DNA of 64,000 nucleotides from Halpernia frigidisoli (GTDB lineage Bacteria > Bacteroidota > Bacteroidia > Flavobacteriales > Weeksellaceae): the NCBI RefSeq assembly GCF_900113805.1, contig NZ_FOQT01000002.1, positions 310,001 through 374,000 on the forward strand. The letters run 5' to 3'. The stretch's first letter is position 1. Each line of letters begins with the position of its first letter. Below the pieces are notes generated by a model. That model made no database searches and was not told where the DNA came from. It was given only the letters and a program-made list of their open reading frames with translations. Made by a program: the position numbers and the translations under genes. This document shows, in pieces, positions 1 to 64,000 of the stretch.

Positions 1-1
1 A

Positions 2-1966
2 ACACAATTACAAGATGCTTTAAGGTTTGATACTTCAGCTAATGAATTATTTGCGAGAGGTCTTCAGCGTAAAGATTTTAATATGCGTGTTGGTCAGTCA
101 AAATTGACAAGCACACAGTTTTTTGCCAATGCAGAATACCCAATTAATGATCAGCATAAAGTTTATTTATTTGGCGGCTATAGTAATAGAGATGGAAATT
201 CGGCTGGATTCTACCGAAGACCGGAGCAGTCCAGATCTTTGACTTCAGTTTATCCGGATGGTTTTTTACCGGAAATAGGCTCAAGAGTAATTGATTACTC
301 AATTGCGGGCGGTGTAAAAGGTAAAGTCGCAGGTTTTGATTATGATTTAAGCAATACTTTCGGCATCAATTCATTTGATTACACAGTGGAAAATACTGCA
401 AACGTAACTTTAGGCACAAACACACCAACAGATTTTAACGCAGGTAAATTAAAATTCCAACAAAACACAACGAACTTAGATTTCGTGAAAAAGCTGGATC
501 TTTTAGGTGGATTTAATATTGCATTTGGTGCAGAAGCCCGACTGGAACGGTACATCATAAAAGCAGGGAATGAAAATTCTTATGCAACTTATAATTCTGA
601 CGGTACAGTTTACGCCGGTCCAGCTACACCAAATATTTTGAGACCAACAGATTTCTTCGGGAATTTCAGACCTGGTGGCGCGCAGGTTTTTCCTGGTTTC
701 AGACCGGCGAATCAGGTAAATAACGGTCGCGAATCTTATGCAGGTTATATTGATACTGAACTTGATATCACAAAATGGTTGCTAATAAGCGGTGCTTTGC
801 GTTATGAAAATTACTCAGATTTTGGTTCTACATTTAATTATAAGTTCGCTTCCCGCATAAAATTAACAGACAATTTAAATCTTCGCGGTGCTATTTCCAC
901 AGGTTTTAGAGCACCTTCTTTAGCTCAGATCAATTACAGCTCAACGTCTACGCAATTTATTGGAGGTGTACCTTTCGAAGTGGGAACTTTCAGAAATGGT
1001 GGAACAGTAGCTAATATTCTAGGAATTCCACAACTAAAACAAGAAGAATCCAACAATTACAGTTTGGGTATCACTTATAAAATCCCTGAAACAAATTTAA
1101 CATTTGCTGTTGATGGTTATTATATTAAAATTAACGATCGTGTTGTACTTACAGACGGATTTTCACCTTCAACGCCTCAACTAACAACTCTTTTTAATCA
1201 GGCAAATGCAAATACAGCAACATTTTTTAGTAATGCTGTAGACACGCAATCAAGAGGTTTAGACGTTGTCATCAGCAATAAATTTGCTTTTGATGAATTT
1301 ACCTTAAACACAAGTCTTGCCGGAACGATGAGTAAAACGGAGAGAATTGGTGATATTAACGGCTCTCCAGCTTTAGTAGCTGGTGGACAGATCAATAAAT
1401 ATTATTCTGAAGCTACGAGGATTTACATGGAAGAAGCAATACCGCGGGTTAAAGCAAATTTAATTAACAGTTTAAAATACAAAAAATTTGATTTCTTTAT
1501 ACGCCAAAGTTATTTTGGGAAAGTAACTGATCCAAACACTGCCGATGTCAATGGAGACGGCTACATCGCAGCAACATCCATTAATGGTGTTTTTGTAGAA
1601 ACTGAACATCCTGAATTTAAATCCAGAACAATCACAGATCTTTCAGTGACGTACTCTTTAAACAAAAAAATTAAATTTACTGTCGGTAGCAACAATATAT
1701 TTGATCTTTATCCAGATAAAAATTTAAAAACCCAACTTGTTTTTAGACCGGATGCAAACGGAAAATACAAATACGTAAATACAAGTGGCGCAACTGTATT
1801 TCTGCAAGGACCTGGCGGACCGGTTTCTACCCTACCCGCAGATTATAAATCCGGCGCGGCTGTAGTTGATCTTTCTAATAACAACCAGTTTGAATATTCC
1901 CGAAATGTTTCTCAGTTTGGACAAAATGGTCGCTATGTATTTGTTAGAGTAAATTATAGTTTCTAA
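2..1966 (+). CDS. TonB-dependent receptor, C-terminal part (5' end outside window)
   Basis: The reading frame is open from base 2, so the start and the plug domain lie outside the window; the first internal ATG (83) is not the real start. About 654 residues remain. They have the alternating Tyr/Phe/Gly pattern of outer-membrane beta strands, and the family's 'GFRAPSLAQI' and 'RGLDVVI' type motifs. The protein ends in an aromatic-terminated strand (FVRVNYSF), the usual C-terminal signature of outer-membrane barrels. It should import a ligand such as a siderophore, vitamin or glycan using TonB energy. The substrate cannot be told from this part. A strong terminator follows. Confidence 0.93.
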   Translation, partial: TQLQDALRFDTSANELFARGLQRKDFNMRVGQSKLTSTQFFANAEYPINDQHKVYLFGGYSNRDGNSAGFYRRPEQSRSLTSVYPDGFLPEIGSRVIDYSIAGGVKGKVAGFDYDLSNTFGINSFDYTVENTANVTLGTNTPTDFNAGKLKFQQNTTNLDFVKKLDLLGGFNIAFGAEARLERYIIKAGNENSYATYNSDGTVYAGPATPNILRPTDFFGNFRPGGAQVFPGFRPANQVNNGRESYAGYIDTELDITKWLLISGALRYENYSDFGSTFNYKFASRIKLTDNLNLRGAISTGFRAPSLAQINYSSTSTQFIGGVPFEVGTFRNGGTVANILGIPQLKQEESNNYSLGITYKIPETNLTFAVDGYYIKINDRVVLTDGFSPSTPQLTTLFNQANANTATFFSNAVDTQSRGLDVVISNKFAFDEFTLNTSLAGTMSKTERIGDINGSPALVAGGQINKYYSEATRIYMEEAIPRVKANLINSLKYKKFDFFIRQSYFGKVTDPNTADVNGDGYIAATSINGVFVETEHPEFKSRTITDLSVTYSLNKKIKFTVGSNNIFDLYPDKNLKTQLVFRPDANGKYKYVNTSGATVFLQGPGGPVSTLPADYKSGAAVVDLSNNNQFEYSRNVSQFGQNGRYVFVRVNYSF

Positions 1967-1978
1967 ATTTTTCACTTT

Positions 1979-2020
1979 AAAAATCCCCATTAAGTTATTT
2001 CTTAATGGGGATTTTATTTT
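1979..2020. terminator. Bidirectional rho-independent terminator
   Basis: A 14-bp stem (AAATCCCCATTAAG pairing with its complement at 2001-2014) is flanked by an A-run on the left and a T-run on the right. It can end both the TonB receptor gene and the convergent minus-strand gene that stops at 2059. Confidence 0.85.
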
Positions 2021-2058
2021 TTAAAATAATCTGTAGATTTTAATTTACAGCTTGATCA

Positions 2059-3039
2059 TTACAACCAGCCTTGCGCTTCCATCCATTCATCGTTATAGAT
2101 TTTTGCCACATAACGCGAACCATGATCATGCAAAAGAACCACAATAATATCATCTTTGGTAAACTGATCTTTCATCTGAACCAACGCAGACATTGCACTT
2201 CCCGCAGAATAACCGCAAAAAATTCCCTCTTCTTTGGCTAATTTCCTTGCATAAATAGCGCCGTCTTTATCCGTGACTTTTTCAAAGTGATCGATCAACG
2301 ACATATCAAAATTTTCCGGAATAATATCTTCGCCGATTCCTTCAGTTATATAAGTGTAGGCTTTTGACAAATCTAAAATGCCCGTTTCGTGGTATTCTTT
2401 TAAGATTGAACCGTAAGTATCAACACCTATAATATTGATGTTTTCATTTTTTTCTTTAAAAAACTTTGCACAACCTGTTATTGTTCCGCCCGTTCCTGCG
2501 CCTACCACAAAATGCGTTAATTTTCCTTCTGTTTGTTCCCAAATTTCCGGTGCGGTAGATTCATAATGCGCCGTTCTGTTTGATAAATTATCATATTGAT
2601 TTACATACCAACCATCTTCGGTTTCTGACGCCAATCGCTTGGAAACACTGTAATAACTTCTTGGATCTGTTGGTTTTACATCCGTTGGACAAACGATCAC
2701 CTGTGCGCCCATCGCGCGCAAAATATCACATTTTTCTTTAGATTGTTTCGCATTAGTTACAAAAATACATTTGTAACCTTTAATGATCGCCGCCAAAGCC
2801 AAACCCATTCCAGTGTTGCCGGAAGTCCCTTCAATAATGGTTCCGCCAGGTTTTAGACGTCCGTCTTTTTCAGCATCTTCCACCATTTTCAGCGCCATTC
2901 TGTCTTTTACTGAATTTCCAGGATTAAAAGTCTCAACTTTAGCCAAAACCAAAGCCGGAAAATCATCTCCCAAAACTTTATTTATTTTTACCAAAGGCGT
3001 ATTACCAATGGTTTCTAATATATTTTCTGCGTATTTCAT
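2059..3039 (-). CDS. PLP-dependent cysteine synthase family protein
   Basis: The 326-residue protein belongs to the fold-type II PLP family of cysteine synthases and cystathionine beta-synthases. 'NSVKDRM' carries the probable Schiff-base lysine (K45). 'EGTSGNTGMGLA' (about 70-81) is the substrate/phosphate loop, and a glycine-rich 'GAGTGGTITG' phosphate-binding loop follows around 180. It probably makes cysteine or cystathionine from an activated serine, or acts in reverse transsulfuration; sequence alone does not separate these. It lacks the regulatory CBS domains of eukaryotic CBS. The gene stands alone, convergent with the TonB receptor gene. Confidence 0.85.
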   Translation of the reverse strand: MKYAENILETIGNTPLVKINKVLGDDFPALVLAKVETFNPGNSVKDRMALKMVEDAEKDGRLKPGGTIIEGTSGNTGMGLALAAIIKGYKCIFVTNAKQSKEKCDILRAMGAQVIVCPTDVKPTDPRSYYSVSKRLASETEDGWYVNQYDNLSNRTAHYESTAPEIWEQTEGKLTHFVVGAGTGGTITGCAKFFKEKNENINIIGVDTYGSILKEYHETGILDLSKAYTYITEGIGEDIIPENFDMSLIDHFEKVTDKDGAIYARKLAKEEGIFCGYSAGSAMSALVQMKDQFTKDDIIVVLLHDHGSRYVAKIYNDEWMEAQGWL

Positions 3040-3137
3040 CTTAAACTACTAATTTATTTTATTTGAAAAATATTATCGCTTCAGGAATTTAACTACCAAT
3101 TTTAAACAGTTGTAAAGCGATTTAATTTTTAATTTTT

Positions 3138-3266
3138 TAAGGAGCAAGAAAAGTGTATTTTTTTTTAAAATTGGTCCCGCTTTCCATTTCAATCTTTTTT
3201 TTATAAAATTATTTCTTTAACAGAAAAGAATCACAAAAAAAAGGATTTACATTTCAATCGGGGCTA
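3138..3266 (-). repeat. Dispersed intergenic repeat, family 1, copy 1
   Basis: Read on the minus strand, the element begins AGCCCCGATTGAA, passes an A/T-rich imperfect hairpin, and continues with AAAAAGATTGAAATGGAAAG then CGGGACC and a TTGCTCCTTAAAAA end. Two more copies with the same ordered blocks lie at 50830-50965 and 53773-53877. It fills most of the gap between 3040 and 3349. I see no gene in that gap. Confidence 0.7.
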
Positions 3267-3349
3267 AAAAAGTAGACTTTGCTTTTTCCAACTGCAAAAA
3301 TAAGAAATTTGTTTTTGATGGCTAAGTGACTTATTTCACAAAATAAACC

Positions 3350-4600
3350 CTAACTGTATTTAATCGCTTTTACTGGAGAAATTTTACTTATCAAAAAGCT
3401 TGGCAAAATCAGTGAAATAGCAGAAACCAAAAGAATTCCCGCAGAGATCATAAAAATATAAAGTGGATTTAGATCAACCGGAACAACGCTCACATAATAA
3501 TTTTCGGGATTTAAAGTAATTAAACCAAAATATTTTTGAAGCAAAAGCAAACCAATTCCCAAAACATTTCCAATAATGATTCCTGGAATCATAATAAGTA
3601 AAGTGTAATTAATGAAAATTGACCGAATTTGTCCATTGCTTGTTCCCAATGTTTTTAAAATCCCAATAGAATTTGTGCGTTCGATGATCAAGATCAAAAG
3701 AACCATAATGATATTAATGACGACAACAATCAGCATTATAGCAATTATTATGGCGATGTTAACATCAAAAATATTGATCCATTCTACAATTTCAGGATAT
3801 TTATCTGTGGCTTTTTCAGCATAATTTTTTAGACCGATCAGTTTTTCAACTTTTGGAAATGCGTCATCAATATTGTCGATATTATTTAAAAAAACATCCA
3901 TTCCACCGATTTCATCTTGCGACATTTCCTGTATTTTCCGAACCTGATTAATATCGCCGATAATAAAAAGGTCATCGATCATTTTGATGTCCGTTTTGTA
4001 AATCCCGACAACTTCAAACTTTCGATAAATAGGATTTTTATTTTCTTTTGAAAAAATTGCAACGATGCTGTCTTTAACTTTCAAATTAAGATCAGTCGCA
4101 ATCTTTTGAGAAACAGCGATCTCATTGCTGTAGCCTTCTTCGGAAATTTTTGGCGAAACGCCCGCTACCAGGAATTTTTTAAAACGTAAGGCATCAAAAT
4201 CTTTACCAACACCTTTGTAAATAATACCTGCAAAATTATCTTTATTCCTTAAAATTCCGCTTACTGTCGCATATTTTTGAATGCTTTCCACTTCTGGCAA
4301 ACTCTTTATCTTTTCCGGATAAAAACTTGTATTATCTAAAACTGTGGAGTTATAAGAAGAATTGGATCGTGTGGATTTGATGGAAATATGACCGCTAAAA
4401 TCTGACAATTTTTCTTTAATTGCTTTTTTTGAACCCAAACCAGTAGAAACGGTGATCAAGGAAACAATGATTCCTAAAGCCACAGAAAGCCGACCAATAA
4501 AGACAATCACACGGGAGAGATTATTTTTATTATCTTTGGAAAACGCTATTTTTTTCGAAAAATATAATGGAAATTTCAATAAGATGAATTTAAAACTCAA
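3350..4600 (-). CDS. FtsX-like ABC transporter permease (LolC/LolE or MacB type)
   Basis: This 416-residue inner-membrane protein has the FtsX/LolC layout: one N-terminal membrane helix (about 28-50), a large periplasmic domain (about 60-260), then three C-terminal helices ('IAIIIAIMLIVVVINIIMVL', one near 340, one near 385). Such permeases work with an ATPase in lipoprotein export or envelope remodelling; no ATPase gene is adjacent. There is no ATG near the 5' end. The candidates are TTG at 4600 or TTG at 4579, the latter giving 'MKFPLYFSKKIAFSK', which looks more typical. The 5' end overlaps the start of the divergent NamZ-like gene. Confidence 0.85.
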   Translation of the reverse strand: MSFKFILLKFPLYFSKKIAFSKDNKNNLSRVIVFIGRLSVALGIIVSLITVSTGLGSKKAIKEKLSDFSGHISIKSTRSNSSYNSTVLDNTSFYPEKIKSLPEVESIQKYATVSGILRNKDNFAGIIYKGVGKDFDALRFKKFLVAGVSPKISEEGYSNEIAVSQKIATDLNLKVKDSIVAIFSKENKNPIYRKFEVVGIYKTDIKMIDDLFIIGDINQVRKIQEMSQDEIGGMDVFLNNIDNIDDAFPKVEKLIGLKNYAEKATDKYPEIVEWINIFDVNIAIIIAIMLIVVVINIIMVLLILIIERTNSIGILKTLGTSNGQIRSIFINYTLLIMIPGIIIGNVLGIGLLLLQKYFGLITLNPENYYVSVVPVDLNPLYIFMISAGILLVSAISLILPSFLISKISPVKAIKYS

Positions 4601-5780
4601 AATTAAAGCTTTACTTCTGATTTGCCTAATTTATTTTAGCTTCACTTCATTTTTTAACGCGCAAAATTCCGATCAAAAAAATTTTAAAACTGGCGCAGAC
4701 CAACCCGAACTTTATTTACCGCTTTTAAAAAACAAGACAATTGCTGTTTTAACCAACCAAACCGGATTGCTGAAAGACAAAACAAACCTGGTGGATTTTC
4801 TGGTCAAAAATAAAATTAAAATTAAAACTATTTTCGCTCCAGAGCATGGTTTTCGCGGTGATGCAGATGCTGGCGAACATGTGAAAAATGGAAAAGATCT
4901 AAAAACAGGAATTCCAATTATTTCACTTTACGGGGACAATAAAAAACCTAAACCAGACCAATTAAAAGGTGTTGACATTGTTGTTTTCGATATACAGGAT
5001 GTCGGCGTGCGATTTTACACTTATATATCAACTTTAAGTTATTTAATGGAAGCCGCCGCAGAAAACAAAGTAGAAGTTATGGTTTTAGACCGACCAAATC
5101 CAAATGATGGTTTTGTTGACGGACCCGTATTAAAGAAGGAATTTTCAAGTTTCGTGGGTTTACACGAAGTTCCGGTGGTTTATGGTTTAACCATCGGCGA
5201 ATACGGAAAAATGGTTAACGGTGAAAAATGGTTGAAAAATGGAATTCAGGCGAATTATACTTTGATCAAACTTAATAATTATCATAAAAAGCAGCGGTAT
5301 GAAATTTCAGAAAAACCTTCCCCAAATTTACCAAATGCAACTTCCATAAATCTATATCCATCGCTCTGCTTTTTTGAGGGTACTCAGGTTTCTGTTGGAA
5401 GAGGAACAGATCTGCCCTTTCAAATATTTGGAAGTCCGTGGACGAAAGATTTTTCATACCAATTTACACCAAAACCGACTTCTGGCGCAAAAGATCCTTT
5501 TCTGAACGGTCAACTTTGTTTTGGAGAAAATCTTTCAGATAAAAATTTAAATCTTCGGGAAATCAATTTAAAATGGCTGATAAAATCTTATGAAGATTAC
5601 AAAAATCCTGACCAGGATTTCTTTCTTAAAAATTTGTTTTTTGATAAGCTTGCCGGAAGCGATGTTTTAAGAAAACAAATTTTAGCAAAAATGCCCGAAA
5701 AAGAAATTAAAAAATCGTGGCAAAAAGATTTGGAAGAATTTAAAAAAATCAGAAAAAAGTATGTGATTTACGAGGATTAA
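4584..5780 (+). CDS. namZ: DUF1343 protein, NamZ-like exo-beta-N-acetylmuramidase
   Basis: The protein has about 398 residues and starts with a signal peptide (MNLKLKIKALLLICLIY..., cleavage near 'FFNAQ'), so it is exported. The conserved DUF1343 motifs are present in order: 'LTNQTG', 'PEHGFRGDADAGE', 'FDIQDVGVRFYTY' and 'LDRPNPNDG'. Family members remove N-acetylmuramic acid from the non-reducing end of peptidoglycan fragments during wall recycling. The frame is open upstream to 4452, but the signal peptide places the start at 4584. It ends 5 bp from a convergent small gene. Confidence 0.85.
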   Translation: MNLKLKIKALLLICLIYFSFTSFFNAQNSDQKNFKTGADQPELYLPLLKNKTIAVLTNQTGLLKDKTNLVDFLVKNKIKIKTIFAPEHGFRGDADAGEHVKNGKDLKTGIPIISLYGDNKKPKPDQLKGVDIVVFDIQDVGVRFYTYISTLSYLMEAAAENKVEVMVLDRPNPNDGFVDGPVLKKEFSSFVGLHEVPVVYGLTIGEYGKMVNGEKWLKNGIQANYTLIKLNNYHKKQRYEISEKPSPNLPNATSINLYPSLCFFEGTQVSVGRGTDLPFQIFGSPWTKDFSYQFTPKPTSGAKDPFLNGQLCFGENLSDKNLNLREINLKWLIKSYEDYKNPDQDFFLKNLFFDKLAGSDVLRKQILAKMPEKEIKKSWQKDLEEFKKIRKKYVIYED

Positions 5781-5785
5781 AAAAT

Positions 5786-5989
5786 TTAATCAAACTCGTC
5801 AAAAGTATCATTTTTTTTAGTTCTGTGCATATACCACATGGCGACGGTGAGACCAACAACGCCTGCGCCACCGGTCATTAAAGCTCTTGATAATTTATCT
5901 TCATAAGTACTTCCGATATAATTCATCAGGAACAATATGATGAATGTAATAAGAGCAATTAATAAATATCTTTTACTTTTTATATCCAT
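5786..5989 (-). CDS. Small two-helix membrane protein of unknown function
   Basis: The protein has 67 residues, with predicted membrane helices at about 8-25 and 38-54 and a charged C-terminal tail (HRTKKNDTFDEFD). No family is recognised. Its start codon directly abuts the stop of the DUF3575 gene, so it is the last gene of a unit that runs thioredoxin, DUF3575, this gene. Confidence 0.65.
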   Translation of the reverse strand: MDIKSKRYLLIALITFIILFLMNYIGSTYEDKLSRALMTGGAGVVGLTVAMWYMHRTKKNDTFDEFD

Positions 5990-6595
5990 TTATCTAAGTT
6001 TATAAGAAATCATCACTCCGCCTCTATAAGGTAAAATTTCACCGCTTTTATTAAAATTTTTCGCTACATCATATCTTTCGCCAGTCGTTCTGTCATAGCC
6101 TTTATATAAATCCTGAGAAGTGCCGACAGTAGCATAAACATCCATATTCCAGCGTTCAGATAAATTAAACTGATATCCTACGGTAGCGCCGATTATGAAA
6201 GAAATACCTTTTTGGTAAAGATTTGATCTTACGAATTCTTTGTTATTTGAATTGGTGTAAATACCATCGCCCCAATAATTCCATTTTTGCAGCACAAATG
6301 CTGCGGTGGAAATATTTGCACCTAAATACCAGTGTTTAAAAGCTTCATCAAAATAATACCGTCCTTCCAGCGAAGCAGAATAATACTGAAATTCATGTAC
6401 TGCGAATGATTTCCAGGGAGAAATAAAAATATCACCCTGAATTGTATATCTGGCCGACAATTGTTGTTCTAAACCGACATTAATAACTCCGATTGGCAAA
6501 AGTAATGCATTTGCTTTTACGTAAAGTGAATTTACTTTTTGTGCAGAAAGACAAAAACTTAAAGCAAGTAGAAATAGGGAAATAGATTTTTTCAC
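5990..6595 (-). CDS. DUF3575 outer-membrane-like protein
   Basis: This 201-residue protein begins with a signal peptide (MKKSISLFLLALSFCLSAQ). It continues with amphipathic beta strands of an outer-membrane barrel type ('VKANALLLPIGVINVGLEQQ', 'YYFDEAFKHWYLGANIST') and ends in a strand-like 'GGVMISYKLR'. This matches the DUF3575 family of Bacteroidota, whose function is unknown. It sits between the thioredoxin-like gene and a small membrane protein with no spacing, so the three are probably transcribed together. Confidence 0.75.
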   Translation of the reverse strand: MKKSISLFLLALSFCLSAQKVNSLYVKANALLLPIGVINVGLEQQLSARYTIQGDIFISPWKSFAVHEFQYYSASLEGRYYFDEAFKHWYLGANISTAAFVLQKWNYWGDGIYTNSNNKEFVRSNLYQKGISFIIGATVGYQFNLSERWNMDVYATVGTSQDLYKGYDRTTGERYDVAKNFNKSGEILPYRGGVMISYKLR

Positions 6596-7771
6596 TTATT
6601 TGTTTAATTCTGTTAATAAAGCAGTTGCCAAACTCGCATCTTTACCACTTTGGGCTGAAATATCTGCTGACATTTTAGCAAAAGACCTGGCTTTTTCAGT
6701 ATCACCGGTTTTCTGATAAAGCTTGGCTAAAATATAAGTATTTTCAGGATTTTCTCCTTTCATTACAGATTTCTCAGACCACATTTTAGCTTCATTAAGT
6801 GAATTTACATTTGTGATGTTTTGGCTAAAAATCCACGCAGCCTTGTCGAGTTCTTTAGCATCAAAAGAATCTGCATCCTTATAATATTCCAGCGCTGCTT
6901 TCTCATAACCTTCAAAATTTCCAGTTTGTGGATAAAGCGCCACTTTTGTACGGTTCAGTGCTTTTTCAGCATCTGCTCTCCCAACAATCGGAACAGCGTT
7001 TTTAAAGAAATACTCGTCATTTATACCACCATCGCTTTCGTTTACGGAAGCTTCTAAAACTTCGGATAGTTTAATTTGCTGATCAAACTGATTGTAAGTT
7101 TCCAAAGGAACCGACTTTGTAATTTCCTCTTTATTTTTTACAAACTCCTTGTATAAAGGATCTTTGGTTGATTTTACAAAATATAGAATGTAAGAAATCT
7201 CTTCTTTTGAAAGTTCCTTAGTATTTTTTACTTCAAAATAGCGCTCTGCAGCACTTTTAGCAAAATTATAATCTGAATTGGCGTTATTTTTAATGATCGT
7301 CTCTAAAAATTGTGGATTTTTTTCACCTTTAGCAAATAAAGCTTTTGGGGATTCTTTTGCATTTAAAGGATTTCCTGCTTCTTTACCTAAAGCTAAAAAA
7401 TCTTCTTCTCCCATGTAGCCTAAAGCCTTTTGAATAATTTCTCCATCTCCGTTGATGAACAATAAACTTGGGTAAGAGCGGATCATATATTTTTGCGCGA
7501 TTCCGGGTCCTTCCCCTTTTTCCATATCAATATGGGTATTTATGAAGGTTTTATTAAAAAAATCGCGCACTGCGGGTTTTGGAAAAACATTTTTCTCCAG
7601 CAACTTACACGGTCCACACCATGAAGCATACGCATCAAGAAAGATGAGTTTTTTTTCAGCTTTTGCCTGAGCCATTAGTTCTGCAAATGGTTTTTGGGAA
7701 AAATTAATTGATTCCTGTGAAAAAACCTGCAATGAAATCAGTAGAAAAAGGATATATTTTATTTTATTCAT
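6596..7771 (-). CDS. Secreted thioredoxin-fold protein with C-terminal helical repeats
   Basis: The 391-residue protein has a signal peptide (MNKIKYILFLLISLQVFSQ). A thioredoxin domain follows (about 25-130) with the active site 'YASWCGPCKLLE' (Cys52 and Cys55) and the cis-Pro region 'IRSYPSLLFI'. The remaining ~250 residues are helical, with a TPR-like stretch near the C-terminus ('NTYILAKLYQKTGDTEKARSFA'). It is probably a periplasmic disulfide oxidoreductase. It is the first gene of a three-gene unit. Confidence 0.85.
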   Translation of the reverse strand: MNKIKYILFLLISLQVFSQESINFSQKPFAELMAQAKAEKKLIFLDAYASWCGPCKLLEKNVFPKPAVRDFFNKTFINTHIDMEKGEGPGIAQKYMIRSYPSLLFINGDGEIIQKALGYMGEEDFLALGKEAGNPLNAKESPKALFAKGEKNPQFLETIIKNNANSDYNFAKSAAERYFEVKNTKELSKEEISYILYFVKSTKDPLYKEFVKNKEEITKSVPLETYNQFDQQIKLSEVLEASVNESDGGINDEYFFKNAVPIVGRADAEKALNRTKVALYPQTGNFEGYEKAALEYYKDADSFDAKELDKAAWIFSQNITNVNSLNEAKMWSEKSVMKGENPENTYILAKLYQKTGDTEKARSFAKMSADISAQSGKDASLATALLTELNK

Positions 7772-7942
7772 TTAAATAATGTAAGCCGCGAAGTTAAAAA
7801 TTAATTTGCCTATCCACACTTCGTTTGATTATAAAGTTTGTTAAAGAACTTTTTTTAAACTCAATATTTAAAACAAATTTTTAAGTGCTACAGCTAAATA
7901 CGATTTATACCTATTGTAAGTTTTTTGATAAATCTTTAAAAC

Positions 7943-7974
7943 AAAAAATCCCCACATATAAAATGCGGGGATTT
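7943..7974 (-). terminator. Terminator downstream of the original tRNA-Phe site
   Basis: An 8-bp stem (AAATCCCC...GGGGATTT) is followed by a T-run on the minus strand. It lies 19 bp outside the left attachment repeat. Before island insertion it would have been just downstream of tRNA-Phe, so it is probably that gene's native terminator. Confidence 0.7.
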
Positions 7975-7992
7975 AAATTTAAACTAAATTTT

Positions 7993-8036
7993 GTGGTTCC
8001 TCCAGGGTTCGAACCAGGGACACATGGATTTTCAGT
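7993..8036. repeat. Left attachment site: displaced 3' fragment of tRNA-Phe
   Basis: The 44 bases match the 3' half of tRNA-Phe at the right end. The last 19 (ggacacatggattttcagt) are identical and the four differences all fall in the T stem. The similarity stops exactly inside the anticodon stem, so this is a remnant and not a working tRNA. Confidence 0.85.
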
Positions 8037-8141
8037 GTATGTAATATTTTATATATATTATTGATTATCAATATTTTAATAAGGTGAAAAATTTATTTAC
8101 TATGTTAGTTTTAGATGTTTTATGATAGTTTTGGATTTAAA

Positions 8142-8159
8142 TCGTGCGTTAATTCGTGC
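8142..8159. promoter_or_regulatory. Candidate integrase arm-type sites, left end
   Basis: Two direct copies of TCGTGC start at 8142 and 8154, 12 nt apart. The same arrangement and orientation occurs at the right end (26122 and 26134). This is the expected layout of arm-binding sites for a tyrosine integrase; the assignment is inferred. Confidence 0.5.
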
Positions 8160-8182
8160 ATTGAAATTATATGAATGGATAT

Positions 8183-9925
8183 CTAATTATTTGAAGAAAA
8201 AGTTAAATATAAATCACCATTCCGTAAAGTGCCATCTGACATAATTTCCCATTCAGTATTAGTTCTCTGAGGAGTGGTTATTGTCATTTTAATTTTATTT
8301 CCATCAAAAATAAATGTTCCACCACTTTTCCATTTAGATGAGTCTTGTATATCAGATGGATCAGATCCTAAAAAAGTTACAACAGTATGTTTTTGATTAA
8401 ACATTATATACATTGATGAGTAATTAGATATAGATGGATTCACTTTATAAATGCCAAATTTGAAATTATTATTTTGTTTTGGACTATCATTAGAAGTATT
8501 TAATTTAATACTCGCCTGTTTATCCGCTACTCCATTTTTGAAAACTAATTTTGTCATTGTTCCATTGTGGTAATAATTTACTAAGCCATCTATAACATCG
8601 TTATTAAAATTGCATTCCATTCTTTCTGTATCATCATCTGATTTTGGATAAAGAACAAAAGCACCCTCCTTAACTCCCTTCACATAGTTTCCGACACTCT
8701 TAATACCATCAATAATTAATGTTCCATTACCATTTTTTTCATTATTGGTGAATTTCCCATCATATATTGAACCATCTTTATAGTAAATCTTACCATCTCC
8801 ATCATCATTATTAATGAAGTTCGCATCAATTTTTTTTATATTTCCCCCGTCAGTTTTTGTGAGAATTCCTTTACCATAGAAATGACCTGTTGAATCAAAA
8901 GATCCGTCATAGATTAAATTTTTTCCTGTATATAATCCTTTTTTCATACGCCCCTTCTCGAATAACCCTTCAAAAGTATCTTTATCTGAATATGTCATGA
9001 TACCATAACCATCAGGCTCAAAATCAGTATTAAATTCACCTGAGTAAATATTCCCATTTTTAAATGTAAAAATACCTTTTCCATTAACTTTCTGATTAGA
9101 AAACTGTGCTTTTAAAGTCCCTATATCTGATGTTAGTGTACCATTTCCGTTAAATGAATTATCTTTCCATTCTCCATTATATTCCCAACCACCAAAATAT
9201 TTACCTATACCTACACCATTAATACTTCCTTTTAAAAAATCTCCAACATATATCAGATCTTTACTCGTATATTTCCCTTTTCCTTCCGAAAATCCAAGTT
9301 TAAATTCTCCTTCGTAAATATCTCCATTGAGGTACATTAATTTCCCATGTCCATTTGGTTGTAATCCTCCATAAGAGAATTCACCCTCATATTTGCTCCC
9401 TCCGTTTAATTTTAAATTCCCGAATCCTTTTTTACCGCCACTCTCCCAAGTAATTGAATATGAAGAAAATACTTCATTTAAACCTTTTTTATTTTCATCC
9501 GTATTAAAGAAATCCCCCGTTTCTAAACCAACCAAGAATCCATTTTGATATGTATAAGTTGATTTAGTAACTAAATCTGAATTAAAAAAAATTGATCTGT
9601 TTGATCGTCCTTCCATTATTCCATCTTTAAAAGTGGTTTGTATAACATTCAACTTAGATTTATTATCTGTATACATTTTGATAATACCATCCCCTTCAAC
9701 CAAACCTTTCTTACACTTTCCATCCCATTCTGAGTAAAGTGCAGGATCTGTAGAAGTTGTAAAAAATTTACATTCTTTATTGCCTTTCATGGCAATTCTT
9801 TCGGTTAATTTATTTTCTTGTGCGAAAATCGGTTTGGCAATTAGTAATGTAATAAGTGAAAACCCTATAAGACACTTCATAGTTAAATTTTTTTTTAAAA
9901 TATTATACATTTTTATTTTGACCAA
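8183..9925 (-). CDS. MORN-repeat protein, probably exported
   Basis: The protein has about 580 residues, with roughly a dozen MORN-type repeats of the form 'YxGxFxxGxxxGxGxxxxxxG' (for example 'GDIYEGEFKLGFSEGKGKY', 'GNIYSGEFNTDFEPDGYG', 'GSIYDGKFTNNEKNGNG'). A signal peptide begins at the internal Met encoded at 9880 (MKCLIGFSLITLLIAKPIFAQ); that start is more likely than 9925. The C-terminal ~100 residues are not repeats. MORN repeats form elongated beta scaffolds, and no catalytic domain is visible. It follows the WG-repeat gene by a few bases, so the two are probably one transcript. Confidence 0.8.
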   Translation of the reverse strand: MVKIKMYNILKKNLTMKCLIGFSLITLLIAKPIFAQENKLTERIAMKGNKECKFFTTSTDPALYSEWDGKCKKGLVEGDGIIKMYTDNKSKLNVIQTTFKDGIMEGRSNRSIFFNSDLVTKSTYTYQNGFLVGLETGDFFNTDENKKGLNEVFSSYSITWESGGKKGFGNLKLNGGSKYEGEFSYGGLQPNGHGKLMYLNGDIYEGEFKLGFSEGKGKYTSKDLIYVGDFLKGSINGVGIGKYFGGWEYNGEWKDNSFNGNGTLTSDIGTLKAQFSNQKVNGKGIFTFKNGNIYSGEFNTDFEPDGYGIMTYSDKDTFEGLFEKGRMKKGLYTGKNLIYDGSFDSTGHFYGKGILTKTDGGNIKKIDANFINNDDGDGKIYYKDGSIYDGKFTNNEKNGNGTLIIDGIKSVGNYVKGVKEGAFVLYPKSDDDTERMECNFNNDVIDGLVNYYHNGTMTKLVFKNGVADKQASIKLNTSNDSPKQNNNFKFGIYKVNPSISNYSSMYIMFNQKHTVVTFLGSDPSDIQDSSKWKSGGTFIFDGNKIKMTITTPQRTNTEWEIMSDGTLRNGDLYLTFSSNN

Positions 9926-9930
9926 TTTTT

Positions 9931-11364
9931 TTAAAAATTAAGTTCAAAACTTTTAATAACTTTATGATTTGAATCCTTCTGTAAAAGAGATCCTGAATCA
10001 GGATCAAAATAATTATACTCAAATGGTGCTATAACATTTCCTTTATCATCTATTGCACCCAAATTATCTCCAAGTTTAGCAATAAATAAGTCTTTCTTCT
10101 GTGTTTTTTGAATATCATCGTATTTTATTGGTATTACAATATCTCCATGTCTGTTAACTAAGCCACATTTATTATTTTTTATAACCTTTATATAATCATT
10201 GTTTAAAATTTGTAAAAGATCATATATTGGTAATACGAGAATCTTTCCTGTTTTATCAATTAATCCTCTTCTATTTTTAATAATAATTTCTGCTAACCCA
10301 TCTTCAAAACTACTACAATTATCAAAAGATGTAATAGGTATTATTTCTGTACCATACATATTTATATATCCACATTTTCCGTTTCTACTCACACTCGCTA
10401 TATCTTCACTAAAGTCTTGACAATATTGATAAATCTTCGGAACAATTACATCACCGTTTATATCAAAATAACCACATTTATCTCCAACTTGGACCCTTAA
10501 TAGACCTGAATTAAAGTGCCCAACAGAATTAAAAATATCTTTCTTAAAATCTTCACCTTTTAGATTAATTATCTTGTACCCATTATTTTCTTGTGTCGTA
10601 AACAAACCACCACCAATTCCCACAAGCGTACTATTATATTTAACAGGAAAAATTGTTTTGCCTTCATTATCTAAAATTCCATTTAACTTGCCATTTCTAA
10701 CATAAACATAAGGAGCATAATAAGAATAAATTTCATCATATATGGGTTTAGAAAGTTCTTTTCCATTAATGTCAAATAACATTTCTTTTTTATTTACTTT
10801 AAGTACTATATTATCACCTTGAACTTGTAAAAAGCCTCCTTCACCTTCATTAAAGTTTGTTTTATATTTCTTTTTTAAATCACTGATTAATTTTGGACTA
10901 ATATTACTCGAAATTACTGTTTTACCTATCTGTGACAAAATGAATTTTTTTTCTTCTTCGTTCCATTTTAAACTCAATTTTTTCCTCATAAAAAAAATAT
11001 CTTTTCCGAAGGATTCGTAGTACATATCATTGGGAAAAGTTATTAAATTACTTAAATCATACAAATCTCCATTTCGGGTGTCCAACATTTCAATAATAAA
11101 TTTTTCGGAACTAATTTTCTTTTTAACAATTTCGTAATTATAATAAAAGTTTGGCACACCTGTGAAAAATGGAACTTTGTTAATCTCCTCATATTTGATT
11201 ATATCACCACTTAAATCGTTATTGGTTAAAGCCTTATCATTAGGTTTTTTTATTCTTTTAAAATCTATGGATAATGCCATTTTTGGATTAACGATAGTTG
11301 ATAAATTATCCTGACCAAATGAAAAAAAGGGAATAATAACAAAAAGTATATTTTTAATTTTCAT
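9931..11364 (-). CDS. WG-repeat-containing protein, probably exported
   Basis: This 477-residue protein begins with a short signal peptide (MKIKNILFVIIPFFSFGQ). From about residue 180 on it has WG-like repeats of the type 'GKxGxIDxxGxxxIPxxYd', for example 'GKLNGILDNEGKTIFPVKYN', 'DKCGYFDINGDVIVPKIY' and 'NKCGLVNRHGDIVIPIKYDD'. These repeats build beta-rich scaffolds; no enzymatic site is visible. The N-terminal ~170 residues are unrecognised. It lies between the DUF6150 gene and the MORN gene as part of the island cargo. Confidence 0.82.
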   Translation of the reverse strand: MKIKNILFVIIPFFSFGQDNLSTIVNPKMALSIDFKRIKKPNDKALTNNDLSGDIIKYEEINKVPFFTGVPNFYYNYEIVKKKISSEKFIIEMLDTRNGDLYDLSNLITFPNDMYYESFGKDIFFMRKKLSLKWNEEEKKFILSQIGKTVISSNISPKLISDLKKKYKTNFNEGEGGFLQVQGDNIVLKVNKKEMLFDINGKELSKPIYDEIYSYYAPYVYVRNGKLNGILDNEGKTIFPVKYNSTLVGIGGGLFTTQENNGYKIINLKGEDFKKDIFNSVGHFNSGLLRVQVGDKCGYFDINGDVIVPKIYQYCQDFSEDIASVSRNGKCGYINMYGTEIIPITSFDNCSSFEDGLAEIIIKNRRGLIDKTGKILVLPIYDLLQILNNDYIKVIKNNKCGLVNRHGDIVIPIKYDDIQKTQKKDLFIAKLGDNLGAIDDKGNVIAPFEYNYFDPDSGSLLQKDSNHKVIKSFELNF

Positions 11365-11387
11365 GTATTTATTTTTAAATTATAATA

Positions 11388-11723
11388 TTAGTACATCAAT
11401 GCTTTTTTAGAAGAATTTCTCCACCCCGCTTGATTTTCATAATCCACAAAATAGATTTTTAGATCGGCTTGATTTTCATATTTCTCAAAATATATTTTCT
11501 TTTTCGCTTGATTGGAGTTATCTGTAAAAAACCACTTACCATCATTTTTTCCTGCTTGGTTTTCATACTTTTCTTTGTAAACCAATAAATCCGCTTGGTT
11601 TTCATTTTGTACAACAAATACTTTCACATCAGCCGAATTTTCTGAATTAGTTGAATATATTTTCTGAGCGTTTGAAATACTAAAAGTTAATAGGAGTATT
11701 GCAGTTAAAAATAGTTTTCTCAT
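11388..11723 (-). CDS. DUF6150-like secreted repeat protein
   Basis: The protein has 111 residues: a signal peptide (MRKLFLTAILLLTFSISNAQ) and then about five short units built on 'xENQAdlkvyxv' ('YENQAGKNDGKWFFTD', 'YENQADLKIYFVDYENQAG'). This is the pattern I associate with the DUF6150 family of Bacteroidota; its function is unknown. It lies 23 bp upstream of the WG-repeat gene on the same strand and probably starts that unit. Confidence 0.65.
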   Translation of the reverse strand: MRKLFLTAILLLTFSISNAQKIYSTNSENSADVKVFVVQNENQADLLVYKEKYENQAGKNDGKWFFTDNSNQAKKKIYFEKYENQADLKIYFVDYENQAGWRNSSKKALMY

Positions 11724-12043
11724 GATATTTTTTAGTAATTTTAATTAATTTAAAAATTTCATATACCTAAAGGATATTTAAAATGTAATTTTATGAACGC
11801 TAATGTAATATTTAAATTTAATAAAACTATAAAATTTTATTGTAATAATTTGATATTTAATACATAATAGACCTTAAAAGATACTAATAATTAAAAAAAA
11901 ATTTGAACTATTAAATTTTAGTTCTATTAATTCACAAGATTAACTCGAATTTTGATTTAGATTATAAGATGTGGGGTGACATTTCAGAGGAAGAGTTACA
12001 GAGATTTATTGAAACGGATTGTATGTAAAACAATAAAACATTT
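11724..12043. other. AT-rich divergent intergenic region with one tiny ORF
   Basis: The region separates the minus-strand secreted-repeat unit from the plus-strand genes. It is almost entirely A+T and should hold both promoters, but I see no complete consensus. A 19-residue ORF (11969-12028, MWGDISEEELQRFIETDCM) reads like protein and could be a remnant or a small gene; support is weak. Confidence 0.4.
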
Positions 12044-12325
12044 ATGGAGATATTTTCGGATCAGTTCGGACGGTGTATTTGGTTGGAGGTAAGTACATCA
12101 AAAATTAGAATGGATTTACAGGATTTATCTCCGACATCAGAATATGAAAGATGTGCAACTGTTCATAATACTGAAGAAGTATGTAAGGCTTTAGATGTGG
12201 ATATTGCTAAGGTGGAAGAAAGCCTTCACGATATGGTTAAGAATAAAAATAATGCCTTTGATATTTTTACCGATTTTTTAGATAAGCATAAAATTAAATT
12301 TGATTATTATTCGGGTCGGGGTTAA
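12044..12325 (+). CDS. Hypothetical protein (93 aa)
   Basis: This is a small acidic protein (MEIFSDQFGRCIWLEVSTSK...) with no recognised domain. It is soluble, with predicted helices in the C-terminal half ('VCKALDVDIAKVEESLHDMV'). The composition looks like real coding sequence. It is followed after 79 bp by a zinc-ribbon gene on the same strand; both belong to the island's accessory set. Confidence 0.5.
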   Translation: MEIFSDQFGRCIWLEVSTSKIRMDLQDLSPTSEYERCATVHNTEEVCKALDVDIAKVEESLHDMVKNKNNAFDIFTDFLDKHKIKFDYYSGRG

Positions 12326-12404
12326 AAGCCTATCTCACTTATTCTAATTTAGTGTCTAACCCTTGGAAAACGAACTTCTAAAAAACACATAAAAACTAAT
12401 TTAT

Positions 12405-12722
12405 ATGAAAACAATCTCTTTTACAGGAAAATGTCCCCAATGTGAATTATATGATGAAGAGTATTATATGAGAGAAAATGATAAGAATTTGGAATGTCCT
12501 AATTGCAATCTTATGATTTTGGTAGAAAATAATAAAGCATCAATATTAAGACATCGTGGAAAGGGACAACTTAACTTTAATTTTAATAAATTCAAAGGAA
12601 ATATCCCATACCAAGAAGTGGATCGAATTAGTTATCCGAACGGAAATATTTTAATTGAAAAGCATTTAATAAAATACTTACTATTAACCGTTAATCAAAA
12701 AGAAAAAGATTACAATAAATAA
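12405..12722 (+). CDS. Small zinc-ribbon-like protein
   Basis: The protein has 105 residues. Two CxxC knuckles ('KCPQCE', Cys10/13, and 'ECPNCN', Cys31/34) form a likely zinc ribbon at the N-terminus. The rest is lysine- and asparagine-rich and unrecognised. It could bind nucleic acid or protein, but the sequence shows only the probable metal site. Confidence 0.55.
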   Translation: MKTISFTGKCPQCELYDEEYYMRENDKNLECPNCNLMILVENNKASILRHRGKGQLNFNFNKFKGNIPYQEVDRISYPNGNILIEKHLIKYLLLTVNQKEKDYNK

Positions 12723-12780
12723 AATAAATTTGGTTTTCATTCTTATATTTTTTAAGATTTAATCAAAATACGGTTAAAGT

Positions 12781-13605
12781 TTACGGCACATCAGCACGAA
12801 TTTTTTCTGCGGTAACCAAATATTTATCTCTTTGTTTGTAAAGTTGTTCCCTGTACTTTAATTTCCAAGTAATGATTGAATCGGGATTACCATTTCCTAA
12901 ACTTGCACTACAATTTTGGTGAACCTCTCTTGCCTCATAAGTATTAGTAGCATTTCCTAAATCCCTTCTATAATTTTCGGCAATTCGGATAATTTCATTT
13001 GTTTTTTCTATATCTTGGTCAAGTCTTTTTAATTCTTTTATAGTAGGATCTAATAATTGATCGATTTTTTCTTTTTTCGGCTTAATCGCATCCAAACCGT
13101 TTTTCAACTTTTGTATTATTAACTCATTCTCACTTAGATCGTCTTTAACTTTGAAAATTTGCAAAGAATTATAGCGGTTAATTTCCGATTCTATAGTCGT
13201 TATTGATCCAAAATATTCAATCTTAGCCTTACCAATTTGCTCAATTTCTAAATAGAAATTCTCGATATTATTCTGCAACATTTTTACTTCAGCACGCAAG
13301 GAAATTTGAGATTTAGACAAGTAATATTTGGGGTTGAAACGAGATTTTATTTGGCTTCGGGTATTAACTTGCATTTTTGTTTTAATGATTATACTTGATT
13401 CTAAATTTTTAATTTCATTATCAGCACTGTCAATTTTATTAGTTAGTAATGAAATGTTTCTTATTTCATTTTCTAAATTGAATGATTTTTTAAATTCTAA
13501 ATGTGATTTAAGGATGCTATTATGCTTCAAAATGGAGTCAATTTTAAAATTAATATCATCTAAATATTTGTAGTTGGGGTTAAATATTCTAAAGTAATTT
13601 TTCAT
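12781..13605 (-). CDS. Coiled-coil hypothetical protein
   Basis: The 274-residue, highly charged protein is dominated by heptad-like helices (about 40-90 and 95-210). It has no signal peptide or membrane helix and no recognised domain. The C-terminal ~50 residues ('YEAREVHQNCSASLGNGNPDSI...') are not coiled-coil. It is convergent with the zinc-ribbon gene and next to the GC-rich hairpin region. Its function is unknown. Confidence 0.55.
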   Translation of the reverse strand: MKNYFRIFNPNYKYLDDINFKIDSILKHNSILKSHLEFKKSFNLENEIRNISLLTNKIDSADNEIKNLESSIIIKTKMQVNTRSQIKSRFNPKYYLSKSQISLRAEVKMLQNNIENFYLEIEQIGKAKIEYFGSITTIESEINRYNSLQIFKVKDDLSENELIIQKLKNGLDAIKPKKEKIDQLLDPTIKELKRLDQDIEKTNEIIRIAENYRRDLGNATNTYEAREVHQNCSASLGNGNPDSIITWKLKYREQLYKQRDKYLVTAEKIRADVP

Positions 13606-14179
13606 ATCAAGATTTTTTCAGGGTCATATAAAATTAATCAATTTTACAAAATTTTATTAACTTATATATCAAATAAATTTCGGAATTATGAAAATTTTCG
13701 GAATTCAGTAGATAAAGCCATTTCGAATGTCAAAAAATCAGAATAAATAATCGTTGTAAACCATAATATACTAATTTAATAAATCTAATTCTTTAACGAT
13801 TAGACTTAAAAGTTTAGTGAAATTTGACCAATAATCTCAAAAATAATTAAAAATATTTTTTTAGATTCTCAATTTTCGAAGGAAAAAATATAAAAATTTT
13901 TTTTACCATATTGACCCCCTTATACAAACCAATAAATTATACAGGCTCGGGAGAGAGAGGGGATTCCTCCACCCCTCTGACAGGGAGTCCCCCACCGTTT
14001 ATACAATTCTTATATTTTATTTAAGTTTTTTCACACTAAAAAATTTCGATCAATCTAACAATTAGTTCAAAACTCTCGCACTTTTTTTAGCGCATGTTGG
14101 TCTTCAAATGCGCGCAAAATTTTGTTTTGCTTAAGAGAATGAAGTGAAAAATATTAATGAACGCAGAACATTAAAATTA
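13606..14179. other. Non-coding gap with GC-rich hairpin cluster
   Basis: There is no supported ORF in these 574 bases. Most of the gap is very A+T-rich; the exception is the GC-rich block at 13949-13997, described separately. Confidence 0.5.
13949..13997. promoter_or_regulatory. GC-rich block able to form two exclusive hairpins
   Basis: A 7-bp stem (AGAGGGG 13956-13962 with CCCCTCT 13972-13978) competes with a second stem. The second pairs GGGGATTCCT (13959-13968) with AGGGAGTCCCC (about 13982-13992), using G-T wobbles. The block stands out in an A+T-rich gap. It could be an origin of transfer or replication, a recombination site or an RNA switch; nothing here decides between them. Confidence 0.45.
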
Positions 14180-14779
14180 TTATAATTTACAACCAATTTT
14201 ATTTTTCACTTTTTGAACAGTCGACGGACTAACATTACAAATTTTTGCTACATCTCTGATAGAAGTTCCCTTTTTTAAATTTTTTACGACCTCATGGTGT
14301 TTTTTATAAAAACTATCATCAGACTCGACAGACCCTTTTACACGACCTGTGTATCTATGTTGTGCTTTTGCTATGGCTATCCCGGCTTCTTGGATTTTGA
14401 GTAAATTTGACCGTTCCATTTCCGCAATATTTCCCATGACACTGACAATCAATTTGAAGGCTGAGTTTGGTTTACCTTTAATTAAACTTTCCAACCCTAA
14501 GTTATCAACCTTTAAATTTATTGCATATAAATTTAGTATTTCGATGTTGGATAAAATATCTATTAAGTTTCTTCCCAAGCGATCGATAGAACTGACTGTT
14601 AAATAATTAATCTTGTTATTTTTAATATCCTCGATAACTTTTTCTCCCATAGGTCTTTTGGAGAATGGCACCGCACCCGAAATTATATCGATGTATATTT
14701 TTTCATCAGGGTAAGACTTTTCAAGTTGCCTTGCCACATTCTGATTTCCCGTTGAAACCCGTACGTATCTTGCTTTCAT
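14180..14779 (-). CDS. Serine recombinase (resolvase/invertase family)
   Basis: This 199-residue protein is of the small resolvase type. The catalytic serine is Ser9 in 'RYVRVSTGNQNV'. The 'SIDRLGRNL' motif (about 64-72) and 'EMERSN' (120-125) carry the conserved catalytic Arg and Glu residues. The C-terminal helix-turn-helix ('GTSIRDVAKICNVSPSTVQKV', about 171-191) binds DNA. It could resolve island multimers or invert a segment. It is read toward the GC-rich hairpin block, and a perfect palindrome lies about 50 bp upstream. Confidence 0.9.
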   Translation of the reverse strand: MKARYVRVSTGNQNVARQLEKSYPDEKIYIDIISGAVPFSKRPMGEKVIEDIKNNKINYLTVSSIDRLGRNLIDILSNIEILNLYAINLKVDNLGLESLIKGKPNSAFKLIVSVMGNIAEMERSNLLKIQEAGIAIAKAQHRYTGRVKGSVESDDSFYKKHHEVVKNLKKGTSIRDVAKICNVSPSTVQKVKNKIGCKL

Positions 14780-15451
14780 ATAAATGCTTTAGGCTAAGTT
14801 AACGCTTAACGGCAGGTGTGCCAAATTTAGGGTACCCTTATTTGTAACATCTTATATGATTTGGTTTGGTATTGATGATATTATTTGCGTATTTAATATA
14901 GACTATAATCTAAAAATGGAGCAGACGTATTTTGCAGGATTTAATTTAGACCATCATCGTTGGGTTATAATAATATTTAAATTTGGGAGGGACATATCAT
15001 TAAACGAAATTCCTTCCTTACAATAAGGCAAAACAACTCACTTTTCACCCGTCGCAGAAAAAAATTAAATTATCTATTGATTTCAGGGTCAGGTCAATGT
15101 TTTTTAGGCACATCAATTCTTTGTTGCTCTTCATTTTCCACCTCTCACCTATATTAATTAAGCACTTGTTTAGTTTTTAGTTTTAAATCCTAATAAGTTC
15201 ATTTTCGCCACGTACGACAAAAAGTGTTGTTTAATTTTGAAATTCTACTATGAAAGTACAGTCTTTACATGGAATAAATTAATTCTTCTTTGCTATTATC
15301 AATTCTTGATCGTGAAACTATTTTATTAATAAAATATATGTTTCTCGGATAAATTTATCCCTGTATTTGGTATTAAAATTTATTTTCTTTATATTTTATC
15401 TATCTGACAATCAATATAATATAACAATAAATTCATTATATAAATTTAAAA
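14780..15451. other. Non-coding gap between recombinase and polymerase-like gene
   Basis: These 672 bases contain no supported ORF. They hold the palindrome at 14829-14838 and otherwise A+T-rich sequence. This divergent region should carry the promoters of both flanking genes, and a resolution site or origin would fit here. Confidence 0.4.
14829..14838. promoter_or_regulatory. Palindrome upstream of the serine recombinase
   Basis: The sequence AGGGTACCCT is a perfect 10-bp palindrome, with CAAAT on its left and ATTTG on its right giving an imperfect dyad of about 23 bp. It lies about 50 bp upstream of the recombinase start. It is a candidate crossover site or autoregulatory operator. Confidence 0.35.
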
Positions 15452-17119
15452 ATGGCTAAATATTATCAACCTGTAAACTTCATTGTCCCTGACAATATTG
15501 ATTACAATCGAATCTTCGGAAAAATCGAAGAACACTTAACTGCGAGACGTATAAAAAAAGTGAAACCTAAAAAAGTAACGCCCACGCAAATTAAAAGAGT
15601 ACAAGAGGCGATTTACCTATTCCTGTCATACTTGTATCCTGATGAAAATTTTGAACTTAAATATGGAGAAAGAAGTTTTTGGAAAGGGATAATCTCACGA
15701 GAGTTTAGTGATATTACGGATAAATTAAAAACTACAGTGGTTGATCTCTTAACTGATCCCAAATATCCTATAATTGATGAAAATAAGAGTTATCAGCCAA
15801 ATAAATATAGTAAATCTTATCGCTTAAGATTAGATTTTTGTATTGGTGGTTGTCCGCCCAGGGCTGTCACAATACAGTCGTGTATTTCCCGTAATTATTT
15901 GGCAAAAGTTACCGCTCAACCTCTCTATTTTGATCATGCAACGGTGGTTGGTAATGAAGGGTTCGACTATCTCCTCAATCAGTATGATACTTCTATATTA
16001 ACCATTGATGATGAGGTTGATGATTTTATTAAAAATTATAAGGAATTACTTGATAGTAAACTAAGTAATTTAAATAGAACAGATAAGAAGGAATGGCTAA
16101 CAAAAAAAAGTGAAGATAAAATTAAAAATTTATTATCAATTGTTTCAAAAATTCGTGGTGGTGAATTCAATGAATTCGTTCATAAAAATAATGGAAGGTT
16201 ATATTCACTACCAACTTATTGTGATGAGATAATAAGAAAATTTATAAAAATTAAAGATAGTAGAAATCTCGTTGAAATAGATATATGTAATAGTCATCTT
16301 TACATGTTAGCATCAATATTAGATAAAAACTTTATTTATAATAAAAAAGATAATTTTTCTTTATTTAAATTAAAACAAAACTATTTTAATATCTTAAGTA
16401 ATAATTTAAATGAATCAAGATTTGGTCGTATAATAATTTCTAATCAAATTAAATATAAATCTAAATCAATATCATTATATAATAATTCAATGCTATTATA
16501 TATGTTGGGGATTTTTGATAATAATGATATAAATGAATATAGATCATTGCCTTTTTCCGAAGGAGTTTACGAGTTCGTTGATCAAACTTTGTTCGACGGA
16601 GAGAAAGGAAGAGGGTATGTTAAAAATAGCGTTATGATGCTCTTAAACTTAAAAAATCAGAGGAATAGGAATTCTTTTATAACGACTATGAGTAGGAGGT
16701 ATCCAACCGTTTCTGATATTATTGAGATGATTAATGGTTACAAAGGAGATCTTAGGAATTTATCAACTTTATTACAACGTGTGGAGTCCTACTTATTTTT
16801 AGAGGTTGGTATTAAAAATGTTCTAAGTGAAATTCCTGATCTTAATTTCATTACCGTCCATGATTCAATAATAGTAGATGAATCTTACGCCAACGAGATA
16901 AAGGAAATTCTCTGTAAATCTATCAAATTAGTTACGGGTTTGCCAATTGGTTTTAAAATAAAACCAATACTTAATCCAATGGATACAATCGAAAAAATAG
17001 TTGATGAAAGTTGGTTAACTATGTTGAAGCGGTACAGAAAGTATAGGAGAGACGAAAACAAGAACAGAAAGGAGTGCAATCGTACAAAACGCTCGAATAC
17101 CAAAAAACATACAATATAA
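15452..17119 (+). CDS. Divergent single-subunit polymerase-like protein (family A / T7 RNAP-like palm)
   Basis: The protein has 555 residues. Three motifs occur in the order and spacing of a family A palm: 'LVEIDICNSHLYMLA' (Asp277, motif A position), 'GRGYVKNSVMMLL' (Arg387-x3-Lys391, motif B, close to the T7 RNA polymerase R-x3-K-x2-VM pattern) and 'FITVHDSIIV' (His470-Asp471-Ser472, motif C, HDS as in T7 RNA polymerase). 'NNGRLYSLPTYCDEIIRKFI' precedes motif A, as in related phage proteins. No exonuclease domain is visible; the N-terminal ~240 residues are unrecognised and the C-terminus is very basic. It may copy the island's own DNA. The polymerase assignment is inference from motifs. 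Confidence 0.5.
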   Translation: MAKYYQPVNFIVPDNIDYNRIFGKIEEHLTARRIKKVKPKKVTPTQIKRVQEAIYLFLSYLYPDENFELKYGERSFWKGIISREFSDITDKLKTTVVDLLTDPKYPIIDENKSYQPNKYSKSYRLRLDFCIGGCPPRAVTIQSCISRNYLAKVTAQPLYFDHATVVGNEGFDYLLNQYDTSILTIDDEVDDFIKNYKELLDSKLSNLNRTDKKEWLTKKSEDKIKNLLSIVSKIRGGEFNEFVHKNNGRLYSLPTYCDEIIRKFIKIKDSRNLVEIDICNSHLYMLASILDKNFIYNKKDNFSLFKLKQNYFNILSNNLNESRFGRIIISNQIKYKSKSISLYNNSMLLYMLGIFDNNDINEYRSLPFSEGVYEFVDQTLFDGEKGRGYVKNSVMMLLNLKNQRNRNSFITTMSRRYPTVSDIIEMINGYKGDLRNLSTLLQRVESYLFLEVGIKNVLSEIPDLNFITVHDSIIVDESYANEIKEILCKSIKLVTGLPIGFKIKPILNPMDTIEKIVDESWLTMLKRYRKYRRDENKNRKECNRTKRSNTKKHTI

Positions 17120-17200
17120 ATTATAAAATAGATTGTAAAAAATATTTAATTTTGATTATCAAGAAATTATAAAAAAATATAAGCAGTAATACATTTTAAT

Positions 17201-17231
17201 TTTGTACGGTAAATAAATTTTTATATCTTTG
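17201..17231 (+). promoter_or_regulatory. Bacteroidota promoter (TTTG-N19-TAnnTTTG)
   Basis: TTTG at 17201-17204 and TATCTTTG at 17224-17231 are separated by 19 bases. This is an exact match to the Bacteroidota -33/-7 consensus. Transcription should begin near 17238, a short leader before the ATG at 17251. Confidence 0.75.
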
Positions 17232-17250
17232 CATCATTATAATTAATCAT

Positions 17251-17955
17251 ATGACTGTTCCTTCTTTGTCTGAAGTTAAATCGCTTCTTAATCAACCAAT
17301 TAAAAAAGGTTATTTTTTTGTTGGCTTAAAACTGAAAGAAATAAAAGGTTTACGAACCGATGAGATCAGTAACTTACTTTCTGATCCGAATAACAATGAT
17401 TTTAGTGTAAATAACTATCATAAAGAAATTGAACACGAAAAGAAAAGACTTTGCAATGAAATGGAAGTTTTTTATAATGATCCTTTTATAGTAGAAACTT
17501 TCTGTAAGGATGGTTTGTCAATGACAAATATTTTTGAGCAAACTAAAAAGAAAATGATTCAAGTCGAAAGAATGAATTTATTATTAGAACCTAAGATCAC
17601 CGAATCAATTCTCAAGAAAAAACCCTACGACGTTGAATATCTTCGAGCAAGAATTGTATGGTTAGATGATGATGGTAAGAAAAACTTAAACAATACAAAA
17701 ATATTTGGTAGAAGTGGTGAGATGAATTCCTTACTTCTACTTGAAAAAATGGTTAGAGAAAGAATGAATGGTAAGAACATAATATCGGAAGTTGACGTAA
17801 AGACCAAAGACGGCAAGTTCAGTGCTGATTTAATTGCAGAAATTGATGGGGAACAGTGGGTGTTTGAAGCAAAAATTACTTCACGAAAAGAGTATATTAT
17901 TGATTCTGTGCGTTTTCATCTTTGGGAATTATACAAAAAAACATATCTAATATAA
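17251..17955 (+). CDS. Hypothetical protein with C-terminal PD-(D/E)XK-like motif
   Basis: This 234-residue protein has no whole-length family that I recognise. The last quarter contains 'FSADLIAEIDGEQWVFEAKI', with Asp193 followed by Glu206-x-Lys208. This is the D...ExK arrangement of PD-(D/E)XK nucleases, in strand-turn-strand context. The N-terminal ~130 residues are helical and charged. It has its own strong promoter and terminator. A nuclease role is plausible but not shown. Confidence 0.6.
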   Translation: MTVPSLSEVKSLLNQPIKKGYFFVGLKLKEIKGLRTDEISNLLSDPNNNDFSVNNYHKEIEHEKKRLCNEMEVFYNDPFIVETFCKDGLSMTNIFEQTKKKMIQVERMNLLLEPKITESILKKKPYDVEYLRARIVWLDDDGKKNLNNTKIFGRSGEMNSLLLLEKMVRERMNGKNIISEVDVKTKDGKFSADLIAEIDGEQWVFEAKITSRKEYIIDSVRFHLWELYKKTYLI

Positions 17956-17968
17956 AACTAAAAACTAT

Positions 17969-17988
17969 AGGTTAAAAACCTTTTTTTT
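17969..17988 (+). terminator. Rho-independent terminator
   Basis: A short AGGTT/AACCT stem with an AAA loop is followed by a run of eight T. It lies 14 bases after the stop of the preceding gene. Confidence 0.65.
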
Positions 17989-18201
17989 GCACAATTTTCA
18001 TGTTGTACAATTATTAAGTGTACTACAATTCAGTTTTTGAGACACCTTAAAGAGGTAACATAATGACAAAAAAATATAAATATATAAACTAAAAAATAAA
18101 ATGGTAAGAATACGAAGCCCCGTAAGAAAATAGAATTTGATTTTCATCTCAATACGGATAAATTAATTCCTGAAACTAAATTTGAATTAGTACAAACAAA
18201 T

Positions 18202-18645
18202 TTGGTAGAATCAAAATTTCATAAGTACAGAAATATTAAAAATAAAAAAAAATTAAATATGAGTTATTTTATAAAAGGGACGCATAATAGTCCATTCAAC
18301 GGCTTAAATGCCACAATGATAATTAGCGAACTACCAAATTCGTTTGTTGGTGTATCCGATTTAAATAAGGCGGTATATGTATATCGACTTATGTTGAGAG
18401 AAGTGTACATGTCTGAATATGGGCATTTAAATGATACTGAAATATCTTCAGAAATACTGATGGAAAGAAATTCTTGGTGTCATAAAATGGTGTATGAATT
18501 AGTTAATCAGTACGAGTTATTGTTAAACGATGATGATGAAATTATAATTTTAAATAATCACTACGAATTATCAGATTTAATCGAGTGTATACCTAATGGT
18601 TCTCGAGTAGAATTTAATGAAATTATGGTAATCAAAATACCTTAA
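18202..18645 (+). CDS. Hypothetical protein, start uncertain
   Basis: The protein has up to 147 residues and no recognised domain. The frame is open back to a stop at 18097, but the only start codons are TTG at 18202 and ATG at 18259. The upstream in-frame bases read like protein ('KPRKKIEFDFHLNTDKL'). At 18101 the sequence ATGGTAAG would put an ATG in this frame if one G were added (ATGGGTAAG). The gene may therefore have lost its start by a 1-nt deletion. A clear terminator follows. Confidence 0.5.
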   Translation: MVESKFHKYRNIKNKKKLNMSYFIKGTHNSPFNGLNATMIISELPNSFVGVSDLNKAVYVYRLMLREVYMSEYGHLNDTEISSEILMERNSWCHKMVYELVNQYELLLNDDDEIIILNNHYELSDLIECIPNGSRVEFNEIMVIKIP

Positions 18646-18660
18646 TAGGGTTGGCAAATT

Positions 18661-18697
18661 AAAAACAAAGCCGTAGAATAGCCTACGTCTTTGTTTT
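18661..18697 (+). terminator. Rho-independent terminator
   Basis: AAACAAAG and CGTAG pair with CTACG and CTTTGTTT to form a long hairpin with one internal mismatch, ending in a T-run. It separates the upstream hypothetical gene from the excisionase-integrase pair. Confidence 0.8.
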
Positions 18698-18723
18698 ATT
18701 AAAATTTAAAAATAAAAAATAAA

Positions 18724-18936
18724 ATGAGAGAACAAAGATTCATGGATATGAAATCCATAGTAGAATACATTCCGCTAAAAACATCAACAATTTATACAAT
18801 GGTATGTAAACAAACTATTCCGTTCGATAAAATTGGGGGGAAATTGATTTTCGATCGAATTGAAATTGATGAGTGGGTAAAAGGCGGTAGGACAAGAAAA
18901 AATAAACTTCCCAAATTAATTAAAATAAAGAAATAA
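18724..18936 (+). CDS. Excisionase-like helix-turn-helix protein
   Basis: The 70-residue protein has the MerR/excisionase-type HTH pattern 'MDMKSIVEYIPLKTSTIYTMVCKQTIPFDKIGGKLIFDRIEIDEWV': a helix-turn-helix followed by a wing and the 'F.r..ideWi' ending. It sits 2 bp upstream of the tyrosine integrase gene. It probably acts as recombination directionality factor or as integrase regulator. Confidence 0.8.
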   Translation: MREQRFMDMKSIVEYIPLKTSTIYTMVCKQTIPFDKIGGKLIFDRIEIDEWVKGGRTRKNKLPKLIKIKK

Positions 18937-18938
18937 AT

Positions 18939-20150
18939 ATGGCTACCTGTAAAGTGGTATTAGACACCCGTCAGATTGACAAAAAAAATGAACATAATTT
19001 AGCTATCGAGGTTAATTTTGGGAAGAATAAATGTTTCCTGAACATAGGTAAAATGACAAAAGATCTATACAGTGAAGTATTCTCCAAAAAATCTGCGAAC
19101 AACGATAATTTAGATTTCAAAAAAGAATGTCAGGAATATTTGTATCGTGCTGAAGAAATAATAAATGATATGCTAATATTTGACCGTCAACTTCTAAGGG
19201 AACTTTTTTATAATGAAAAACAAAGTAAAAATAGAGATTCTTTAAAGGTGGTGGATTTATTTGATAATTATTTTACAGACAAATCTAATCTTGCGGTTAG
19301 AACAATTTCTAAAATGAATCAGTCTAAAAACACCATTGTAGGTGATAATAAAGAAATGACCATTTTAGAGATTGATAAAGATTTTTTAGATGATTTTCAA
19401 AAAACAAGATTGAAGTTAGGTAACTCAGATAATTATGTGAGTGGAATTTTCAGAGATCTAAGGGCGGTAATAAATTATTTCACTAAAACAAAAAAAATAA
19501 TTCCTTTAAATTATAAATACCCGTTTGGTGCTGATGGTTTTAAAATATGTAATTCCTTTACCAAGAAAGATGTATTAGATGAAGAGGATATTAAACGGTT
19601 TCTTAATTATAATTATTTTAAAAATAAGCAGGAAGAATATGCACGGGATACTTGGGAACTACTTTACTTGTGTAACGGAATAAATTATGCAGATTTACTA
19701 AGACTAAGATGGGATCAGAAAAAAGATAACTGTTTTAAATTTTTTAGAAAAAAAACGGAGAATACCCGTAAAAATCATAAACAAAAAATCGTTGTTCCTA
19801 TTACAGAACGGATTCAAAATTTATTAAATAAAGTAGGTGACACAGAAAGTCAATTTGTTTTAGGAAAACTTGTTGATAATTATACGGCTCAATATTTTGA
19901 GAACAAACTTCATAAATACCAAGGTAAAATAAATAAAAATCTTCGTGCCATTTCAATAAAATTAGATTTACGAATTGAGATGACCTTAAGTAAGGCAAGA
20001 GATTGTTATGCTACAACATTAAACAGAAATGATATACCAATCAGTAGGATTTCCGAAATGTTGGGTCATTCTAATACCGCCGTAACTCAGCATTATTTAG
20101 GTTCGATGGATATTGATAAATTATTTGAAGTCAACTCAGTTTTGGTATGA
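18939..20150 (+). CDS. Tyrosine recombinase (site-specific integrase)
   Basis: The protein has 403 residues: an N-terminal arm/core-binding region (about 1-205) and a C-terminal catalytic domain. Arg354 ('SKARDCYATTL'), 'EMLGHSNTAVTQHYLG' with His377, and nucleophile Tyr386 are clear. The first catalytic Arg position ('LCNGINYADLLRLRW') appears to be Asn249, and the His of the HxxR box is Ser351. The substituted first Arg resembles the IntDOT-type integrases of Bacteroidota. It should catalyse integration and excision at tRNA-Phe. The excisionase-like gene is immediately upstream. Confidence 0.9.
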   Translation: MATCKVVLDTRQIDKKNEHNLAIEVNFGKNKCFLNIGKMTKDLYSEVFSKKSANNDNLDFKKECQEYLYRAEEIINDMLIFDRQLLRELFYNEKQSKNRDSLKVVDLFDNYFTDKSNLAVRTISKMNQSKNTIVGDNKEMTILEIDKDFLDDFQKTRLKLGNSDNYVSGIFRDLRAVINYFTKTKKIIPLNYKYPFGADGFKICNSFTKKDVLDEEDIKRFLNYNYFKNKQEEYARDTWELLYLCNGINYADLLRLRWDQKKDNCFKFFRKKTENTRKNHKQKIVVPITERIQNLLNKVGDTESQFVLGKLVDNYTAQYFENKLHKYQGKINKNLRAISIKLDLRIEMTLSKARDCYATTLNRNDIPISRISEMLGHSNTAVTQHYLGSMDIDKLFEVNSVLV

Positions 20151-20181
20151 GGTAATTTTTTTTACAACAGTTTAGTTGCGG

Positions 20182-20198
20182 AACATTTAACAAATGTT
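20182..20198. promoter_or_regulatory. Inverted repeat upstream of the restriction-modification gene
   Basis: AACATTT-AAC-AAATGTT is a perfect inverted repeat with 7-bp arms, 24 bases before the start codon at 20223. It is a candidate operator controlling the restriction enzyme. No dedicated controller protein gene is seen next to it. Confidence 0.4.
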
Positions 20199-20222
20199 TA
20201 TTTTTATTGTTTAAATTTAAAC

Positions 20223-23222
20223 ATGTTCCAAAAAACTATAATTTCCAAGTATCTAAAAACGCAAAACAAAGATAATCTCATTTCTCAATGGGATCTTTTT
20301 TGTGCCCACTTCCAAAATCTGCAGGTACAGGAAAATATTAAAAATTCTAAAGAGGAACAATATCAGGAAGGGTTTTTTAGAGATTTATTTGTAAATATTT
20401 TCGGTTATACTTTAAATCCCACAATCGGTTTTAATCTCACCACAGAATATAAAAACGTTAAGGACAGTAAAAAGGCGGACGGTGCAATTATCATTGAAGA
20501 TAAAGTTATTGCCGTTATAGAACTTAAAGGAACAAACACAACTGACCTTGGTAAGATTGAAGAACAGGCATTCAATTATAAAAACAACCAAAGTGGATGC
20601 ACCTATGTAATTACATCTAACTTTGAAAAGATTAGGATTTACATAGATGATTCGGTAACCTTCTTAGAATTTAATCTTTTCAGCCTAAAACAAGAAGATT
20701 TTAATCTACTCCACTTACTTCTATCATTCGATAATATTAAAAACAATATTCCCAAGAAAATTAAGGAGGAATCTCTAAATCAGGAGGATATTGTTACCAA
20801 AAAATTATACAATGATTACTCCGTATTTAAACGGGAATTGTTTCAAAATCTAACACTTTTAAATCCCGAACACGATCCATTAAAATTATTTCAAAAATCT
20901 CAAAAATTATTGGATAGACTTCTTTTTCTTTTTTTTGGTGAAGATCGAGGGCTGCTTCCACCCAACTCTGTAAGACAAATCTTGGATCAATGGGATAAAT
21001 TAAAAGAAATGGATGCCTATGATCCACTTTATAATCGTTATAAAAAATATTTCGGATACCTGAATACAGGTTTTAAAGGGAAAAACCACGATGTTTTTGC
21101 ATACAATGGTGGACTTTTTAAGGATGATGAAGTTTTAGATAACATTAAGATTGATGATGATCTACTTTATAACCACACCTTCAGATTGTCTCAGTATGAC
21201 TTCGCAAGTGAAGTTGATGTTAATATTTTAGGACATATTTTTGAAAATTCCCTTAATGAGATTGATGAGATTAAGGCACAGTTGGAAGGCAGTGAAGTTG
21301 ATAAATCTAAAACCAAGAGAAAAAAAGACGGTGTGTTTTACACGCCAAAATATATCACCAAATACATTGTTGAGAATACGGTCGGTAAACTTTGTGAGGA
21401 AAAGAAAACCGATTTTAAAATTATTGAAGAAGATTATTTCACAGATAAAAAAAGACAACAAAAGACCAAAGAAAATCTTTTAGGTAGATTGGATGAGTAC
21501 CGTAAATGGTTATTACAAATTACGATTGTGGATCCGGCGTGCGGATCGGGTGCATTCCTAAATGAAGCATTAAATTTCCTTATTACGGAACACCAATACA
21601 TTGATGAGTTGGAAGCGAAACTATTGAATGTGCCAATTATCTTTAGTTACCATTCTGAAAGTATTTTAGAGCATAATCTGTTTGGAGTTGATCTTAATGA
21701 AGAATCTGTTGAGATCGCAAAACTATCACTTTGGTTACGGACGGCAGAACCAAACAGAAAACTTAACAGTTTGAATGATAATATTAAATGTGGAAATTCT
21801 TTAATTGATGATCCTGAAATTGCGGGGGAAAAAGCGTTTAATTGGGAGCAAGAATTTCCTTTTGTTTTTAGTAAAGGTGGTTTTGATGTAGTTATTGGTA
21901 ATCCCCCGTATGGTGCAGAACTCTCTAATAAGGAATGGCTTAAAAAAAAATATTCTAAAACAAGTTTCGGCAATATTGATTCATATAAGTATTTTGTTCA
22001 ATTGGGAGTTCAAATTACCAAAGAAAATGGTACGTTGAGTTATATTATGCCCGATTCATATATTGAAAAAGAATACTTTAAAGATTTAAGGATTTTTATT
22101 TCAAATTGTTTCAAAAATATTTATAATGTGAAACTTGGAGATGATGTCTTTGATGAAGTTAACTTACCTACCGCCATAATTATTTTACAAAGTAAGTCGA
22201 AATGTGATACAAATTTCTTTTATCTTGATTTGTCAAAAGTAAATTTAGTAGATAAATTAAATAAATTGTTGGAAAATAATAATTACTTAACAAGTTTCCC
22301 AAATTACGAAAATTCTTTTGTTGTGTTAAATAGCATAATAAAAACAAAAAACACAACTCCATTAATAGAGTTATATGATCAAGTTATGGGAGTTAAAGTA
22401 TATCAAAAAGGAAAAGGTAAACCAAAACAGACAAATTTTGAAATTGATAATGATGTTTTTATCTCTAAGATTAAATCTGATGAGTTCAATTACAATTTTA
22501 TATCTCAAGGAATCAGAAGATATAATTATGACACTCAAAACGAATTTATAAAGTATGGCGAATGGTTAGCGGAACCAAGAAATGTTGAATATTTTGATAA
22601 TCCCAAAATAGTAATAAGAGAAATAATAAATCCTACAATATTCGCAACTTACATAGAAGAAAAATCAGTCGTGAAAAATATTGCGGCGGTAATAATTGAG
22701 AAAACAGATAATTATCCTTTAAAATATTTACTTCCTATTCTAAATTCTAAATTAATCAATTTTTATGTTAACGAACAATCACCCAAAAGCAGTAATAAAA
22801 GTTATCCAAGTTTTAATAGTAAACTTCTCAAGAATATACCGATTGTTAAATCTAATGAAAATGTAAAGTCTAAATTAATTAATCTTTGTAATCACATTTT
22901 AAAATTACATTCTGATCTAAAAATCGAATATGAAAAATTCTATAAAACTTTAGAGAGAGAATTTCTAATAAAAATTCTCTCAAAAAAATTACAGAGTTGG
23001 TATCATTTATCTTACAATGATTTCTTATTAGAACTTAAAAAACAAAAAGTAGTACTTACATTATCCCAAAAGGCGGATTGGGAAACCTACTTTGAACAGG
23101 AGAAAAATAAAGCATTACAAATTCAATCTCAGATCACCACTACAGATCAGGAAATAGATCAAATGGTTTACCAACTATACGGGTTGACGGAAGAAGAAAT
23201 TGGGATTGTGGAGAACAATTAA
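20223..23222 (+). CDS. Type IIG restriction-modification enzyme (Eco57I-like)
   Basis: This 999-residue single-chain enzyme has three parts. The N-terminal nuclease carries 'ADGAIIIEDKVIAVIELKG' (Asp86, Glu100-x-Lys102), a PD-(D/E)XK site. The central N6-adenine methyltransferase has the SAM motif 'DPACGSGAFLNEAL' (about 437-450) and catalytic 'NPPY' (560-563). The C-terminal ~350 residues probably recognise the DNA target. Such enzymes cut foreign DNA outside their site and methylate one host strand. The DUF2971 gene starts 2 bp after its stop, so the two are co-transcribed. Confidence 0.92.
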   Translation: MFQKTIISKYLKTQNKDNLISQWDLFCAHFQNLQVQENIKNSKEEQYQEGFFRDLFVNIFGYTLNPTIGFNLTTEYKNVKDSKKADGAIIIEDKVIAVIELKGTNTTDLGKIEEQAFNYKNNQSGCTYVITSNFEKIRIYIDDSVTFLEFNLFSLKQEDFNLLHLLLSFDNIKNNIPKKIKEESLNQEDIVTKKLYNDYSVFKRELFQNLTLLNPEHDPLKLFQKSQKLLDRLLFLFFGEDRGLLPPNSVRQILDQWDKLKEMDAYDPLYNRYKKYFGYLNTGFKGKNHDVFAYNGGLFKDDEVLDNIKIDDDLLYNHTFRLSQYDFASEVDVNILGHIFENSLNEIDEIKAQLEGSEVDKSKTKRKKDGVFYTPKYITKYIVENTVGKLCEEKKTDFKIIEEDYFTDKKRQQKTKENLLGRLDEYRKWLLQITIVDPACGSGAFLNEALNFLITEHQYIDELEAKLLNVPIIFSYHSESILEHNLFGVDLNEESVEIAKLSLWLRTAEPNRKLNSLNDNIKCGNSLIDDPEIAGEKAFNWEQEFPFVFSKGGFDVVIGNPPYGAELSNKEWLKKKYSKTSFGNIDSYKYFVQLGVQITKENGTLSYIMPDSYIEKEYFKDLRIFISNCFKNIYNVKLGDDVFDEVNLPTAIIILQSKSKCDTNFFYLDLSKVNLVDKLNKLLENNNYLTSFPNYENSFVVLNSIIKTKNTTPLIELYDQVMGVKVYQKGKGKPKQTNFEIDNDVFISKIKSDEFNYNFISQGIRRYNYDTQNEFIKYGEWLAEPRNVEYFDNPKIVIREIINPTIFATYIEEKSVVKNIAAVIIEKTDNYPLKYLLPILNSKLINFYVNEQSPKSSNKSYPSFNSKLLKNIPIVKSNENVKSKLINLCNHILKLHSDLKIEYEKFYKTLEREFLIKILSKKLQSWYHLSYNDFLLELKKQKVVLTLSQKADWETYFEQEKNKALQIQSQITTTDQEIDQMVYQLYGLTEEEIGIVENN

Positions 23223-23224
23223 AA

Positions 23225-23995
23225 ATGAGTAAATTTTACAAATATAGAGGCAATGTTGATTTACAATCAATAGATGGTAAAAAACTGTTAGATAGAGACG
23301 TTGAGTCTATTTACTATAGTTATATGTGGTTTTCCGATTTAGAGTCTTTAAATGACAAGAATGAGGGTTTACATAGTTTAGATAAATTCAAGGATAATGT
23401 TGATGGTGTAACTAAGTTAATGGATGTCTTGAATTTAAAAAAACATGACGACGAAGTTAATAATGATTATTTAATGGCAGTTAAGAATGCAATAAATTTA
23501 CATAAAAAGTTGGTGGGGATTTTTTCCTTAACAACTGATAATCTTAATAATTTGATGTGGTCACATTACGCTAACTGCCACAAAGGATATTGCATTGAAT
23601 ATGAATTTAATAAATTGGCTGATCTTAAATTAAATGAATTAAACTGTTCTTCCCTAAAAGATTTCGATAGTTTCGAAAAGGTAATATATGATAATAAAAT
23701 TTTTGAACTCACCGATGTGAATTTTTCACCAAAAGATTTCAAAAAAATAATAATACGTAAAACAAAAGAGTGGTCATACGAGAAAGAGTTTCGGATAATA
23801 TCAAAAGTTTGCGGTTCTTACCAACATGAACCAACCATTATTAAATCAATAGTTTTTGGCATCTCTTCTTCAGAAGATGTCAAGACTTACATTATGGAAA
23901 AATTACAATATAAAGAAATAGAGTTTTTTCAGTTAAGAAGAGAAAAATATAACAGTTTAAAATTTATACGTGAAAAAATAAATTTTTCAATTTAA
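23225..23995 (+). CDS. DUF2971 domain protein
   Basis: The 256-residue protein shows DUF2971 features: 'FYKYRG' at the start, 'WFSDLESLNDKNEG' and the core 'FSLTTDNLNNLMWSHYANCHKGYCIEYEF' (about 100-130), then 'EWSYEKEFRII'. DUF2971 proteins are common in phage-defence neighbourhoods, but their activity is not established. It is coupled to the type IIG gene (2-bp gap), which suggests a joint role. Its end overlaps the convergent Mrr-like gene by 4 bp. Confidence 0.8.
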   Translation: MSKFYKYRGNVDLQSIDGKKLLDRDVESIYYSYMWFSDLESLNDKNEGLHSLDKFKDNVDGVTKLMDVLNLKKHDDEVNNDYLMAVKNAINLHKKLVGIFSLTTDNLNNLMWSHYANCHKGYCIEYEFNKLADLKLNELNCSSLKDFDSFEKVIYDNKIFELTDVNFSPKDFKKIIIRKTKEWSYEKEFRIISKVCGSYQHEPTIIKSIVFGISSSEDVKTYIMEKLQYKEIEFFQLRREKYNSLKFIREKINFSI

Positions 23996-24471
23996 ATTTT
24001 TTCAATTTCTAAGTAATGAAGTAATCTTATATTATTTGCACTCGCAAGTTGTTTAGCCGATTTAGTAAAATCACCATTAGATATTACTACACCTTCACTC
24101 AGCGAATAAAATTCTAACCCCGATTTAACTTCTTGAACTGCCTTATTACCTACGGGTCTTGCGTATTTTTTACATTGTATAGCAACATTTCTTTTGCCCT
24201 TTTTTGCAATTAAATCGACACCCTGATCTGCACCATTTTTAGTTTTAGAAACATTCCACCCTTTTTCCGTCAATTTTTCTAAACAAAAGATTTCAAATTC
24301 AAAACCATTCATTTTTTCTCTAAACTCTAATTTCTCAGAAATCTTTACTTTCGCAATAGTTTCAATTTTATTATAAATTGAATTTGATGCTAAATAAAAA
24401 TTTGAAATTTCATCTACTGTTAGAAGCGGAAATAAATAATTTTCAATAAAATATGGTATTTCTTTATTCAC
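23992..24471 (-). CDS. Mrr-like restriction endonuclease (C-terminal catalytic part)
   Basis: These 159 residues, counted from a GTG at 24471, contain the Mrr-type site 'NGADQGVDLIAKKGKRNVAIQCKKYARPVG': Asp86 and Gln99-x-Lys101. Nucleases of this type cut DNA, often modified DNA. The frame stays open and protein-like upstream of the GTG as far as a stop next to a run of seven A at 24626-24632 (minus strand). The likely N-terminus lies beyond it in another frame, so the gene is probably broken by a 1-nt deletion; see the next entry. Confidence 0.75.
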   Translation of the reverse strand: MNKEIPYFIENYLFPLLTVDEISNFYLASNSIYNKIETIAKVKISEKLEFREKMNGFEFEIFCLEKLTEKGWNVSKTKNGADQGVDLIAKKGKRNVAIQCKKYARPVGNKAVQEVKSGLEFYSLSEGVVISNGDFTKSAKQLASANNIRLLHYLEIEKI

Positions 24472-24707
24472 CCATCTATCAGTATTTTCTTTACCGTAAG
24501 CATCAAAATAAACATATTTTTTACGTTCGACTATTAACTGTTTTTTATGTTTTTCAATTACTGATTTAGTTTTATTTATAATTGATGCTCGTAATCCTGC
24601 GATAAAAATTTTTGCATCTTTTTCCTTTTTTTATGAGCAAGGTACATAAACAGGATAACGCTTCCCAACGCAGTAAATGCAATAAATGAGTCTCCGTTAT
24701 CGTACAT
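24472..24707 (-). pseudogene. Probable N-terminal part of the Mrr-like gene, out of frame
   Basis: From ATG at 24707 a frame encodes 'MYDNGDSFIAFTALGSVILF...', a membrane-anchor-like helix, and stops at 24576. In the frame of the nuclease, 24472 to about 24620 reads 'DAKIFIAGLRASIINKTKSV...' and joins the nuclease without a stop. Adding one A to the seven-A run at 24626-24632 would fuse both into a ~239-residue membrane-anchored nuclease. The break is seen directly; that it inactivates the gene is inferred. Confidence 0.5.
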
Positions 24708-24752
24708 TTCGACAGTTTTTTTGTAAATTTATTCAAATATACAAATTAGAAA

Positions 24753-25187
24753 ATGATAAAATTAGAAAAAAATCAGACAGGTATTGCCTCAGAATTTTAT
24801 GTTGCGGGCGAACTTGGGAGACTTGGTTATAATGTTTCTGTTACTTTTGGTAATACGAAAAGCATAGATCTATTGGTTGAGAAAAATGGTAAAAGTAAGG
24901 CGGTACAAGTAAAAGGGATTCAAACAACGAAATCTATTTGTTGGAATTTAGATAAAACAAAAGTTTTAGATAATATTTTCTATGTTTTGGTAAATCTTCA
25001 TGTTAACGAAACCAACGAGAAACCCGAGTTTTTTATTTTATCATCAGCAGAATGTTTAGACTTATTTACCGACACTCCAAAGGAAAAAAACAAACGAACT
25101 TATTTAGATTATAAAAAAGTGAAGAAACTTGGGATTTATCAAAATGCTTGGGGTAAATTAGATTCAGAAGATTTAGAGATATTATAA
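24753..25187 (+). CDS. PD-(D/E)XK nuclease-like protein
   Basis: The 144-residue protein has 'NQTGIASEFYVAGELGRLGYNVS' at the N-terminus (Glu14). 'SIDLLVEKNGKSKAVQVKG' follows (Asp39, Gln52-x-Lys54), giving an E...D...QxK nuclease site. The pattern fits small PD-(D/E)XK proteins often annotated as hypothetical or intron-associated nucleases. It stands 45 bp from the divergent Mrr-like gene, inside the nuclease cluster. Its target is unknown. Confidence 0.65.
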   Translation: MIKLEKNQTGIASEFYVAGELGRLGYNVSVTFGNTKSIDLLVEKNGKSKAVQVKGIQTTKSICWNLDKTKVLDNIFYVLVNLHVNETNEKPEFFILSSAECLDLFTDTPKEKNKRTYLDYKKVKKLGIYQNAWGKLDSEDLEIL

Positions 25188-25213
25188 CTAAACACAATTT
25201 ACTTTTAATTTCA

Positions 25214-25978
25214 TCATGGTCTGATGATGACTTTTACGATTAAGCCACTTTCATCTACTCTATTTAAATCATTTTCAAGACCTCTTGGGTTTCCTATAAG
25301 ACCTTCAGGATCGTAGGTAAAACAAATTAATGTCTTACAATCGGGGTGGGATCTATATCTACCTATATCATCAATTAATTGAGAACCCAACTCTTTTTCT
25401 GTTAAGCCCTTCCGTGTTTTCTTAACCTCAATAACAAGTTTAAAATCCTTGAGCAAAAAATCCATTCTACTACTTTTACCTGCATAACTTGGTGTCCACT
25501 CTTCAGGTCTTATGTCTTCAAAATATAAGTGTAATAGAGAATGAAGTAAGTTTTGCAAGTCATATTCATCTTGTACATCTAAAGTTGGTCGGGTGTTATA
25601 TCGGTTTCTTAACTGACGAGATATAATATGAAATTTTTCAAAAATATTTATTAACGGTGTCGCAGGTTGGAAGGTAGGTTCGTCTTTTATTTTATATAAA
25701 CCCAATTTTAAATCTTCTTTCACAGATTCTAAAATTCCTATCCCCTCATTGACATCAGTATTAAAACCTTTCTTTACATTAGATTTAAAAATTTCAATGT
25801 AAGGACTGTCTGACGGAAGAATAGATTGTATAAAGGTAAGCGCTTGAGTTTTCCACCCTATAAATTGTCCGCTATCCAAGGTCTCAAACCCAAACGTATT
25901 AGGAGGGTTTGGTTTATATGTTTTTAAAACATCATTTCCCTTTTCAATTAAAAATTGTAATCTTTCATTATCATCCAT
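25214..25978 (-). CDS. DpnII/MboI-type REase-domain protein
   Basis: This 254-residue protein has a helical N-terminal half. The C-terminal domain (about 135-254) runs 'LLHSLLHLYFEDIRPEEW', then 'SSRMDFLLKDFKLVIEVKKTRKGL' (Asp173, Glu184-x-Lys186), then 'ELGSQLIDDIGRYRSHPDCKTLICFTYDPEG'. This matches the REase_DpnII-MboI nuclease family, usually found in defence loci. No partner methylase is adjacent. It is the last gene before the right attachment site. Confidence 0.75.
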   Translation of the reverse strand: MDDNERLQFLIEKGNDVLKTYKPNPPNTFGFETLDSGQFIGWKTQALTFIQSILPSDSPYIEIFKSNVKKGFNTDVNEGIGILESVKEDLKLGLYKIKDEPTFQPATPLINIFEKFHIISRQLRNRYNTRPTLDVQDEYDLQNLLHSLLHLYFEDIRPEEWTPSYAGKSSRMDFLLKDFKLVIEVKKTRKGLTEKELGSQLIDDIGRYRSHPDCKTLICFTYDPEGLIGNPRGLENDLNRVDESGLIVKVIIRP

Positions 25979-26121
25979 AAAGTTTCATTAATTGCTGATT
26001 CGAACACAAAGATAAAATATTAAAAAACAAATGTTAATATTTAGAATTTTCTAAAAATCAAAATGAATTATCAAGTATTAGTGCGGAAGGTTAGTTATAC
26101 TTTGACAAATTATGACAATTT

Positions 26122-26139
26122 TCGTGCATCGAATCGTGC
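26122..26139. promoter_or_regulatory. Candidate integrase arm-type sites, right end
   Basis: Two direct copies of TCGTGC start at 26122 and 26134. The 12-nt spacing and orientation are the same as at 8142 and 8154. Confidence 0.5.
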
Positions 26140-26146
26140 ATAGTGC

Positions 26147-26179
26147 AAAAAAAAGTCACCTACATTTCTGTAAGTGACT
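26147..26179 (-). terminator. Terminator of tRNA-Phe
   Basis: On the minus strand, AGTCAC pairs with GTGACT around a short loop and is followed by eight T. It starts 10 bases after the tRNA 3' end. It lies inside the island, which therefore brought its own terminator for the reconstituted tRNA. Confidence 0.8.
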
Positions 26180-26188
26180 GACTTTAAA

Positions 26189-26232
26189 GTGGTTCCTCGC
26201 GGGTTCGAACCGCGGACACATGGATTTTCAGT
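26189..26232. repeat. Right attachment site within tRNA-Phe
   Basis: This 44-nt copy matches 7993-8036 at 40 positions and covers the acceptor 3' strand, T arm, variable loop and part of the anticodon arm. Insertion here rebuilt an intact tRNA. Confidence 0.85.
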
Positions 26233-26262
26233 CCATTGCTCTACCAACTGAGCTAAGGAACC
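26190..26262 (-). tRNA. tRNA-Phe (anticodon GAA)
   Basis: The 73-nt tRNA folds fully. The acceptor pair is GGTTCCT/AGGAACC with discriminator A. The D arm is AGCTCAGTTGGTAGAGC. The anticodon loop is CTGAAAA (GAA), and the T stem CGCGG/CCGCG encloses TTCGAAC. CCA is not encoded. It is the integration target of the island. Confidence 0.97.
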
Positions 26263-26352
26263 ATTACTTTGTTGTTTAAAGTGGTGCAAAAGTAAAAACT
26301 TTTACCATAAGTCCCAAATGATTTTTCACATTTTTGCAAAAAAAACTGAAAC

Positions 26353-28194
26353 TTACTGATTTTCAGTTTCAATATTATCCTGCTCTCTTCTGTAATGTTC
26401 ACTCATTTCCTCTAAAACAGGTTTAATAGTACTTTCAGGAAGATCGCTGATTCTAATATACATCAAACCGTCGATTGCATCATTGAACGTAGGATCAACG
26501 TTAAAAGCAATTACTTTGGCGTTTTGCTTGATATATTTTTTAATTAAAACCGGAAGACGCATTTCTGGTTCCAGATCATCAATTATTTTATCCAACTTAT
26601 TTAAATCTGCATCCATTTCTTCAAAAAACAAATTTTTATCTCTTTCTTTTAAATGAACCTTAAATTCATTTTTCGGATGCACATATTGCGCAACAGCCGC
26701 ATCAAAGTAATGAGAACGCATGAACTCTATCATTAAAGATTTTGAAAACTCTGAGAATTTATCACTTATCGTCACGCCGCCCATCAAAAATTTATGTTCC
26801 GGATTTCTTAAACAGACATGAACGATACCCCGCCATAATAGAAAAAGAGGCAATGGTTTTTGCTGATATTCCACTGAGATATAAGCTCTTCCCATTTCGA
26901 TCACCTTTCTGAAAAATGGCTGAAGTTCAATATCAAATTCAAAAAGCGAGCTTGTATAAAACCCGTCGATACCATATTTTTTCATGATTTCGCTACCAAG
27001 ACCCATTCTATAAGCGCCGCATAATTTTTTTGCCTCACTGTCCCATAAAAAAAGATGACGGTAATATTGATCGTATTTATCAAGGTCAAATGGCAAGTTA
27101 GTTCCTTCTCCAACGCCCCGAAAAGTTAATTCACGCTGACGGCCGATTTCGCGCATTATTGACGGAATATCCTCATATTTTGCCAGATAAATTTCATAGT
27201 TACCATTACTGAAAAGCATCTTGTCATTTTCTCTAAGTTTTCTTACATCTTCAATCTGGTCTGCAACTGGCGTCTCGTCAATAATATTTTGAACAATATT
27301 TCCGGATTTTAAAAGAGGAAATTTTAAAGTTAAATTAGGAAGTTTTAAAATATCTGTGAGACTTTTTCTTTTATCATAATAGGATTTCAGTCTATATACT
27401 TTATTGCGAAGGTAATTTCCAAGTTCTTCAATTCCCTCCTGTTGATCTAAAACCTTTACACTGATAGATTTACCAATTCGTATTCTGATAGGTTTTTCTC
27501 TTTTATTCATCATTTCTGACGGTAAAAGAAGCGTCTGCAGATTGGAACTGATTTTTGCAGCTTTATAAAAAAGATTGCTGTTTTTGGCGTGAAAATACAT
27601 CGGGACAACCGGAACTTTAGCTCTTTTAATAAGTTTTAAAGCCGTAGATTCCCATTTTTTATCTAAAATTTCACCGTATTCATTATTGGTATTAGAAACT
27701 TCCCCAGCCGGAAAAATACCCAGACATCCGCCATTCTGCAAATGCTGTAAAGCGCCACGCATTCCAGTCGCACTGTTATAAGCATCTTTTTTTTGCTCAA
27801 AAGGATTTACGGAAATAACGTAAGGCTGCATCGGTTCTATTTTCTCTAAAAGAAAATTACCCATTACTTTAAAATCGGGACGGATATCCATCAAGATTTT
27901 GATCATCAAAACACCGTCGATTCCGCCAAGTGGGTGATTACTTACGACAATAAAAGGACCTGTTTTCGGAATTTTTGCTAAATCTTCTTCAAAAACAATA
28001 TATTTAAGATTGCGGTATTCTACGAAAGCCTCAAAAAAATCTTTACCATGAAATTGGCTGATTTTTTCATGCATTAAATTGACCTGGTCGATTTTGGTTA
28101 ATTTCATAATTGCAGCTGCAATGGGATTTTTTAGAAATCCGATCTTTTGCAGGCCTGCGGCAGAAATAATATCTTGTTTTGAAATTAAGCTCAT
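26353..28194 (-). CDS. Bifunctional acyltransferase (OlsF-like PlsC-GNAT fusion)
   Basis: This 613-residue fusion has two acyltransferase halves. The N-terminal half is PlsC-like, with 'VVSNHPLGGIDGVLM' (H-x4-D, about 85-99) and 'GIFPAGEVS' as substrate motif. The C-terminal half (about 305-560) is an acyl-ACP-dependent GNAT-like N-acyltransferase ('SIMREIGRQRELTFRGVGEG', 'EMGRAYISVEYQ'). This matches OlsF-type or fused GlsB-GlsA enzymes that make ornithine or glycine lipids; which amino acid is used cannot be read here. It lies 12 bp downstream of aspartate kinase on the same strand, so the two are probably co-transcribed. Confidence 0.8.
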   Translation of the reverse strand: MSLISKQDIISAAGLQKIGFLKNPIAAAIMKLTKIDQVNLMHEKISQFHGKDFFEAFVEYRNLKYIVFEEDLAKIPKTGPFIVVSNHPLGGIDGVLMIKILMDIRPDFKVMGNFLLEKIEPMQPYVISVNPFEQKKDAYNSATGMRGALQHLQNGGCLGIFPAGEVSNTNNEYGEILDKKWESTALKLIKRAKVPVVPMYFHAKNSNLFYKAAKISSNLQTLLLPSEMMNKREKPIRIRIGKSISVKVLDQQEGIEELGNYLRNKVYRLKSYYDKRKSLTDILKLPNLTLKFPLLKSGNIVQNIIDETPVADQIEDVRKLRENDKMLFSNGNYEIYLAKYEDIPSIMREIGRQRELTFRGVGEGTNLPFDLDKYDQYYRHLFLWDSEAKKLCGAYRMGLGSEIMKKYGIDGFYTSSLFEFDIELQPFFRKVIEMGRAYISVEYQQKPLPLFLLWRGIVHVCLRNPEHKFLMGGVTISDKFSEFSKSLMIEFMRSHYFDAAVAQYVHPKNEFKVHLKERDKNLFFEEMDADLNKLDKIIDDLEPEMRLPVLIKKYIKQNAKVIAFNVDPTFNDAIDGLMYIRISDLPESTIKPVLEEMSEHYRREQDNIETENQ

Positions 28195-28206
28195 GAATAG
28201 TTTTTA

Positions 28207-29445
28207 TTAGCAGGTTACCATTTGTACAGTTTGTTTAGAAATCTGCTCCAAAAGAACTTTCTTACCGGTATAAAATTTTTCTATATTTTTTAAATCTGCG
28301 TTTCTAATGGTAAATAAGGACACATTTTTTGTCAGTTCTGTATTAAACAAATGATCCACTTCTTCCTTTAGCAAATCTATGTTATTAAATTTATCTTCTA
28401 AGCACATCGCCAAAGAAATCGCAGAATTTTGCATCAGAGAAATTTTAATTTTAAATTTCGCCAAAAGTGAAAAAATCAGACTCAAATGTTCCTCTGCAAT
28501 AAAAGAAAAATCGCGCGTGGAAACACTCATTAAAAGCTGATTTTCCTTTAAAATATAACTTTCTACAAATTCATTTTTCTCGCTCACACCTACCTTTGTG
28601 CCCGCATTTTTTGGGTCAATAAATGATTTTACAAAAAAAGGAATATTTTTCTGCTTTAAAGGCTGTAAAGTTTTTGGATGAATCACCGAGGCACCATAAT
28701 ATGCCATTTCAATTGCTTCTTCATAAGAGATTTCTGATAGCAGACTTACGTTTTCAAACTTACGTGGATCACCCGTCATAACTCCTGGAACGTCTTTCCA
28801 GATCGTAAGATGATCGGCATTTAAACAATACGCGAAAATTGCAGCAGAATAATCAGAACCTTCCCTACCTAAAGTAACCGTGAAATTATTATCATCAGAA
28901 CCTATAAATCCTTGCGTTACGAAACATTCAGATTTGTTCAGAAGCTCTATGTTTTTTTCTGTTTCTTCCCAATTCACGGTTCCTTCCCGGTATTGGGAAT
29001 CTGTTTTTATAAAATCGCGGGCGTCAATCCAGCTATTTTTAAAATGAATATCATTTAAATATTCACTTAAAATCTTGGAAGAAATCATTTCACCGCAACC
29101 AACAACCTGATCATAAACAAAACTGTAATTCGGCGATTTATTGCGTCGCAAAAAAGAATTAATATCATCAAAAAAAACCGCAATTTCAGCTAAAACAGGA
29201 TGGTTTTTTGAAAATAATTCACCCGTTATTTTAAGATGATTTTCCTTAATATTTTCTACTTCTGTTTCATAATTTTTCTTTTCAAAATAATACTGAACTA
29301 CCTTTTCCAAAGCATTTGTTGTTTTGCCCATCGCAGAAACCACGATCAAACAATTGGAAAAATGCTCTGTTTTCAAAACTACAGCTACATTTTTTATACT
29401 TTCGGCATCTTTTACAGACGCACCACCAAATTTAAAGATTTTCAT
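28207..29445 (-). CDS. lysC: Aspartate kinase
   Basis: The 412-residue enzyme phosphorylates aspartate, the first step toward lysine, threonine and methionine. It starts with the amino-acid-kinase signature 'KIFKFGGASVKDAESI' and later has 'TLGREGSDYSAAIFA' and 'WKDVPGVMTGDPRKF' (about 190-240). Two C-terminal ACT-like regulatory domains follow from about 290. No homoserine dehydrogenase is fused. The OlsF-like gene follows after 12 bp. Confidence 0.92.
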   Translation of the reverse strand: MKIFKFGGASVKDAESIKNVAVVLKTEHFSNCLIVVSAMGKTTNALEKVVQYYFEKKNYETEVENIKENHLKITGELFSKNHPVLAEIAVFFDDINSFLRRNKSPNYSFVYDQVVGCGEMISSKILSEYLNDIHFKNSWIDARDFIKTDSQYREGTVNWEETEKNIELLNKSECFVTQGFIGSDDNNFTVTLGREGSDYSAAIFAYCLNADHLTIWKDVPGVMTGDPRKFENVSLLSEISYEEAIEMAYYGASVIHPKTLQPLKQKNIPFFVKSFIDPKNAGTKVGVSEKNEFVESYILKENQLLMSVSTRDFSFIAEEHLSLIFSLLAKFKIKISLMQNSAISLAMCLEDKFNNIDLLKEEVDHLFNTELTKNVSLFTIRNADLKNIEKFYTGKKVLLEQISKQTVQMVTC

Positions 29446-29662
29446 TTAAAAGATTGTAAATCAGAGGATTATTTTAATACAGAACTACTTTGAAAAAGTT
29501 TTCAACTTTCAAAAATATTAATTTAGAATGAGATATGAAAACTTAAGTTTTAAAACAGTTCTTTAAAAACTAATGTCTTTTTTTTAGACGATAAAGTTTC
29601 AGGAAATACCACTAATCTAAAAAAGTTTCACCAAATTTGTAAAAATCAAAATTAAAGCAAAC

Positions 29663-30679
29663 ATGGCCGAGCAATCTTTTCAGACTTTAGGTGAATTTAT
29701 AATCGATAAACAGGACGATTTTCTATACTCAAGCGGTGAACTTTCGCGCTTGTTAAGCGCCATTCGTCTTGCCTCAAAAGTCGTAAACCGGGAAGTAAAT
29801 AAAGCCGGCATCGCAGAAATTATCGGACAAGCGGGAAATCAAAATATTCAGGGCGAAGACCAGCAAAAACTGGATGTTTTAGCCAATGAAATCTTTATTG
29901 AAGCCCTTTCACAAAGAGAAGTGGTTTGCGGAATTGCATCGGAAGAAAATGATGATTTTATCGAAATAAAAACGGGAAACAACGCACATTTGAGCAAATA
30001 CGTAGTTTTGATGGATCCTTTAGATGGTTCTTCAAATATTGATGTCAACGTTTCTGTAGGCACTATTTTTTCAATTTACCGCCGCGTTTCAGAACCCGGA
30101 CAACCGGTAGAATTGCGTGATTTTCTTCAAAAAGGTGTTAATCAGGTGGCCGCAGGTTACGTCGTTTACGGCTCTTCTACAATGATCGTTTATACAACAG
30201 GAAATGGCGTTAATGGTTTTACTTTGGATCCATCAATTGGCACTTATTACCTTTCTCATCCAAATATGACTTTCAGCGAAACGGGAAAAATTTATTCAAT
30301 AAACGAAGGAAATTACATTAAATTTCCACAAGGCGTTAAAGATTATCTGAAATATTGCCAGGAAGAAAAAGATGATCGTCCTTATATTGCAAGATATATC
30401 GGTTCTCTAGTTTCAGATTTCCATAGAAATATGATCAAAGGCGGCGTTTACATCTACCCATCAACATCCCAGTCACCAAACGGAAAATTGCGTCTTTTAT
30501 ATGAATGTAATCCCATGGCATTTTTAGCAGAACAGGCCGGCGGAAAATGCAGCGACGGTTTTCAACGCGTTTTAGAAATCGAACCGACAGAATTGCACCA
30601 AAGAGTGCCTTTCTTTTGCGGAAGCTCAAAAATGGTAGAAAAAGCCGAAGAATTTATGAGAAATGCAGATAATTCTTAA
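29663..30679 (+). CDS. fbp: Class 1 fructose-1,6-bisphosphatase
   Basis: This 338-residue protein hydrolyses fructose 1,6-bisphosphate in gluconeogenesis. The metal/substrate motif '[23 protein letters not shown]' (about 117-139), 'SEENDDF' upstream and 'GGVYIYPS...[21 protein letters not shown]' toward the C-terminus are typical of class 1 enzymes. Its length matches the family. It stands alone, divergent from aspartate kinase. Confidence 0.95.
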
Positions 30680-30780
30680 TATTTAACTTCAATTCAGTAT
30701 TCCTCTATACTTTTTTTAAATAAATATTAAGTTTAACGATTTCACTAAACTCTTTTACATAAAAAAACAAAATTATAAAT

Positions 30781-31170
30781 ATGCCATTAATACGTATTGA
30801 TCTGGTAGAAGGTCGAAGCCAAGATGAAATAAAAATATTGCTAGATACCATTAATGATTGTGTTGAGCAATCTTTCGAGACTCCAGACCGGGATCGATAT
30901 CAATTAGTAACGCAACATAAACAAAACGAAATGGTTTTTCTGGATACGGGACTCGGTTTTGAACGAAGCAAAAATTTAGTAGTCATTCAGGTGTTCACAA
31001 GTCCTCGTGACGTCAAAATGAAGCAAAAGTTTTATAAATTGATGTCAGAAAAGTTAAATCAAAAATGCGGCTTAGATGGAAAAGATTTGTTTATTTCAAT
31101 TATGACCAATAATAAAGAAGACTGGAGTTTTGGTCATGGAGATGCACAATATATTACCGGCGAGTTATAA
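30781..31170 (+). CDS. Tautomerase family protein
   Basis: The 129-residue protein begins 'MPLIRIDLVEGRS', so Pro at position 2 becomes the N-terminal catalytic proline after Met removal, as in 4-oxalocrotonate tautomerase relatives. The length and the later 'DLFISIMTNNKEDWSFGHGDAQY' fit the long form with two fused tautomerase subunits. The substrate is unknown. Confidence 0.85.
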   Translation: MPLIRIDLVEGRSQDEIKILLDTINDCVEQSFETPDRDRYQLVTQHKQNEMVFLDTGLGFERSKNLVVIQVFTSPRDVKMKQKFYKLMSEKLNQKCGLDGKDLFISIMTNNKEDWSFGHGDAQYITGEL

Positions 31171-31195
31171 TTTAAATTACTCACGATAGTGAAAA

Positions 31196-31235
31196 TCTGC
31201 AATCTTGATAGCGAGGATTTGTAATCCGTGCTCAA
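31196..31235 (+). repeat. Dispersed repeat, family 2, copy A
   Basis: The unit gatagcgaggatttgtaatc followed by cgtgctcaaa is shared, in inverted orientation and with changes, with 49671-49705 and 49820-49855. It fills the gap before the GNAT gene. Confidence 0.55.
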
Positions 31236-31252
31236 ATAATTCGAAAACAAGA

Positions 31253-31723
31253 ATGATAATTGAAAAAGCAAACCCGGAAGACGCCAAAATCCTCACAGAA
31301 ATAACATTTGACGGCAAAGCATTTTGGGGATTTTCTAAAGCAGAACTTTCAGAATGGACAGAACTTTTAACTATTTCACCTGATTACATTACTGAAAATT
31401 GCGTTTATAAATTAATTCTAAATTCAGAAATCGCTGGTTATTATTCCTATATAATGATTAATGAAAGTGAAATAAAACTGGATAATTTATTTCTCTTTCA
31501 AAAATACATAGGCAAAGGTTTTGGAAAATTAATGATGGAAGATTTTTTAAAAAAAGCAAAAAATTTAAAGCAAAAAATTATAATACTTGATTCAGAACCA
31601 AACGCAGAAAACTTTTATAAAAAATTTGGTTTCATCACATTTGATAAAAAAGAATCGGTTATTAAAAATCGTTTTTTGGCCAAGATGAAACTAATTTTAC
31701 CTTTGCAATACGACAATAAATAA
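31253..31723 (+). CDS. GNAT family N-acetyltransferase
   Basis: The protein has about 156 residues from ATG at 31253. The frame extends to a TTG at 31205, but that part lies in a dispersed repeat. 'LDNLFLFQKYIGKGFGKLMMEDFLKKA' holds the GNAT acetyl-CoA loop (Q/RxxGxG/A: 'KYIGKGFG'), and 'AENFYKKFGFITFDKKES' is the conserved C-terminal motif. The substrate is unknown. A strong terminator overlaps its stop. Confidence 0.8.
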   Translation: MIIEKANPEDAKILTEITFDGKAFWGFSKAELSEWTELLTISPDYITENCVYKLILNSEIAGYYSYIMINESEIKLDNLFLFQKYIGKGFGKLMMEDFLKKAKNLKQKIIILDSEPNAENFYKKFGFITFDKKESVIKNRFLAKMKLILPLQYDNK

Positions 31724-31757
31724 AAACACTAAATTATAAATAAAATTTAGTGTTTTT
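31722..31757. terminator. Rho-independent terminator
   Basis: AAAAACACTAAATT is followed by its exact complement after a short A/T loop, then TTTTT. It closes the GNAT gene and works in either direction. Confidence 0.85.
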
Positions 31758-31788
31758 CAGAATTTTAATAAGCTAAAACGACACAATT

Positions 31789-32334
31789 ATGAATAAAGCA
31801 TTGATTATCATTGATATACAAAACGACTATTTCGAAAATGGCGCTATGGAACTTGTGGGTTCTCTGGAAGCCAGCGAAAATGCAAAACTGATACTGGAAA
31901 AATTCAGAAATGAAAAACTTCCCTTGGTTCACATTCAGCATCTTTCTGTGGCACCAAATTCTACATTTTTCCTGCCCGATACAGAAGGACAGAAAATTCA
32001 TGAAAATGTGAAACCGCTTTCTGGTGAAAAAGTAATCGCAAAAAATTATCCAAACAGTTTTAGAGAAACTGGACTTTTAGAATATTTAAAATCACAAAAC
32101 ATCAAAGAACTTGTTTTCGTCGGGATGATGACCCAAATGTGCATTGACGCAACTGTGAGAGCAGCAAAAGATCTGGAATTCGAATGTACCGTAATTGGCG
32201 ATGCAACAGCAACCAGAGATCTTGAATTAAACGGAATTGCAGTAAAAGCAGAATTTGTACAAACTGCATTTTTGGCAGGTCTTAATTCTTTTTATGCGGA
32301 AATAAAAAATACAAACGAATTTCTTTCTGAATAA
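31789..32334 (+). CDS. Isochorismatase-like cysteine hydrolase
   Basis: This 181-residue protein has the family's catalytic triad pattern: Asp in 'IIDIQNDYF' (about 8-16), Lys in 'EKVIAKNYPNSF' and nucleophilic Cys in 'GMMTQMCIDATVRAAKDL' (about 107-124). Members hydrolyse isochorismate, nicotinamide or other amides, and the substrate is not clear here. It is 6 bp upstream of a MenC-like gene, but its own sequence does not prove a menaquinone role. Confidence 0.88.
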   Translation: MNKALIIIDIQNDYFENGAMELVGSLEASENAKLILEKFRNEKLPLVHIQHLSVAPNSTFFLPDTEGQKIHENVKPLSGEKVIAKNYPNSFRETGLLEYLKSQNIKELVFVGMMTQMCIDATVRAAKDLEFECTVIGDATATRDLELNGIAVKAEFVQTAFLAGLNSFYAEIKNTNEFLSE

Positions 32335-32349
32335 ACTGCCTTGAAAAAG

Positions 32350-33357
32350 ATGACTGCAATTTTTGATAAATACATTCTCAATTTTAAAAATCCAAGCGGC
32401 ACTTCGCGTGGGGTTTTAAATACAAAAGAAACTTTTTTTTTAGAAATCTTCGACGGCGAAAAAAAAGGAATCGGCGAATGTGCATTATTTCGGGGTTTAA
32501 GTTTTGATGATGTACCGAATTATGAAGAAAAATTGAGGTGGTTGTGCGAAAATATTAATGAAGATAAAGAAGTTTTAAAACAAGAATTACTGAATTTTCC
32601 GTCCATTTGGTTTGGTTTTGAACAAGCCATTTTAAATTTACACCTTGCTCAGAATATTTATGTTCCAAGTGAATTTACCGATGGAAAAAAGTCGATAAAA
32701 ATCAACGGCTTAATTTGGATGGGAAATGCAGAATTTATGCAAACCCAAATTGAAGAAAAATTATCGCAAGGATTTGATTGCATCAAACTAAAAATCGGTG
32801 TCAACTGGAATTCTGAAAAAGAAATCATCAAACAATTACGTTCAAAATTCCCTGCAAATCAATTAGAAATTCGCGTTGATGCCAATGGTGGATTTTCCTT
32901 TGAAGAAGCAAAAACAGTTTTAAAAGAATTGGCAGAATTAAAAATTCATTCTATTGAACAACCCATAAAAGCGGGAAATGTCTTAAAAATGTCAAAACTT
33001 TGCGCAACCACAGAAACCCCGATTGCTTTAGATGAAGAATTAATTGGTGTAATAAAATTTGAAGATAAAAAAGCACTTTTAGAACAAATAAAACCACAAT
33101 ATATTATTCTAAAACCAGCCTTAATTGGTGGATTTTCCGGAACTGACGAATGGATTTCATTAGCAGAAACATCAAATATTGGTTGGTGGATCACTTCTGC
33201 TTTAGAAAGCAATATTGGTTTAAACGCAATCGCACAATATACTTTTACCAAAAACTCAAAAATGCCTCAAGGTTTAGGAACCGGCGCACTATTTACTAAT
33301 AATTTTCCCTCTGTTTTAGATTTGAAAGGTGATCAACTTTCTTTTAAAACAAGTTAA
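32350..33357 (+). CDS. menC: o-Succinylbenzoate synthase-like enolase superfamily enzyme
   Basis: The protein has about 335 residues from ATG at 32350; a TTG three codons upstream is also possible. The enolase-superfamily acid-base motif 'DCIKLKIGVNW' (K-x-K, about 140-150), metal ligands in 'EIRVDANGGFSFEEA' (Asp) and 'IHSIEQPI' (Glu), and the second 'LKPALIGG' lysine region are present. This order matches MenC, which dehydrates SHCHC to o-succinylbenzoate for menaquinone. A dipeptide epimerase cannot be fully excluded. No other men gene is adjacent. Confidence 0.8.
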   Translation: MTAIFDKYILNFKNPSGTSRGVLNTKETFFLEIFDGEKKGIGECALFRGLSFDDVPNYEEKLRWLCENINEDKEVLKQELLNFPSIWFGFEQAILNLHLAQNIYVPSEFTDGKKSIKINGLIWMGNAEFMQTQIEEKLSQGFDCIKLKIGVNWNSEKEIIKQLRSKFPANQLEIRVDANGGFSFEEAKTVLKELAELKIHSIEQPIKAGNVLKMSKLCATTETPIALDEELIGVIKFEDKKALLEQIKPQYIILKPALIGGFSGTDEWISLAETSNIGWWITSALESNIGLNAIAQYTFTKNSKMPQGLGTGALFTNNFPSVLDLKGDQLSFKTS

Positions 33358-33398
33358 AAAGTTCTGATTTCCCTATTTTTCCTTTCCCCACTTTTATC

Positions 33399-33406
33399 TA
33401 AATTTG
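33399..33406 (+). promoter_or_regulatory. -7 promoter element of glnS
   Basis: TAAATTTG matches the Bacteroidota -7 box TAnnTTTG. No good -33 TTTG is seen at the right distance. If real, transcription starts near 33413 and the first usable start codon is 33423, not 33411. Confidence 0.45.
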
Positions 33407-33422
33407 CACTATGAACAATCCT

Positions 33423-35096
33423 ATGGAAGAAGAATACAAATCCCTCAATTTTATTGAGCAAATAATAGAAGAAGATTTAGCTAACGGTTTATCTAAAGAT
33501 CAACTTCGCTTTCGTTTTCCGCCAGAACCAAACGGCTATCTTCACGTTGGTCATACAAAAGCGATCTGTATCAATTTTGGTTTGGGTGAAAAATATGATG
33601 CGCCCGTAAATCTTCGTTTTGATGACACTAACCCTGAAAAAGAAGAGCAGGAATTTGTAGATTCTATCAAAAAAGATATCGAATGGCTGGGTTTTAAATA
33701 TGAAAATGAACTTTACGCCTCGGATTATTTCGATCAACTTTTTGATTGGGCAGTTCAAATGATAAAAGACGGAAAAGCCTACATCGACGAACAAAAATCT
33801 GAAGAAATTACTGAACAAAGAAAAAGTCCTTTCGAAGAAGGTGTAGATTCTCCGTTTAGAAACAGACCGACCGAAGAAAGTTTAGCGCTTTTTGAGAAAA
33901 TGAAAAATGGCGAATTTCCGGAAGGTTCAATGAGTTTGCGCGCAAAAATCGACATGAAATCACCAAACATGAATATGCGTGATCCTGTTATGTATCGAAT
34001 TTTAAAACGAGCACACCACAGAACTGGCGAAAAATGGAAAATTTATCCGATGTATGATTGGGCGCACGGCGAAAGTGATTATTTAGAACAGATATCTCAT
34101 TCACTTTGCAGTTTAGAATTTGAAAATCACCGTCCGCTTTACGAATGGTATTTGTCTAATGTAAAATCTGAAGATAAATTAGCACCAAAACAACGTGAAT
34201 TTGCAAGAATGAATGTTTCTTATTTAATTACTTCAAAAAGAAAATTGCAAAGATTGGTCGCCGAAAATGTTGTTACTGGTTGGGACGATCCAAGAATGCC
34301 GACGATTTCGGGAATGCGAAGAAAAGGTTACACACCAACTTCCATCAAAAATTTTATTGAAAAAGTGGGCGTTGCAAAACGCGAAAACTTAATAGACATC
34401 GCACTTTTGGAATTTTGCGTTCGCGAAGATCTCAACAAAGTTGGAAAAAGAATGATGGCCGTTTTGGATCCGGTAAAATTAATTATTGAAAATTATCCAG
34501 AAGATAAAGTTGAAATGCTGGAAACGGAAAATAATCCGGAAGATGAAAATGCGGGAACGCGCGAAATTCCTTTTAGCAGAGAACTTTACATTGAAAAAGC
34601 AGATTTTCAAGAAGAAGCAAATAAAAAGTTTTTTAGGTTAAAATTGGGTGGTGAAGTTCGTTTGAAATCCGGTTACATTATTAAAGCAGAAAGAGTTGAC
34701 AAAGATGAAAATGGAGAAATCACTACGATTTATGCAACTTATGACGAAAAAAGCAAGTCAGGCAGCGGAACGGAAGAAAGTTTAAGAAAAGTAAAAGGAA
34801 CGCTCCATTGGGTTTCAGCGAAAACGGCGCTTCCAATTGAAGTTCGAATGTATAACCGACTTTTTACGGTAGAACAACCTGATGCGGAAAAAGAAACTGA
34901 CTTTTTAGACTATGTGAATCCAAATTCTTTGGAAATCGTTCACGGTTTTGGAGAGCCAAATTTAGCAGAAGTAAAAGAGGAAGAACCTTTGCAATTTCAG
35001 CGCTTGGGTTATTTTACAAAAGACAGAGATTCATCAGAAAATCATTTGGTATTTAACCAAACGGTGACTTTAAAAGATGGTTTTAAACCAGGATAA
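33423..35096 (+). CDS. glnS: Glutaminyl-tRNA synthetase
   Basis: The protein has about 557 residues and charges tRNA-Gln. 'RFPPEPNGYLHVGHTKAI' holds the class I HIGH motif (HVGH) and 'YLITSKRKLQRL' is the KMSKS equivalent. 'YPMYDWAHGESDYLEQISHS' is typical of GlnRS rather than GluRS, and the C-terminal beta-barrel anticodon-binding region is complete. Start 33423 (MEEEYKSLNF) is preferred because a -7 promoter box ends 5 bases before the alternative ATG at 33411. A hairpin terminator follows. Confidence 0.93.
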   Translation: MEEEYKSLNFIEQIIEEDLANGLSKDQLRFRFPPEPNGYLHVGHTKAICINFGLGEKYDAPVNLRFDDTNPEKEEQEFVDSIKKDIEWLGFKYENELYASDYFDQLFDWAVQMIKDGKAYIDEQKSEEITEQRKSPFEEGVDSPFRNRPTEESLALFEKMKNGEFPEGSMSLRAKIDMKSPNMNMRDPVMYRILKRAHHRTGEKWKIYPMYDWAHGESDYLEQISHSLCSLEFENHRPLYEWYLSNVKSEDKLAPKQREFARMNVSYLITSKRKLQRLVAENVVTGWDDPRMPTISGMRRKGYTPTSIKNFIEKVGVAKRENLIDIALLEFCVREDLNKVGKRMMAVLDPVKLIIENYPEDKVEMLETENNPEDENAGTREIPFSRELYIEKADFQEEANKKFFRLKLGGEVRLKSGYIIKAERVDKDENGEITTIYATYDEKSKSGSGTEESLRKVKGTLHWVSAKTALPIEVRMYNRLFTVEQPDAEKETDFLDYVNPNSLEIVHGFGEPNLAEVKEEEPLQFQRLGYFTKDRDSSENHLVFNQTVTLKDGFKPG

Positions 35097-35118
35097 AAGT
35101 ATTTTATATATAAAATGG

Positions 35119-35150
35119 AAGAGCGTTAATTAATTAGCGCTCTTTTTTTT
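35119..35150 (+). terminator. Rho-independent terminator of glnS
   Basis: AGAGCG (35120-35125) pairs with CGCTCT (35138-35143) around an A/T-rich loop, followed by eight T. It overlaps the 3' end of the convergent small gene. Confidence 0.8.
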
Positions 35151-35315
35151 GAGTAAAAAGAAACCAATTAATTCTAAAATAAGACCAACGATCAGCATTG
35201 AAAAATATTCGTTGTCAGATAAATTAAAATACCTTTTGAACAAGAATGAGATTGGAATTAGAAAAATGCCGAGTATAAAAATAAACCTGCCGATTTTTGC
35301 TTTTGAAAATTCCAT
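35130..35315 (-). CDS. Small two-helix membrane protein
   Basis: The protein has 61 residues, with two predicted membrane helices (about 9-25 and 38-55) joined by a charged loop and a basic tail (LLKKKSAN). No family is recognised. It lies just downstream of ypdA on the same strand, with its stop inside the glnS terminator. Confidence 0.55.
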   Translation of the reverse strand: MEFSKAKIGRFIFILGIFLIPISFLFKRYFNLSDNEYFSMLIVGLILELIGFFLLKKKSAN

Positions 35316-35355
35316 CTTTTAATTTAACGAATAAGTAATAAAAATTAAAAAAACG

Positions 35356-36321
35356 TTACATTGATTTTTTAGATAAAATATTTGCTACAATGATATTTGC
35401 GTGAATCCGCGAGTTTTCTATAAACCAAAGATGCGTGTCTTTCCCGCCGCAAACTACGCCGGCGAGATATAAATTAGGAACATTTGTTTCCATAGTTTCG
35501 GGATTATAAAAGGGATTTAGATTATCTCCCTCAAGTTTAATTCCGGATTTTTGAAGGAATTTAAAATTTGGTAAATAACCTGTTAAAGCCAAAACAAAAT
35601 CATTTTCAATTTCCTCAACATCTCCTTTCCCATTTTTAAAAATAACAGAATTTTCTGTAATTTCTAAAATTTGTGAGTTAAAATCCGCGTTGATCGATTT
35701 TTCTTTCACGCGGTTTTCAATGTCTGGTTTTACCCAATATTTTACACTTTTTGAAAACTCAGAATCACGGATAATCATTGTGACTTCTGCACCTTTTCGG
35801 TAAGTTTCTAAAGCGGCATCAACGGAAGAATTGCTGGCGCCGATCACTACAACTTTTTGATTTGCGAAAGGATATGGTTCTTTATAATAATGAAAAACTT
35901 TAGGCAAATCTTCGCCGGGAATGTTCATTAAATTAGGGAAATCATAAAATCCTGTAGCAATAATGACGTTTTCTGACTCGTAATTATCCTTGGAAGTTTT
36001 GATCTGAAAATTTTCATTTTTAGTAATTTCCAGAACTTCTTCGTATAGATTTATATTAACCTTTTTCCCTCTGGAAATTCCCTGATAATATTCCAAAGCC
36101 TCTCTCCTACCCGGTTTTGGTGCGGTTGAAATAAACGGAATTCCTGCAATTTCCAGTTTATCTGCCGTCGAAAAAAACGTCATATAAAGCGGATAATTGT
36201 AAAGTGAATTTACGATAGTTCCTTTTTCGATGATCAAATAAGACAAATTTGCTTTTTCTGCTTCCAAAGCACAGTTTAAACCAATTGGTCCGGCGCCGAT
36301 AATTATTACGTCATATTTCAT
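35356..36321 (-). CDS. ypdA: YpdA-family bacillithiol disulfide reductase
   Basis: The 321-residue flavoprotein has the N-terminal FAD motif 'DVIIIGAGPIGLNCALEAEK' (about 4-23) and a second nucleotide-binding motif 'KVVVIGASNSSVDAALE' (about 155-171) for NADPH. 'NYPLYMTFFSTADKLEIAGIPF' is characteristic of YpdA. There is no CxxC pair, consistent with YpdA rather than thioredoxin reductase. It should reduce bacillithiol disulfide in the cytoplasm. Confidence 0.88.
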   Translation of the reverse strand: MKYDVIIIGAGPIGLNCALEAEKANLSYLIIEKGTIVNSLYNYPLYMTFFSTADKLEIAGIPFISTAPKPGRREALEYYQGISRGKKVNINLYEEVLEITKNENFQIKTSKDNYESENVIIATGFYDFPNLMNIPGEDLPKVFHYYKEPYPFANQKVVVIGASNSSVDAALETYRKGAEVTMIIRDSEFSKSVKYWVKPDIENRVKEKSINADFNSQILEITENSVIFKNGKGDVEEIENDFVLALTGYLPNFKFLQKSGIKLEGDNLNPFYNPETMETNVPNLYLAGVVCGGKDTHLWFIENSRIHANIIVANILSKKSM

Positions 36322-36419
36322 TATGCAAAGGTAATAAAGGCTTTGCGAAACTTTAATTTATCCAAAAGTTATTTTCTATGCAGTTGTTTCTAAAATTTAA
36401 TTGTGTTAAAAAAAACATC

Positions 36420-39400
36420 TTAATTTCTATTTTTTAACACGATCCAACCGTTAAACATTCTGCCATCAGGCAAAGTAAGCATATACCAGTAATTGTCAGT
36501 TGGTATTGCACGACCGCCCGTAACCTTACCATTCCACTCCAGTTTTGTAGAACTTTCCTGCTCAAAGATCATTTTCTGATAACGGTCAAATATTTTAATA
36601 TTAGCAGATTTTCCGTCAAAAACATAAAGTTCATCAATAAACCAGGTGTCATTAATTCCGTCGCCGTTGGGTGAAAATGCATTTCTGATATTCAAAATAA
36701 GACCTTGTTTTTTATCACCAAGACATTCATAATCTACAAATTTTACATAAAAAGTAGTAACTCCGGCCGGCAGATCGCTAAAAACATTGCTTAACTGAAA
36801 AGTGATGCCATCTTTGGAATACAAAATCGTTTTGCTTCCTGTGGCGTTAACTGTAATTGTATTTCCATCCGCCGTTAAATCCTTTATCACAGGCACTTCA
36901 TATTTTTTAACCTTAAATGAGGTTGAAAAAGTACAACCGTTCGAAGCTGTGACATTTATTTTATAAGTTCCTTCAGTTTTAACATTTAAAATTTCATTAT
37001 TTGTTGAAATCACTTTTCCTGAAGGATCGAGCCATTGAAAACCTACAATATCCAATTCTGAAAAATCCGGTTGAATATCTATAAAGCCATCCGGGCAAAA
37101 ATAATAATCGGGCAAAGTAAACATTGGTGTTTTCTTGAGGCTTAAATTAATTTCAACTAATTCCGGGCAAAAACCTGGCGCAGATATTTTTACAAAGATC
37201 GTTTTAGTACCAGAATTTTCATTGAAAGAATAAGTTTGCGGCGATGAAATTAAATTCATGTAAGTATTAATATCTGCGACTGATGTAAAATATTCAAAAG
37301 TGGCATTGCCAGAATAAATTGTTGATTGAAATTGAGTCAGATCAATTGCTTCAACCCCATTATTTCCTTCATCACAGACTTTTCCGCTGAACGGTCCATA
37401 ATTTTTTAGCGGAATCTTTGTACCTAATTTTAAATCAAAAGAAGAAACATCGTAGCAACCAGGAATATTTTCAATTCTTACCCAAAGTAAAGCTGGTAAA
37501 GGATTTGCGCTAAAATTTTCCGGATCTGCAATGGCATTTATTTTATTATTAGCATCAGATTCATTGTAATAAAATGAAAAATGATTGTCTGCACTGGTTT
37601 GAGCGCTCATATCTGCAGTAAAATCCAGTAGATTAACTTCAAATTTTCCATCTAAATTATCATCGCAAATATCAGGAATAGTTGATTTTAAAGCTTTCGG
37701 CGGCAAGTAAGTTTTTAAATTAATTGAAGCAACAGAATAGCAAAGTGTTTTATTTGAGGTAAATCTTGCCCAGACCGTCACATCAGAATCCTTCGTGATG
37801 TAAGGCGTTTTAATCTGTTTCGTAAGATTACCATCATTGGCATCGGCTTCAGTTTCAAAGTAGGAAACATCAATATCTGAAAGTGCAACTGAATTTTCCG
37901 ACTGCGTAAAATTTTGCGGAATGGCTTCATCCAAATTGAAAGATTCATTTAAATTAAAATCATAATCGCATTTTGCCAAACTTGCTTTTTTAAGTACAAT
38001 TCCCGGTAAAAAATTAAGCGTAATATTGATCGTACTTACCGTGTAGCAACCACCATCGGCAAAAGTAACCTGCGCGTAAACCGTAGAAATACCTTTAACA
38101 GGGAAAGCGGCGGGCGACGAAATTAATCCGGTTAAAGAATTATCTGCAGCGTTGAAACCAGTATAAAAATTAAATATTGCAGCTTTTGGACCGCTGTATA
38201 TTTCAGCCTGAAGTTTTGTAAGGTCAATATTTTCTACATCATCATTATTATTGTCACAAACAGAATTTCTCACCACATTTACTGCTTCTTTAATGATTGG
38301 CGTCGCTGTTAGTTTTAAATTGATCTCATAAATATTTGAACAGCCAAAAGAAATAATTTTCACAAATAATTTCTCAGTATTGACCAATGTGAGAGTTGTA
38401 ATTCGGTTTGAATCAGCCTGCGCATCATTCATTGAAGGATAATAGAAAACAGTCGCATTCTGGGAACCAATTATTGCACCGCTGAATGTATTTAAATTTA
38501 CATTTTCGGTCCCGTCATTTTTAAAATCACAAACATCAAATTGGTTTTGCGCAATGACTGGATGTACCAGATTTATGGTCACCGTTTTTAAAGCATAACA
38601 ACCGGCTGGATCAGAAAATTTAACGAAAAATGTGTTTGGTACAAAATCACCGTCGCCCGTCAATTTTTGCAGATTAGAAATAGGATTTACATCTAGAACA
38701 GCGTCGTCTTCAATAGAATAATAAGTTTTTGTAATTCCTACCAGCGGATCGATCAGCATATTTTTTGTGTAATCGTCCAGATTGACATCAATATCCTGCT
38801 TTCCATCAAAACAAATGTAAGCGGTTTCGTCCTTTGCTTCAACTTTTGTAAAAGTAATATCCAGATTTATAGTAGCAATACTGAAACAGCCACCGGGAAT
38901 TTCAACGCGGGCATAAATAGTATATTTCCCCTCCCTAATTGTTGAAAGCTGAGAACCTGTTCCGGTAAATGCTTCCGCATAAGTATTAAAATAACTAAAA
39001 ACATAAAGCGGATCAGTAGCGATCAATGGTGACAAAATAAGCTTAAAATCAAACGGTTCTGTTTTATCATCTTTCAGATCACAAGTAGTAAAGGGAAAAT
39101 CGATCGGTGTTTTTATGACTGGCGAACTTATAAACGTTACGGTAATTGGTCCGAAAATCTGCTTACAATCTACAGTTTGGTAAGCTATATAAAACTCTTC
39201 GTTATTTTTAATGTCAAAACTTATCAGTTCATTTTGATTATTTTCTGCGTCAGTTTTTGTTTTAAAATAATGTACAATTCCATCAAGTGGCAAATTGAAT
39301 AATTTTGGATTAAGCAGTGAAAGCTGGTAATTTTTTTCAACGCCATCATTATTAACATCACAAATTTCAGCTACGGAACGTAGCAAACTTTTCGAAATCA

Positions 39401-40637
39401 GATTTAATTTTAAAACCGCAGTTCTGTAACAGTTTGGATCGGCAGGATTTTGAATTCGCACATAAAAAACCATATTGTCATTAAGCTGAAACACTTTAGA
39501 CAAAGCATTTTGGTTGTTTTGCGCTTCGGTTAAAGATTTATGAAAACTAAAAATTAAATCACTTGGAATTTGCGGCGTCAAAGAAGACCGGTAATCATCC
39601 AGATTAATATTTATGGGTGCTGTTCCGCACAAAATTTTCGTGTAATTTTTTGCTAAAGGAAATTGCGCTGTAAAACTTACCAAACTTTCTGCCTGAAGTT
39701 CAAAATTATTATTGCCACACAAAGCATAAAGAAGTTTTGCCGTGTATTTTTCATTTTTTTCCGGGCAAACTGTTACTGTATTTCCAGAACCGATATTTTT
39801 ACCGTCCGAATTAAACCATGAAATCTGCGGAACAACTTCATTTCCATTTGCTTTAAATTTCCAGGCTTCCTGTTTTGCTGTCCAAACACCCGTGTTTCTT
39901 CCGACAGGCGAGTAACCTTTTGTGCCGTCTTCATTGATGATTCCGATTAATGACTCTTTAAATTTTGCGGTTGCGCAGGGAAGTGGCTTTTCATCGATAA
40001 AAATTTCAATATCGTTTGTGCCTTCGTTTAAAACAATTTGAGACGTTGAAGTTTGATCGCAACCTACTATTCTTCCTTTATAAAAATTAATGACCAGTTT
40101 TCTGAAAGGTGCAGTTCCGGCAACAGAATAATAGATTTCTGAATCGTCTTTTGTAGAAAAAACAAGATCCTGAGCGACGCCAAAAATACTGTTTAACGGC
40201 AAAGAAATATCAGGATTTTGTACCTGAATATTTGGATAACTTACATTTCCCAACTGACTACTATTGAAAGTCACAATACCATTACTTCCGATGATGACCT
40301 CGTTATAATTCTTCCCAAAAAAGCAAAAATTAAAAGGAATGATCTGTTTTTTAAAAAATAAATCATCAGCGTTTGCCAAAAGTGGCGTTCCTGCGTTAAA
40401 AGCGCCGTAAGGTTTAAAATCTTCAGATTCTACGGCATAACTTGTTGTTTCAAAAAGTTTGGGATAATTTACCGAAAGTGGTAAACAATTTCCATTTAAT
40501 GGGTAATTGCAGTTGATCACAGGATTTTCATTCCCCTGTGCATCTGTTATTTTTGGCTGAAAAAAAGAAGCTTGCGCTTTTACGTTAAAAGTTGCCGACG
40601 CAAAAAGATAGATATAAAAGAATAAATATTTTGTCAT
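36420..40637 (-). CDS. T9SS type B cargo protein, giant repeat protein (paralog 1)
   Basis: This 1405-residue protein starts with a signal peptide (MTKYLFFYIYLFASATFNVKAQA). It has a unique N-terminal domain (to about 300) and then about eight ~100-residue repeats opening with 'CDxNxDGxExxxL' ('EICDVNNDGVEKNYQLSLL', 'VCDFKNDGTENVNLNTF', 'VCDNNNDDVENIDLTKL'). It ends in a gliding-associated type B sorting domain ('NAFSPNGDGINDTWFIDEL', 'IKIFDRYQKMIFEQ', 'LPDGRMFNGWIVLKNRN'). It is probably a surface adhesin exported by the type IX system. A close paralog lies directly upstream. Confidence 0.9.
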   Translation of the reverse strand: MTKYLFFYIYLFASATFNVKAQASFFQPKITDAQGNENPVINCNYPLNGNCLPLSVNYPKLFETTSYAVESEDFKPYGAFNAGTPLLANADDLFFKKQIIPFNFCFFGKNYNEVIIGSNGIVTFNSSQLGNVSYPNIQVQNPDISLPLNSIFGVAQDLVFSTKDDSEIYYSVAGTAPFRKLVINFYKGRIVGCDQTSTSQIVLNEGTNDIEIFIDEKPLPCATAKFKESLIGIINEDGTKGYSPVGRNTGVWTAKQEAWKFKANGNEVVPQISWFNSDGKNIGSGNTVTVCPEKNEKYTAKLLYALCGNNNFELQAESLVSFTAQFPLAKNYTKILCGTAPININLDDYRSSLTPQIPSDLIFSFHKSLTEAQNNQNALSKVFQLNDNMVFYVRIQNPADPNCYRTAVLKLNLISKSLLRSVAEICDVNNDGVEKNYQLSLLNPKLFNLPLDGIVHYFKTKTDAENNQNELISFDIKNNEEFYIAYQTVDCKQIFGPITVTFISSPVIKTPIDFPFTTCDLKDDKTEPFDFKLILSPLIATDPLYVFSYFNTYAEAFTGTGSQLSTIREGKYTIYARVEIPGGCFSIATINLDITFTKVEAKDETAYICFDGKQDIDVNLDDYTKNMLIDPLVGITKTYYSIEDDAVLDVNPISNLQKLTGDGDFVPNTFFVKFSDPAGCYALKTVTINLVHPVIAQNQFDVCDFKNDGTENVNLNTFSGAIIGSQNATVFYYPSMNDAQADSNRITTLTLVNTEKLFVKIISFGCSNIYEINLKLTATPIIKEAVNVVRNSVCDNNNDDVENIDLTKLQAEIYSGPKAAIFNFYTGFNAADNSLTGLISSPAAFPVKGISTVYAQVTFADGGCYTVSTINITLNFLPGIVLKKASLAKCDYDFNLNESFNLDEAIPQNFTQSENSVALSDIDVSYFETEADANDGNLTKQIKTPYITKDSDVTVWARFTSNKTLCYSVASINLKTYLPPKALKSTIPDICDDNLDGKFEVNLLDFTADMSAQTSADNHFSFYYNESDANNKINAIADPENFSANPLPALLWVRIENIPGCYDVSSFDLKLGTKIPLKNYGPFSGKVCDEGNNGVEAIDLTQFQSTIYSGNATFEYFTSVADINTYMNLISSPQTYSFNENSGTKTIFVKISAPGFCPELVEINLSLKKTPMFTLPDYYFCPDGFIDIQPDFSELDIVGFQWLDPSGKVISTNNEILNVKTEGTYKINVTASNGCTFSTSFKVKKYEVPVIKDLTADGNTITVNATGSKTILYSKDGITFQLSNVFSDLPAGVTTFYVKFVDYECLGDKKQGLILNIRNAFSPNGDGINDTWFIDELYVFDGKSANIKIFDRYQKMIFEQESSTKLEWNGKVTGGRAIPTDNYWYMLTLPDGRMFNGWIVLKNRN

Positions 40638-40978
40638 TTCTTTATTTTATTAAAAGACAATAATTTATTTTTCCGGCATTTGTGTTAACCACACGTTTTT
40701 CTATATTGTGGTTTTTATAAATAATTTAATACTTATAATAGACAAGTTTACGCTTTAATAATCAAATAACCTATTATTATTAATAAATTTATAATTAAGT
40801 TTAAAATAATTTTTTGTTAATAATCTATTTTGCCCATTATTATTGACTGAAATGTTTTTAACTATCTGATAAACAGTAATCTAAAATAAATTCAAAAAAT
40901 TTTACTTAAATATTTTTCAAGAATTCAGGTAAAAAAAACTATTAAATTAATTTAATATAGATTAAATATCTTTAAAAA
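40638..40978. other. AT-rich gap between the two T9SS paralogs
   Basis: These 341 bases have no ORF, repeat or clear terminator hairpin. They must contain the promoter of paralog 1, but I see no full consensus. Confidence 0.4.
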
Positions 40979-43900
40979 CTAATTTCTGTTTTTTAATAAA
41001 ACCCAACCGGTAAAAATTCTGCCGTCCGGCAAAGTGATAATATACCAGTAAGAATCAGTAGAAATTTTATGTCGATTACTCATGCCATTCCATTCTAAAC
41101 GCAAATTGCTTTCCTGCTGAAAAACTAATTTTTGAAACCGGTCAAAAACTTTTAAAATTGCTTTTTGTCCGTCAAAAACGTTGAGATCGTCAATAAACCA
41201 GGTGTCGTTTATGCCATCACCATTTGGTGAAAATGCATTATTAATATTTAAAATTAAACCAGATTTTGTTAAACCAAGACAGTCTGAATCTACAAATTTT
41301 ACATAAAAAGTGGTAATTCCAGCCGGTAAATTTTCAAAAACATTCGAAGTCTGAAATGTAATTCCATCTTTGGAATAAAGAATGGTTTTGCTTCCAGTTG
41401 CGATAATTGTGATGGAATTTCCTTCTGCAATTAACTGGGTGATTATGGGAACTTCATATTTTATAACCTCGAATTTTGTCGAAAAAGTACAGCCATTTTG
41501 TGCGGTTACATTTATTTGATAAGTACCTTCAGTATTAATATTTAAAAGTTCATTATTCGTAGAAACTATTTTACCGGAAGAATCGAGCCACTCAAAACTT
41601 GAAATATTTAAACCTGTAAAATCGGGCTGAATATCTACAAAACCGTCCGGACAAAAATAGTAATCAGGAAGCAAAAAAATCGGTGTTTTCTTTAAACTTA
41701 AATCTATCTCAACCATTTCCGGACAAAAACCAGTTGCAGAAATTTTAATGAAAATTTTATTATTACCTGTCGTTTCATTAAACAAATAATTCTGCGGATT
41801 CGTAATTTTATTAGTAAAATTATTTAAATCAGATAGCGTTAAAAAATAATCGAAAGTGGCGGTACCACTGTAAATAGTGCTTTCAAAATGCGTAAGATCT
41901 AAATTCTCAATACTATCGTTTCCTAGATCACAGACATTTATCTGAAAAGGTCCGGCATTATTTAATGTAATTTTTGATCCTGCGACCAGATCAACGGAGG
42001 CCACATCAAAACAACCAGGAATATTTTCTACCCTAACCCAAAGTGTCTGTGGCAGATTATTAATATTAAATTTTTCTGGGTTTAAGATGGGATTTAGTAA
42101 ATTTTGAGCCTCAGTTTTAGAATAATAAAAACTAAAATTATTATCAACGCTTATTTGAGTTACCATATTAGCGGTAAAAGCAGTTAAATCAACATCGTAT
42201 GAACCGTCCAGATTTTCATCACATATATCCGCAATTGTTGAATTTAAGGCTTTTGGCGGTAAATAAATTTTAAGAAAAACAGGCGCTACAGAATAGCAAA
42301 ATGTCGTTTTACTTGTAAATCTCACATAAACTGTTTCCGATGAGGTCGAAATAATAAAAGGGGAAAAAATTTCTATTGACAGATCACCGGAATTTGCGTC
42401 CGTCTGAGATGCAAAAAAATTGATAGTAAGATCACTTAGCGAAATTGAATTATCATTTTGAATAAAGACCTGTGGCAGAGCATCTTCAAGAGTAAAACTT
42501 TCATTTAGATTAAAATCAAAATCACACTTCGCCAGATTGCCGGATTTTAAGATAATTGGCGGTAAAAAGTTTAATTTAATATCAATTTTACTTGAAGAAT
42601 AACAACCGCCATTTACGAAAATAATTTTTGCATAAACCGTAGAAGATCCCGCCACAGCATAAGTTTGCGGTGAAAAAATAAGCCCTGAAAATAAGTTGGT
42701 AAGGGGATCAAAACCAGTATAATATTCAAAAACAACTTTGTCTGAACCATTATAAATTTGTGGTTGAAGGGAAGTCAGATCAAAATTTTCCTGACCATCA
42801 TTATTATTATCGCACACAGAATTTCGGATCACAGAAATATTTGGATTTACAACGGGCGTTGGAACAAGATTTAAATTAATTTCAAAAATACCGATACAGT
42901 TGAAAGATGAAATTCTTACGTATAATTTCGCGGTATTATTAACATTAAAATTAGTGATCGGATTGACATTATTTGTCGCATCATCTTGAGATACAAAGTA
43001 AGTAACAGAAGCATTTTGAGTGCCCACAATATTTGCATTAAAATTACTTAAAACCGCGTTTTCTACACCATCATTTTTAAAATCACAAACATTGAACTGG
43101 CTTTGAAAAATTACCACATGCACCAGATTTATAGTCAATTTTTGCAAAGCATAACAACCGGAATTATCTAAGAATTTAACGTAAAAAACATTCGAAACAA
43201 AGTCTCCGTTGCCCGTTAAAGTTTGTAAATTCGAAATCGGACTTACATCTAAAACAGCATCATTTTCCGTTAAATAATAGGTTTTCGTGATGCCAACCAA
43301 AGGATCAATGAGCATATTTTGGGTGTAATCATCGAGATTTACATCAACATCCTGACTTCCATCAAAACAGAGATAAACCGTATTATCATTTGCAACAACT
43401 TTTGTAAAAGTAATATCAAGATTTACAGTTGCAATACTAAAACAACCACCGGGAATTTCTGCGCGCGCATAAACGACATATTGCCCTTCTTTTATTGAGT
43501 TTAATTTAGAACCGACGCCCGCAAAAGCCTCATTATAAGTGTTATAAAAAGTAAAGACAAGATTTGGATCGGTAGAAATTAATGGACCGATCGTTAAAGC
43601 AAAGTCAAAAGGCTCAGTATTGTCATTTTTAAAATCACAGATCGTAAATGGGAAATCCAGCGGCGAATTTAAATTGGGTGACGGTAAAAAATTAATAGTT
43701 ATTGGACCAAAAATTTCCGAACAATCTGGTGTTTTATATCTCACATAAAACTGTGAACCCTTCGTGATATTAGCGTACGTAATTTCATTCGTATTTCCGG
43801 TCGCGTCGGCGGAGGAATTAAAAAAGCTAACTGTATTTTGCGAAGGCAAAAATAACTTTGGTATTAATAACGAAAGTTGATAATTATTTTCTATCCCATC

Positions 43901-45184
43901 ATTATTTACATCACAGATCTCAACTTTATTGGAAATCAAACTGTTGGCAATTAGATTTAAATTTAAAACAGAAGTTCTAAAACAGTTTAAATTAGAAGGA
44001 TTTTGAACACGAACAAAAAATGTTTTATTATTATTTAAAACAAAATTTTTCGGCTGTGGATTTTGATTATTTTGTGCCTCTGCTAAAGAATTATGAAAGG
44101 TAAAAATTAAATTCGCGGGATTTTGTGGTGTAATTTCCGGTTGAAAAGTATCAAGATTAATATTTGTTGAAGTGCAAAAAATCTTTGTGAGATCATCGGC
44201 CAAGGGAAAATCCGGTGCAAAACTAACGGAAGTTTGCTGCTGCAAAACAAAATTTGAGTTTGCACAAGTTGCATAATTTGCATTCACCCTATAAATTTCA
44301 TTTTTTGTGGGACAAACTGTGATTTTGGGACCATTTCCGATAATTTGATTTGAAGAATTTAACCAGGAAATTTGAGGTAAAATCTCATTTCCACTCGGCG
44401 TAAATTTCCAGGCTTCCTTATTGGCGGACCAAATACCCGTATTTCTGTTTGGTGGGGAATAGCCGAGATTGCCATTGCCGTCAATAATTCCAATCAAAGA
44501 TTCCTTAAATTTTGCCTCAGCGCAGGGAATTTCTTTTTCATCCGAAAAAACTTCTATTTCATTTGAACCTTCGCTTAAAACAATTTGCGAAGTGGAAGTT
44601 TGGTCGCAACCCACAACCCTACCTTTATAAAAATTAATGATAAATTTTCTGCAAGGCGCCGTTCCAATTGTAGAATAATAAATTTCTGAATCGTCCTGAT
44701 CAGAAAAAATAAGATCCTGCATCACCCCAAAAATCGAATTTTTCGGCAGCGATATATTCGGATTTTGATTCTGAATATTGGGATAATTAATATTTCCGAG
44801 CTGTGAACTTTCGAAAGTTACAATACCATTTGTGCCAACGACAATTTCACTAAAAGAATTTCCAAAAAAGCAGAAATTAAAAGGTAAAACAATTTTTTTA
44901 ATGAAAAGATCGTCCGCATTTGCATTTAATGCTGTCCCGGAATTGTAGGTTCCATACGGTGAATAATTTTCAGAAGTGACGCTGTAAGACGAAGTTTCAT
45001 AAAATTTAGGAAATGTGGCGTTTAGATTTAAACATTTTCCAGTCAAAGGATAATTACAGTCAACGACTGGATTTTCATTTCCAAGATCGTCAGTAATTTT
45101 GGGTAAATTACAGGTTTGCTGCGCCAGATTTTTTACAAAAAAAACCACAAATAAAAGTACTAATAAATGTGGTTTCGTTTTCAT
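40979..45184 (-). CDS. T9SS type B cargo protein, giant repeat protein (paralog 2)
   Basis: The 1401-residue protein has the same architecture as its neighbour: signal peptide (MKTKPHLLVLLFVVFFVKNLAQQ), N-terminal domain ('PFNFCFFGNSFSEIVVGTNG'), about eight 'CDxNxDG' repeats and a type B sorting domain ('NAFSPNGDGINDTWFIDDL' ... 'GWVLLKNRN'). The two are alignable from end to end with long identical blocks, so they arose by tandem duplication. It probably acts at the cell surface. CbpM ends 26 bp upstream on the same strand. Confidence 0.9.
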   Translation of the reverse strand: MKTKPHLLVLLFVVFFVKNLAQQTCNLPKITDDLGNENPVVDCNYPLTGKCLNLNATFPKFYETSSYSVTSENYSPYGTYNSGTALNANADDLFIKKIVLPFNFCFFGNSFSEIVVGTNGIVTFESSQLGNINYPNIQNQNPNISLPKNSIFGVMQDLIFSDQDDSEIYYSTIGTAPCRKFIINFYKGRVVGCDQTSTSQIVLSEGSNEIEVFSDEKEIPCAEAKFKESLIGIIDGNGNLGYSPPNRNTGIWSANKEAWKFTPSGNEILPQISWLNSSNQIIGNGPKITVCPTKNEIYRVNANYATCANSNFVLQQQTSVSFAPDFPLADDLTKIFCTSTNINLDTFQPEITPQNPANLIFTFHNSLAEAQNNQNPQPKNFVLNNNKTFFVRVQNPSNLNCFRTSVLNLNLIANSLISNKVEICDVNNDGIENNYQLSLLIPKLFLPSQNTVSFFNSSADATGNTNEITYANITKGSQFYVRYKTPDCSEIFGPITINFLPSPNLNSPLDFPFTICDFKNDNTEPFDFALTIGPLISTDPNLVFTFYNTYNEAFAGVGSKLNSIKEGQYVVYARAEIPGGCFSIATVNLDITFTKVVANDNTVYLCFDGSQDVDVNLDDYTQNMLIDPLVGITKTYYLTENDAVLDVSPISNLQTLTGNGDFVSNVFYVKFLDNSGCYALQKLTINLVHVVIFQSQFNVCDFKNDGVENAVLSNFNANIVGTQNASVTYFVSQDDATNNVNPITNFNVNNTAKLYVRISSFNCIGIFEINLNLVPTPVVNPNISVIRNSVCDNNNDGQENFDLTSLQPQIYNGSDKVVFEYYTGFDPLTNLFSGLIFSPQTYAVAGSSTVYAKIIFVNGGCYSSSKIDIKLNFLPPIILKSGNLAKCDFDFNLNESFTLEDALPQVFIQNDNSISLSDLTINFFASQTDANSGDLSIEIFSPFIISTSSETVYVRFTSKTTFCYSVAPVFLKIYLPPKALNSTIADICDENLDGSYDVDLTAFTANMVTQISVDNNFSFYYSKTEAQNLLNPILNPEKFNINNLPQTLWVRVENIPGCFDVASVDLVAGSKITLNNAGPFQINVCDLGNDSIENLDLTHFESTIYSGTATFDYFLTLSDLNNFTNKITNPQNYLFNETTGNNKIFIKISATGFCPEMVEIDLSLKKTPIFLLPDYYFCPDGFVDIQPDFTGLNISSFEWLDSSGKIVSTNNELLNINTEGTYQINVTAQNGCTFSTKFEVIKYEVPIITQLIAEGNSITIIATGSKTILYSKDGITFQTSNVFENLPAGITTFYVKFVDSDCLGLTKSGLILNINNAFSPNGDGINDTWFIDDLNVFDGQKAILKVFDRFQKLVFQQESNLRLEWNGMSNRHKISTDSYWYIITLPDGRIFTGWVLLKNRN

Positions 45185-45210
45185 AGCATTAGATTTAAAT
45201 TTTTACATTT

Positions 45211-45510
45211 TTAGCGGTCAGTATATGAATCAAGATGTAATTTGAACTGAGACAAATTTCTATTTTCTTCCATTAAATTTTCCATTTTACTTAAAAGATC
45301 ATGTATAATTTCCAAACCCGGAAGATTTACTTCAAGGTCATAATGCCAGTTTGCAAACCGTTCCAAATTGGGCAATTCTTCATAATAAATGTATTTTATA
45401 TCGTCTTCTTCAAAAGTTTTTAGCAAGCCAAATTCTTCTAACGAATCTAAAAAATGAATTTCTACATTGTAAAATTTCACTAAATCTGAGTGTGATATTT
45501 TTTCCTGCAT
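45211..45510 (-). CDS. cbpM: Chaperone modulator CbpM
   Basis: The protein has about 99 residues from ATG at 45510 (MQEKISHSDLVKFYNVEIHFL); an upstream ATG at 45537 would overlap the cbpA stop. Its MerR-like fold pattern ('FLDSLEEFGLLKTFEEDDIKYIYYEELPNLERFANWHYDLEVNLPGL') matches CbpM, which binds and inhibits CbpA. It follows cbpA directly, as in other bacteria. Confidence 0.8.
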   Translation of the reverse strand: MQEKISHSDLVKFYNVEIHFLDSLEEFGLLKTFEEDDIKYIYYEELPNLERFANWHYDLEVNLPGLEIIHDLLSKMENLMEENRNLSQFKLHLDSYTDR

Positions 45511-45511
45511 T

Positions 45512-46411
45512 TTATTTAATTTTTTGAAGTTCTTCAAATAATTCTTTCTCTTTTGCGCTTAAATTTGTTGGCAATTTTATTTTATAAGTCACCATCAAAT
45601 CGCCGTTTTCGCCTTCTTTTTTATAAACAGGAAAACCTTTTCCTTTTAAACGGACTTTCGTGTCATTTTGCGTTTCTGGCTTTACTTTTAAATTGACTTC
45701 GCCGTCTAATGTTTTAATTAAAACGTCACCACCAAGAATCGCAGTATATAAATCTAACTCAACATCGGCGAAAAGATTATCGTCAATTCTTTTAAAATCC
45801 TTATCAGCAGAAATATTGAAAGTGATAAAAAGATCACCGTTTGGTCCACCGTTTTGTCCGGGATTTCCATGTGCTTTTAATTTGATTTTTTGTCCGTCAG
45901 AAACACCAGCGGGAATAGTAATTCTCACGCTTTTTCCATTAATAGTAAATGTTTGTTGATGCGTTTTCGCCGCATCTTTTAAACTTAAATTAATTTCAGC
46001 CGAAACATCCTGTCCTTTAAATTTATTAGAAGCGCTTCCTCTACTTTGTCCGCCAAAACCGCCACCTTGTCCGCCAAACATACTTTCAAAAAAATCAGAA
46101 TAGTCTTCGCCGCCACCAAAACCGCCGGATTGCCCGCCTTGATATTGTCTTTGCTGTTGTTTTTGTTGTCGATCATACTCTTCGCCGTGTTTCCAGTTTT
46201 CGCCGTATTTATCGTATTTTTTACGATTTTCTATATTGCTTAAAACTTCATTCGCCTCATTCAATTCTTTGAATTTCTGCTCTGCTACTTTATCACCAGG
46301 ATTTAAATCCGGATGAAGTTTGCGCGCCATTTTTCTGTACGCTTTTTTTATTTCATCCGCGGTTGCAGCTTTTGCGATGCCCAAAGTTTTATAATAATCT
46401 ATAAATGCCAT
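45512..46411 (-). CDS. cbpA: DnaJ-family co-chaperone CbpA
   Basis: The 299-residue protein has an N-terminal J domain ('DYYKTLGIAKAATADEIKKAYRK...KLHPDLNPGD', with HPD near 33). A Gly/Gln-rich linker with 'GGQGGGFGGQ' follows (about 80-125), then the two-lobe C-terminal substrate domain ('LKAHGNPGQNGGPNGDLFI'). There is no zinc-finger CxxCxGxG, which makes it CbpA-type rather than DnaJ. It should stimulate DnaK. cbpM is immediately downstream, and a -7 promoter box is just upstream. Confidence 0.9.
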   Translation of the reverse strand: MAFIDYYKTLGIAKAATADEIKKAYRKMARKLHPDLNPGDKVAEQKFKELNEANEVLSNIENRKKYDKYGENWKHGEEYDRQQKQQQRQYQGGQSGGFGGGEDYSDFFESMFGGQGGGFGGQSRGSASNKFKGQDVSAEINLSLKDAAKTHQQTFTINGKSVRITIPAGVSDGQKIKLKAHGNPGQNGGPNGDLFITFNISADKDFKRIDDNLFADVELDLYTAILGGDVLIKTLDGEVNLKVKPETQNDTKVRLKGKGFPVYKKEGENGDLMVTYKIKLPTNLSAKEKELFEELQKIK

Positions 46412-46427
46412 TTTTGTTTTGTCTTAT

Positions 46428-46435
46428 CAAATTTA
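46428..46435 (-). promoter_or_regulatory. -7 promoter element of cbpA
   Basis: On the minus strand, TAAATTTG matches TAnnTTTG, 16 bases before the cbpA start codon. A matching -33 TTTG is not found. Confidence 0.45.
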
Positions 46436-46502
46436 CTGAATAAAAAAGTATATTTTGTTAAATTTATAATTTAATACTTAATAATTTAAATTATAATTAA
46501 AT

Positions 46503-47828
46503 TCATTTAAAACTATAATATCTCGCGCCATGTGACAACGGATTTTCCATTTCAATTTTATCTAAACCAAAACCTGAATAATTTTCCTGAACTGAAATTT
46601 TTAATTGTTTTCGATGTAGTTTTTCATAAGTTTCAAAATCAATTTTTTGTCTTTGGTTTAAAACTTCAAATAAATTCCATTTTTTGACAATTTCTTGCCA
46701 GTTTTCTGATATTTTTCCTGTAAAAACTTTGGCTTTAGAACCACTTCCGTAAGCAAGAAATCCTATTTCTTTTCCTGTTAAATTTTCGTTTTCATTTAAA
46801 GAAGTTTGTAATGCAGAAAGCAAAGCCATAAAAATGGACGCGGTGTACATATTTCCAATTTCGGACGAAGCACGTTGTGAAGTTTCTATTTTTTCATTAA
46901 TAAATCTTAAATAATCTTCAGATTTTGCAACGGCTTTTTGGTCGTCCAAAGTTTCAAAAGGTAAATTATTTTCAATCGCAAACAATTCCGTAAAAACTCT
47001 TTTTCCATGAAACGCATACGGCAAATGGAAAATTAAAAAACGCCAGTTTTGATAAGGTTTTTCAATATTTGTTTGAGATTTATAATGTTCATAAGCTTCA
47101 CGGATTCTATTTTGGTAACATTGATTTGAATATTGTCCGTCAAATACCGGTTCGTCTGTGTAAATTTCTATTTTGTCCGGCGCAGTTTCCGATAAATTTT
47201 GAATTTGGTTTTTGTCAATGATTCTTCTTGGTTTAAAGAAATCAAAAACAGATTCTGTGGCAATTCCCCAGGTATTTTCAAATTCTAAAAGTTGCGGATC
47301 ATCTGAAACTAAAAGTGCGACAGAACCGCCACCTTGCGTATATTCTCACGAAGAAGCGAGTTCATATTTTGCATAATCTGATGCAATTACAACTGCTTTT
47401 TTTCCAGGGTTTACTTTGCAAAAATCAATGCAGTTTTGAAGCGCATCTACGGCGCCGATGCAGGCAAAAGTGAGATCTACAACATCGCAGTTTTTAAAAA
47501 TTCTTTCGCCAAATTTCTTTGCTAATTTTTCTTCAACCATTTGCATCGCGAAAGTTGCAGTTGGTTTCGCGGCGTCCAAAGCACTTTCCGTTCCCAAATA
47601 AATTCTTGAAATTCCTGCAGGATTTACGTCGTAATCTGTGATCAGTTTGTATAAACTTTCTGCGGCAAAAGTGGCTGCATCTTCGTGCACATCGGCTAAA
47701 GCCATTTTGTGTAAACCCAAGCCTTTCTCTAATTTTGCGGGTTCAATTCCTCTTTTTTCTGCTAAATCTCTAATTTCTAAATATAATTTCGGCACATAAA
47801 AACTTGCCGCCTCAATTCCAATTTTCAT
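46503..47828 (-). pseudogene. mvaS: Hydroxymethylglutaryl-CoA synthase interrupted by in-frame TGA
   Basis: One frame of 442 codons encodes a complete HMG-CoA synthase except for TGA at 47346-47348 (codon 161). Before it are the start 'MKIGIEAASFYVPKLYL', catalytic Cys in 'DLTFACIGAVDALQNC' and 'ASDYAKYELASS'. After it come 'EYTQGGGSVALLVSDD' and 'FHLPYAFHGKRVFTELF'. The family has Gly at the stop position (S-T/S-G-EYTQG), so one change from GGA to TGA explains it. The enzyme makes HMG-CoA for the mevalonate pathway. No second copy is in the window. Confidence 0.85.
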
Positions 47829-48004
47829 TTTTTATTAATTTTTAAATAAAGGTAGGGAAAATTGGGCGCTTAAATTTAAGAGCGTAATAAAAATATAGAT
47901 GATAAATTATATGAAATTCTTTTAATATTAACAATCATTAATAATATTTTAAAAAAATCCTATATAAAAGTTACGGTCGATTTTCATATTTTCGTAAAAA
48001 AAAT

Positions 48005-48352
48005 ATGTTTAAAAAAATTTTCGCTCTTGTCATTCTAATGACCTTATTCACTTCCTGCGTTTCTACAAAAGTCAGCTTACAAAATAACTTTGATTTTTCA
48101 GTTTTAAAATCTAAGTCAAAATATATCGTAGATACAAAAGATGGAAATAAAATAAGAAGTTTTGAATATTTAGATCAAAACGAAACGCAATTGATCGGTA
48201 AACTGGAAGAGAAAAATCTGAACATCGAAAAAACCAATATAACTAAAATCGCAAAATTTAGTGCGGGGAAAACAGTTCCATTGTTAGTTGGCATCGTCGC
48301 AGCAGCGATCGTTATTCCTGCTTATTCTAAAAACAAACCGGTTGGACAATAA
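48005..48352 (+). CDS. Small predicted lipoprotein
   Basis: The protein has 115 residues: an N-terminal lipoprotein signal ('MFKKIFALVILMTLFTSC', Cys18 as lipidation site), a basic middle part, and a hydrophobic helix near the C-terminus ('VPLLVGIVAAAIVIPAY'). No family is recognised. It is probably membrane-anchored in the envelope. The symporter gene follows after 47 bp on the same strand. Confidence 0.65.
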   Translation: MFKKIFALVILMTLFTSCVSTKVSLQNNFDFSVLKSKSKYIVDTKDGNKIRSFEYLDQNETQLIGKLEEKNLNIEKTNITKIAKFSAGKTVPLLVGIVAAAIVIPAYSKNKPVGQ

Positions 48353-48399
48353 GTTTATACATCAAATGATTAGAATTAACTTTGATACAAATTATTTAA

Positions 48400-49629
48400 A
48401 TGAAAAGCATTTTACAGAATTATTCTAATTTATTACTTTTAATTTTAGGTATTGTTGTGGGAAGTTTCATCGGAATATTTTTTCCTGATGTTGTACCTGC
48501 TTTAAAACCGATAGGTGATATTTTTCTAAATCTTTTATTTGTAAGTGTTGTTCCGCTGGTATTTTTTGCTGTTGCTAATTCCATTGCGTCGCTGGAAGAA
48601 CAGTCAAAATTTGGGAAAATTTTATTGTCAATGAGCTTTACTTTTTTGGCTTTTATTTTAATTGCAGCACTTTTTACCATTTTAGCGGTTTATCTTTTCC
48701 CGACAGAAGCGCTTTCTTTTCAAAATAATACACCTTCAGAACTTTTGAAAAGTGATGATAATTGGGGAAATCAAATTGTAAGTTTTTTCACGGTTGGGGA
48801 ATTTGCGGATCTATTTTCCCGAAAAAATATGTTAGCGCTCTTAATTTTTGCCTTTTTAGTGGGAACTTCTGTCCGGAAATCCGGAAAAAGCGGCGATGCT
48901 TTTAAAGTCTTTTTAAATTCTGGTTATGAAGTAATGAAAAATTTGTTACTCTTAATTATGAAAGCCGCGCCCGTTGGTTTGGGTGCTTATTTTGCCTATC
49001 AAATTTCCAGCATTGGACCACAACTTTTCGGGTTTTATGCGAAACCTTTAGGACTTTATTATGTTGCCGGAATTCTTTATTTCTTTATATTTTTCACTAT
49101 TTATGCCTGGTTTGCGCTTGGTTCGAAAGGCATTAAACTGTTCTGGAAAAACAATATTTATCCAAGTGCAACCGCCTTAAGTACATGTAGTAGTTTTGCA
49201 ACAATGCCTGCAAATCTAGAAGCGGCGCAAAAAATTGGCGTTCCTTCTTTTATCGCCAATATCGTCATCCCAATTGGAAGTACGTTACACAAAAACGGTT
49301 CTTCTATGTCTTCTATCATTAAAATATATGTCGCATTTTTAATAATAGGACGGGATTTTTTCGAGCCGTCCAATTTAATTTTGGCTTTGGCTATCACCGT
49401 TTTTGTAAGTATCGTTGCAGGCGGTATTCCGAATGGTGGTTATATTGGTGAAATGCTCATGATCTCTGTCTATCATCTTCCACAGGAAGCCATTCCGGCG
49501 GTGATGATCATCGGTACTTTGGTTGATCCTTTAGCGACTGTTTTAAATTCGACCGGTGATACTGTCGCGGCGATGGTGACAACCAAACTTTTAGGTGAGA
49601 AATTTACGGAACCGCTCAGTGATTTGTGA
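48400..49629 (+). CDS. Dicarboxylate/amino acid:cation symporter (DAACS family)
   Basis: This 409-residue inner-membrane protein has about eight helices. The hallmark serine-rich re-entrant loop appears as 'ALSTCSSFATMPANLEAAQKIG', followed by 'NIVIPIGSTLHKNGSSM' and the substrate motif 'VLNSTGDTVAAMV' near the C-terminus. It imports glutamate, aspartate or C4-dicarboxylates with Na+ or H+. The exact substrate cannot be told. Confidence 0.88.
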   Translation: MKSILQNYSNLLLLILGIVVGSFIGIFFPDVVPALKPIGDIFLNLLFVSVVPLVFFAVANSIASLEEQSKFGKILLSMSFTFLAFILIAALFTILAVYLFPTEALSFQNNTPSELLKSDDNWGNQIVSFFTVGEFADLFSRKNMLALLIFAFLVGTSVRKSGKSGDAFKVFLNSGYEVMKNLLLLIMKAAPVGLGAYFAYQISSIGPQLFGFYAKPLGLYYVAGILYFFIFFTIYAWFALGSKGIKLFWKNNIYPSATALSTCSSFATMPANLEAAQKIGVPSFIANIVIPIGSTLHKNGSSMSSIIKIYVAFLIIGRDFFEPSNLILALAITVFVSIVAGGIPNGGYIGEMLMISVYHLPQEAIPAVMIIGTLVDPLATVLNSTGDTVAAMVTTKLLGEKFTEPLSDL

Positions 49630-49670
49630 AGTGTGTAAAAAAAGAGAATTTTTAAAATATTTTATATTTT

Positions 49671-49705
49671 TTTGATCACGGATTGCAAATTCGCTCTATC
49701 TGATT
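49671..49705 (-). repeat. Dispersed repeat, family 2, copy B
   Basis: Its reverse complement shares the ordered blocks gatag-cga-attt-gcaatccgtg-tcaaa with copy A at 31196-31235. It lies just after the symporter gene. Confidence 0.5.
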
Positions 49706-49720
49706 GGGGTTTAAAACTAT

Positions 49721-49790
49721 ATTTTGTCATTCCGCAGGAATCTTTGCAAAGTTAATAGCAGCAGTTGAGATTCCTACGGAATGACAAAAT
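49721..49790. repeat. Long inverted repeat (hairpin), family 3
   Basis: ATTTTGTCATTCCGCAGG plus AATCT (49721-49743) pairs with its complement at 49768-49790 with one mismatch in 23, around a 24-nt loop. It is a palindromic intergenic element and may also act as a terminator or RNA processing site. Confidence 0.75.
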
Positions 49791-49819
49791 AATGGAAAGA
49801 TGAAAATTATATTATTTTT

Positions 49820-49855
49820 TAAGCACTAATTATAAATCTGCGCTATCGACGCACT
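49820..49855 (-). repeat. Dispersed repeat, family 2, copy C
   Basis: Its reverse complement reads gatagcgcagatttataatt then agtgctt, matching copy A in block order. Copies B and C flank the family 3 hairpin in the same orientation. Confidence 0.5.
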
Positions 49856-49870
49856 GTTTAGATATGATTT

Positions 49871-50704
49871 TTAATACCAATTTTCTATATTAATATTTTT
49901 TTGAGGTAATGGATAATCTTTATATTTTAATAATAAAGCGAAGGATTCATTTAAATCTATTTGATCATCTTTTGAATTTAAAATTCTTATTAGAAAATAG
50001 AATTCCGGATTATCTTGCGAATAAACAATTGCTTCATTTTCCATTTTATCAATTGTTGGAGTTATTTTAAAGTATTTATTTTCGTTATCAAATGTAATTG
50101 AAACATTATTTTTATACAGGGTCATTTGTAAATAACCAATATGGCTATTTTCAACTGGAGCAAAAGGATGAGGGTATAAATATCCAAAAGATTCGTTTGT
50201 TATAATAAAATCATCTTCAACCCATTTGATTTTACTTTCACAAGATTGAATGAATAGTTCGGCGATTTCCAAAGATTCCCGAATTTCTTTTTCGTTAGGA
50301 ATTTGATAATAATGTTCAAGTCTATTTCTGAAGTTTCTAGTTTTTGTTGTTAGATTGCTTGGTGAAAATTTTAATGCTTGGATCATCTTCAACTTGTGTG
50401 GCAAATCATTATTAACATTGAGACTTTCAATTAATTTTTCAGATGCGCTTGGGATTTTATCGAAGGAAATTCCATAATTATAAAAGATTGTGTCAATTTG
50501 ACAATCGATTGCTCTTTTTGAGTTAGTTAAAGAATTTACAAATCCTTTTTTATCATTATTATTTAGATCATCTTTAGCATATCTAATAAAATCTCTGGGC
50601 TTTAAATCAAAATGTTCTACACTTGATCTTTCAGAGTTATTTTTGATAATAACTTTCGAAAAATCAATTTTTGTAATTTTGAATATTGATAATAAATCTT
50701 CCAT
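49871..50704 (-). CDS. Hypothetical protein with HEPN-like N-terminal domain
   Basis: The protein has 277 residues. The first ~160 are helical and contain 'NFRNRLEHYYQIP' (Arg126-Asn127-x3-His131), the R-N-x3-H pattern of HEPN domains, some of which are ribonucleases. The preceding 'SLTNSKRAIDCQIDTI' resembles the first HEPN helix pair. The C-terminal ~110 residues are beta-rich and unrecognised. No antitoxin partner is adjacent. The HEPN call is tentative. Confidence 0.55.
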   Translation of the reverse strand: MEDLLSIFKITKIDFSKVIIKNNSERSSVEHFDLKPRDFIRYAKDDLNNNDKKGFVNSLTNSKRAIDCQIDTIFYNYGISFDKIPSASEKLIESLNVNNDLPHKLKMIQALKFSPSNLTTKTRNFRNRLEHYYQIPNEKEIRESLEIAELFIQSCESKIKWVEDDFIITNESFGYLYPHPFAPVENSHIGYLQMTLYKNNVSITFDNENKYFKITPTIDKMENEAIVYSQDNPEFYFLIRILNSKDDQIDLNESFALLLKYKDYPLPQKNINIENWY

Positions 50705-50829
50705 AATGTTTGATTATAAACGCAGAAATCCATCAAAAATAGGCAATTTTTCTAAAAGTAGAAACTATATTTTGAAATTCTAAAATCCATAATTTCATTA
50801 CGTTGAATAGAAAAAATACTATTGAAAAT

Positions 50830-50965
50830 TAGCCCCGATAGAAGTGGATATCCTTTTTACAAAAACTGAGCGCGCCGAAAAGGCGCGCTCATTTTTTGTA
50901 AAAAGATTGGAACGGATAGCGGGAACTTTTTTCGGAAAAAGCAAAACCGTCTTGCTCCTAAAAAG
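50830..50965 (+). repeat. Dispersed intergenic repeat, family 1, copy 2
   Basis: The copy runs from AGCCCCGATAGAAG through a long hairpin (50854-50904; arms TTTTTACAAAAA and TGAGCGCGCC around GAAAA) to AAAAAGATTGGAACGGATAG, CGGGA and CTTGCTCCTAAAAAG. It ends 1 bp before the stop of the aminopeptidase gene. The hairpin may terminate transcription. Confidence 0.7.
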
Positions 50966-50966
50966 A

Positions 50967-53471
50967 TTATTTATAAGCCTCGATTGTTTTATTTAAATCT
51001 TCAACCTGGGCTTTTAAACTCGCGCTGGAAGGATTTGCTTTGAGAATTTCGGTCTTTTTTGCCAAACCGTCCTGCAACATTTTTACGATCATCATTTTGG
51101 CTTGCGGATTTGCTTCAACTTGTCCTTTTGCCTGCATCAAAACTTTCGTAATGTTGTGCGTGGCTTTGGTATTATCCGAAGTCATGATCCAGTTGAAACC
51201 TTCTTCGGCTTTCGTTCCCAACTCTAGTTTTTGAAATTTTAAGAAAGGATAGAATGCGACCAGACTTCCAATTGCGGGCATTTGAGCGGTGATTTTATTA
51301 TCAACAATTGTTGGCAATAGTGTCATCATCAAATCTTCCGATGCCGTGGAAAGATCTAATTTATCTGCCAAAGCAACGACTTTCGCAGGATCTAAACTGG
51401 CGATTCCGGCAAGCGAACTGGCTTTTACAGCATTGGAAAGCGCGGACATATTTTTCTCATACCAAGGTAAATATTTGGCGTTCTTCGTTTTTACCAAAGC
51501 AGAAATTGCGGAGGACTGAACCAAAGTTTTTGGATCATTTTGCGCTAATTTTTCAACTTCACTTAAAGCCATTTTCGCTTCATCGGCATTTGTTAGATCC
51601 AAACCCTCCAAAGCCTGAATTTTCAATCTAAAAAACGGATCTTTTAAACCTGCAACTAATGTTTTCAAGGCTGAAGGATTTTTTGAAGCGTTTTTCGACG
51701 CATCTTCGATTGCTAAATATTTTGCCTTAAAGTCTTTAGAACCAAAAAACTGCGTATAATATTGCTCAGGCGTTTTTGTCTCCGTAATATCTGAAACGAT
51801 CACGCCATCAGGATTTAAATTAATTAAATCCGGCGATTTTGCCGCGGAAAATGTAAAACTGTTTTTTGCTTTTGCATCAACCCAAACGGATTCTTTTTTT
51901 GCAACGCCATTTACGAAAACATCAATATCCAATGGAAATTGAAACAATTTGCTATCCGTTTGCGCAATAGAAACCGTCACTTCTTTTTTGACCGGTTCGT
52001 AAGAATAAGTGTAGGAAATTTTTGGCTGACCGCTGCCGTAATACCATTGGTTAAAGAACCAACTAAGGTCTTTACCAGAAATTTTTTCGAAGGACAAACG
52101 CAATTGTTGCGCTTCGCCGTTGCCGTATTCATTGGTTTTTAAGTAATCATTTAAGCCACTGAAAAAAGCATCATCGCCTAAATAACGGCGTAACATATTT
52201 AGAATTCCACCACCTTTGTTGTAAGTAACGCCATCGAAAACATCTTCGCGGGAATCGTACTGAAAACGAACCAGGTTTTTATCTGCATTTTTTGGATCGC
52301 GCTTGTATCCGTTGATATCATTCATTTCATGATAATCGGCGGCGTCTTTTCCGTATTTGTGCTCTTCCCAAAGGTATTCAGAATAATTCGCGAAACTTTC
52401 ATTTACAGTCAAATTGCTCCAACTTTCGGCAGTTACTAAATCGCCAAACCATTGGTGAAAAAGTTCATGCGCGATCGTATCTTCCCATTTATTTTCATCA
52501 ATAAGATCACCGGCTTTTTGGTAAGCGCCTTCCCCATGCAAAGTTGCCGTTGTATTTTCCATAGCGCCGGAAACGTAATCGCGACCGACCATTTGCGAAT
52601 ATTTTTGCCATGGAAAAGGATAATTTAATCTTGTGGAATAAAAATCGATCATTTCAGGCGTATTGCCAAAAATTCCTTTTGCGTCTTTTTCGTATTCTTT
52701 TTCTACGTAATAATCAACCGGCATATTTTTCCATTTGTCTTTTACAATGGCAAAATCACCAATTCCCATAAATAAAAGGTAGGTAGAATGGCGTTTGTCC
52801 ATCACCCAATGATCGGTTCGTAAATTATTTCCTTCGTCTTTTGAGTCTTTTAAAACGCCGTTTGAAAGCGTTACATATTTCGAAGGAACGGTCATATAAA
52901 TTTCGTTCGTTGTCTTCTGATTTGGTTTGTCAATCGTTGGAAACCAGGCGGAAGAAGATTCTGTTTCGCCCTGCGTCCAGATCTGTGTTGGTTTATCCGG
53001 ATCTTTTCCCTGTGGATTAATGAAATACAAACCTTTATTATCTGTAATCGCAGCACTTCCTCCACCTTTTACTTCATTTGGTCGCGCTGTATATTTAATG
53101 TAAACTGTATAATCCTGATTTCTATTATACGTTTTATCTAAATTAATTTTTAAAATATCATTCTTATAATCAAATTTTAAGGGCGAATTTTTTCCGTTTT
53201 GCGTTAAAGCCACTTCGCTGATCAACATTCCTTTTGCATCCAAAACCAAAGAATCGGTTGGGTAAAAATAGGGACTTGCGGTCAACCATTCTTCGCCCGC
53301 CATTTGTTCTTTTGCGTAATCAAAACTTACTTTTAGTTTGGTGTGTTTTAATTCTGTGTGTTTTGTATGTGTCTGTCTGTAGACGGTTGCGCCGGAAGTA
53401 TCGGTTTGTGCAATAGCATTTGTGCTGACTAAAATTCCGAGAAGACTTACGGAAATAATAAATTTTTTCAT
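50967..53471 (-). CDS. M1 family zinc aminopeptidase
   Basis: The protein has 834 residues with a signal peptide (MKKFIISVSLLGILVSTNAIAQ), so it is periplasmic or secreted. The substrate motif is 'SGAMENTTATLHG' (about 304-316). The zinc site is 'AHELFHQWFGDLVTAESWSNLTVNESFANY' (HExxH-x18-E, about 337-366). A C-terminal HEAT-like helical region follows (from about 590). It removes N-terminal amino acids from peptides. A small gene lies 6 bp upstream on the same strand. Confidence 0.93.
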   Translation of the reverse strand: MKKFIISVSLLGILVSTNAIAQTDTSGATVYRQTHTKHTELKHTKLKVSFDYAKEQMAGEEWLTASPYFYPTDSLVLDAKGMLISEVALTQNGKNSPLKFDYKNDILKINLDKTYNRNQDYTVYIKYTARPNEVKGGGSAAITDNKGLYFINPQGKDPDKPTQIWTQGETESSSAWFPTIDKPNQKTTNEIYMTVPSKYVTLSNGVLKDSKDEGNNLRTDHWVMDKRHSTYLLFMGIGDFAIVKDKWKNMPVDYYVEKEYEKDAKGIFGNTPEMIDFYSTRLNYPFPWQKYSQMVGRDYVSGAMENTTATLHGEGAYQKAGDLIDENKWEDTIAHELFHQWFGDLVTAESWSNLTVNESFANYSEYLWEEHKYGKDAADYHEMNDINGYKRDPKNADKNLVRFQYDSREDVFDGVTYNKGGGILNMLRRYLGDDAFFSGLNDYLKTNEYGNGEAQQLRLSFEKISGKDLSWFFNQWYYGSGQPKISYTYSYEPVKKEVTVSIAQTDSKLFQFPLDIDVFVNGVAKKESVWVDAKAKNSFTFSAAKSPDLINLNPDGVIVSDITETKTPEQYYTQFFGSKDFKAKYLAIEDASKNASKNPSALKTLVAGLKDPFFRLKIQALEGLDLTNADEAKMALSEVEKLAQNDPKTLVQSSAISALVKTKNAKYLPWYEKNMSALSNAVKASSLAGIASLDPAKVVALADKLDLSTASEDLMMTLLPTIVDNKITAQMPAIGSLVAFYPFLKFQKLELGTKAEEGFNWIMTSDNTKATHNITKVLMQAKGQVEANPQAKMMIVKMLQDGLAKKTEILKANPSSASLKAQVEDLNKTIEAYK

Positions 53472-53477
53472 TTAAAA

Positions 53478-53702
53478 TTATGGTTTCTTGTTTAAAAAAG
53501 TTTCGAAAACATCGTTAACTAAAGATTCGTAATCTCCGTTTTTAAGTTGTTCTTTGCTTTTATTGACTGCTTTTCTAAGATCACTTTCAATATTTTCTTC
53601 GTCAAAAATTTCCACAGATTTTATGCCTTTTATTTGAACTAAAAGATCAATTAATTTTTCTGCATTGGCTTTATCTTCGAGATTTATTTTTAGGGATTTC
53701 AT
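53478..53702 (-). CDS. Small hypothetical protein upstream of the aminopeptidase
   Basis: The protein has 74 residues from ATG at 53702 (MKSLKINLEDKANAEKLIDLL). The frame extends to 53792, but that part runs into a dispersed repeat and does not look coding. It reads as a beta-alpha-beta start and a charged helical tail, similar in style to DUF2683-type or antitoxin-like proteins; not identified with confidence. It is probably co-transcribed with the aminopeptidase (6-bp gap). Confidence 0.6.
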   Translation of the reverse strand: MKSLKINLEDKANAEKLIDLLVQIKGIKSVEIFDEENIESDLRKAVNKSKEQLKNGDYESLVNDVFETFLNKKP

Positions 53703-53772
53703 TTGATAATTTGTTGGATATTTTATAAAATAGTTACAAAATTCATTCGGAAAAAGCATAAGATTTCTTTTT

Positions 53773-53877
53773 AGCCCCGATTGAAGCGGCATCCTTTTTC
53801 TTTAAAAAAAGAAAAAGATACAGCGGAAAGCGGGACCTGATTTGAACAAATACAAAAATTGTGTTGCTCATAAAAAA
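53773..53877 (+). repeat. Dispersed intergenic repeat, family 1, copy 3
   Basis: The copy runs AGCCCCGATTGAAGCGGCAT, a TTTTTCTTT/AAAGAAAAA hairpin, AAAAAGATACAGCGGAAAG, CGGGACC and TTGCTCATAAAAAA. It ends 1 bp before the thyA stop codon, as copy 2 does at the aminopeptidase gene. Confidence 0.7.
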
Positions 53878-53878
53878 T

Positions 53879-54673
53879 CTACACTGCAACAGGTGCTTTA
53901 ATTCCCGGTTCTGGGTTGTAATTTTCTAAGGTGAAATCTTCAAAATTAAAATCAAAAATATCTTTAATTTCGGGGTTTAATTTCATGGTTGGCAATTCTT
54001 TTGGCGTGCGAGAAAGTTGTCTTTCTACCTGCTCAAAATGATTATTATAAATATGAACATCGCCAAAAGTGTGCACATAATCGCCTACTTTTAAATCACA
54101 AACTTGTGCAACCATCATTAATAAAAGCGCATAACTCGCGATATTAAAAGGAACGCCAAGAAAAACATCGGCGCTTCTTTGATACAATTGAAGCGATAAT
54201 TTTTCATGGGCCACATAAAACTGAAACAACGCGTGACAAGGCGCTAAAGCCATATTTGGAATTTCAGAAACATTCCAGGCGGAAACAATTAATCTGCGGG
54301 AATCCGGATTTTTTTTAATTTGATCAATAACATCAAAAATTTGATCAATCACTTTTCCATCTGCGCCTTTCCAACTGCGCCATTGTGCGCCGTAAACTGG
54401 ACCTAAATCGCCATTTTCATTTGCCCATTCGTCCCAAATTTTTACGTCATTATCCTTTAAATATTTAATATTAGTATCACCTTTTAAAAACCAAAGTAAT
54501 TCATAAATAATTGATTTTAAATGGACTTTTTTTGTTGTGACTAAAGGAAAACCTTTAGATAAATCATAACGCAATTGGTAGCCAAAAATGCTTCGCGTTC
54601 CTGTTCCGGTGCGGTCGGTTTTATCAGTTCCGTTTTGTTTTATATGTTGGAGAAGATTGAGGTAATTTTGCAT
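53879..54673 (-). CDS. thyA: Thymidylate synthase
   Basis: This 264-residue enzyme converts dUMP to dTMP with methylene-tetrahydrofolate. '[19 protein letters not shown]' is the phosphate-binding start, and '[12 protein letters not shown]' contains the catalytic Cys (near 146). '[20 protein letters not shown]' binds substrate, and the C-terminus ends '[11 protein letters not shown]', as expected. Length and motifs are normal. No dihydrofolate reductase gene is next to it. Confidence 0.96.
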
Positions 54674-54733
54674 GAGTTTTTATGAGTAATGAGTAATCTT
54701 AAATCGGTAATTTTTACAAAAATAATGAAATAT

Positions 54734-55174
54734 TTACCAAATGTTTTTAATGATTTGCTCTACATTATTTAAAGAAAATTCTTCACTATTTTTATGATTA
54801 ATCATTGCTTTTGCCAAAGGACTTTCCGGCGAAATAAGAAATATTTTTTTTTCATTAAAATCAATATTTCCGAGTGAAACGGTAATATAAAATAAACCTG
54901 TCGACGTTTCTACCAAAGAACCAAACCCAACTTTTTGCGAAGGCGACATTTGAATTAATTTTAGAGAATTTTTGGCCTTTAAATTTTCATTTAACTGAAC
55001 CTGCAGATTATTAATTTCCTGCTGTACCATTTCCCGCGTCGTTTCATATTTATCGCCCATCGAACTTTTTGTTTCGTTGTTGGAAGCGCGCGTTTCGGAA
55101 ATCAAATCTTCTAAAGTTTTAATTTTTAGATTTAATTTCTCGTGAACGATTTTTAAAATTTCGGCTTTTTCCAT
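54734..55174 (-). CDS. GreA/GreB-like C-terminal domain protein
   Basis: The protein has 146 residues. The N-terminal ~70 form a coiled coil ('MEKAEILKIVHEKLNLKIKTLEDLI'), as in GreA. The C-terminal part ('VGFGSLVETSTGLFYITVS...KIFLISPESPLAKAMINHK') matches the FKBP-like GreA/B C-terminal domain. The coiled coil is acidic and unlike the standard GreA tip, so it may be an RNA polymerase secondary-channel binder of another kind. Some databases mislabel such proteins as 3-oxoacyl-ACP synthase. Confidence 0.7.
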   Translation of the reverse strand: MEKAEILKIVHEKLNLKIKTLEDLISETRASNNETKSSMGDKYETTREMVQQEINNLQVQLNENLKAKNSLKLIQMSPSQKVGFGSLVETSTGLFYITVSLGNIDFNEKKIFLISPESPLAKAMINHKNSEEFSLNNVEQIIKNIW

Positions 55175-55219
55175 TTAAGTTTTTAGTTAAAATCCGTATG
55201 AAATTTATCGTTTTTAAAT

Positions 55220-56965
55220 TTATTTTAACATCATTTCCCTGATGTATTTTACCGGTGAATTACCATAACTCAAAAACTTTTCATTGAAGGCTTTTACATT
55301 AAAAGCAGATTTTTCTTTGTCTTTTATTTCGTTTCGTAGATTGATAATTTCCTGATAACCATTATAATAACTTGTTAATTGAACACTACCTACCGAAACT
55401 CTATTCCACTTTCCTTCTGCTTCAGTTTTTTCCTGAAAGGCTTCATCAGTCAGAAGTTTCATCGCCTCGTCTTTACTCATATTTTTGGTGTGCACGCTGT
55501 AATCTAAAATCGTATTGCAAACAGATCGCAAATTCCATTTGTACCACATTAACATTAGTTCGGGCGAAGAGTTTCCATAGCCATTTTCCAGCATCATTTG
55601 TTCGCCATAAACTGCCCAACCTTCAATCATAGAGCCATTTCCGAACACAGATTTTATAATACTTGGCGATTGATTTGCGTAAACCAATTGCGTGTAATGA
55701 CCAGGAATTGCCTCGTGAATATCAAGAATTTGCAACATATAATTATTGTATTCCCGCAAGTAACTTTCAGATTTTTCTTTAGACCAGCCACTCAAACTTC
55801 CTACATTATAATAAGTGTCACCGTCTTTGTCATAAGGACCGGGCGCACTAACTGAAGCGCCGGCAACTCCTGCCATGTACGCAGGTTCTTTTCGTACGAT
55901 TAACGGTTTTGAAGGGTCTAAATAAAGTAAATTTTTATCATTAATGAATTTTACCAAATCAGGAATTTGTTTTTCAATGGCAGATTGAAATTCTTCCGGT
56001 TTCACGTGTTGTGAAGAAAGCGTGTCGAGAACTTTACGTATTAATTGGAAATCTGAAGTTGGTGTTTTTTGATTACCGTAATATTTTGGCGACATTTCTT
56101 TCGCCAATTTTGCCATTTCTGTGTGGATAAAAGTTTTTCGCTTTAATGCCAGTTGGTATAATTCTTCTGCTGAAAAAGAAGACTGAATATTATATCTAAA
56201 TTTTTGATCATACAATTCTTTTCCCAAACGAAAATCACGTCTTTCAGTCGGTTTTAAATTTTTTAGCCAAGCAATGTAATTTTTGATCGATGTTGCTGCG
56301 GCTTTTGAAGATTTTAAAACTAAATTTTTATCTGCTTCCGAAAGTTTGGAAACCTTTACAGAATCCTGAATGTTTTTTTCGAAAATTTCTAATGAACCTT
56401 CGTTTTGAGCAATCCCCAAATTCTGCAAAATTTCCACCGGATTTTTGATGTTCTCTTTTGCACTTTTAAAATATTGCGGAACTAATTCTGCCTTTTTTTG
56501 AAAACTTTTTAGCCGAACTTCCAGCGGTGCATATTTGCCAAATAGAGTTTGTGCAAAAATCCCTCCCACATTATAAGAACCCGGATTCCATTGCCAACTT
56601 CTCAACTCATTTGTGCTCCAAACAATTTCATTGAGTTGATCTTCAATTAAATGGAAGTCTATTTTGTTTAAATCACTTAATTCATTTAATGAAAATTCAT
56701 TTAATTTTAAAAGGTATTTTTTAGCAAAATTAAGGTCAGAATTTCTATTCTCTAAATTAGGAATTGTCAGCACCGCGTCATATTTATGAAGTCCGCTATA
56801 CACAGAACTCTCTGGAAACTGCGCCCAATAATCATTCATAAATTTATTTTCAAATTCTGTAAAAGTTTGATTTTTATCAGTTGAAATCTTATTAGAAGAT
56901 GAATTTTGAGATTTTGAAATCCCAAAAATACTTGAAATACAAAGAATTATTATAAATTTTTTCAT
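55220..56965 (-). CDS. DUF885 family protein (putative secreted metallohydrolase)
   Basis: The 581-residue protein begins with a signal peptide (MKKFIIILCISSIFGISKSQ). DUF885 motifs are present: 'MAGVAGASVSAPGPYD', 'LDIHEAIPGHYTQLVYAN' (HExxxGH type, about 416-433) and 'GSMIEGWAVYGEQMMLENGYG'. The family is thought to be zinc-dependent and peptidase-like; the substrate is unknown. It is probably periplasmic. The GreA/B-like gene is downstream after 45 bp. Confidence 0.85.
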   Translation of the reverse strand: MKKFIIILCISSIFGISKSQNSSSNKISTDKNQTFTEFENKFMNDYWAQFPESSVYSGLHKYDAVLTIPNLENRNSDLNFAKKYLLKLNEFSLNELSDLNKIDFHLIEDQLNEIVWSTNELRSWQWNPGSYNVGGIFAQTLFGKYAPLEVRLKSFQKKAELVPQYFKSAKENIKNPVEILQNLGIAQNEGSLEIFEKNIQDSVKVSKLSEADKNLVLKSSKAAATSIKNYIAWLKNLKPTERRDFRLGKELYDQKFRYNIQSSFSAEELYQLALKRKTFIHTEMAKLAKEMSPKYYGNQKTPTSDFQLIRKVLDTLSSQHVKPEEFQSAIEKQIPDLVKFINDKNLLYLDPSKPLIVRKEPAYMAGVAGASVSAPGPYDKDGDTYYNVGSLSGWSKEKSESYLREYNNYMLQILDIHEAIPGHYTQLVYANQSPSIIKSVFGNGSMIEGWAVYGEQMMLENGYGNSSPELMLMWYKWNLRSVCNTILDYSVHTKNMSKDEAMKLLTDEAFQEKTEAEGKWNRVSVGSVQLTSYYNGYQEIINLRNEIKDKEKSAFNVKAFNEKFLSYGNSPVKYIREMMLK

Positions 56966-57069
56966 TTTACTGCTTATTTATGCTTTATGAAAGTTGTCGA
57001 GATTAAGTCTTAAAATTTTCAATTCAAAAATATTGGTTTAATATTAAACATTTAAAAATAAGATTAATT

Positions 57070-57120
57070 TTGGCTAAAGCCAATTGCAAATTTTTTAAAA
57101 TAAAAACGGGCTAAAGCCCG
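57070..57120. repeat. Pair of short palindromes (GGCTAAAGCC type)
   Basis: TTGGCTAAAGCCAA (57070-57083) and CGGGCTAAAGCCCG (57107-57120) share the core GGCTAAAGCC. The pair sits between the amylase and DUF885 genes and resembles REP-like palindromes of Bacteroidota. They could also slow or end transcription. Confidence 0.6.
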
Positions 57121-57152
57121 CTTCTATTGATCTTTATATTTTGAAAATTAAT

Positions 57153-58496
57153 TTATTTCACAAAAACATCGTAACCCGAAATTTTCATTTCAAAGTTTTT
57201 ATTAGAATCAAAATCTCGATTTTCTTTGCTAAATAATTCTTTAAATTTCCCTGAAACTTCCGAATCATTTATCGTAAAATTGACATCTTCTTTGGACATA
57301 TTTAAAACTACAAAAACCTCATCTTTTCCATTTTTGCGGATGTAAGCCAAAATTTTATCATCGGCGGAAGTTTTTACAAAATAAGTTTTCACATTAGAAT
57401 CTCCACCTCGCAACGCGGAATTTGTTGATTTTAAAGCAAATAAAGTCTTGTAAAAATCGGCTAATTGATAGGTTCCGTTCCATTCGATTGGGTCTTTATC
57501 AAAGAATTTTAAACGTTTCATATTTGGCAATTCCTGTCCGGAATACATTAACGGAACGCCGTTCCAGGTGGCAGAAAATACGGCCAAAGGTTTTGCTATA
57601 ACGCCATATTTTTCATATTCTGTGCCGTTCCAGGTATTTTCATCGTGGTTTGCAGTAAACCAGGCGCGCATAGAATTGTCACCCAGCGCAGAATATTTGC
57701 TTAAAAGATCGCGTAATTCTTGTAAAGGTTCATTTTTACTGTAATAATCAGCCGTTTTGTGCATCCAGGTCCAGGAATAACTGGCGTCAAACACTTTTCC
57801 ATATTCAGGATTTTCAAGTTCATCAAATTCCCCTAAGAAAAATAAAGGTTTAATCTTTTCAACTTCTGGTCTTGCCTGTTGCCAAAAATCAACTTCTACC
57901 CAACTTGCCAGATCACAACGGAAACCATCAATATTGGTTTCTTTCACCCAATATTTCATCGCATCTATCATTGCTTTTCGCAATTCTGGTTTGCTGTAAT
58001 CGAGTTCTATAATATCGTCCATTCCACTTGCGCGATGAAAACTGCCGTCCGCGTCGTGCAAAAAATATTCTGGATGTGATTTTGTCCAAACATGATCCCA
58101 ACCGGTGTGATTGGCAACCCAATCAATAATGACGTTGAAACCCTGTTTATGTGCTTCAATAACCAATTTTTTAAAATCTTCTAAAGTTCCAAATTCGGGA
58201 TTAATGGTGGTATAATCCTGCGCCGCATATTGACTTCCCATGCTTCCCTTCTTCTCTTTTTGCGCGATCGGTGTAATAGGCATGAACCACAAAGTTTCTA
58301 CACCCATTTTTTTGAGTCGCGGCATTTCTTTCGCAAACGCGTTGAAAGTACCTTCTTTAGTGTATTGGCGGACATTTACTTCGTAAATATTGGTTGTGTG
58401 TTTCCGCTCTTTTTGTGATTTCATTTTAGTTTTATTTTCATTAAAACAGGCTATTATTGCTAAACTTGCGATGGCAAGCAAAATTATTTTCTTCAT
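57153..58496 (-). CDS. Alpha-amylase family glycoside hydrolase (GH13), lipoprotein
   Basis: The protein has 447 residues and a lipoprotein-type signal ('MKKIILLAIASLAIIAC', Cys17). The GH13 regions are visible: 'VIIDWVANHTGWDH' (region I), 'GFRCDLASWV' (region II, nucleophile Asp), 'FFLGEFDE' (region III, acid Glu) and 'WFTANHDENTW' (region IV). It cleaves alpha-glucans at the cell envelope. The length is compact, without extra carbohydrate-binding modules. No SusC/SusD genes are adjacent. Confidence 0.92.
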   Translation of the reverse strand: MKKIILLAIASLAIIACFNENKTKMKSQKERKHTTNIYEVNVRQYTKEGTFNAFAKEMPRLKKMGVETLWFMPITPIAQKEKKGSMGSQYAAQDYTTINPEFGTLEDFKKLVIEAHKQGFNVIIDWVANHTGWDHVWTKSHPEYFLHDADGSFHRASGMDDIIELDYSKPELRKAMIDAMKYWVKETNIDGFRCDLASWVEVDFWQQARPEVEKIKPLFFLGEFDELENPEYGKVFDASYSWTWMHKTADYYSKNEPLQELRDLLSKYSALGDNSMRAWFTANHDENTWNGTEYEKYGVIAKPLAVFSATWNGVPLMYSGQELPNMKRLKFFDKDPIEWNGTYQLADFYKTLFALKSTNSALRGGDSNVKTYFVKTSADDKILAYIRKNGKDEVFVVLNMSKEDVNFTINDSEVSGKFKELFSKENRDFDSNKNFEMKISGYDVFVK

Positions 58497-58670
58497 TTTT
58501 AGTGAAATTATGTCTATTTAATTGTAAAAAACAGATCGAAAGATAGCGAATTTTTTTAAAATTATTGAAGTAAAATTTTGCAATTTATAGAAGCTTTATA
58601 AATGTAAAAGGCAAATAATATTTGAAGATTTGCTTATTCGTGGAAATTGCTTCAATTAATTTTTAAACAT

Positions 58671-58697
58671 AAAAAAACCCGAAAAAATCGGGTTTTA
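58671..58697 (-). terminator. Rho-independent terminator
   Basis: AAAACCCG and CGGGTTTT form an 8-bp stem. On the minus strand it is followed by a T-run, just after the stop of the pRiA4b ORF-3-like gene. Confidence 0.8.
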
Positions 58698-58700
58698 TAT

Positions 58701-59267
58701 TTAAATATCTTCTTCTATTTCATCATTGTATCCATCATCGAAATCGTCTTCATCATCATCAAAATCATCTGTGTCTTCTTTGAAATCAACATCGTCCAAA
58801 TCATCAAAGTTCATTTCTGCCGTAGGTAATTTTACCACTTTAGAATTAGATGAACCGCTTTTATTAGGCGCTTTTAAAGGCACTTTTCCAAATCTGAATA
58901 TCGTGATCGGATAAATAACAGCAGGTTTTTCCGGTTCTTCTTCTAATAATTCACAGAAAAATTCCCAAAGATCCATAAAACCATAAGTGAAACGCATTTT
59001 TGCGCCAATTTCCGGAAAGCCTTCATTTAAATAAATGTCTGACATGATCTCGCCATCTCCATCATCGCTCATATCTTCCAACGGAACGGCTTGCAATTCA
59101 TTCCAGTCATTATCAGAAAAAAAGAAAGAAGAAAGCTCATCTCCAGGTAAACTGAACGCACTTTTTATTCCCAAATGTAAATTCCATAAAGTCTGTTTAT
59201 CTTTAATACTGATGTCCCGAAATATACTTTCCTTAGCATCTAAAATCACCCTAATCTTATATACCAT
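58701..59267 (-). CDS. pRiA4b ORF-3-like family protein
   Basis: The 188-residue protein starts 'MVYKIRVILDAKESIFRDISIKDKQTLWNLHLGIKSAF' and has 'FTYGFMDLWEFFCELLEEE', the pattern of the IS1096-passenger/pRiA4b ORF-3 family, whose function is unknown. The last ~35 residues are a very acidic Asp/Glu tail. It has its own promoter and terminator, so it is a one-gene unit. No transposase is near; here it looks like a fixed chromosomal gene. Confidence 0.8.
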   Translation of the reverse strand: MVYKIRVILDAKESIFRDISIKDKQTLWNLHLGIKSAFSLPGDELSSFFFSDNDWNELQAVPLEDMSDDGDGEIMSDIYLNEGFPEIGAKMRFTYGFMDLWEFFCELLEEEPEKPAVIYPITIFRFGKVPLKAPNKSGSSNSKVVKLPTAEMNFDDLDDVDFKEDTDDFDDDEDDFDDGYNDEIEEDI

Positions 59268-59306
59268 GACTGAAAATTTATTTTATTTTTATTTGTATTG
59301 AGACTG

Positions 59307-59336
59307 CAAATATAAGACAATTGAAAATTGACCAAA
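59307..59336 (-). promoter_or_regulatory. Bacteroidota promoter (TTTG-N18-TATATTTG)
   Basis: On the minus strand, TTTG (59336-59333) and TATATTTG (59314-59307) are 18 bases apart, close to the -33/-7 consensus. They lie 40 bases before the start codon at 59267. Confidence 0.65.
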
Positions 59337-59388
59337 TAATAAAAAGGTCTTTTTTTCTAAAAATAATTTTTGTAATTGTGCCGAAAAT

Positions 59389-60417
59389 TTAGGCTAGATT
59401 TAAAAGAAAACTGAATTTCGTGCCTTCTAAATACTGACTTTCCACACGGATATTTTCCTGATGCGCTTCCAAAATATGTTTCACAATAGCCAAACCAAGT
59501 CCTGAGCCGCCGTTTTGTCTACTTCTACTGCTTTCAACGCGATAAAATCTTTCGAAAATACGGGGCAAAAGTTCAGGTTTAATTCCCATACCATTATCGG
59601 AAACTTCTACATAGACTTTATTCTTTAAAACATTGGTTTTAATGGTGATCTGCGCTTTTTCGCGGTTGGAATAATATATGGCATTTGATATTAAATTGAT
59701 CAAAACCTGAGAAATTTTTTGCTTATCGGCACTTACAAGAATTACTGGCTGGGAATTTTGAAGCGTCACTTTAGACTGTTTTTTTTGAGCCTCAAATTCA
59801 AGCAGTTCAATGATCTCTTTCACGACAATATTAATATCAAAACTGGAAATATTAAGAGAAATTTCGCCACTTTCGTATTGGTTTATCATATCTAAATCCT
59901 GCACAATTGAAAGCAGTCTTTCTACGGATTTATCAATTCTTTCCAAGTATTTATCTCTGATATTTAAATTTTCAACGCCGCCATCAAGCAAAGTTTCCAC
60001 GTAACCCTGAATTGAAAAAAGCGGTGTTTTCAGCTCGTGCGAAACATTTCCGACATATTCCTTGCGGTAAATTTCCATTTCCTTTAAAAACCCAACTTCT
60101 GTGGCATTTTGCTCGGCAATCGAAGTAATTCTTTCCCCTAATTGTTGAAAACTGACAACTTTTTCCTGTGTTACGAGATCTTCAGGTAAAAAATCTGACA
60201 TTTTGCGGATCTGGCGCTTACCATAATAATTGAAAAGTAGATCTAAAACAGTATAATTGACGACCAGCATAAATACAAAAGCGCCAATAATGCTGTATAA
60301 AAAATCACGGTCAAAACTGTCTTTTATGGTGTGCGAATAATCAAATAGAAGCGACACCAAAAGCATCACAACTGTGAGAAAAAGACCCGCAAAAAAAGTA
60401 AGTTTATGAAACCGCAT
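59389..60417 (-). CDS. Sensor histidine kinase (PhoR-like)
   Basis: This 342-residue membrane kinase has two helices near the N-terminus (about 8-24 and 41-62) with almost no periplasmic loop. The H box is 'YVGNVSHELKTPLFSIQGYVE' (near 127), the N box 'QVLINLISNAIYYSN', and G boxes 'VEVSDNGMGI' and 'GGSGLGLAIVKHILEAH' follow. It phosphorylates the response regulator encoded 8 bp upstream. The minimal sensor region is typical of PhoR-type kinases that sense through partner proteins; the signal is not shown. Confidence 0.9.
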   Translation of the reverse strand: MRFHKLTFFAGLFLTVVMLLVSLLFDYSHTIKDSFDRDFLYSIIGAFVFMLVVNYTVLDLLFNYYGKRQIRKMSDFLPEDLVTQEKVVSFQQLGERITSIAEQNATEVGFLKEMEIYRKEYVGNVSHELKTPLFSIQGYVETLLDGGVENLNIRDKYLERIDKSVERLLSIVQDLDMINQYESGEISLNISSFDINIVVKEIIELLEFEAQKKQSKVTLQNSQPVILVSADKQKISQVLINLISNAIYYSNREKAQITIKTNVLKNKVYVEVSDNGMGIKPELLPRIFERFYRVESSRSRQNGGSGLGLAIVKHILEAHQENIRVESQYLEGTKFSFLLNLA

Positions 60418-60425
60418 ATTTTTAC

Positions 60426-61103
60426 TTAAAGTACCAAACGGTAACCGACGCCTTTGGAAGTCTGAATAAAATTTAAACCAAATTTTTCCCGTAATCTTCT
60501 TATATGGACATCAATTGTTCGCTCACCAACAACCACTTCGCTTCCCCAAACTTTCTCTAAAATTTCTTCACGTGTAAATACTTTATTTGTGTTTGACGCT
60601 AAAAGATGCAACAGATCAAATTCTTTTTTAGGCAAAAGAAAAAGCTGACCATTTTTTGAAACGCGAAAATTTTCTTTATCAATGACAAGATCTTTTATCT
60701 CAATAACAGAATTACTCTTAAATTCCTGATTTGTCAGTTTTAATAAAGCATTTATTTTGGAACGTAAAATTTTTGGCTTTATCAGTTTTACGATGAAATC
60801 ATTTGCACCTGCCTGATAACCTGCTAATTGTGTATATTCTTCGCTTCGTGCGGAAAGAAAAACAATGAGTGTTTTGTCTAATTTTTTAATGGCGCGCAAC
60901 TCCTGACAGGTTTCTATGCCATCTTTTTCGGGCATCATCACATCCAGCAAAATGAGATCGGGGATAATTTCTTCTGCCTTTTTTACACCTTCTATTCCGT
61001 TCAGCGCGGTAGAAACTTCATAACCGTCCTGCTGCAGATTATAAGAAATGATCTCCAAAATATCCGGTTCATCATCAATCAGTAGAATTTTCTTGCCTTT
61101 CAT
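60426..61103 (-). CDS. OmpR/PhoB-family response regulator
   Basis: The 225-residue protein has a receiver domain with acidic pocket 'LIDDEPD' and phospho-acceptor Asp54 in 'LILLDVMMPEKDG'. A winged-helix output domain follows (about 128-225: 'LLPKKEFDLLHLLASNTNKVFTREEILEKVWG', 'RTIDVHIRRLREKFG'). It should bind tandem direct repeats about 11 bp apart; such repeats lie in the divergent region toward the TonB receptor. It is probably co-transcribed with the kinase. Confidence 0.92.
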   Translation of the reverse strand: MKGKKILLIDDEPDILEIISYNLQQDGYEVSTALNGIEGVKKAEEIIPDLILLDVMMPEKDGIETCQELRAIKKLDKTLIVFLSARSEEYTQLAGYQAGANDFIVKLIKPKILRSKINALLKLTNQEFKSNSVIEIKDLVIDKENFRVSKNGQLFLLPKKEFDLLHLLASNTNKVFTREEILEKVWGSEVVVGERTIDVHIRRLREKFGLNFIQTSKGVGYRLVL

Positions 61104-61275
61104 GCTTATTATTTATTTTTTCAAGGTCTTATGACACCGCCTTCGTCATCAGGATTTCTGTATAACTTTTTTACAGACGATTTCATTTTTAGTTTAACCT
61201 CAAAGGTAAAAAATTAGAAGCTTGGTTTAAATTAAAATATCAAAGTTTACAAATTCTTAACATAACCCGAAATTA

Positions 61276-61307
61276 TTAAAATAACGGTAACAAAACCTTA
61301 AAACTGA
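61276..61307 (+). promoter_or_regulatory. Candidate operator: three 11-bp-spaced direct repeats
   Basis: TTAAAATAAC (61276), GTAACAAAAC (61287) and TTAAAACTGA (61298) start at exact 11-bp steps, the spacing used by OmpR/PhoB-type dimers. They lie about 55 bp before the TonB receptor start and about 170 bp before the regulator gene. Binding by the adjacent regulator is inferred. Confidence 0.4.
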
Positions 61308-61361
61308 TTCAATACAGTTGCTGAAAAAAACCAATTCCTTTGTACTGAAAATAAAACAAAA

Positions 61362-64000
61362 ATGAATCGTAACATTCAGAAAGCCGCCCTATTTTTTACA
61401 CTATTTACAAGTGGCGTTGTATTCTCCCAAACCCATGTTTTAGAAGGCAGAGTTCTTGATGAAAATGACAATACGCCAATTCAGGGTGTTGTGATAAAGG
61501 TAAATAACACCGATTATGTTACAGATATTTCCGGCTATTACTCAATCTCTCTGGATGCTAATAAAACTTACATTTTAGCAATTTCATCGAATGGTTATCA
61601 AAGTAAAGAAATCGACGACGTTATTATAAAACCTGAAGAAAACACACATTTAGATATTGTTTTAGGCAGAGTTTCGGCGAAAGAAAATGCGATTGAAGGT
61701 GTTGTGATAAAATCAACAGCACGGAGAGAAACAATCGCTTCTACAATCTCACTTCAAAAAAATTCTGGTGTTGTATCGCAGGTGATCGGCGTAGAAGCTA
61801 TTAAAAGAAGTCCAGACAGAAATACAGGTGAAGTTTTAAAAAGAGTTTCCGGGATCAGTGTTGTAGATGGAAAATATATTGTGGTAAGAGGTTTATCAGA
61901 TCGGTACAACCAGGCAATGTTGAACGGTATTCAACTTTCCAGCACAGAGCCGGACCGAAAAACCTTTTCTTTCGATATTTTTCCTTCTAGTGTCATAGAA
62001 ACGCTTGTCATCAACAAAACCTTCATTCCTGAATATACTGGTGAATGGGGAGGCGGACTTATTCAGGTTAACACGAAAGATGTCCCAAGCAAGAAATTTT
62101 TTAACGCCCAAGTTGGTGTGGGTGCAAACTCTATCACAATAAACCGCGAATTTTTAACCAATAAAGGCGGAAAATTTGATTTTCTTGGAATTGACAGCGG
62201 TTACAGAAAATTGCCTGCAGGTTTTCCTTCAAAAAATCAATTTAATATTTTAAGTGACGAGCAGAAAACAAAATTTGGAAGTTTATACGCGAAAAATTTT
62301 GGTTTCGGCACAATTGGATACCCAGAAAATGAAAGTTTGCAGTTAGACGGAGGTTTTAACACAAAAATTTTTGGTAAAGATTTGGGTGTTATCGCTGTTT
62401 TTAATTACAATAACAACAAAAAAAGGACAGAGACAGTTAATAGGTTTTTCACGATAAATGATCAAAATGCGAATGTTAATTTTGATTATAATACTGAAAA
62501 ATACAGCAACGATATTATTTTGGGCGGACTTTTAAATCTTTCACTTAAATTTAACAGCAACAATAAAATTTCCCTTAAAAACATCATCACAAATACCGGA
62601 ACAAGCAGTGTTTCAATGAGAACTGGAAAGGATTTTGAATTTGATCCGGTGAACGGAACAAATATTTTAGCTAGAGAACTTAGCTTTAAACAAACATTGT
62701 TTTACAACACAACGCTTTCAGGTAATCATAAAATTGATGCTTTGGGTGGTGTTACTTTTAACTGGTATGGCAGTTTTGGTATTTTGGATCAATATATTCC
62801 GCAACTGCAGAGATTACAATATAACGAATATCCAAATCTAACGGGAAGTCCTTATATCGCTTTAATTTCAAGTGGTCTATCACAAAAATCAGGAAGTTTT
62901 TTCTACTCTACTTTAAACGATTATCTTTATAATGGCGGCGGCGATCTATCAAAATCATTCGAATTATTTGGACAAAAACAAACGGTAAAAGGTGGATATT
63001 TATTTCAGGTAAAAGATAGAATTTATAATTCAAGACCGTTTTCAGCACAAATGAATGGTTTTAACCAAAATATTTTAACCCAACCATTTGAAACCATTTT
63101 TAACGCTGAAAATTTCGGAACAAATCCAGGGCAGTTCAGCTTTGATGAAATCTCCGGAAATCAGTATCGATATATTGCAAACACCATTTTAAACGCAGGA
63201 TATTTACAGTTTGACAGTAATTTTAATCCTTGGTTACGGGCAATTTATGGTTTAAGAGTTGAAAATTTTGATCAGTTAGTGGGAAGTACAAAAAGATCAG
63301 ATAACCGATTTGTAAATACCAATGTGACAGATTATATGCCTGCTTTAAATCTTACAGCGAAACTGAGCAGCAAAATGAATCTAAGATTAGCAGGATCGCA
63401 AACTGTGGTAAGACCGGAGTTTAGAGAGCTTTCACCAGTTGCTTATTACGATTTTGATCTGGGCGCAACGGTTGTGGGAAATAAAGAACTTGAACGGACA
63501 AAAATTTCAAGTGCGGATATCAGATGGGAATATTACCCGAGAAATGGTGAAATTATTTCTGTAGCAGGTTTTTATAAGAATTTTAAAAATCCTATTGAAC
63601 TTTACTTTAATCAATCCGGCGTTGGGACGAGTAATACTTTTAATTATTTAAATGCTGATAAAGCCAATGCTTACGGCATCGAATTCGAACTTAGAAAAAA
63701 ACTTGACTTCGTTTCAGCTTTAAAGAATTTCACTTTTGGTGGCAATGTCGCACTGATTGACAACAAAGTAACGGATCAAACAACCAATATTGACCGACCA
63801 ATGCAGGGTCAATCGCCTTACACAGTAAATTTTACACTTCAATATGACAGTGAAAACTCCGGCATCAGTTCTACACTTTTATTTAACCAGATCGGAAGAA
63901 GAATTTTATATGTAGGAAATGATCAGATTCCGCCAATCTGGGAAAACCCAAGACCACTTTTAGATTATCAAATCGCAAAAAAAATATGGAATAAAAAAGG
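61362..64000 (+). CDS. TonB-dependent receptor with carboxypeptidase-like N-terminal domain (3' end outside window)
   Basis: The frame is open from ATG at 61362 to the window end (about 879 residues, partial). A signal peptide (MNRNIQKAALFFTLFTSGVVFSQ) precedes a CarboxypepD_reg-like domain ('LEGRVLDENDNTPIQGVVIKV', about 25-115). The plug domain has 'GVEAIKRSPDRNTGEVLKRVSGISVVDGKYIVVRGLSDRYN' and 'PEYTGEWGGGLIQVNTKD', and barrel strands follow. It imports a large ligand across the outer membrane. Its divergent position next to a PhoR/PhoB-like pair suggests regulation by that system, possibly for a phosphorus source; this is inference. Confidence 0.92.
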   Translation, partial: MNRNIQKAALFFTLFTSGVVFSQTHVLEGRVLDENDNTPIQGVVIKVNNTDYVTDISGYYSISLDANKTYILAISSNGYQSKEIDDVIIKPEENTHLDIVLGRVSAKENAIEGVVIKSTARRETIASTISLQKNSGVVSQVIGVEAIKRSPDRNTGEVLKRVSGISVVDGKYIVVRGLSDRYNQAMLNGIQLSSTEPDRKTFSFDIFPSSVIETLVINKTFIPEYTGEWGGGLIQVNTKDVPSKKFFNAQVGVGANSITINREFLTNKGGKFDFLGIDSGYRKLPAGFPSKNQFNILSDEQKTKFGSLYAKNFGFGTIGYPENESLQLDGGFNTKIFGKDLGVIAVFNYNNNKKRTETVNRFFTINDQNANVNFDYNTEKYSNDIILGGLLNLSLKFNSNNKISLKNIITNTGTSSVSMRTGKDFEFDPVNGTNILARELSFKQTLFYNTTLSGNHKIDALGGVTFNWYGSFGILDQYIPQLQRLQYNEYPNLTGSPYIALISSGLSQKSGSFFYSTLNDYLYNGGGDLSKSFELFGQKQTVKGGYLFQVKDRIYNSRPFSAQMNGFNQNILTQPFETIFNAENFGTNPGQFSFDEISGNQYRYIANTILNAGYLQFDSNFNPWLRAIYGLRVENFDQLVGSTKRSDNRFVNTNVTDYMPALNLTAKLSSKMNLRLAGSQTVVRPEFRELSPVAYYDFDLGATVVGNKELERTKISSADIRWEYYPRNGEIISVAGFYKNFKNPIELYFNQSGVGTSNTFNYLNADKANAYGIEFELRKKLDFVSALKNFTFGGNVALIDNKVTDQTTNIDRPMQGQSPYTVNFTLQYDSENSGISSTLLFNQIGRRILYVGNDQIPPIWENPRPLLDYQIAKKIWNKK

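Follow-up and report, generated by a model that had tools for sequence, protein, structure and literature searches.

The TV-Pol family was defined by Iyer, Abhiman and Aravind in 2008 for polymerases that possess the family A core without a nuclease domain and are marked by an arginine hairpin and by RxxxK in the fingers (PMC2579912). A subset of TV-Pols has an N-terminal domain, resolvase or integrase genes adjoin the polymerase genes, Bacteroidetes are among the members and an association with a D5-like helicase belongs to one subset only; the same paper predicted that TV-Pols are primase-polymerases. CcPol of SCCmec, together with its partner MP, has been demonstrated to be a primase that primes DNA synthesis de novo, and CcPol retains the steric-gate glutamate, according to the available sections of PMC7581432. 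The authors of that 2020 paper stated, in the same sections, that to their knowledge no other member had been biochemically characterised, and we found no biochemical work on any member of the subfamily in the literature.

The window analysed in this study is a stretch of 64,000 nucleotides from Halpernia frigidisoli (contig NZ_FOQT01000002.1). One of its genes probably encodes a TV-Pol-type polymerase that resembles family A, lacks an exonuclease and is competent in catalysis, as predicted from motifs and fold, and the gene belongs to a mobile element of ~18 kb inserted at a tRNA-Phe gene (Table 1). An earlier note on this DNA had suggested that the island may replicate by an undescribed mechanism, which was overstated, as elements that combine a TV-Pol with resolvase and integrase have been known since 2008 (PMC2579912) and CcPol-MP was shown to be a primase in the sections of PMC7581432 cited above. 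The polymerase is real and divergent, but of a known, neglected kind, and the class of tRNA-inserted Bacteroidota elements is a more interesting outcome than the polymerase itself.

Table 1. Features of the element, in nucleotide positions of the window, and parts of the polymerase, in residues
Feature	Position	Strand	Remarks
attL, original tRNA-Phe 3' end, now displaced	7993..8036		direct repeat, 44 nt
Integrated element body	8037..26188		18.24 kb with both att repeats included
Small serine recombinase, gamma-delta resolvase type	14180..14779	-	199 aa; PF00239 E 2e-19; HTH_7 E 5e-8
Intergenic region, resolvase to polymerase gene	14780..15451		divergent gene pair
Predicted TV-Pol-type family A polymerase	15452..17119	+	555 aa, ATG start
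Polymerase: N-terminal domain	residues 1-155
Polymerase: thumb helices	residues 188-235
Polymerase: template arginine	residue 249
Polymerase: motif A	D277
Polymerase: fingers	R387/K391
Polymerase: LQxxE	residues 441-445
Polymerase: motif C	H470-D471-S472
Protein behind the polymerase	17251..17955	+	234 aa; no convincing Pfam/PHROG match
Tyrosine integrase	18939..20150	+	403 aa; PF00589 E 4e-11; phrog_1 integrase E 5e-20
Cargo: probable type IIG restriction-modification enzyme (Eco57I-like)	20223..23222	+	999 aa
attR, element-borne 3' end completing tRNA-Phe	26189..26232		direct repeat
tRNA-Phe (gaa), integration target	26189..26262	-

Motifs, predicted fold and family of the polymerase

The open reading frame of 555 residues was confirmed to contain EIDICNSH (D277), R387-x3-K391-NSVMM and VHDS (D471) at the positions that the earlier note had claimed. 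Among 137 distinct relatives (at least 340 aa, with identical rows and shorter hits removed), R249, D277, K391 and E445 were each conserved in 136, D471 in 135 and H470 in 133, while position 387 was Arg in 114 and Lys in 17; the polymerase motifs are not due to chance, because they are conserved across nearly all these relatives. In the alignment A1 of 30 sequences, R249, D277, S281, Y373, K391, P418, L441, Q442, E445, H470 and D471 were invariant. The protein by itself matched nothing in Pfam, PHROG, NCBIfam or PADLOC, so no exonuclease domain was detected, which bears out the earlier reading on this point. Eight of the 30 relatives matched phrog_4756, a phage family of unknown function, and weak scattered Pfam matches were found in a few of the 30 (best E 2e-4, 3 of 30); two sequence searches of the PDB gave a single insignificant match each (E 0.3 and E 0.16). 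The gene is present in one copy only in the host genome, which has its own PolA at G000:C3:163544.

The AlphaFold2 model of the protein, computed with A1 as the alignment, had a mean pLDDT of 80.9, and Foldseek ranked family A DNA polymerases at the top (E 1.9e-6); the best viral match was a protein of 409 residues (E 4e-17). VIA-align gave its best Z of 16.2 with the apicoplast PolA and T7 DNA polymerase (268-272 residues aligned, 3.4-3.6 Å), and the aligned region falls in model residues 168-508, with both D277 and D471 inside. The structural comparison that had been suggested for this protein thus returned a family A palm fold. The best 50 VIA rows of the whole model were all family A DNA polymerases; T7 RNA polymerase is missing from these 50 rows, which is uninformative taken alone. 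The N-terminal ~240 residues had been left unassigned in the earlier note, and the model places a predicted domain and two thumb-like helices there. The features by which TV-Pols are known could be followed along the model: a predicted two-helix coiled-coil thumb (188-205 and 210-235), an arginine hairpin before motif A, with R249 between or beside short model strands (242-243 and 250-251), a palm with two catalytic aspartates, as suggested by the conservation of D277 and D471 and the predicted family A fold, and the RxxxK of the fingers.

Profile comparison was conducted against several polymerase families. The first TV-Pol set had four members, namely MAP_030 of phage Ma-LMM01, one protein of a Calothrix plasmid and those of two Polaromonas plasmids; MAP_030 was taken as the TV-Pol of Ma-LMM01 on the grounds of its motifs and of the transposase genes next to it, an assignment of the present analysis. 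The profile of these four scored 37.0 against the family of the island protein, with a weak match in the palm (100 column shuffles gave at most 22.4 and unrelated controls 12.1-20.1), and the N-terminal half was unmatched, 48 of 60 shuffles being equally good. A search of 296 genomes of the phylum sample with the TV-Pol profile added two more members, both from Bacteroidota, and the window's own genome gave no match at E 0.01. The resulting profile of six TV-Pols scored 80.6 (60 column shuffles at most 19.9), or 49.6-76.3 when any single member was dropped, and the N-terminal domain alone scored 40.3 against it (shuffles at most 14.6, 0 of 60 as good). Scored directly by HMM, the six TV-Pols fared poorly: L218 (L numbers are our handles for loci) reached 13.9 bits and the other five at most 4.4. 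In phage Ma-LMM01 the family profile had no hit up to an E of 10. Both outcomes, like the missing match in the own genome and the first comparison with four members, speak against the TV-Pol reading. The divPolA2 set, five proteins including CoeS as a weak hit, scored 83.2 (at most 23.8 in 100 shuffles), which rose to 87.9 when this doubtful protein was left out (at most 26.7 in 60 shuffles). For five T7-like RNA polymerases the score was 34.6 (at most 23.7 in 60 shuffles); 13 PolA sequences reached 27.9, which barely exceeds the shuffles, one of 100 being equally good. The ranking of TV-Pol, divPolA2 and T7-like scores is a rough one, because profile depths differ between the families compared; judged by these scores, the palm is about equally near to TV-Pol and divPolA2, and the N-terminal domain ties the protein to TV-Pol. 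By sequence comparison, it appears to be a very divergent polymerase of the known, little-studied TV-Pol family.

T7 RNA polymerase as the nearest relative was rejected, its profile score standing against 80.6 for TV-Pol and 83.2-87.9 for divPolA2, and bacterial PolA was likewise set aside as a sequence relative. The earlier statement that motifs B and C are closest to T7 RNA polymerase is not supported by that score or by the VIA rows of the whole model. The weak divPolA2 relative CoeS, from phage PV206818 (L200, 343-1905), has the motif A DYCSLH, which looks more TV-Pol-like than that of AUR84708. CoeS may possibly be a link between TV-Pol and divPolA2.

In the PolA compared, motif A is DYSQIE, with a glutamate five residues past the catalytic aspartate; in PolA this residue keeps ribonucleotides out. 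The same position past D277 was Gln in 132, His in four and Thr in one of the 137 relatives, and never Glu, and it was His or Gln in the six TV-Pols and Gly in T7 RNA polymerase. Under a register gapped by two residues, as given by one low-confidence profile alignment, the position would be Tyr or Phe in 112 of 137 and again Glu in none. The loss of the glutamate may relax the exclusion of ribonucleotides.

Together with the HDS of motif C, the missing glutamate would also suit an enzyme that makes RNA, either a single-subunit RNA polymerase transcribing the element or an RNA primase for it, in place of a DNA polymerase. The N-terminal domain (1-165), modelled alone with a pLDDT of 82.9, had no significant Foldseek match, and its best VIA rows were T7 RNA polymerase (Z 5.8 over 121 residues, and 5.4) and mitochondrial RNA polymerases (4.7-5.1); its modelled likeness to single-subunit RNA polymerases is a hint only, as the tool itself rates values of Z below 8 as uninformative and the scores are nearly equalled by those of winged-helix regulators (4.8). 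The available sections of PMC11348598 propose the phage relative divPolA2 as a possible RNA polymerase. We nevertheless regard this alternative as unlikely, considering that the top fold rows of the whole model are DNA polymerases and that the N-terminal sequence fits TV-Pol and not the T7-like RNA polymerases, for which no profile match to this part was found (6 of 60 shuffles as good, against none for TV-Pol).

Borders and contents of the element

The element that carries the polymerase is bounded by 44-nt repeats which are 91% identical. The empty site is represented by the congeneric genome G243, where 369 bp with an intact tRNA-Phe separate the flanking genes. The attL is 95% and the attR 86% identical to the 3' end of this tRNA-Phe, as would be expected if the attR copy had arrived with the element. 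The Rfam search over 7900-26400 found tRNA only. The central proposal of the earlier note, namely that an integrative island bears a divergent palm polymerase of the single-subunit type, which perhaps replicates it, is supported by the predicted fold, the att repeats and the empty site. One could also regard the gene as a decayed, inactive relic on a fixed island, as it has a single genomic copy and the att repeats have either drifted or come from different tRNA alleles. This seems very improbable to us, because the frame is full-length, all catalytic residues are intact and strongly conserved over the 137 relatives, and the island is absent from the congeneric genome.

The serine recombinase that had been pointed out on the island is indeed present, but a tyrosine integrase is also there, and the latter, not the small serine resolvase, is likely the mobility enzyme. 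With resolvase and integrase both on the island, the neighbourhood is that by which TV-Pols are known (resolvase, lambda-type integrase or transposase). A GC-rich hairpin block next to the polymerase had also been reported; the GC richness is real (49% at 13900-13999, against 17% and 25% in the adjoining 100-bp windows), but the block lies 1.45 kb upstream, past the resolvase gene. As an origin this block was rejected, 52 of 200 shuffles folding at least as stably. Of the sequence that separates the resolvase and polymerase genes, the 76 nt preceding the resolvase start (14780-14855) were 83% conserved in L204, and the whole region folded in no unusual way (9 of 20 shuffles at least as stable); it is a possible res site or replication-start region.

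The C-terminal DLIAEIDGEQWVFEAK of the protein behind the polymerase resembles, by eye only, a PD-(D/E)xK nuclease motif, and the ORF at 18202 had no convincing family match in Pfam or PHROG. None of the eight island proteins scanned gave a helicase match above the cut-off. By tblastn, 12 loci were found to encode relatives of the 999-aa cargo protein. Between attL and the resolvase (8183-11723 of the window) there are a MORN-repeat protein, a WG-repeat-like protein, whose WG match comes from the pooled scan only, and a short protein with ENQA-like repeats.

Relatives of the polymerase and their elements

Relatives were found in 38 of 320 genomes of the host's family and, by profile search, in 15 of 395 genomes of the phylum sample, the own genome included in both. 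When genome contigs were scanned with a sub-alignment headed by L013, 162 pattern matches were obtained and 150 relatives confirmed, of which the best 80, ranked by likeness to L013 and not to the protein of the window, were inspected as loci. All of these 80 with taxon-naming titles are Bacteroidota. Viral contigs gave 20 loci and 18 loci on partly shared contigs by the broader searches, and no relative when searched with the single protein.

Among the best 80 of 150 loci, a tRNA gene was present in 58 and lay within 3 kb of the polymerase gene in 49, where about five would be expected by chance (as reckoned from 35 tRNA genes in the 3.02 Mb of the window's genome), and an integrase lay within 500 bp of the tRNA in 51. 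Duplicated tRNA ends bounded nine elements of 7.8-18.2 kb including that of the window, the eight others being 7.8-14.4 kb; these eight are the loci with a far copy of the tRNA 3' end among 57 genome-contig loci having a tRNA. This count omits L076 and the tRNA-His genes of five loci, and near copies or tandem tRNAs (L059, L063, L111, L115) and 5'-side hits (L099, L101) were set aside; within the 10-kb flanks, no att copies were found in the remaining loci, nor in L202 and L204. Such elements recur at tRNA genes in Bacteroidota, and in a literature search judged by its results overview we recognised no description of them.

The five closest elements (L202-L206) all have a related small resolvase near the polymerase gene (32-72% identity), and a resolvase of this kind was found in none of the 122 other loci searched. 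Over the 20-kb stretch, two of the five contain a tmRNA gene and the other three lack both tRNA and tmRNA. The tmRNA genes, a common integrase target, lie at 17712-18112 in L202 and at 7331-7728 in L204.

Family scans were pooled for 87 of the 94 non-polymerase ORFs of the nine elements. These 87 proteins included nine integrases, five DUF3871 proteins, five AAA_24 ATPases, four RadC proteins and two Eco57I matches, the Eco57I and type IIG models matching 2 of the 87 as a pooled count. The matches listed (25 of 71 PHROGs) held no structural phage family and one primase/helicase PHROG. One of the smallest elements, L125 (8.2 kb), has the integrase, the polymerase and six ORFs of at most 160 aa.

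Alternatively, the polymerase could be a cargo enzyme that serves DNA repair or defence and is distinct from the replication protein of the element, in keeping with the restriction genes on elements of this kind, with the regular DNA polymerase near some phage relatives and with the repair role proposed for divPolA2 in the available sections of PMC11348598. We consider it rather improbable, even more so than the RNA polymerase reading, given that the gene keeps company with an integrase in 61 of the best 80 of 150 loci while the other neighbours vary (DUF3871 in 30, an AAA_24 ATPase in 26, a small HTH protein in 19), and that PADLOC gave nothing convincing on 30 members of the family (best E 0.0097).

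Several further observations were made on these loci. DUF3871 accompanies the AAA_24 ATPase in 25 of 26 loci, and in L055, L056, L058, L064, L072 and L074 the DUF3871 and AAA_24 (Sak4-like) genes adjoin and are divergent from the polymerase gene. In the Bacteroidales elements L051/L138, L120 and L109 a protein of 680-780 aa precedes the polymerase, and the 726-aa protein of L051 has no Pfam match and looks helicase-like by eye. On plasmids of 7-35 kb (L053 from Hymenobacter, L181, L196 and L180), the gene of a family member or TV-Pol is accompanied by one for a serine recombinase or resolvase, and one Rufibacter contig (L132) holds several partial or full copies of the family. A gene that clusters with a canonical family A polymerase lies near a family member in five of 38 viral loci, not all independent (L139, L140, L142, L143, L149); L140 and L142 hold the same protein, and the PF00476 match was established for the L140 copy.

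In a tree of 129 rows, made by a quick method and having long branches, the phage label changed 11 times, at least four changes being forced by well-supported branches, and shuffled labels gave a mean of 18.9 changes, none of 500 as low as 11; phage and chromosomal genes are thus clustered, yet do not form single clades. The IMG/VR 'viral' contig L138 and the Dysgonomonas genome locus L126 have the same family protein and the same positions of the neighbouring integrase, and because they coincide some viral records may be integrated elements and not phages.

Proposed working and comparison with known systems

The polymerase most likely primes and copies the excised element. The tyrosine integrase would excise the element as a circle, and the N-terminal domain may hold DNA at the element's origin or on a single-stranded template, where the palm would start and extend strands without the host primase, as the context of TV-Pols and the example of CcPol-MP suggest. 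The small serine resolvase, which is paired with the polymerase in this subclade, may resolve multimers or joined copies, and the circle would finally reinsert at the tRNA 3' end. The polymerase need not be the sole replicase, because the plasmids that carry a relative (Hymenobacter) or a TV-Pol (two Polaromonas plasmids) bring their own replication proteins too, and an auxiliary role is suggested in viral loci by the canonical PolA near five of 38. A bolder reading is that of family A counterparts of pipolins, widespread self-replicating islands inserted at tRNA genes of Bacteroidota, each driven by one self-priming polymerase that, its steric gate lost to Gln or His, could start strands with ribonucleotides and would choose its start site by the N-terminal domain; we hold it to be doubtful at present, and if true, these enzymes would in function be intermediate between DNA polymerase I and the RNA polymerases of T7 type. 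The window supplies a well-bounded Bacteroidota element whose att sequences and empty site are defined and whose polymerase has its catalytic residues intact, which makes the self-priming of a mobile element by a family A enzyme and the use of ribonucleotides after the loss of the steric-gate glutamate testable.

As compared to housekeeping DNA polymerase I, the island protein shares the predicted palm, fingers and thumb fold, but it has no detected exonuclease domain and no steric-gate glutamate, and the PolA profile is hardly above shuffles. With TV-Pol (PMC2579912) it shares the predicted thumb, the template arginine hairpin, the palm aspartate pair, the RxxxK fingers and the lack of a nuclease domain, as well as the N-terminal domain, the neighbouring gamma-delta resolvase and integrase, the occurrence in Bacteroidetes and the Gln or His at D+5; it differs in being too divergent for a direct match to the TV-Pol profile and in that the islands sit at tRNA genes, the word 'tRNA' being absent from the main text of the 2008 paper. 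The divPolA2 of barbaviruses and other phages (Virol J 2024, PMC11348598, available sections) is likewise a palm polymerase without exonuclease and matches by profile, but it is phage-borne there, whereas a chromosomal element with att sites and an empty site was found here; the divPolA2 AUR84708 has Glu at motif A D+5 and its relative CoeS seems to have His, as against Gln, His or Thr here. The PolA-SSB primases and CcPol-MP have the family A palm and the integrative element in common with the island, the primase function being shown or predicted there, in the sections available of PMC7581432 and PMC10061031; according to the same sections CcPol keeps the equivalents of E710 and F762 and uses an OB-fold partner and a helicase, neither of which was identified on the island. 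The pipolins with their piPolB, as presented in the available sections of PMC7385651, share the insertion at tRNA genes, the att repeats, the tyrosine recombinase, the frequent restriction genes and an own DNA polymerase, which is of family B in pipolins and of predicted family A fold here. The islands resemble pipolins in which a predicted family A enzyme, encoded beside the integrase, replaces that of family B.
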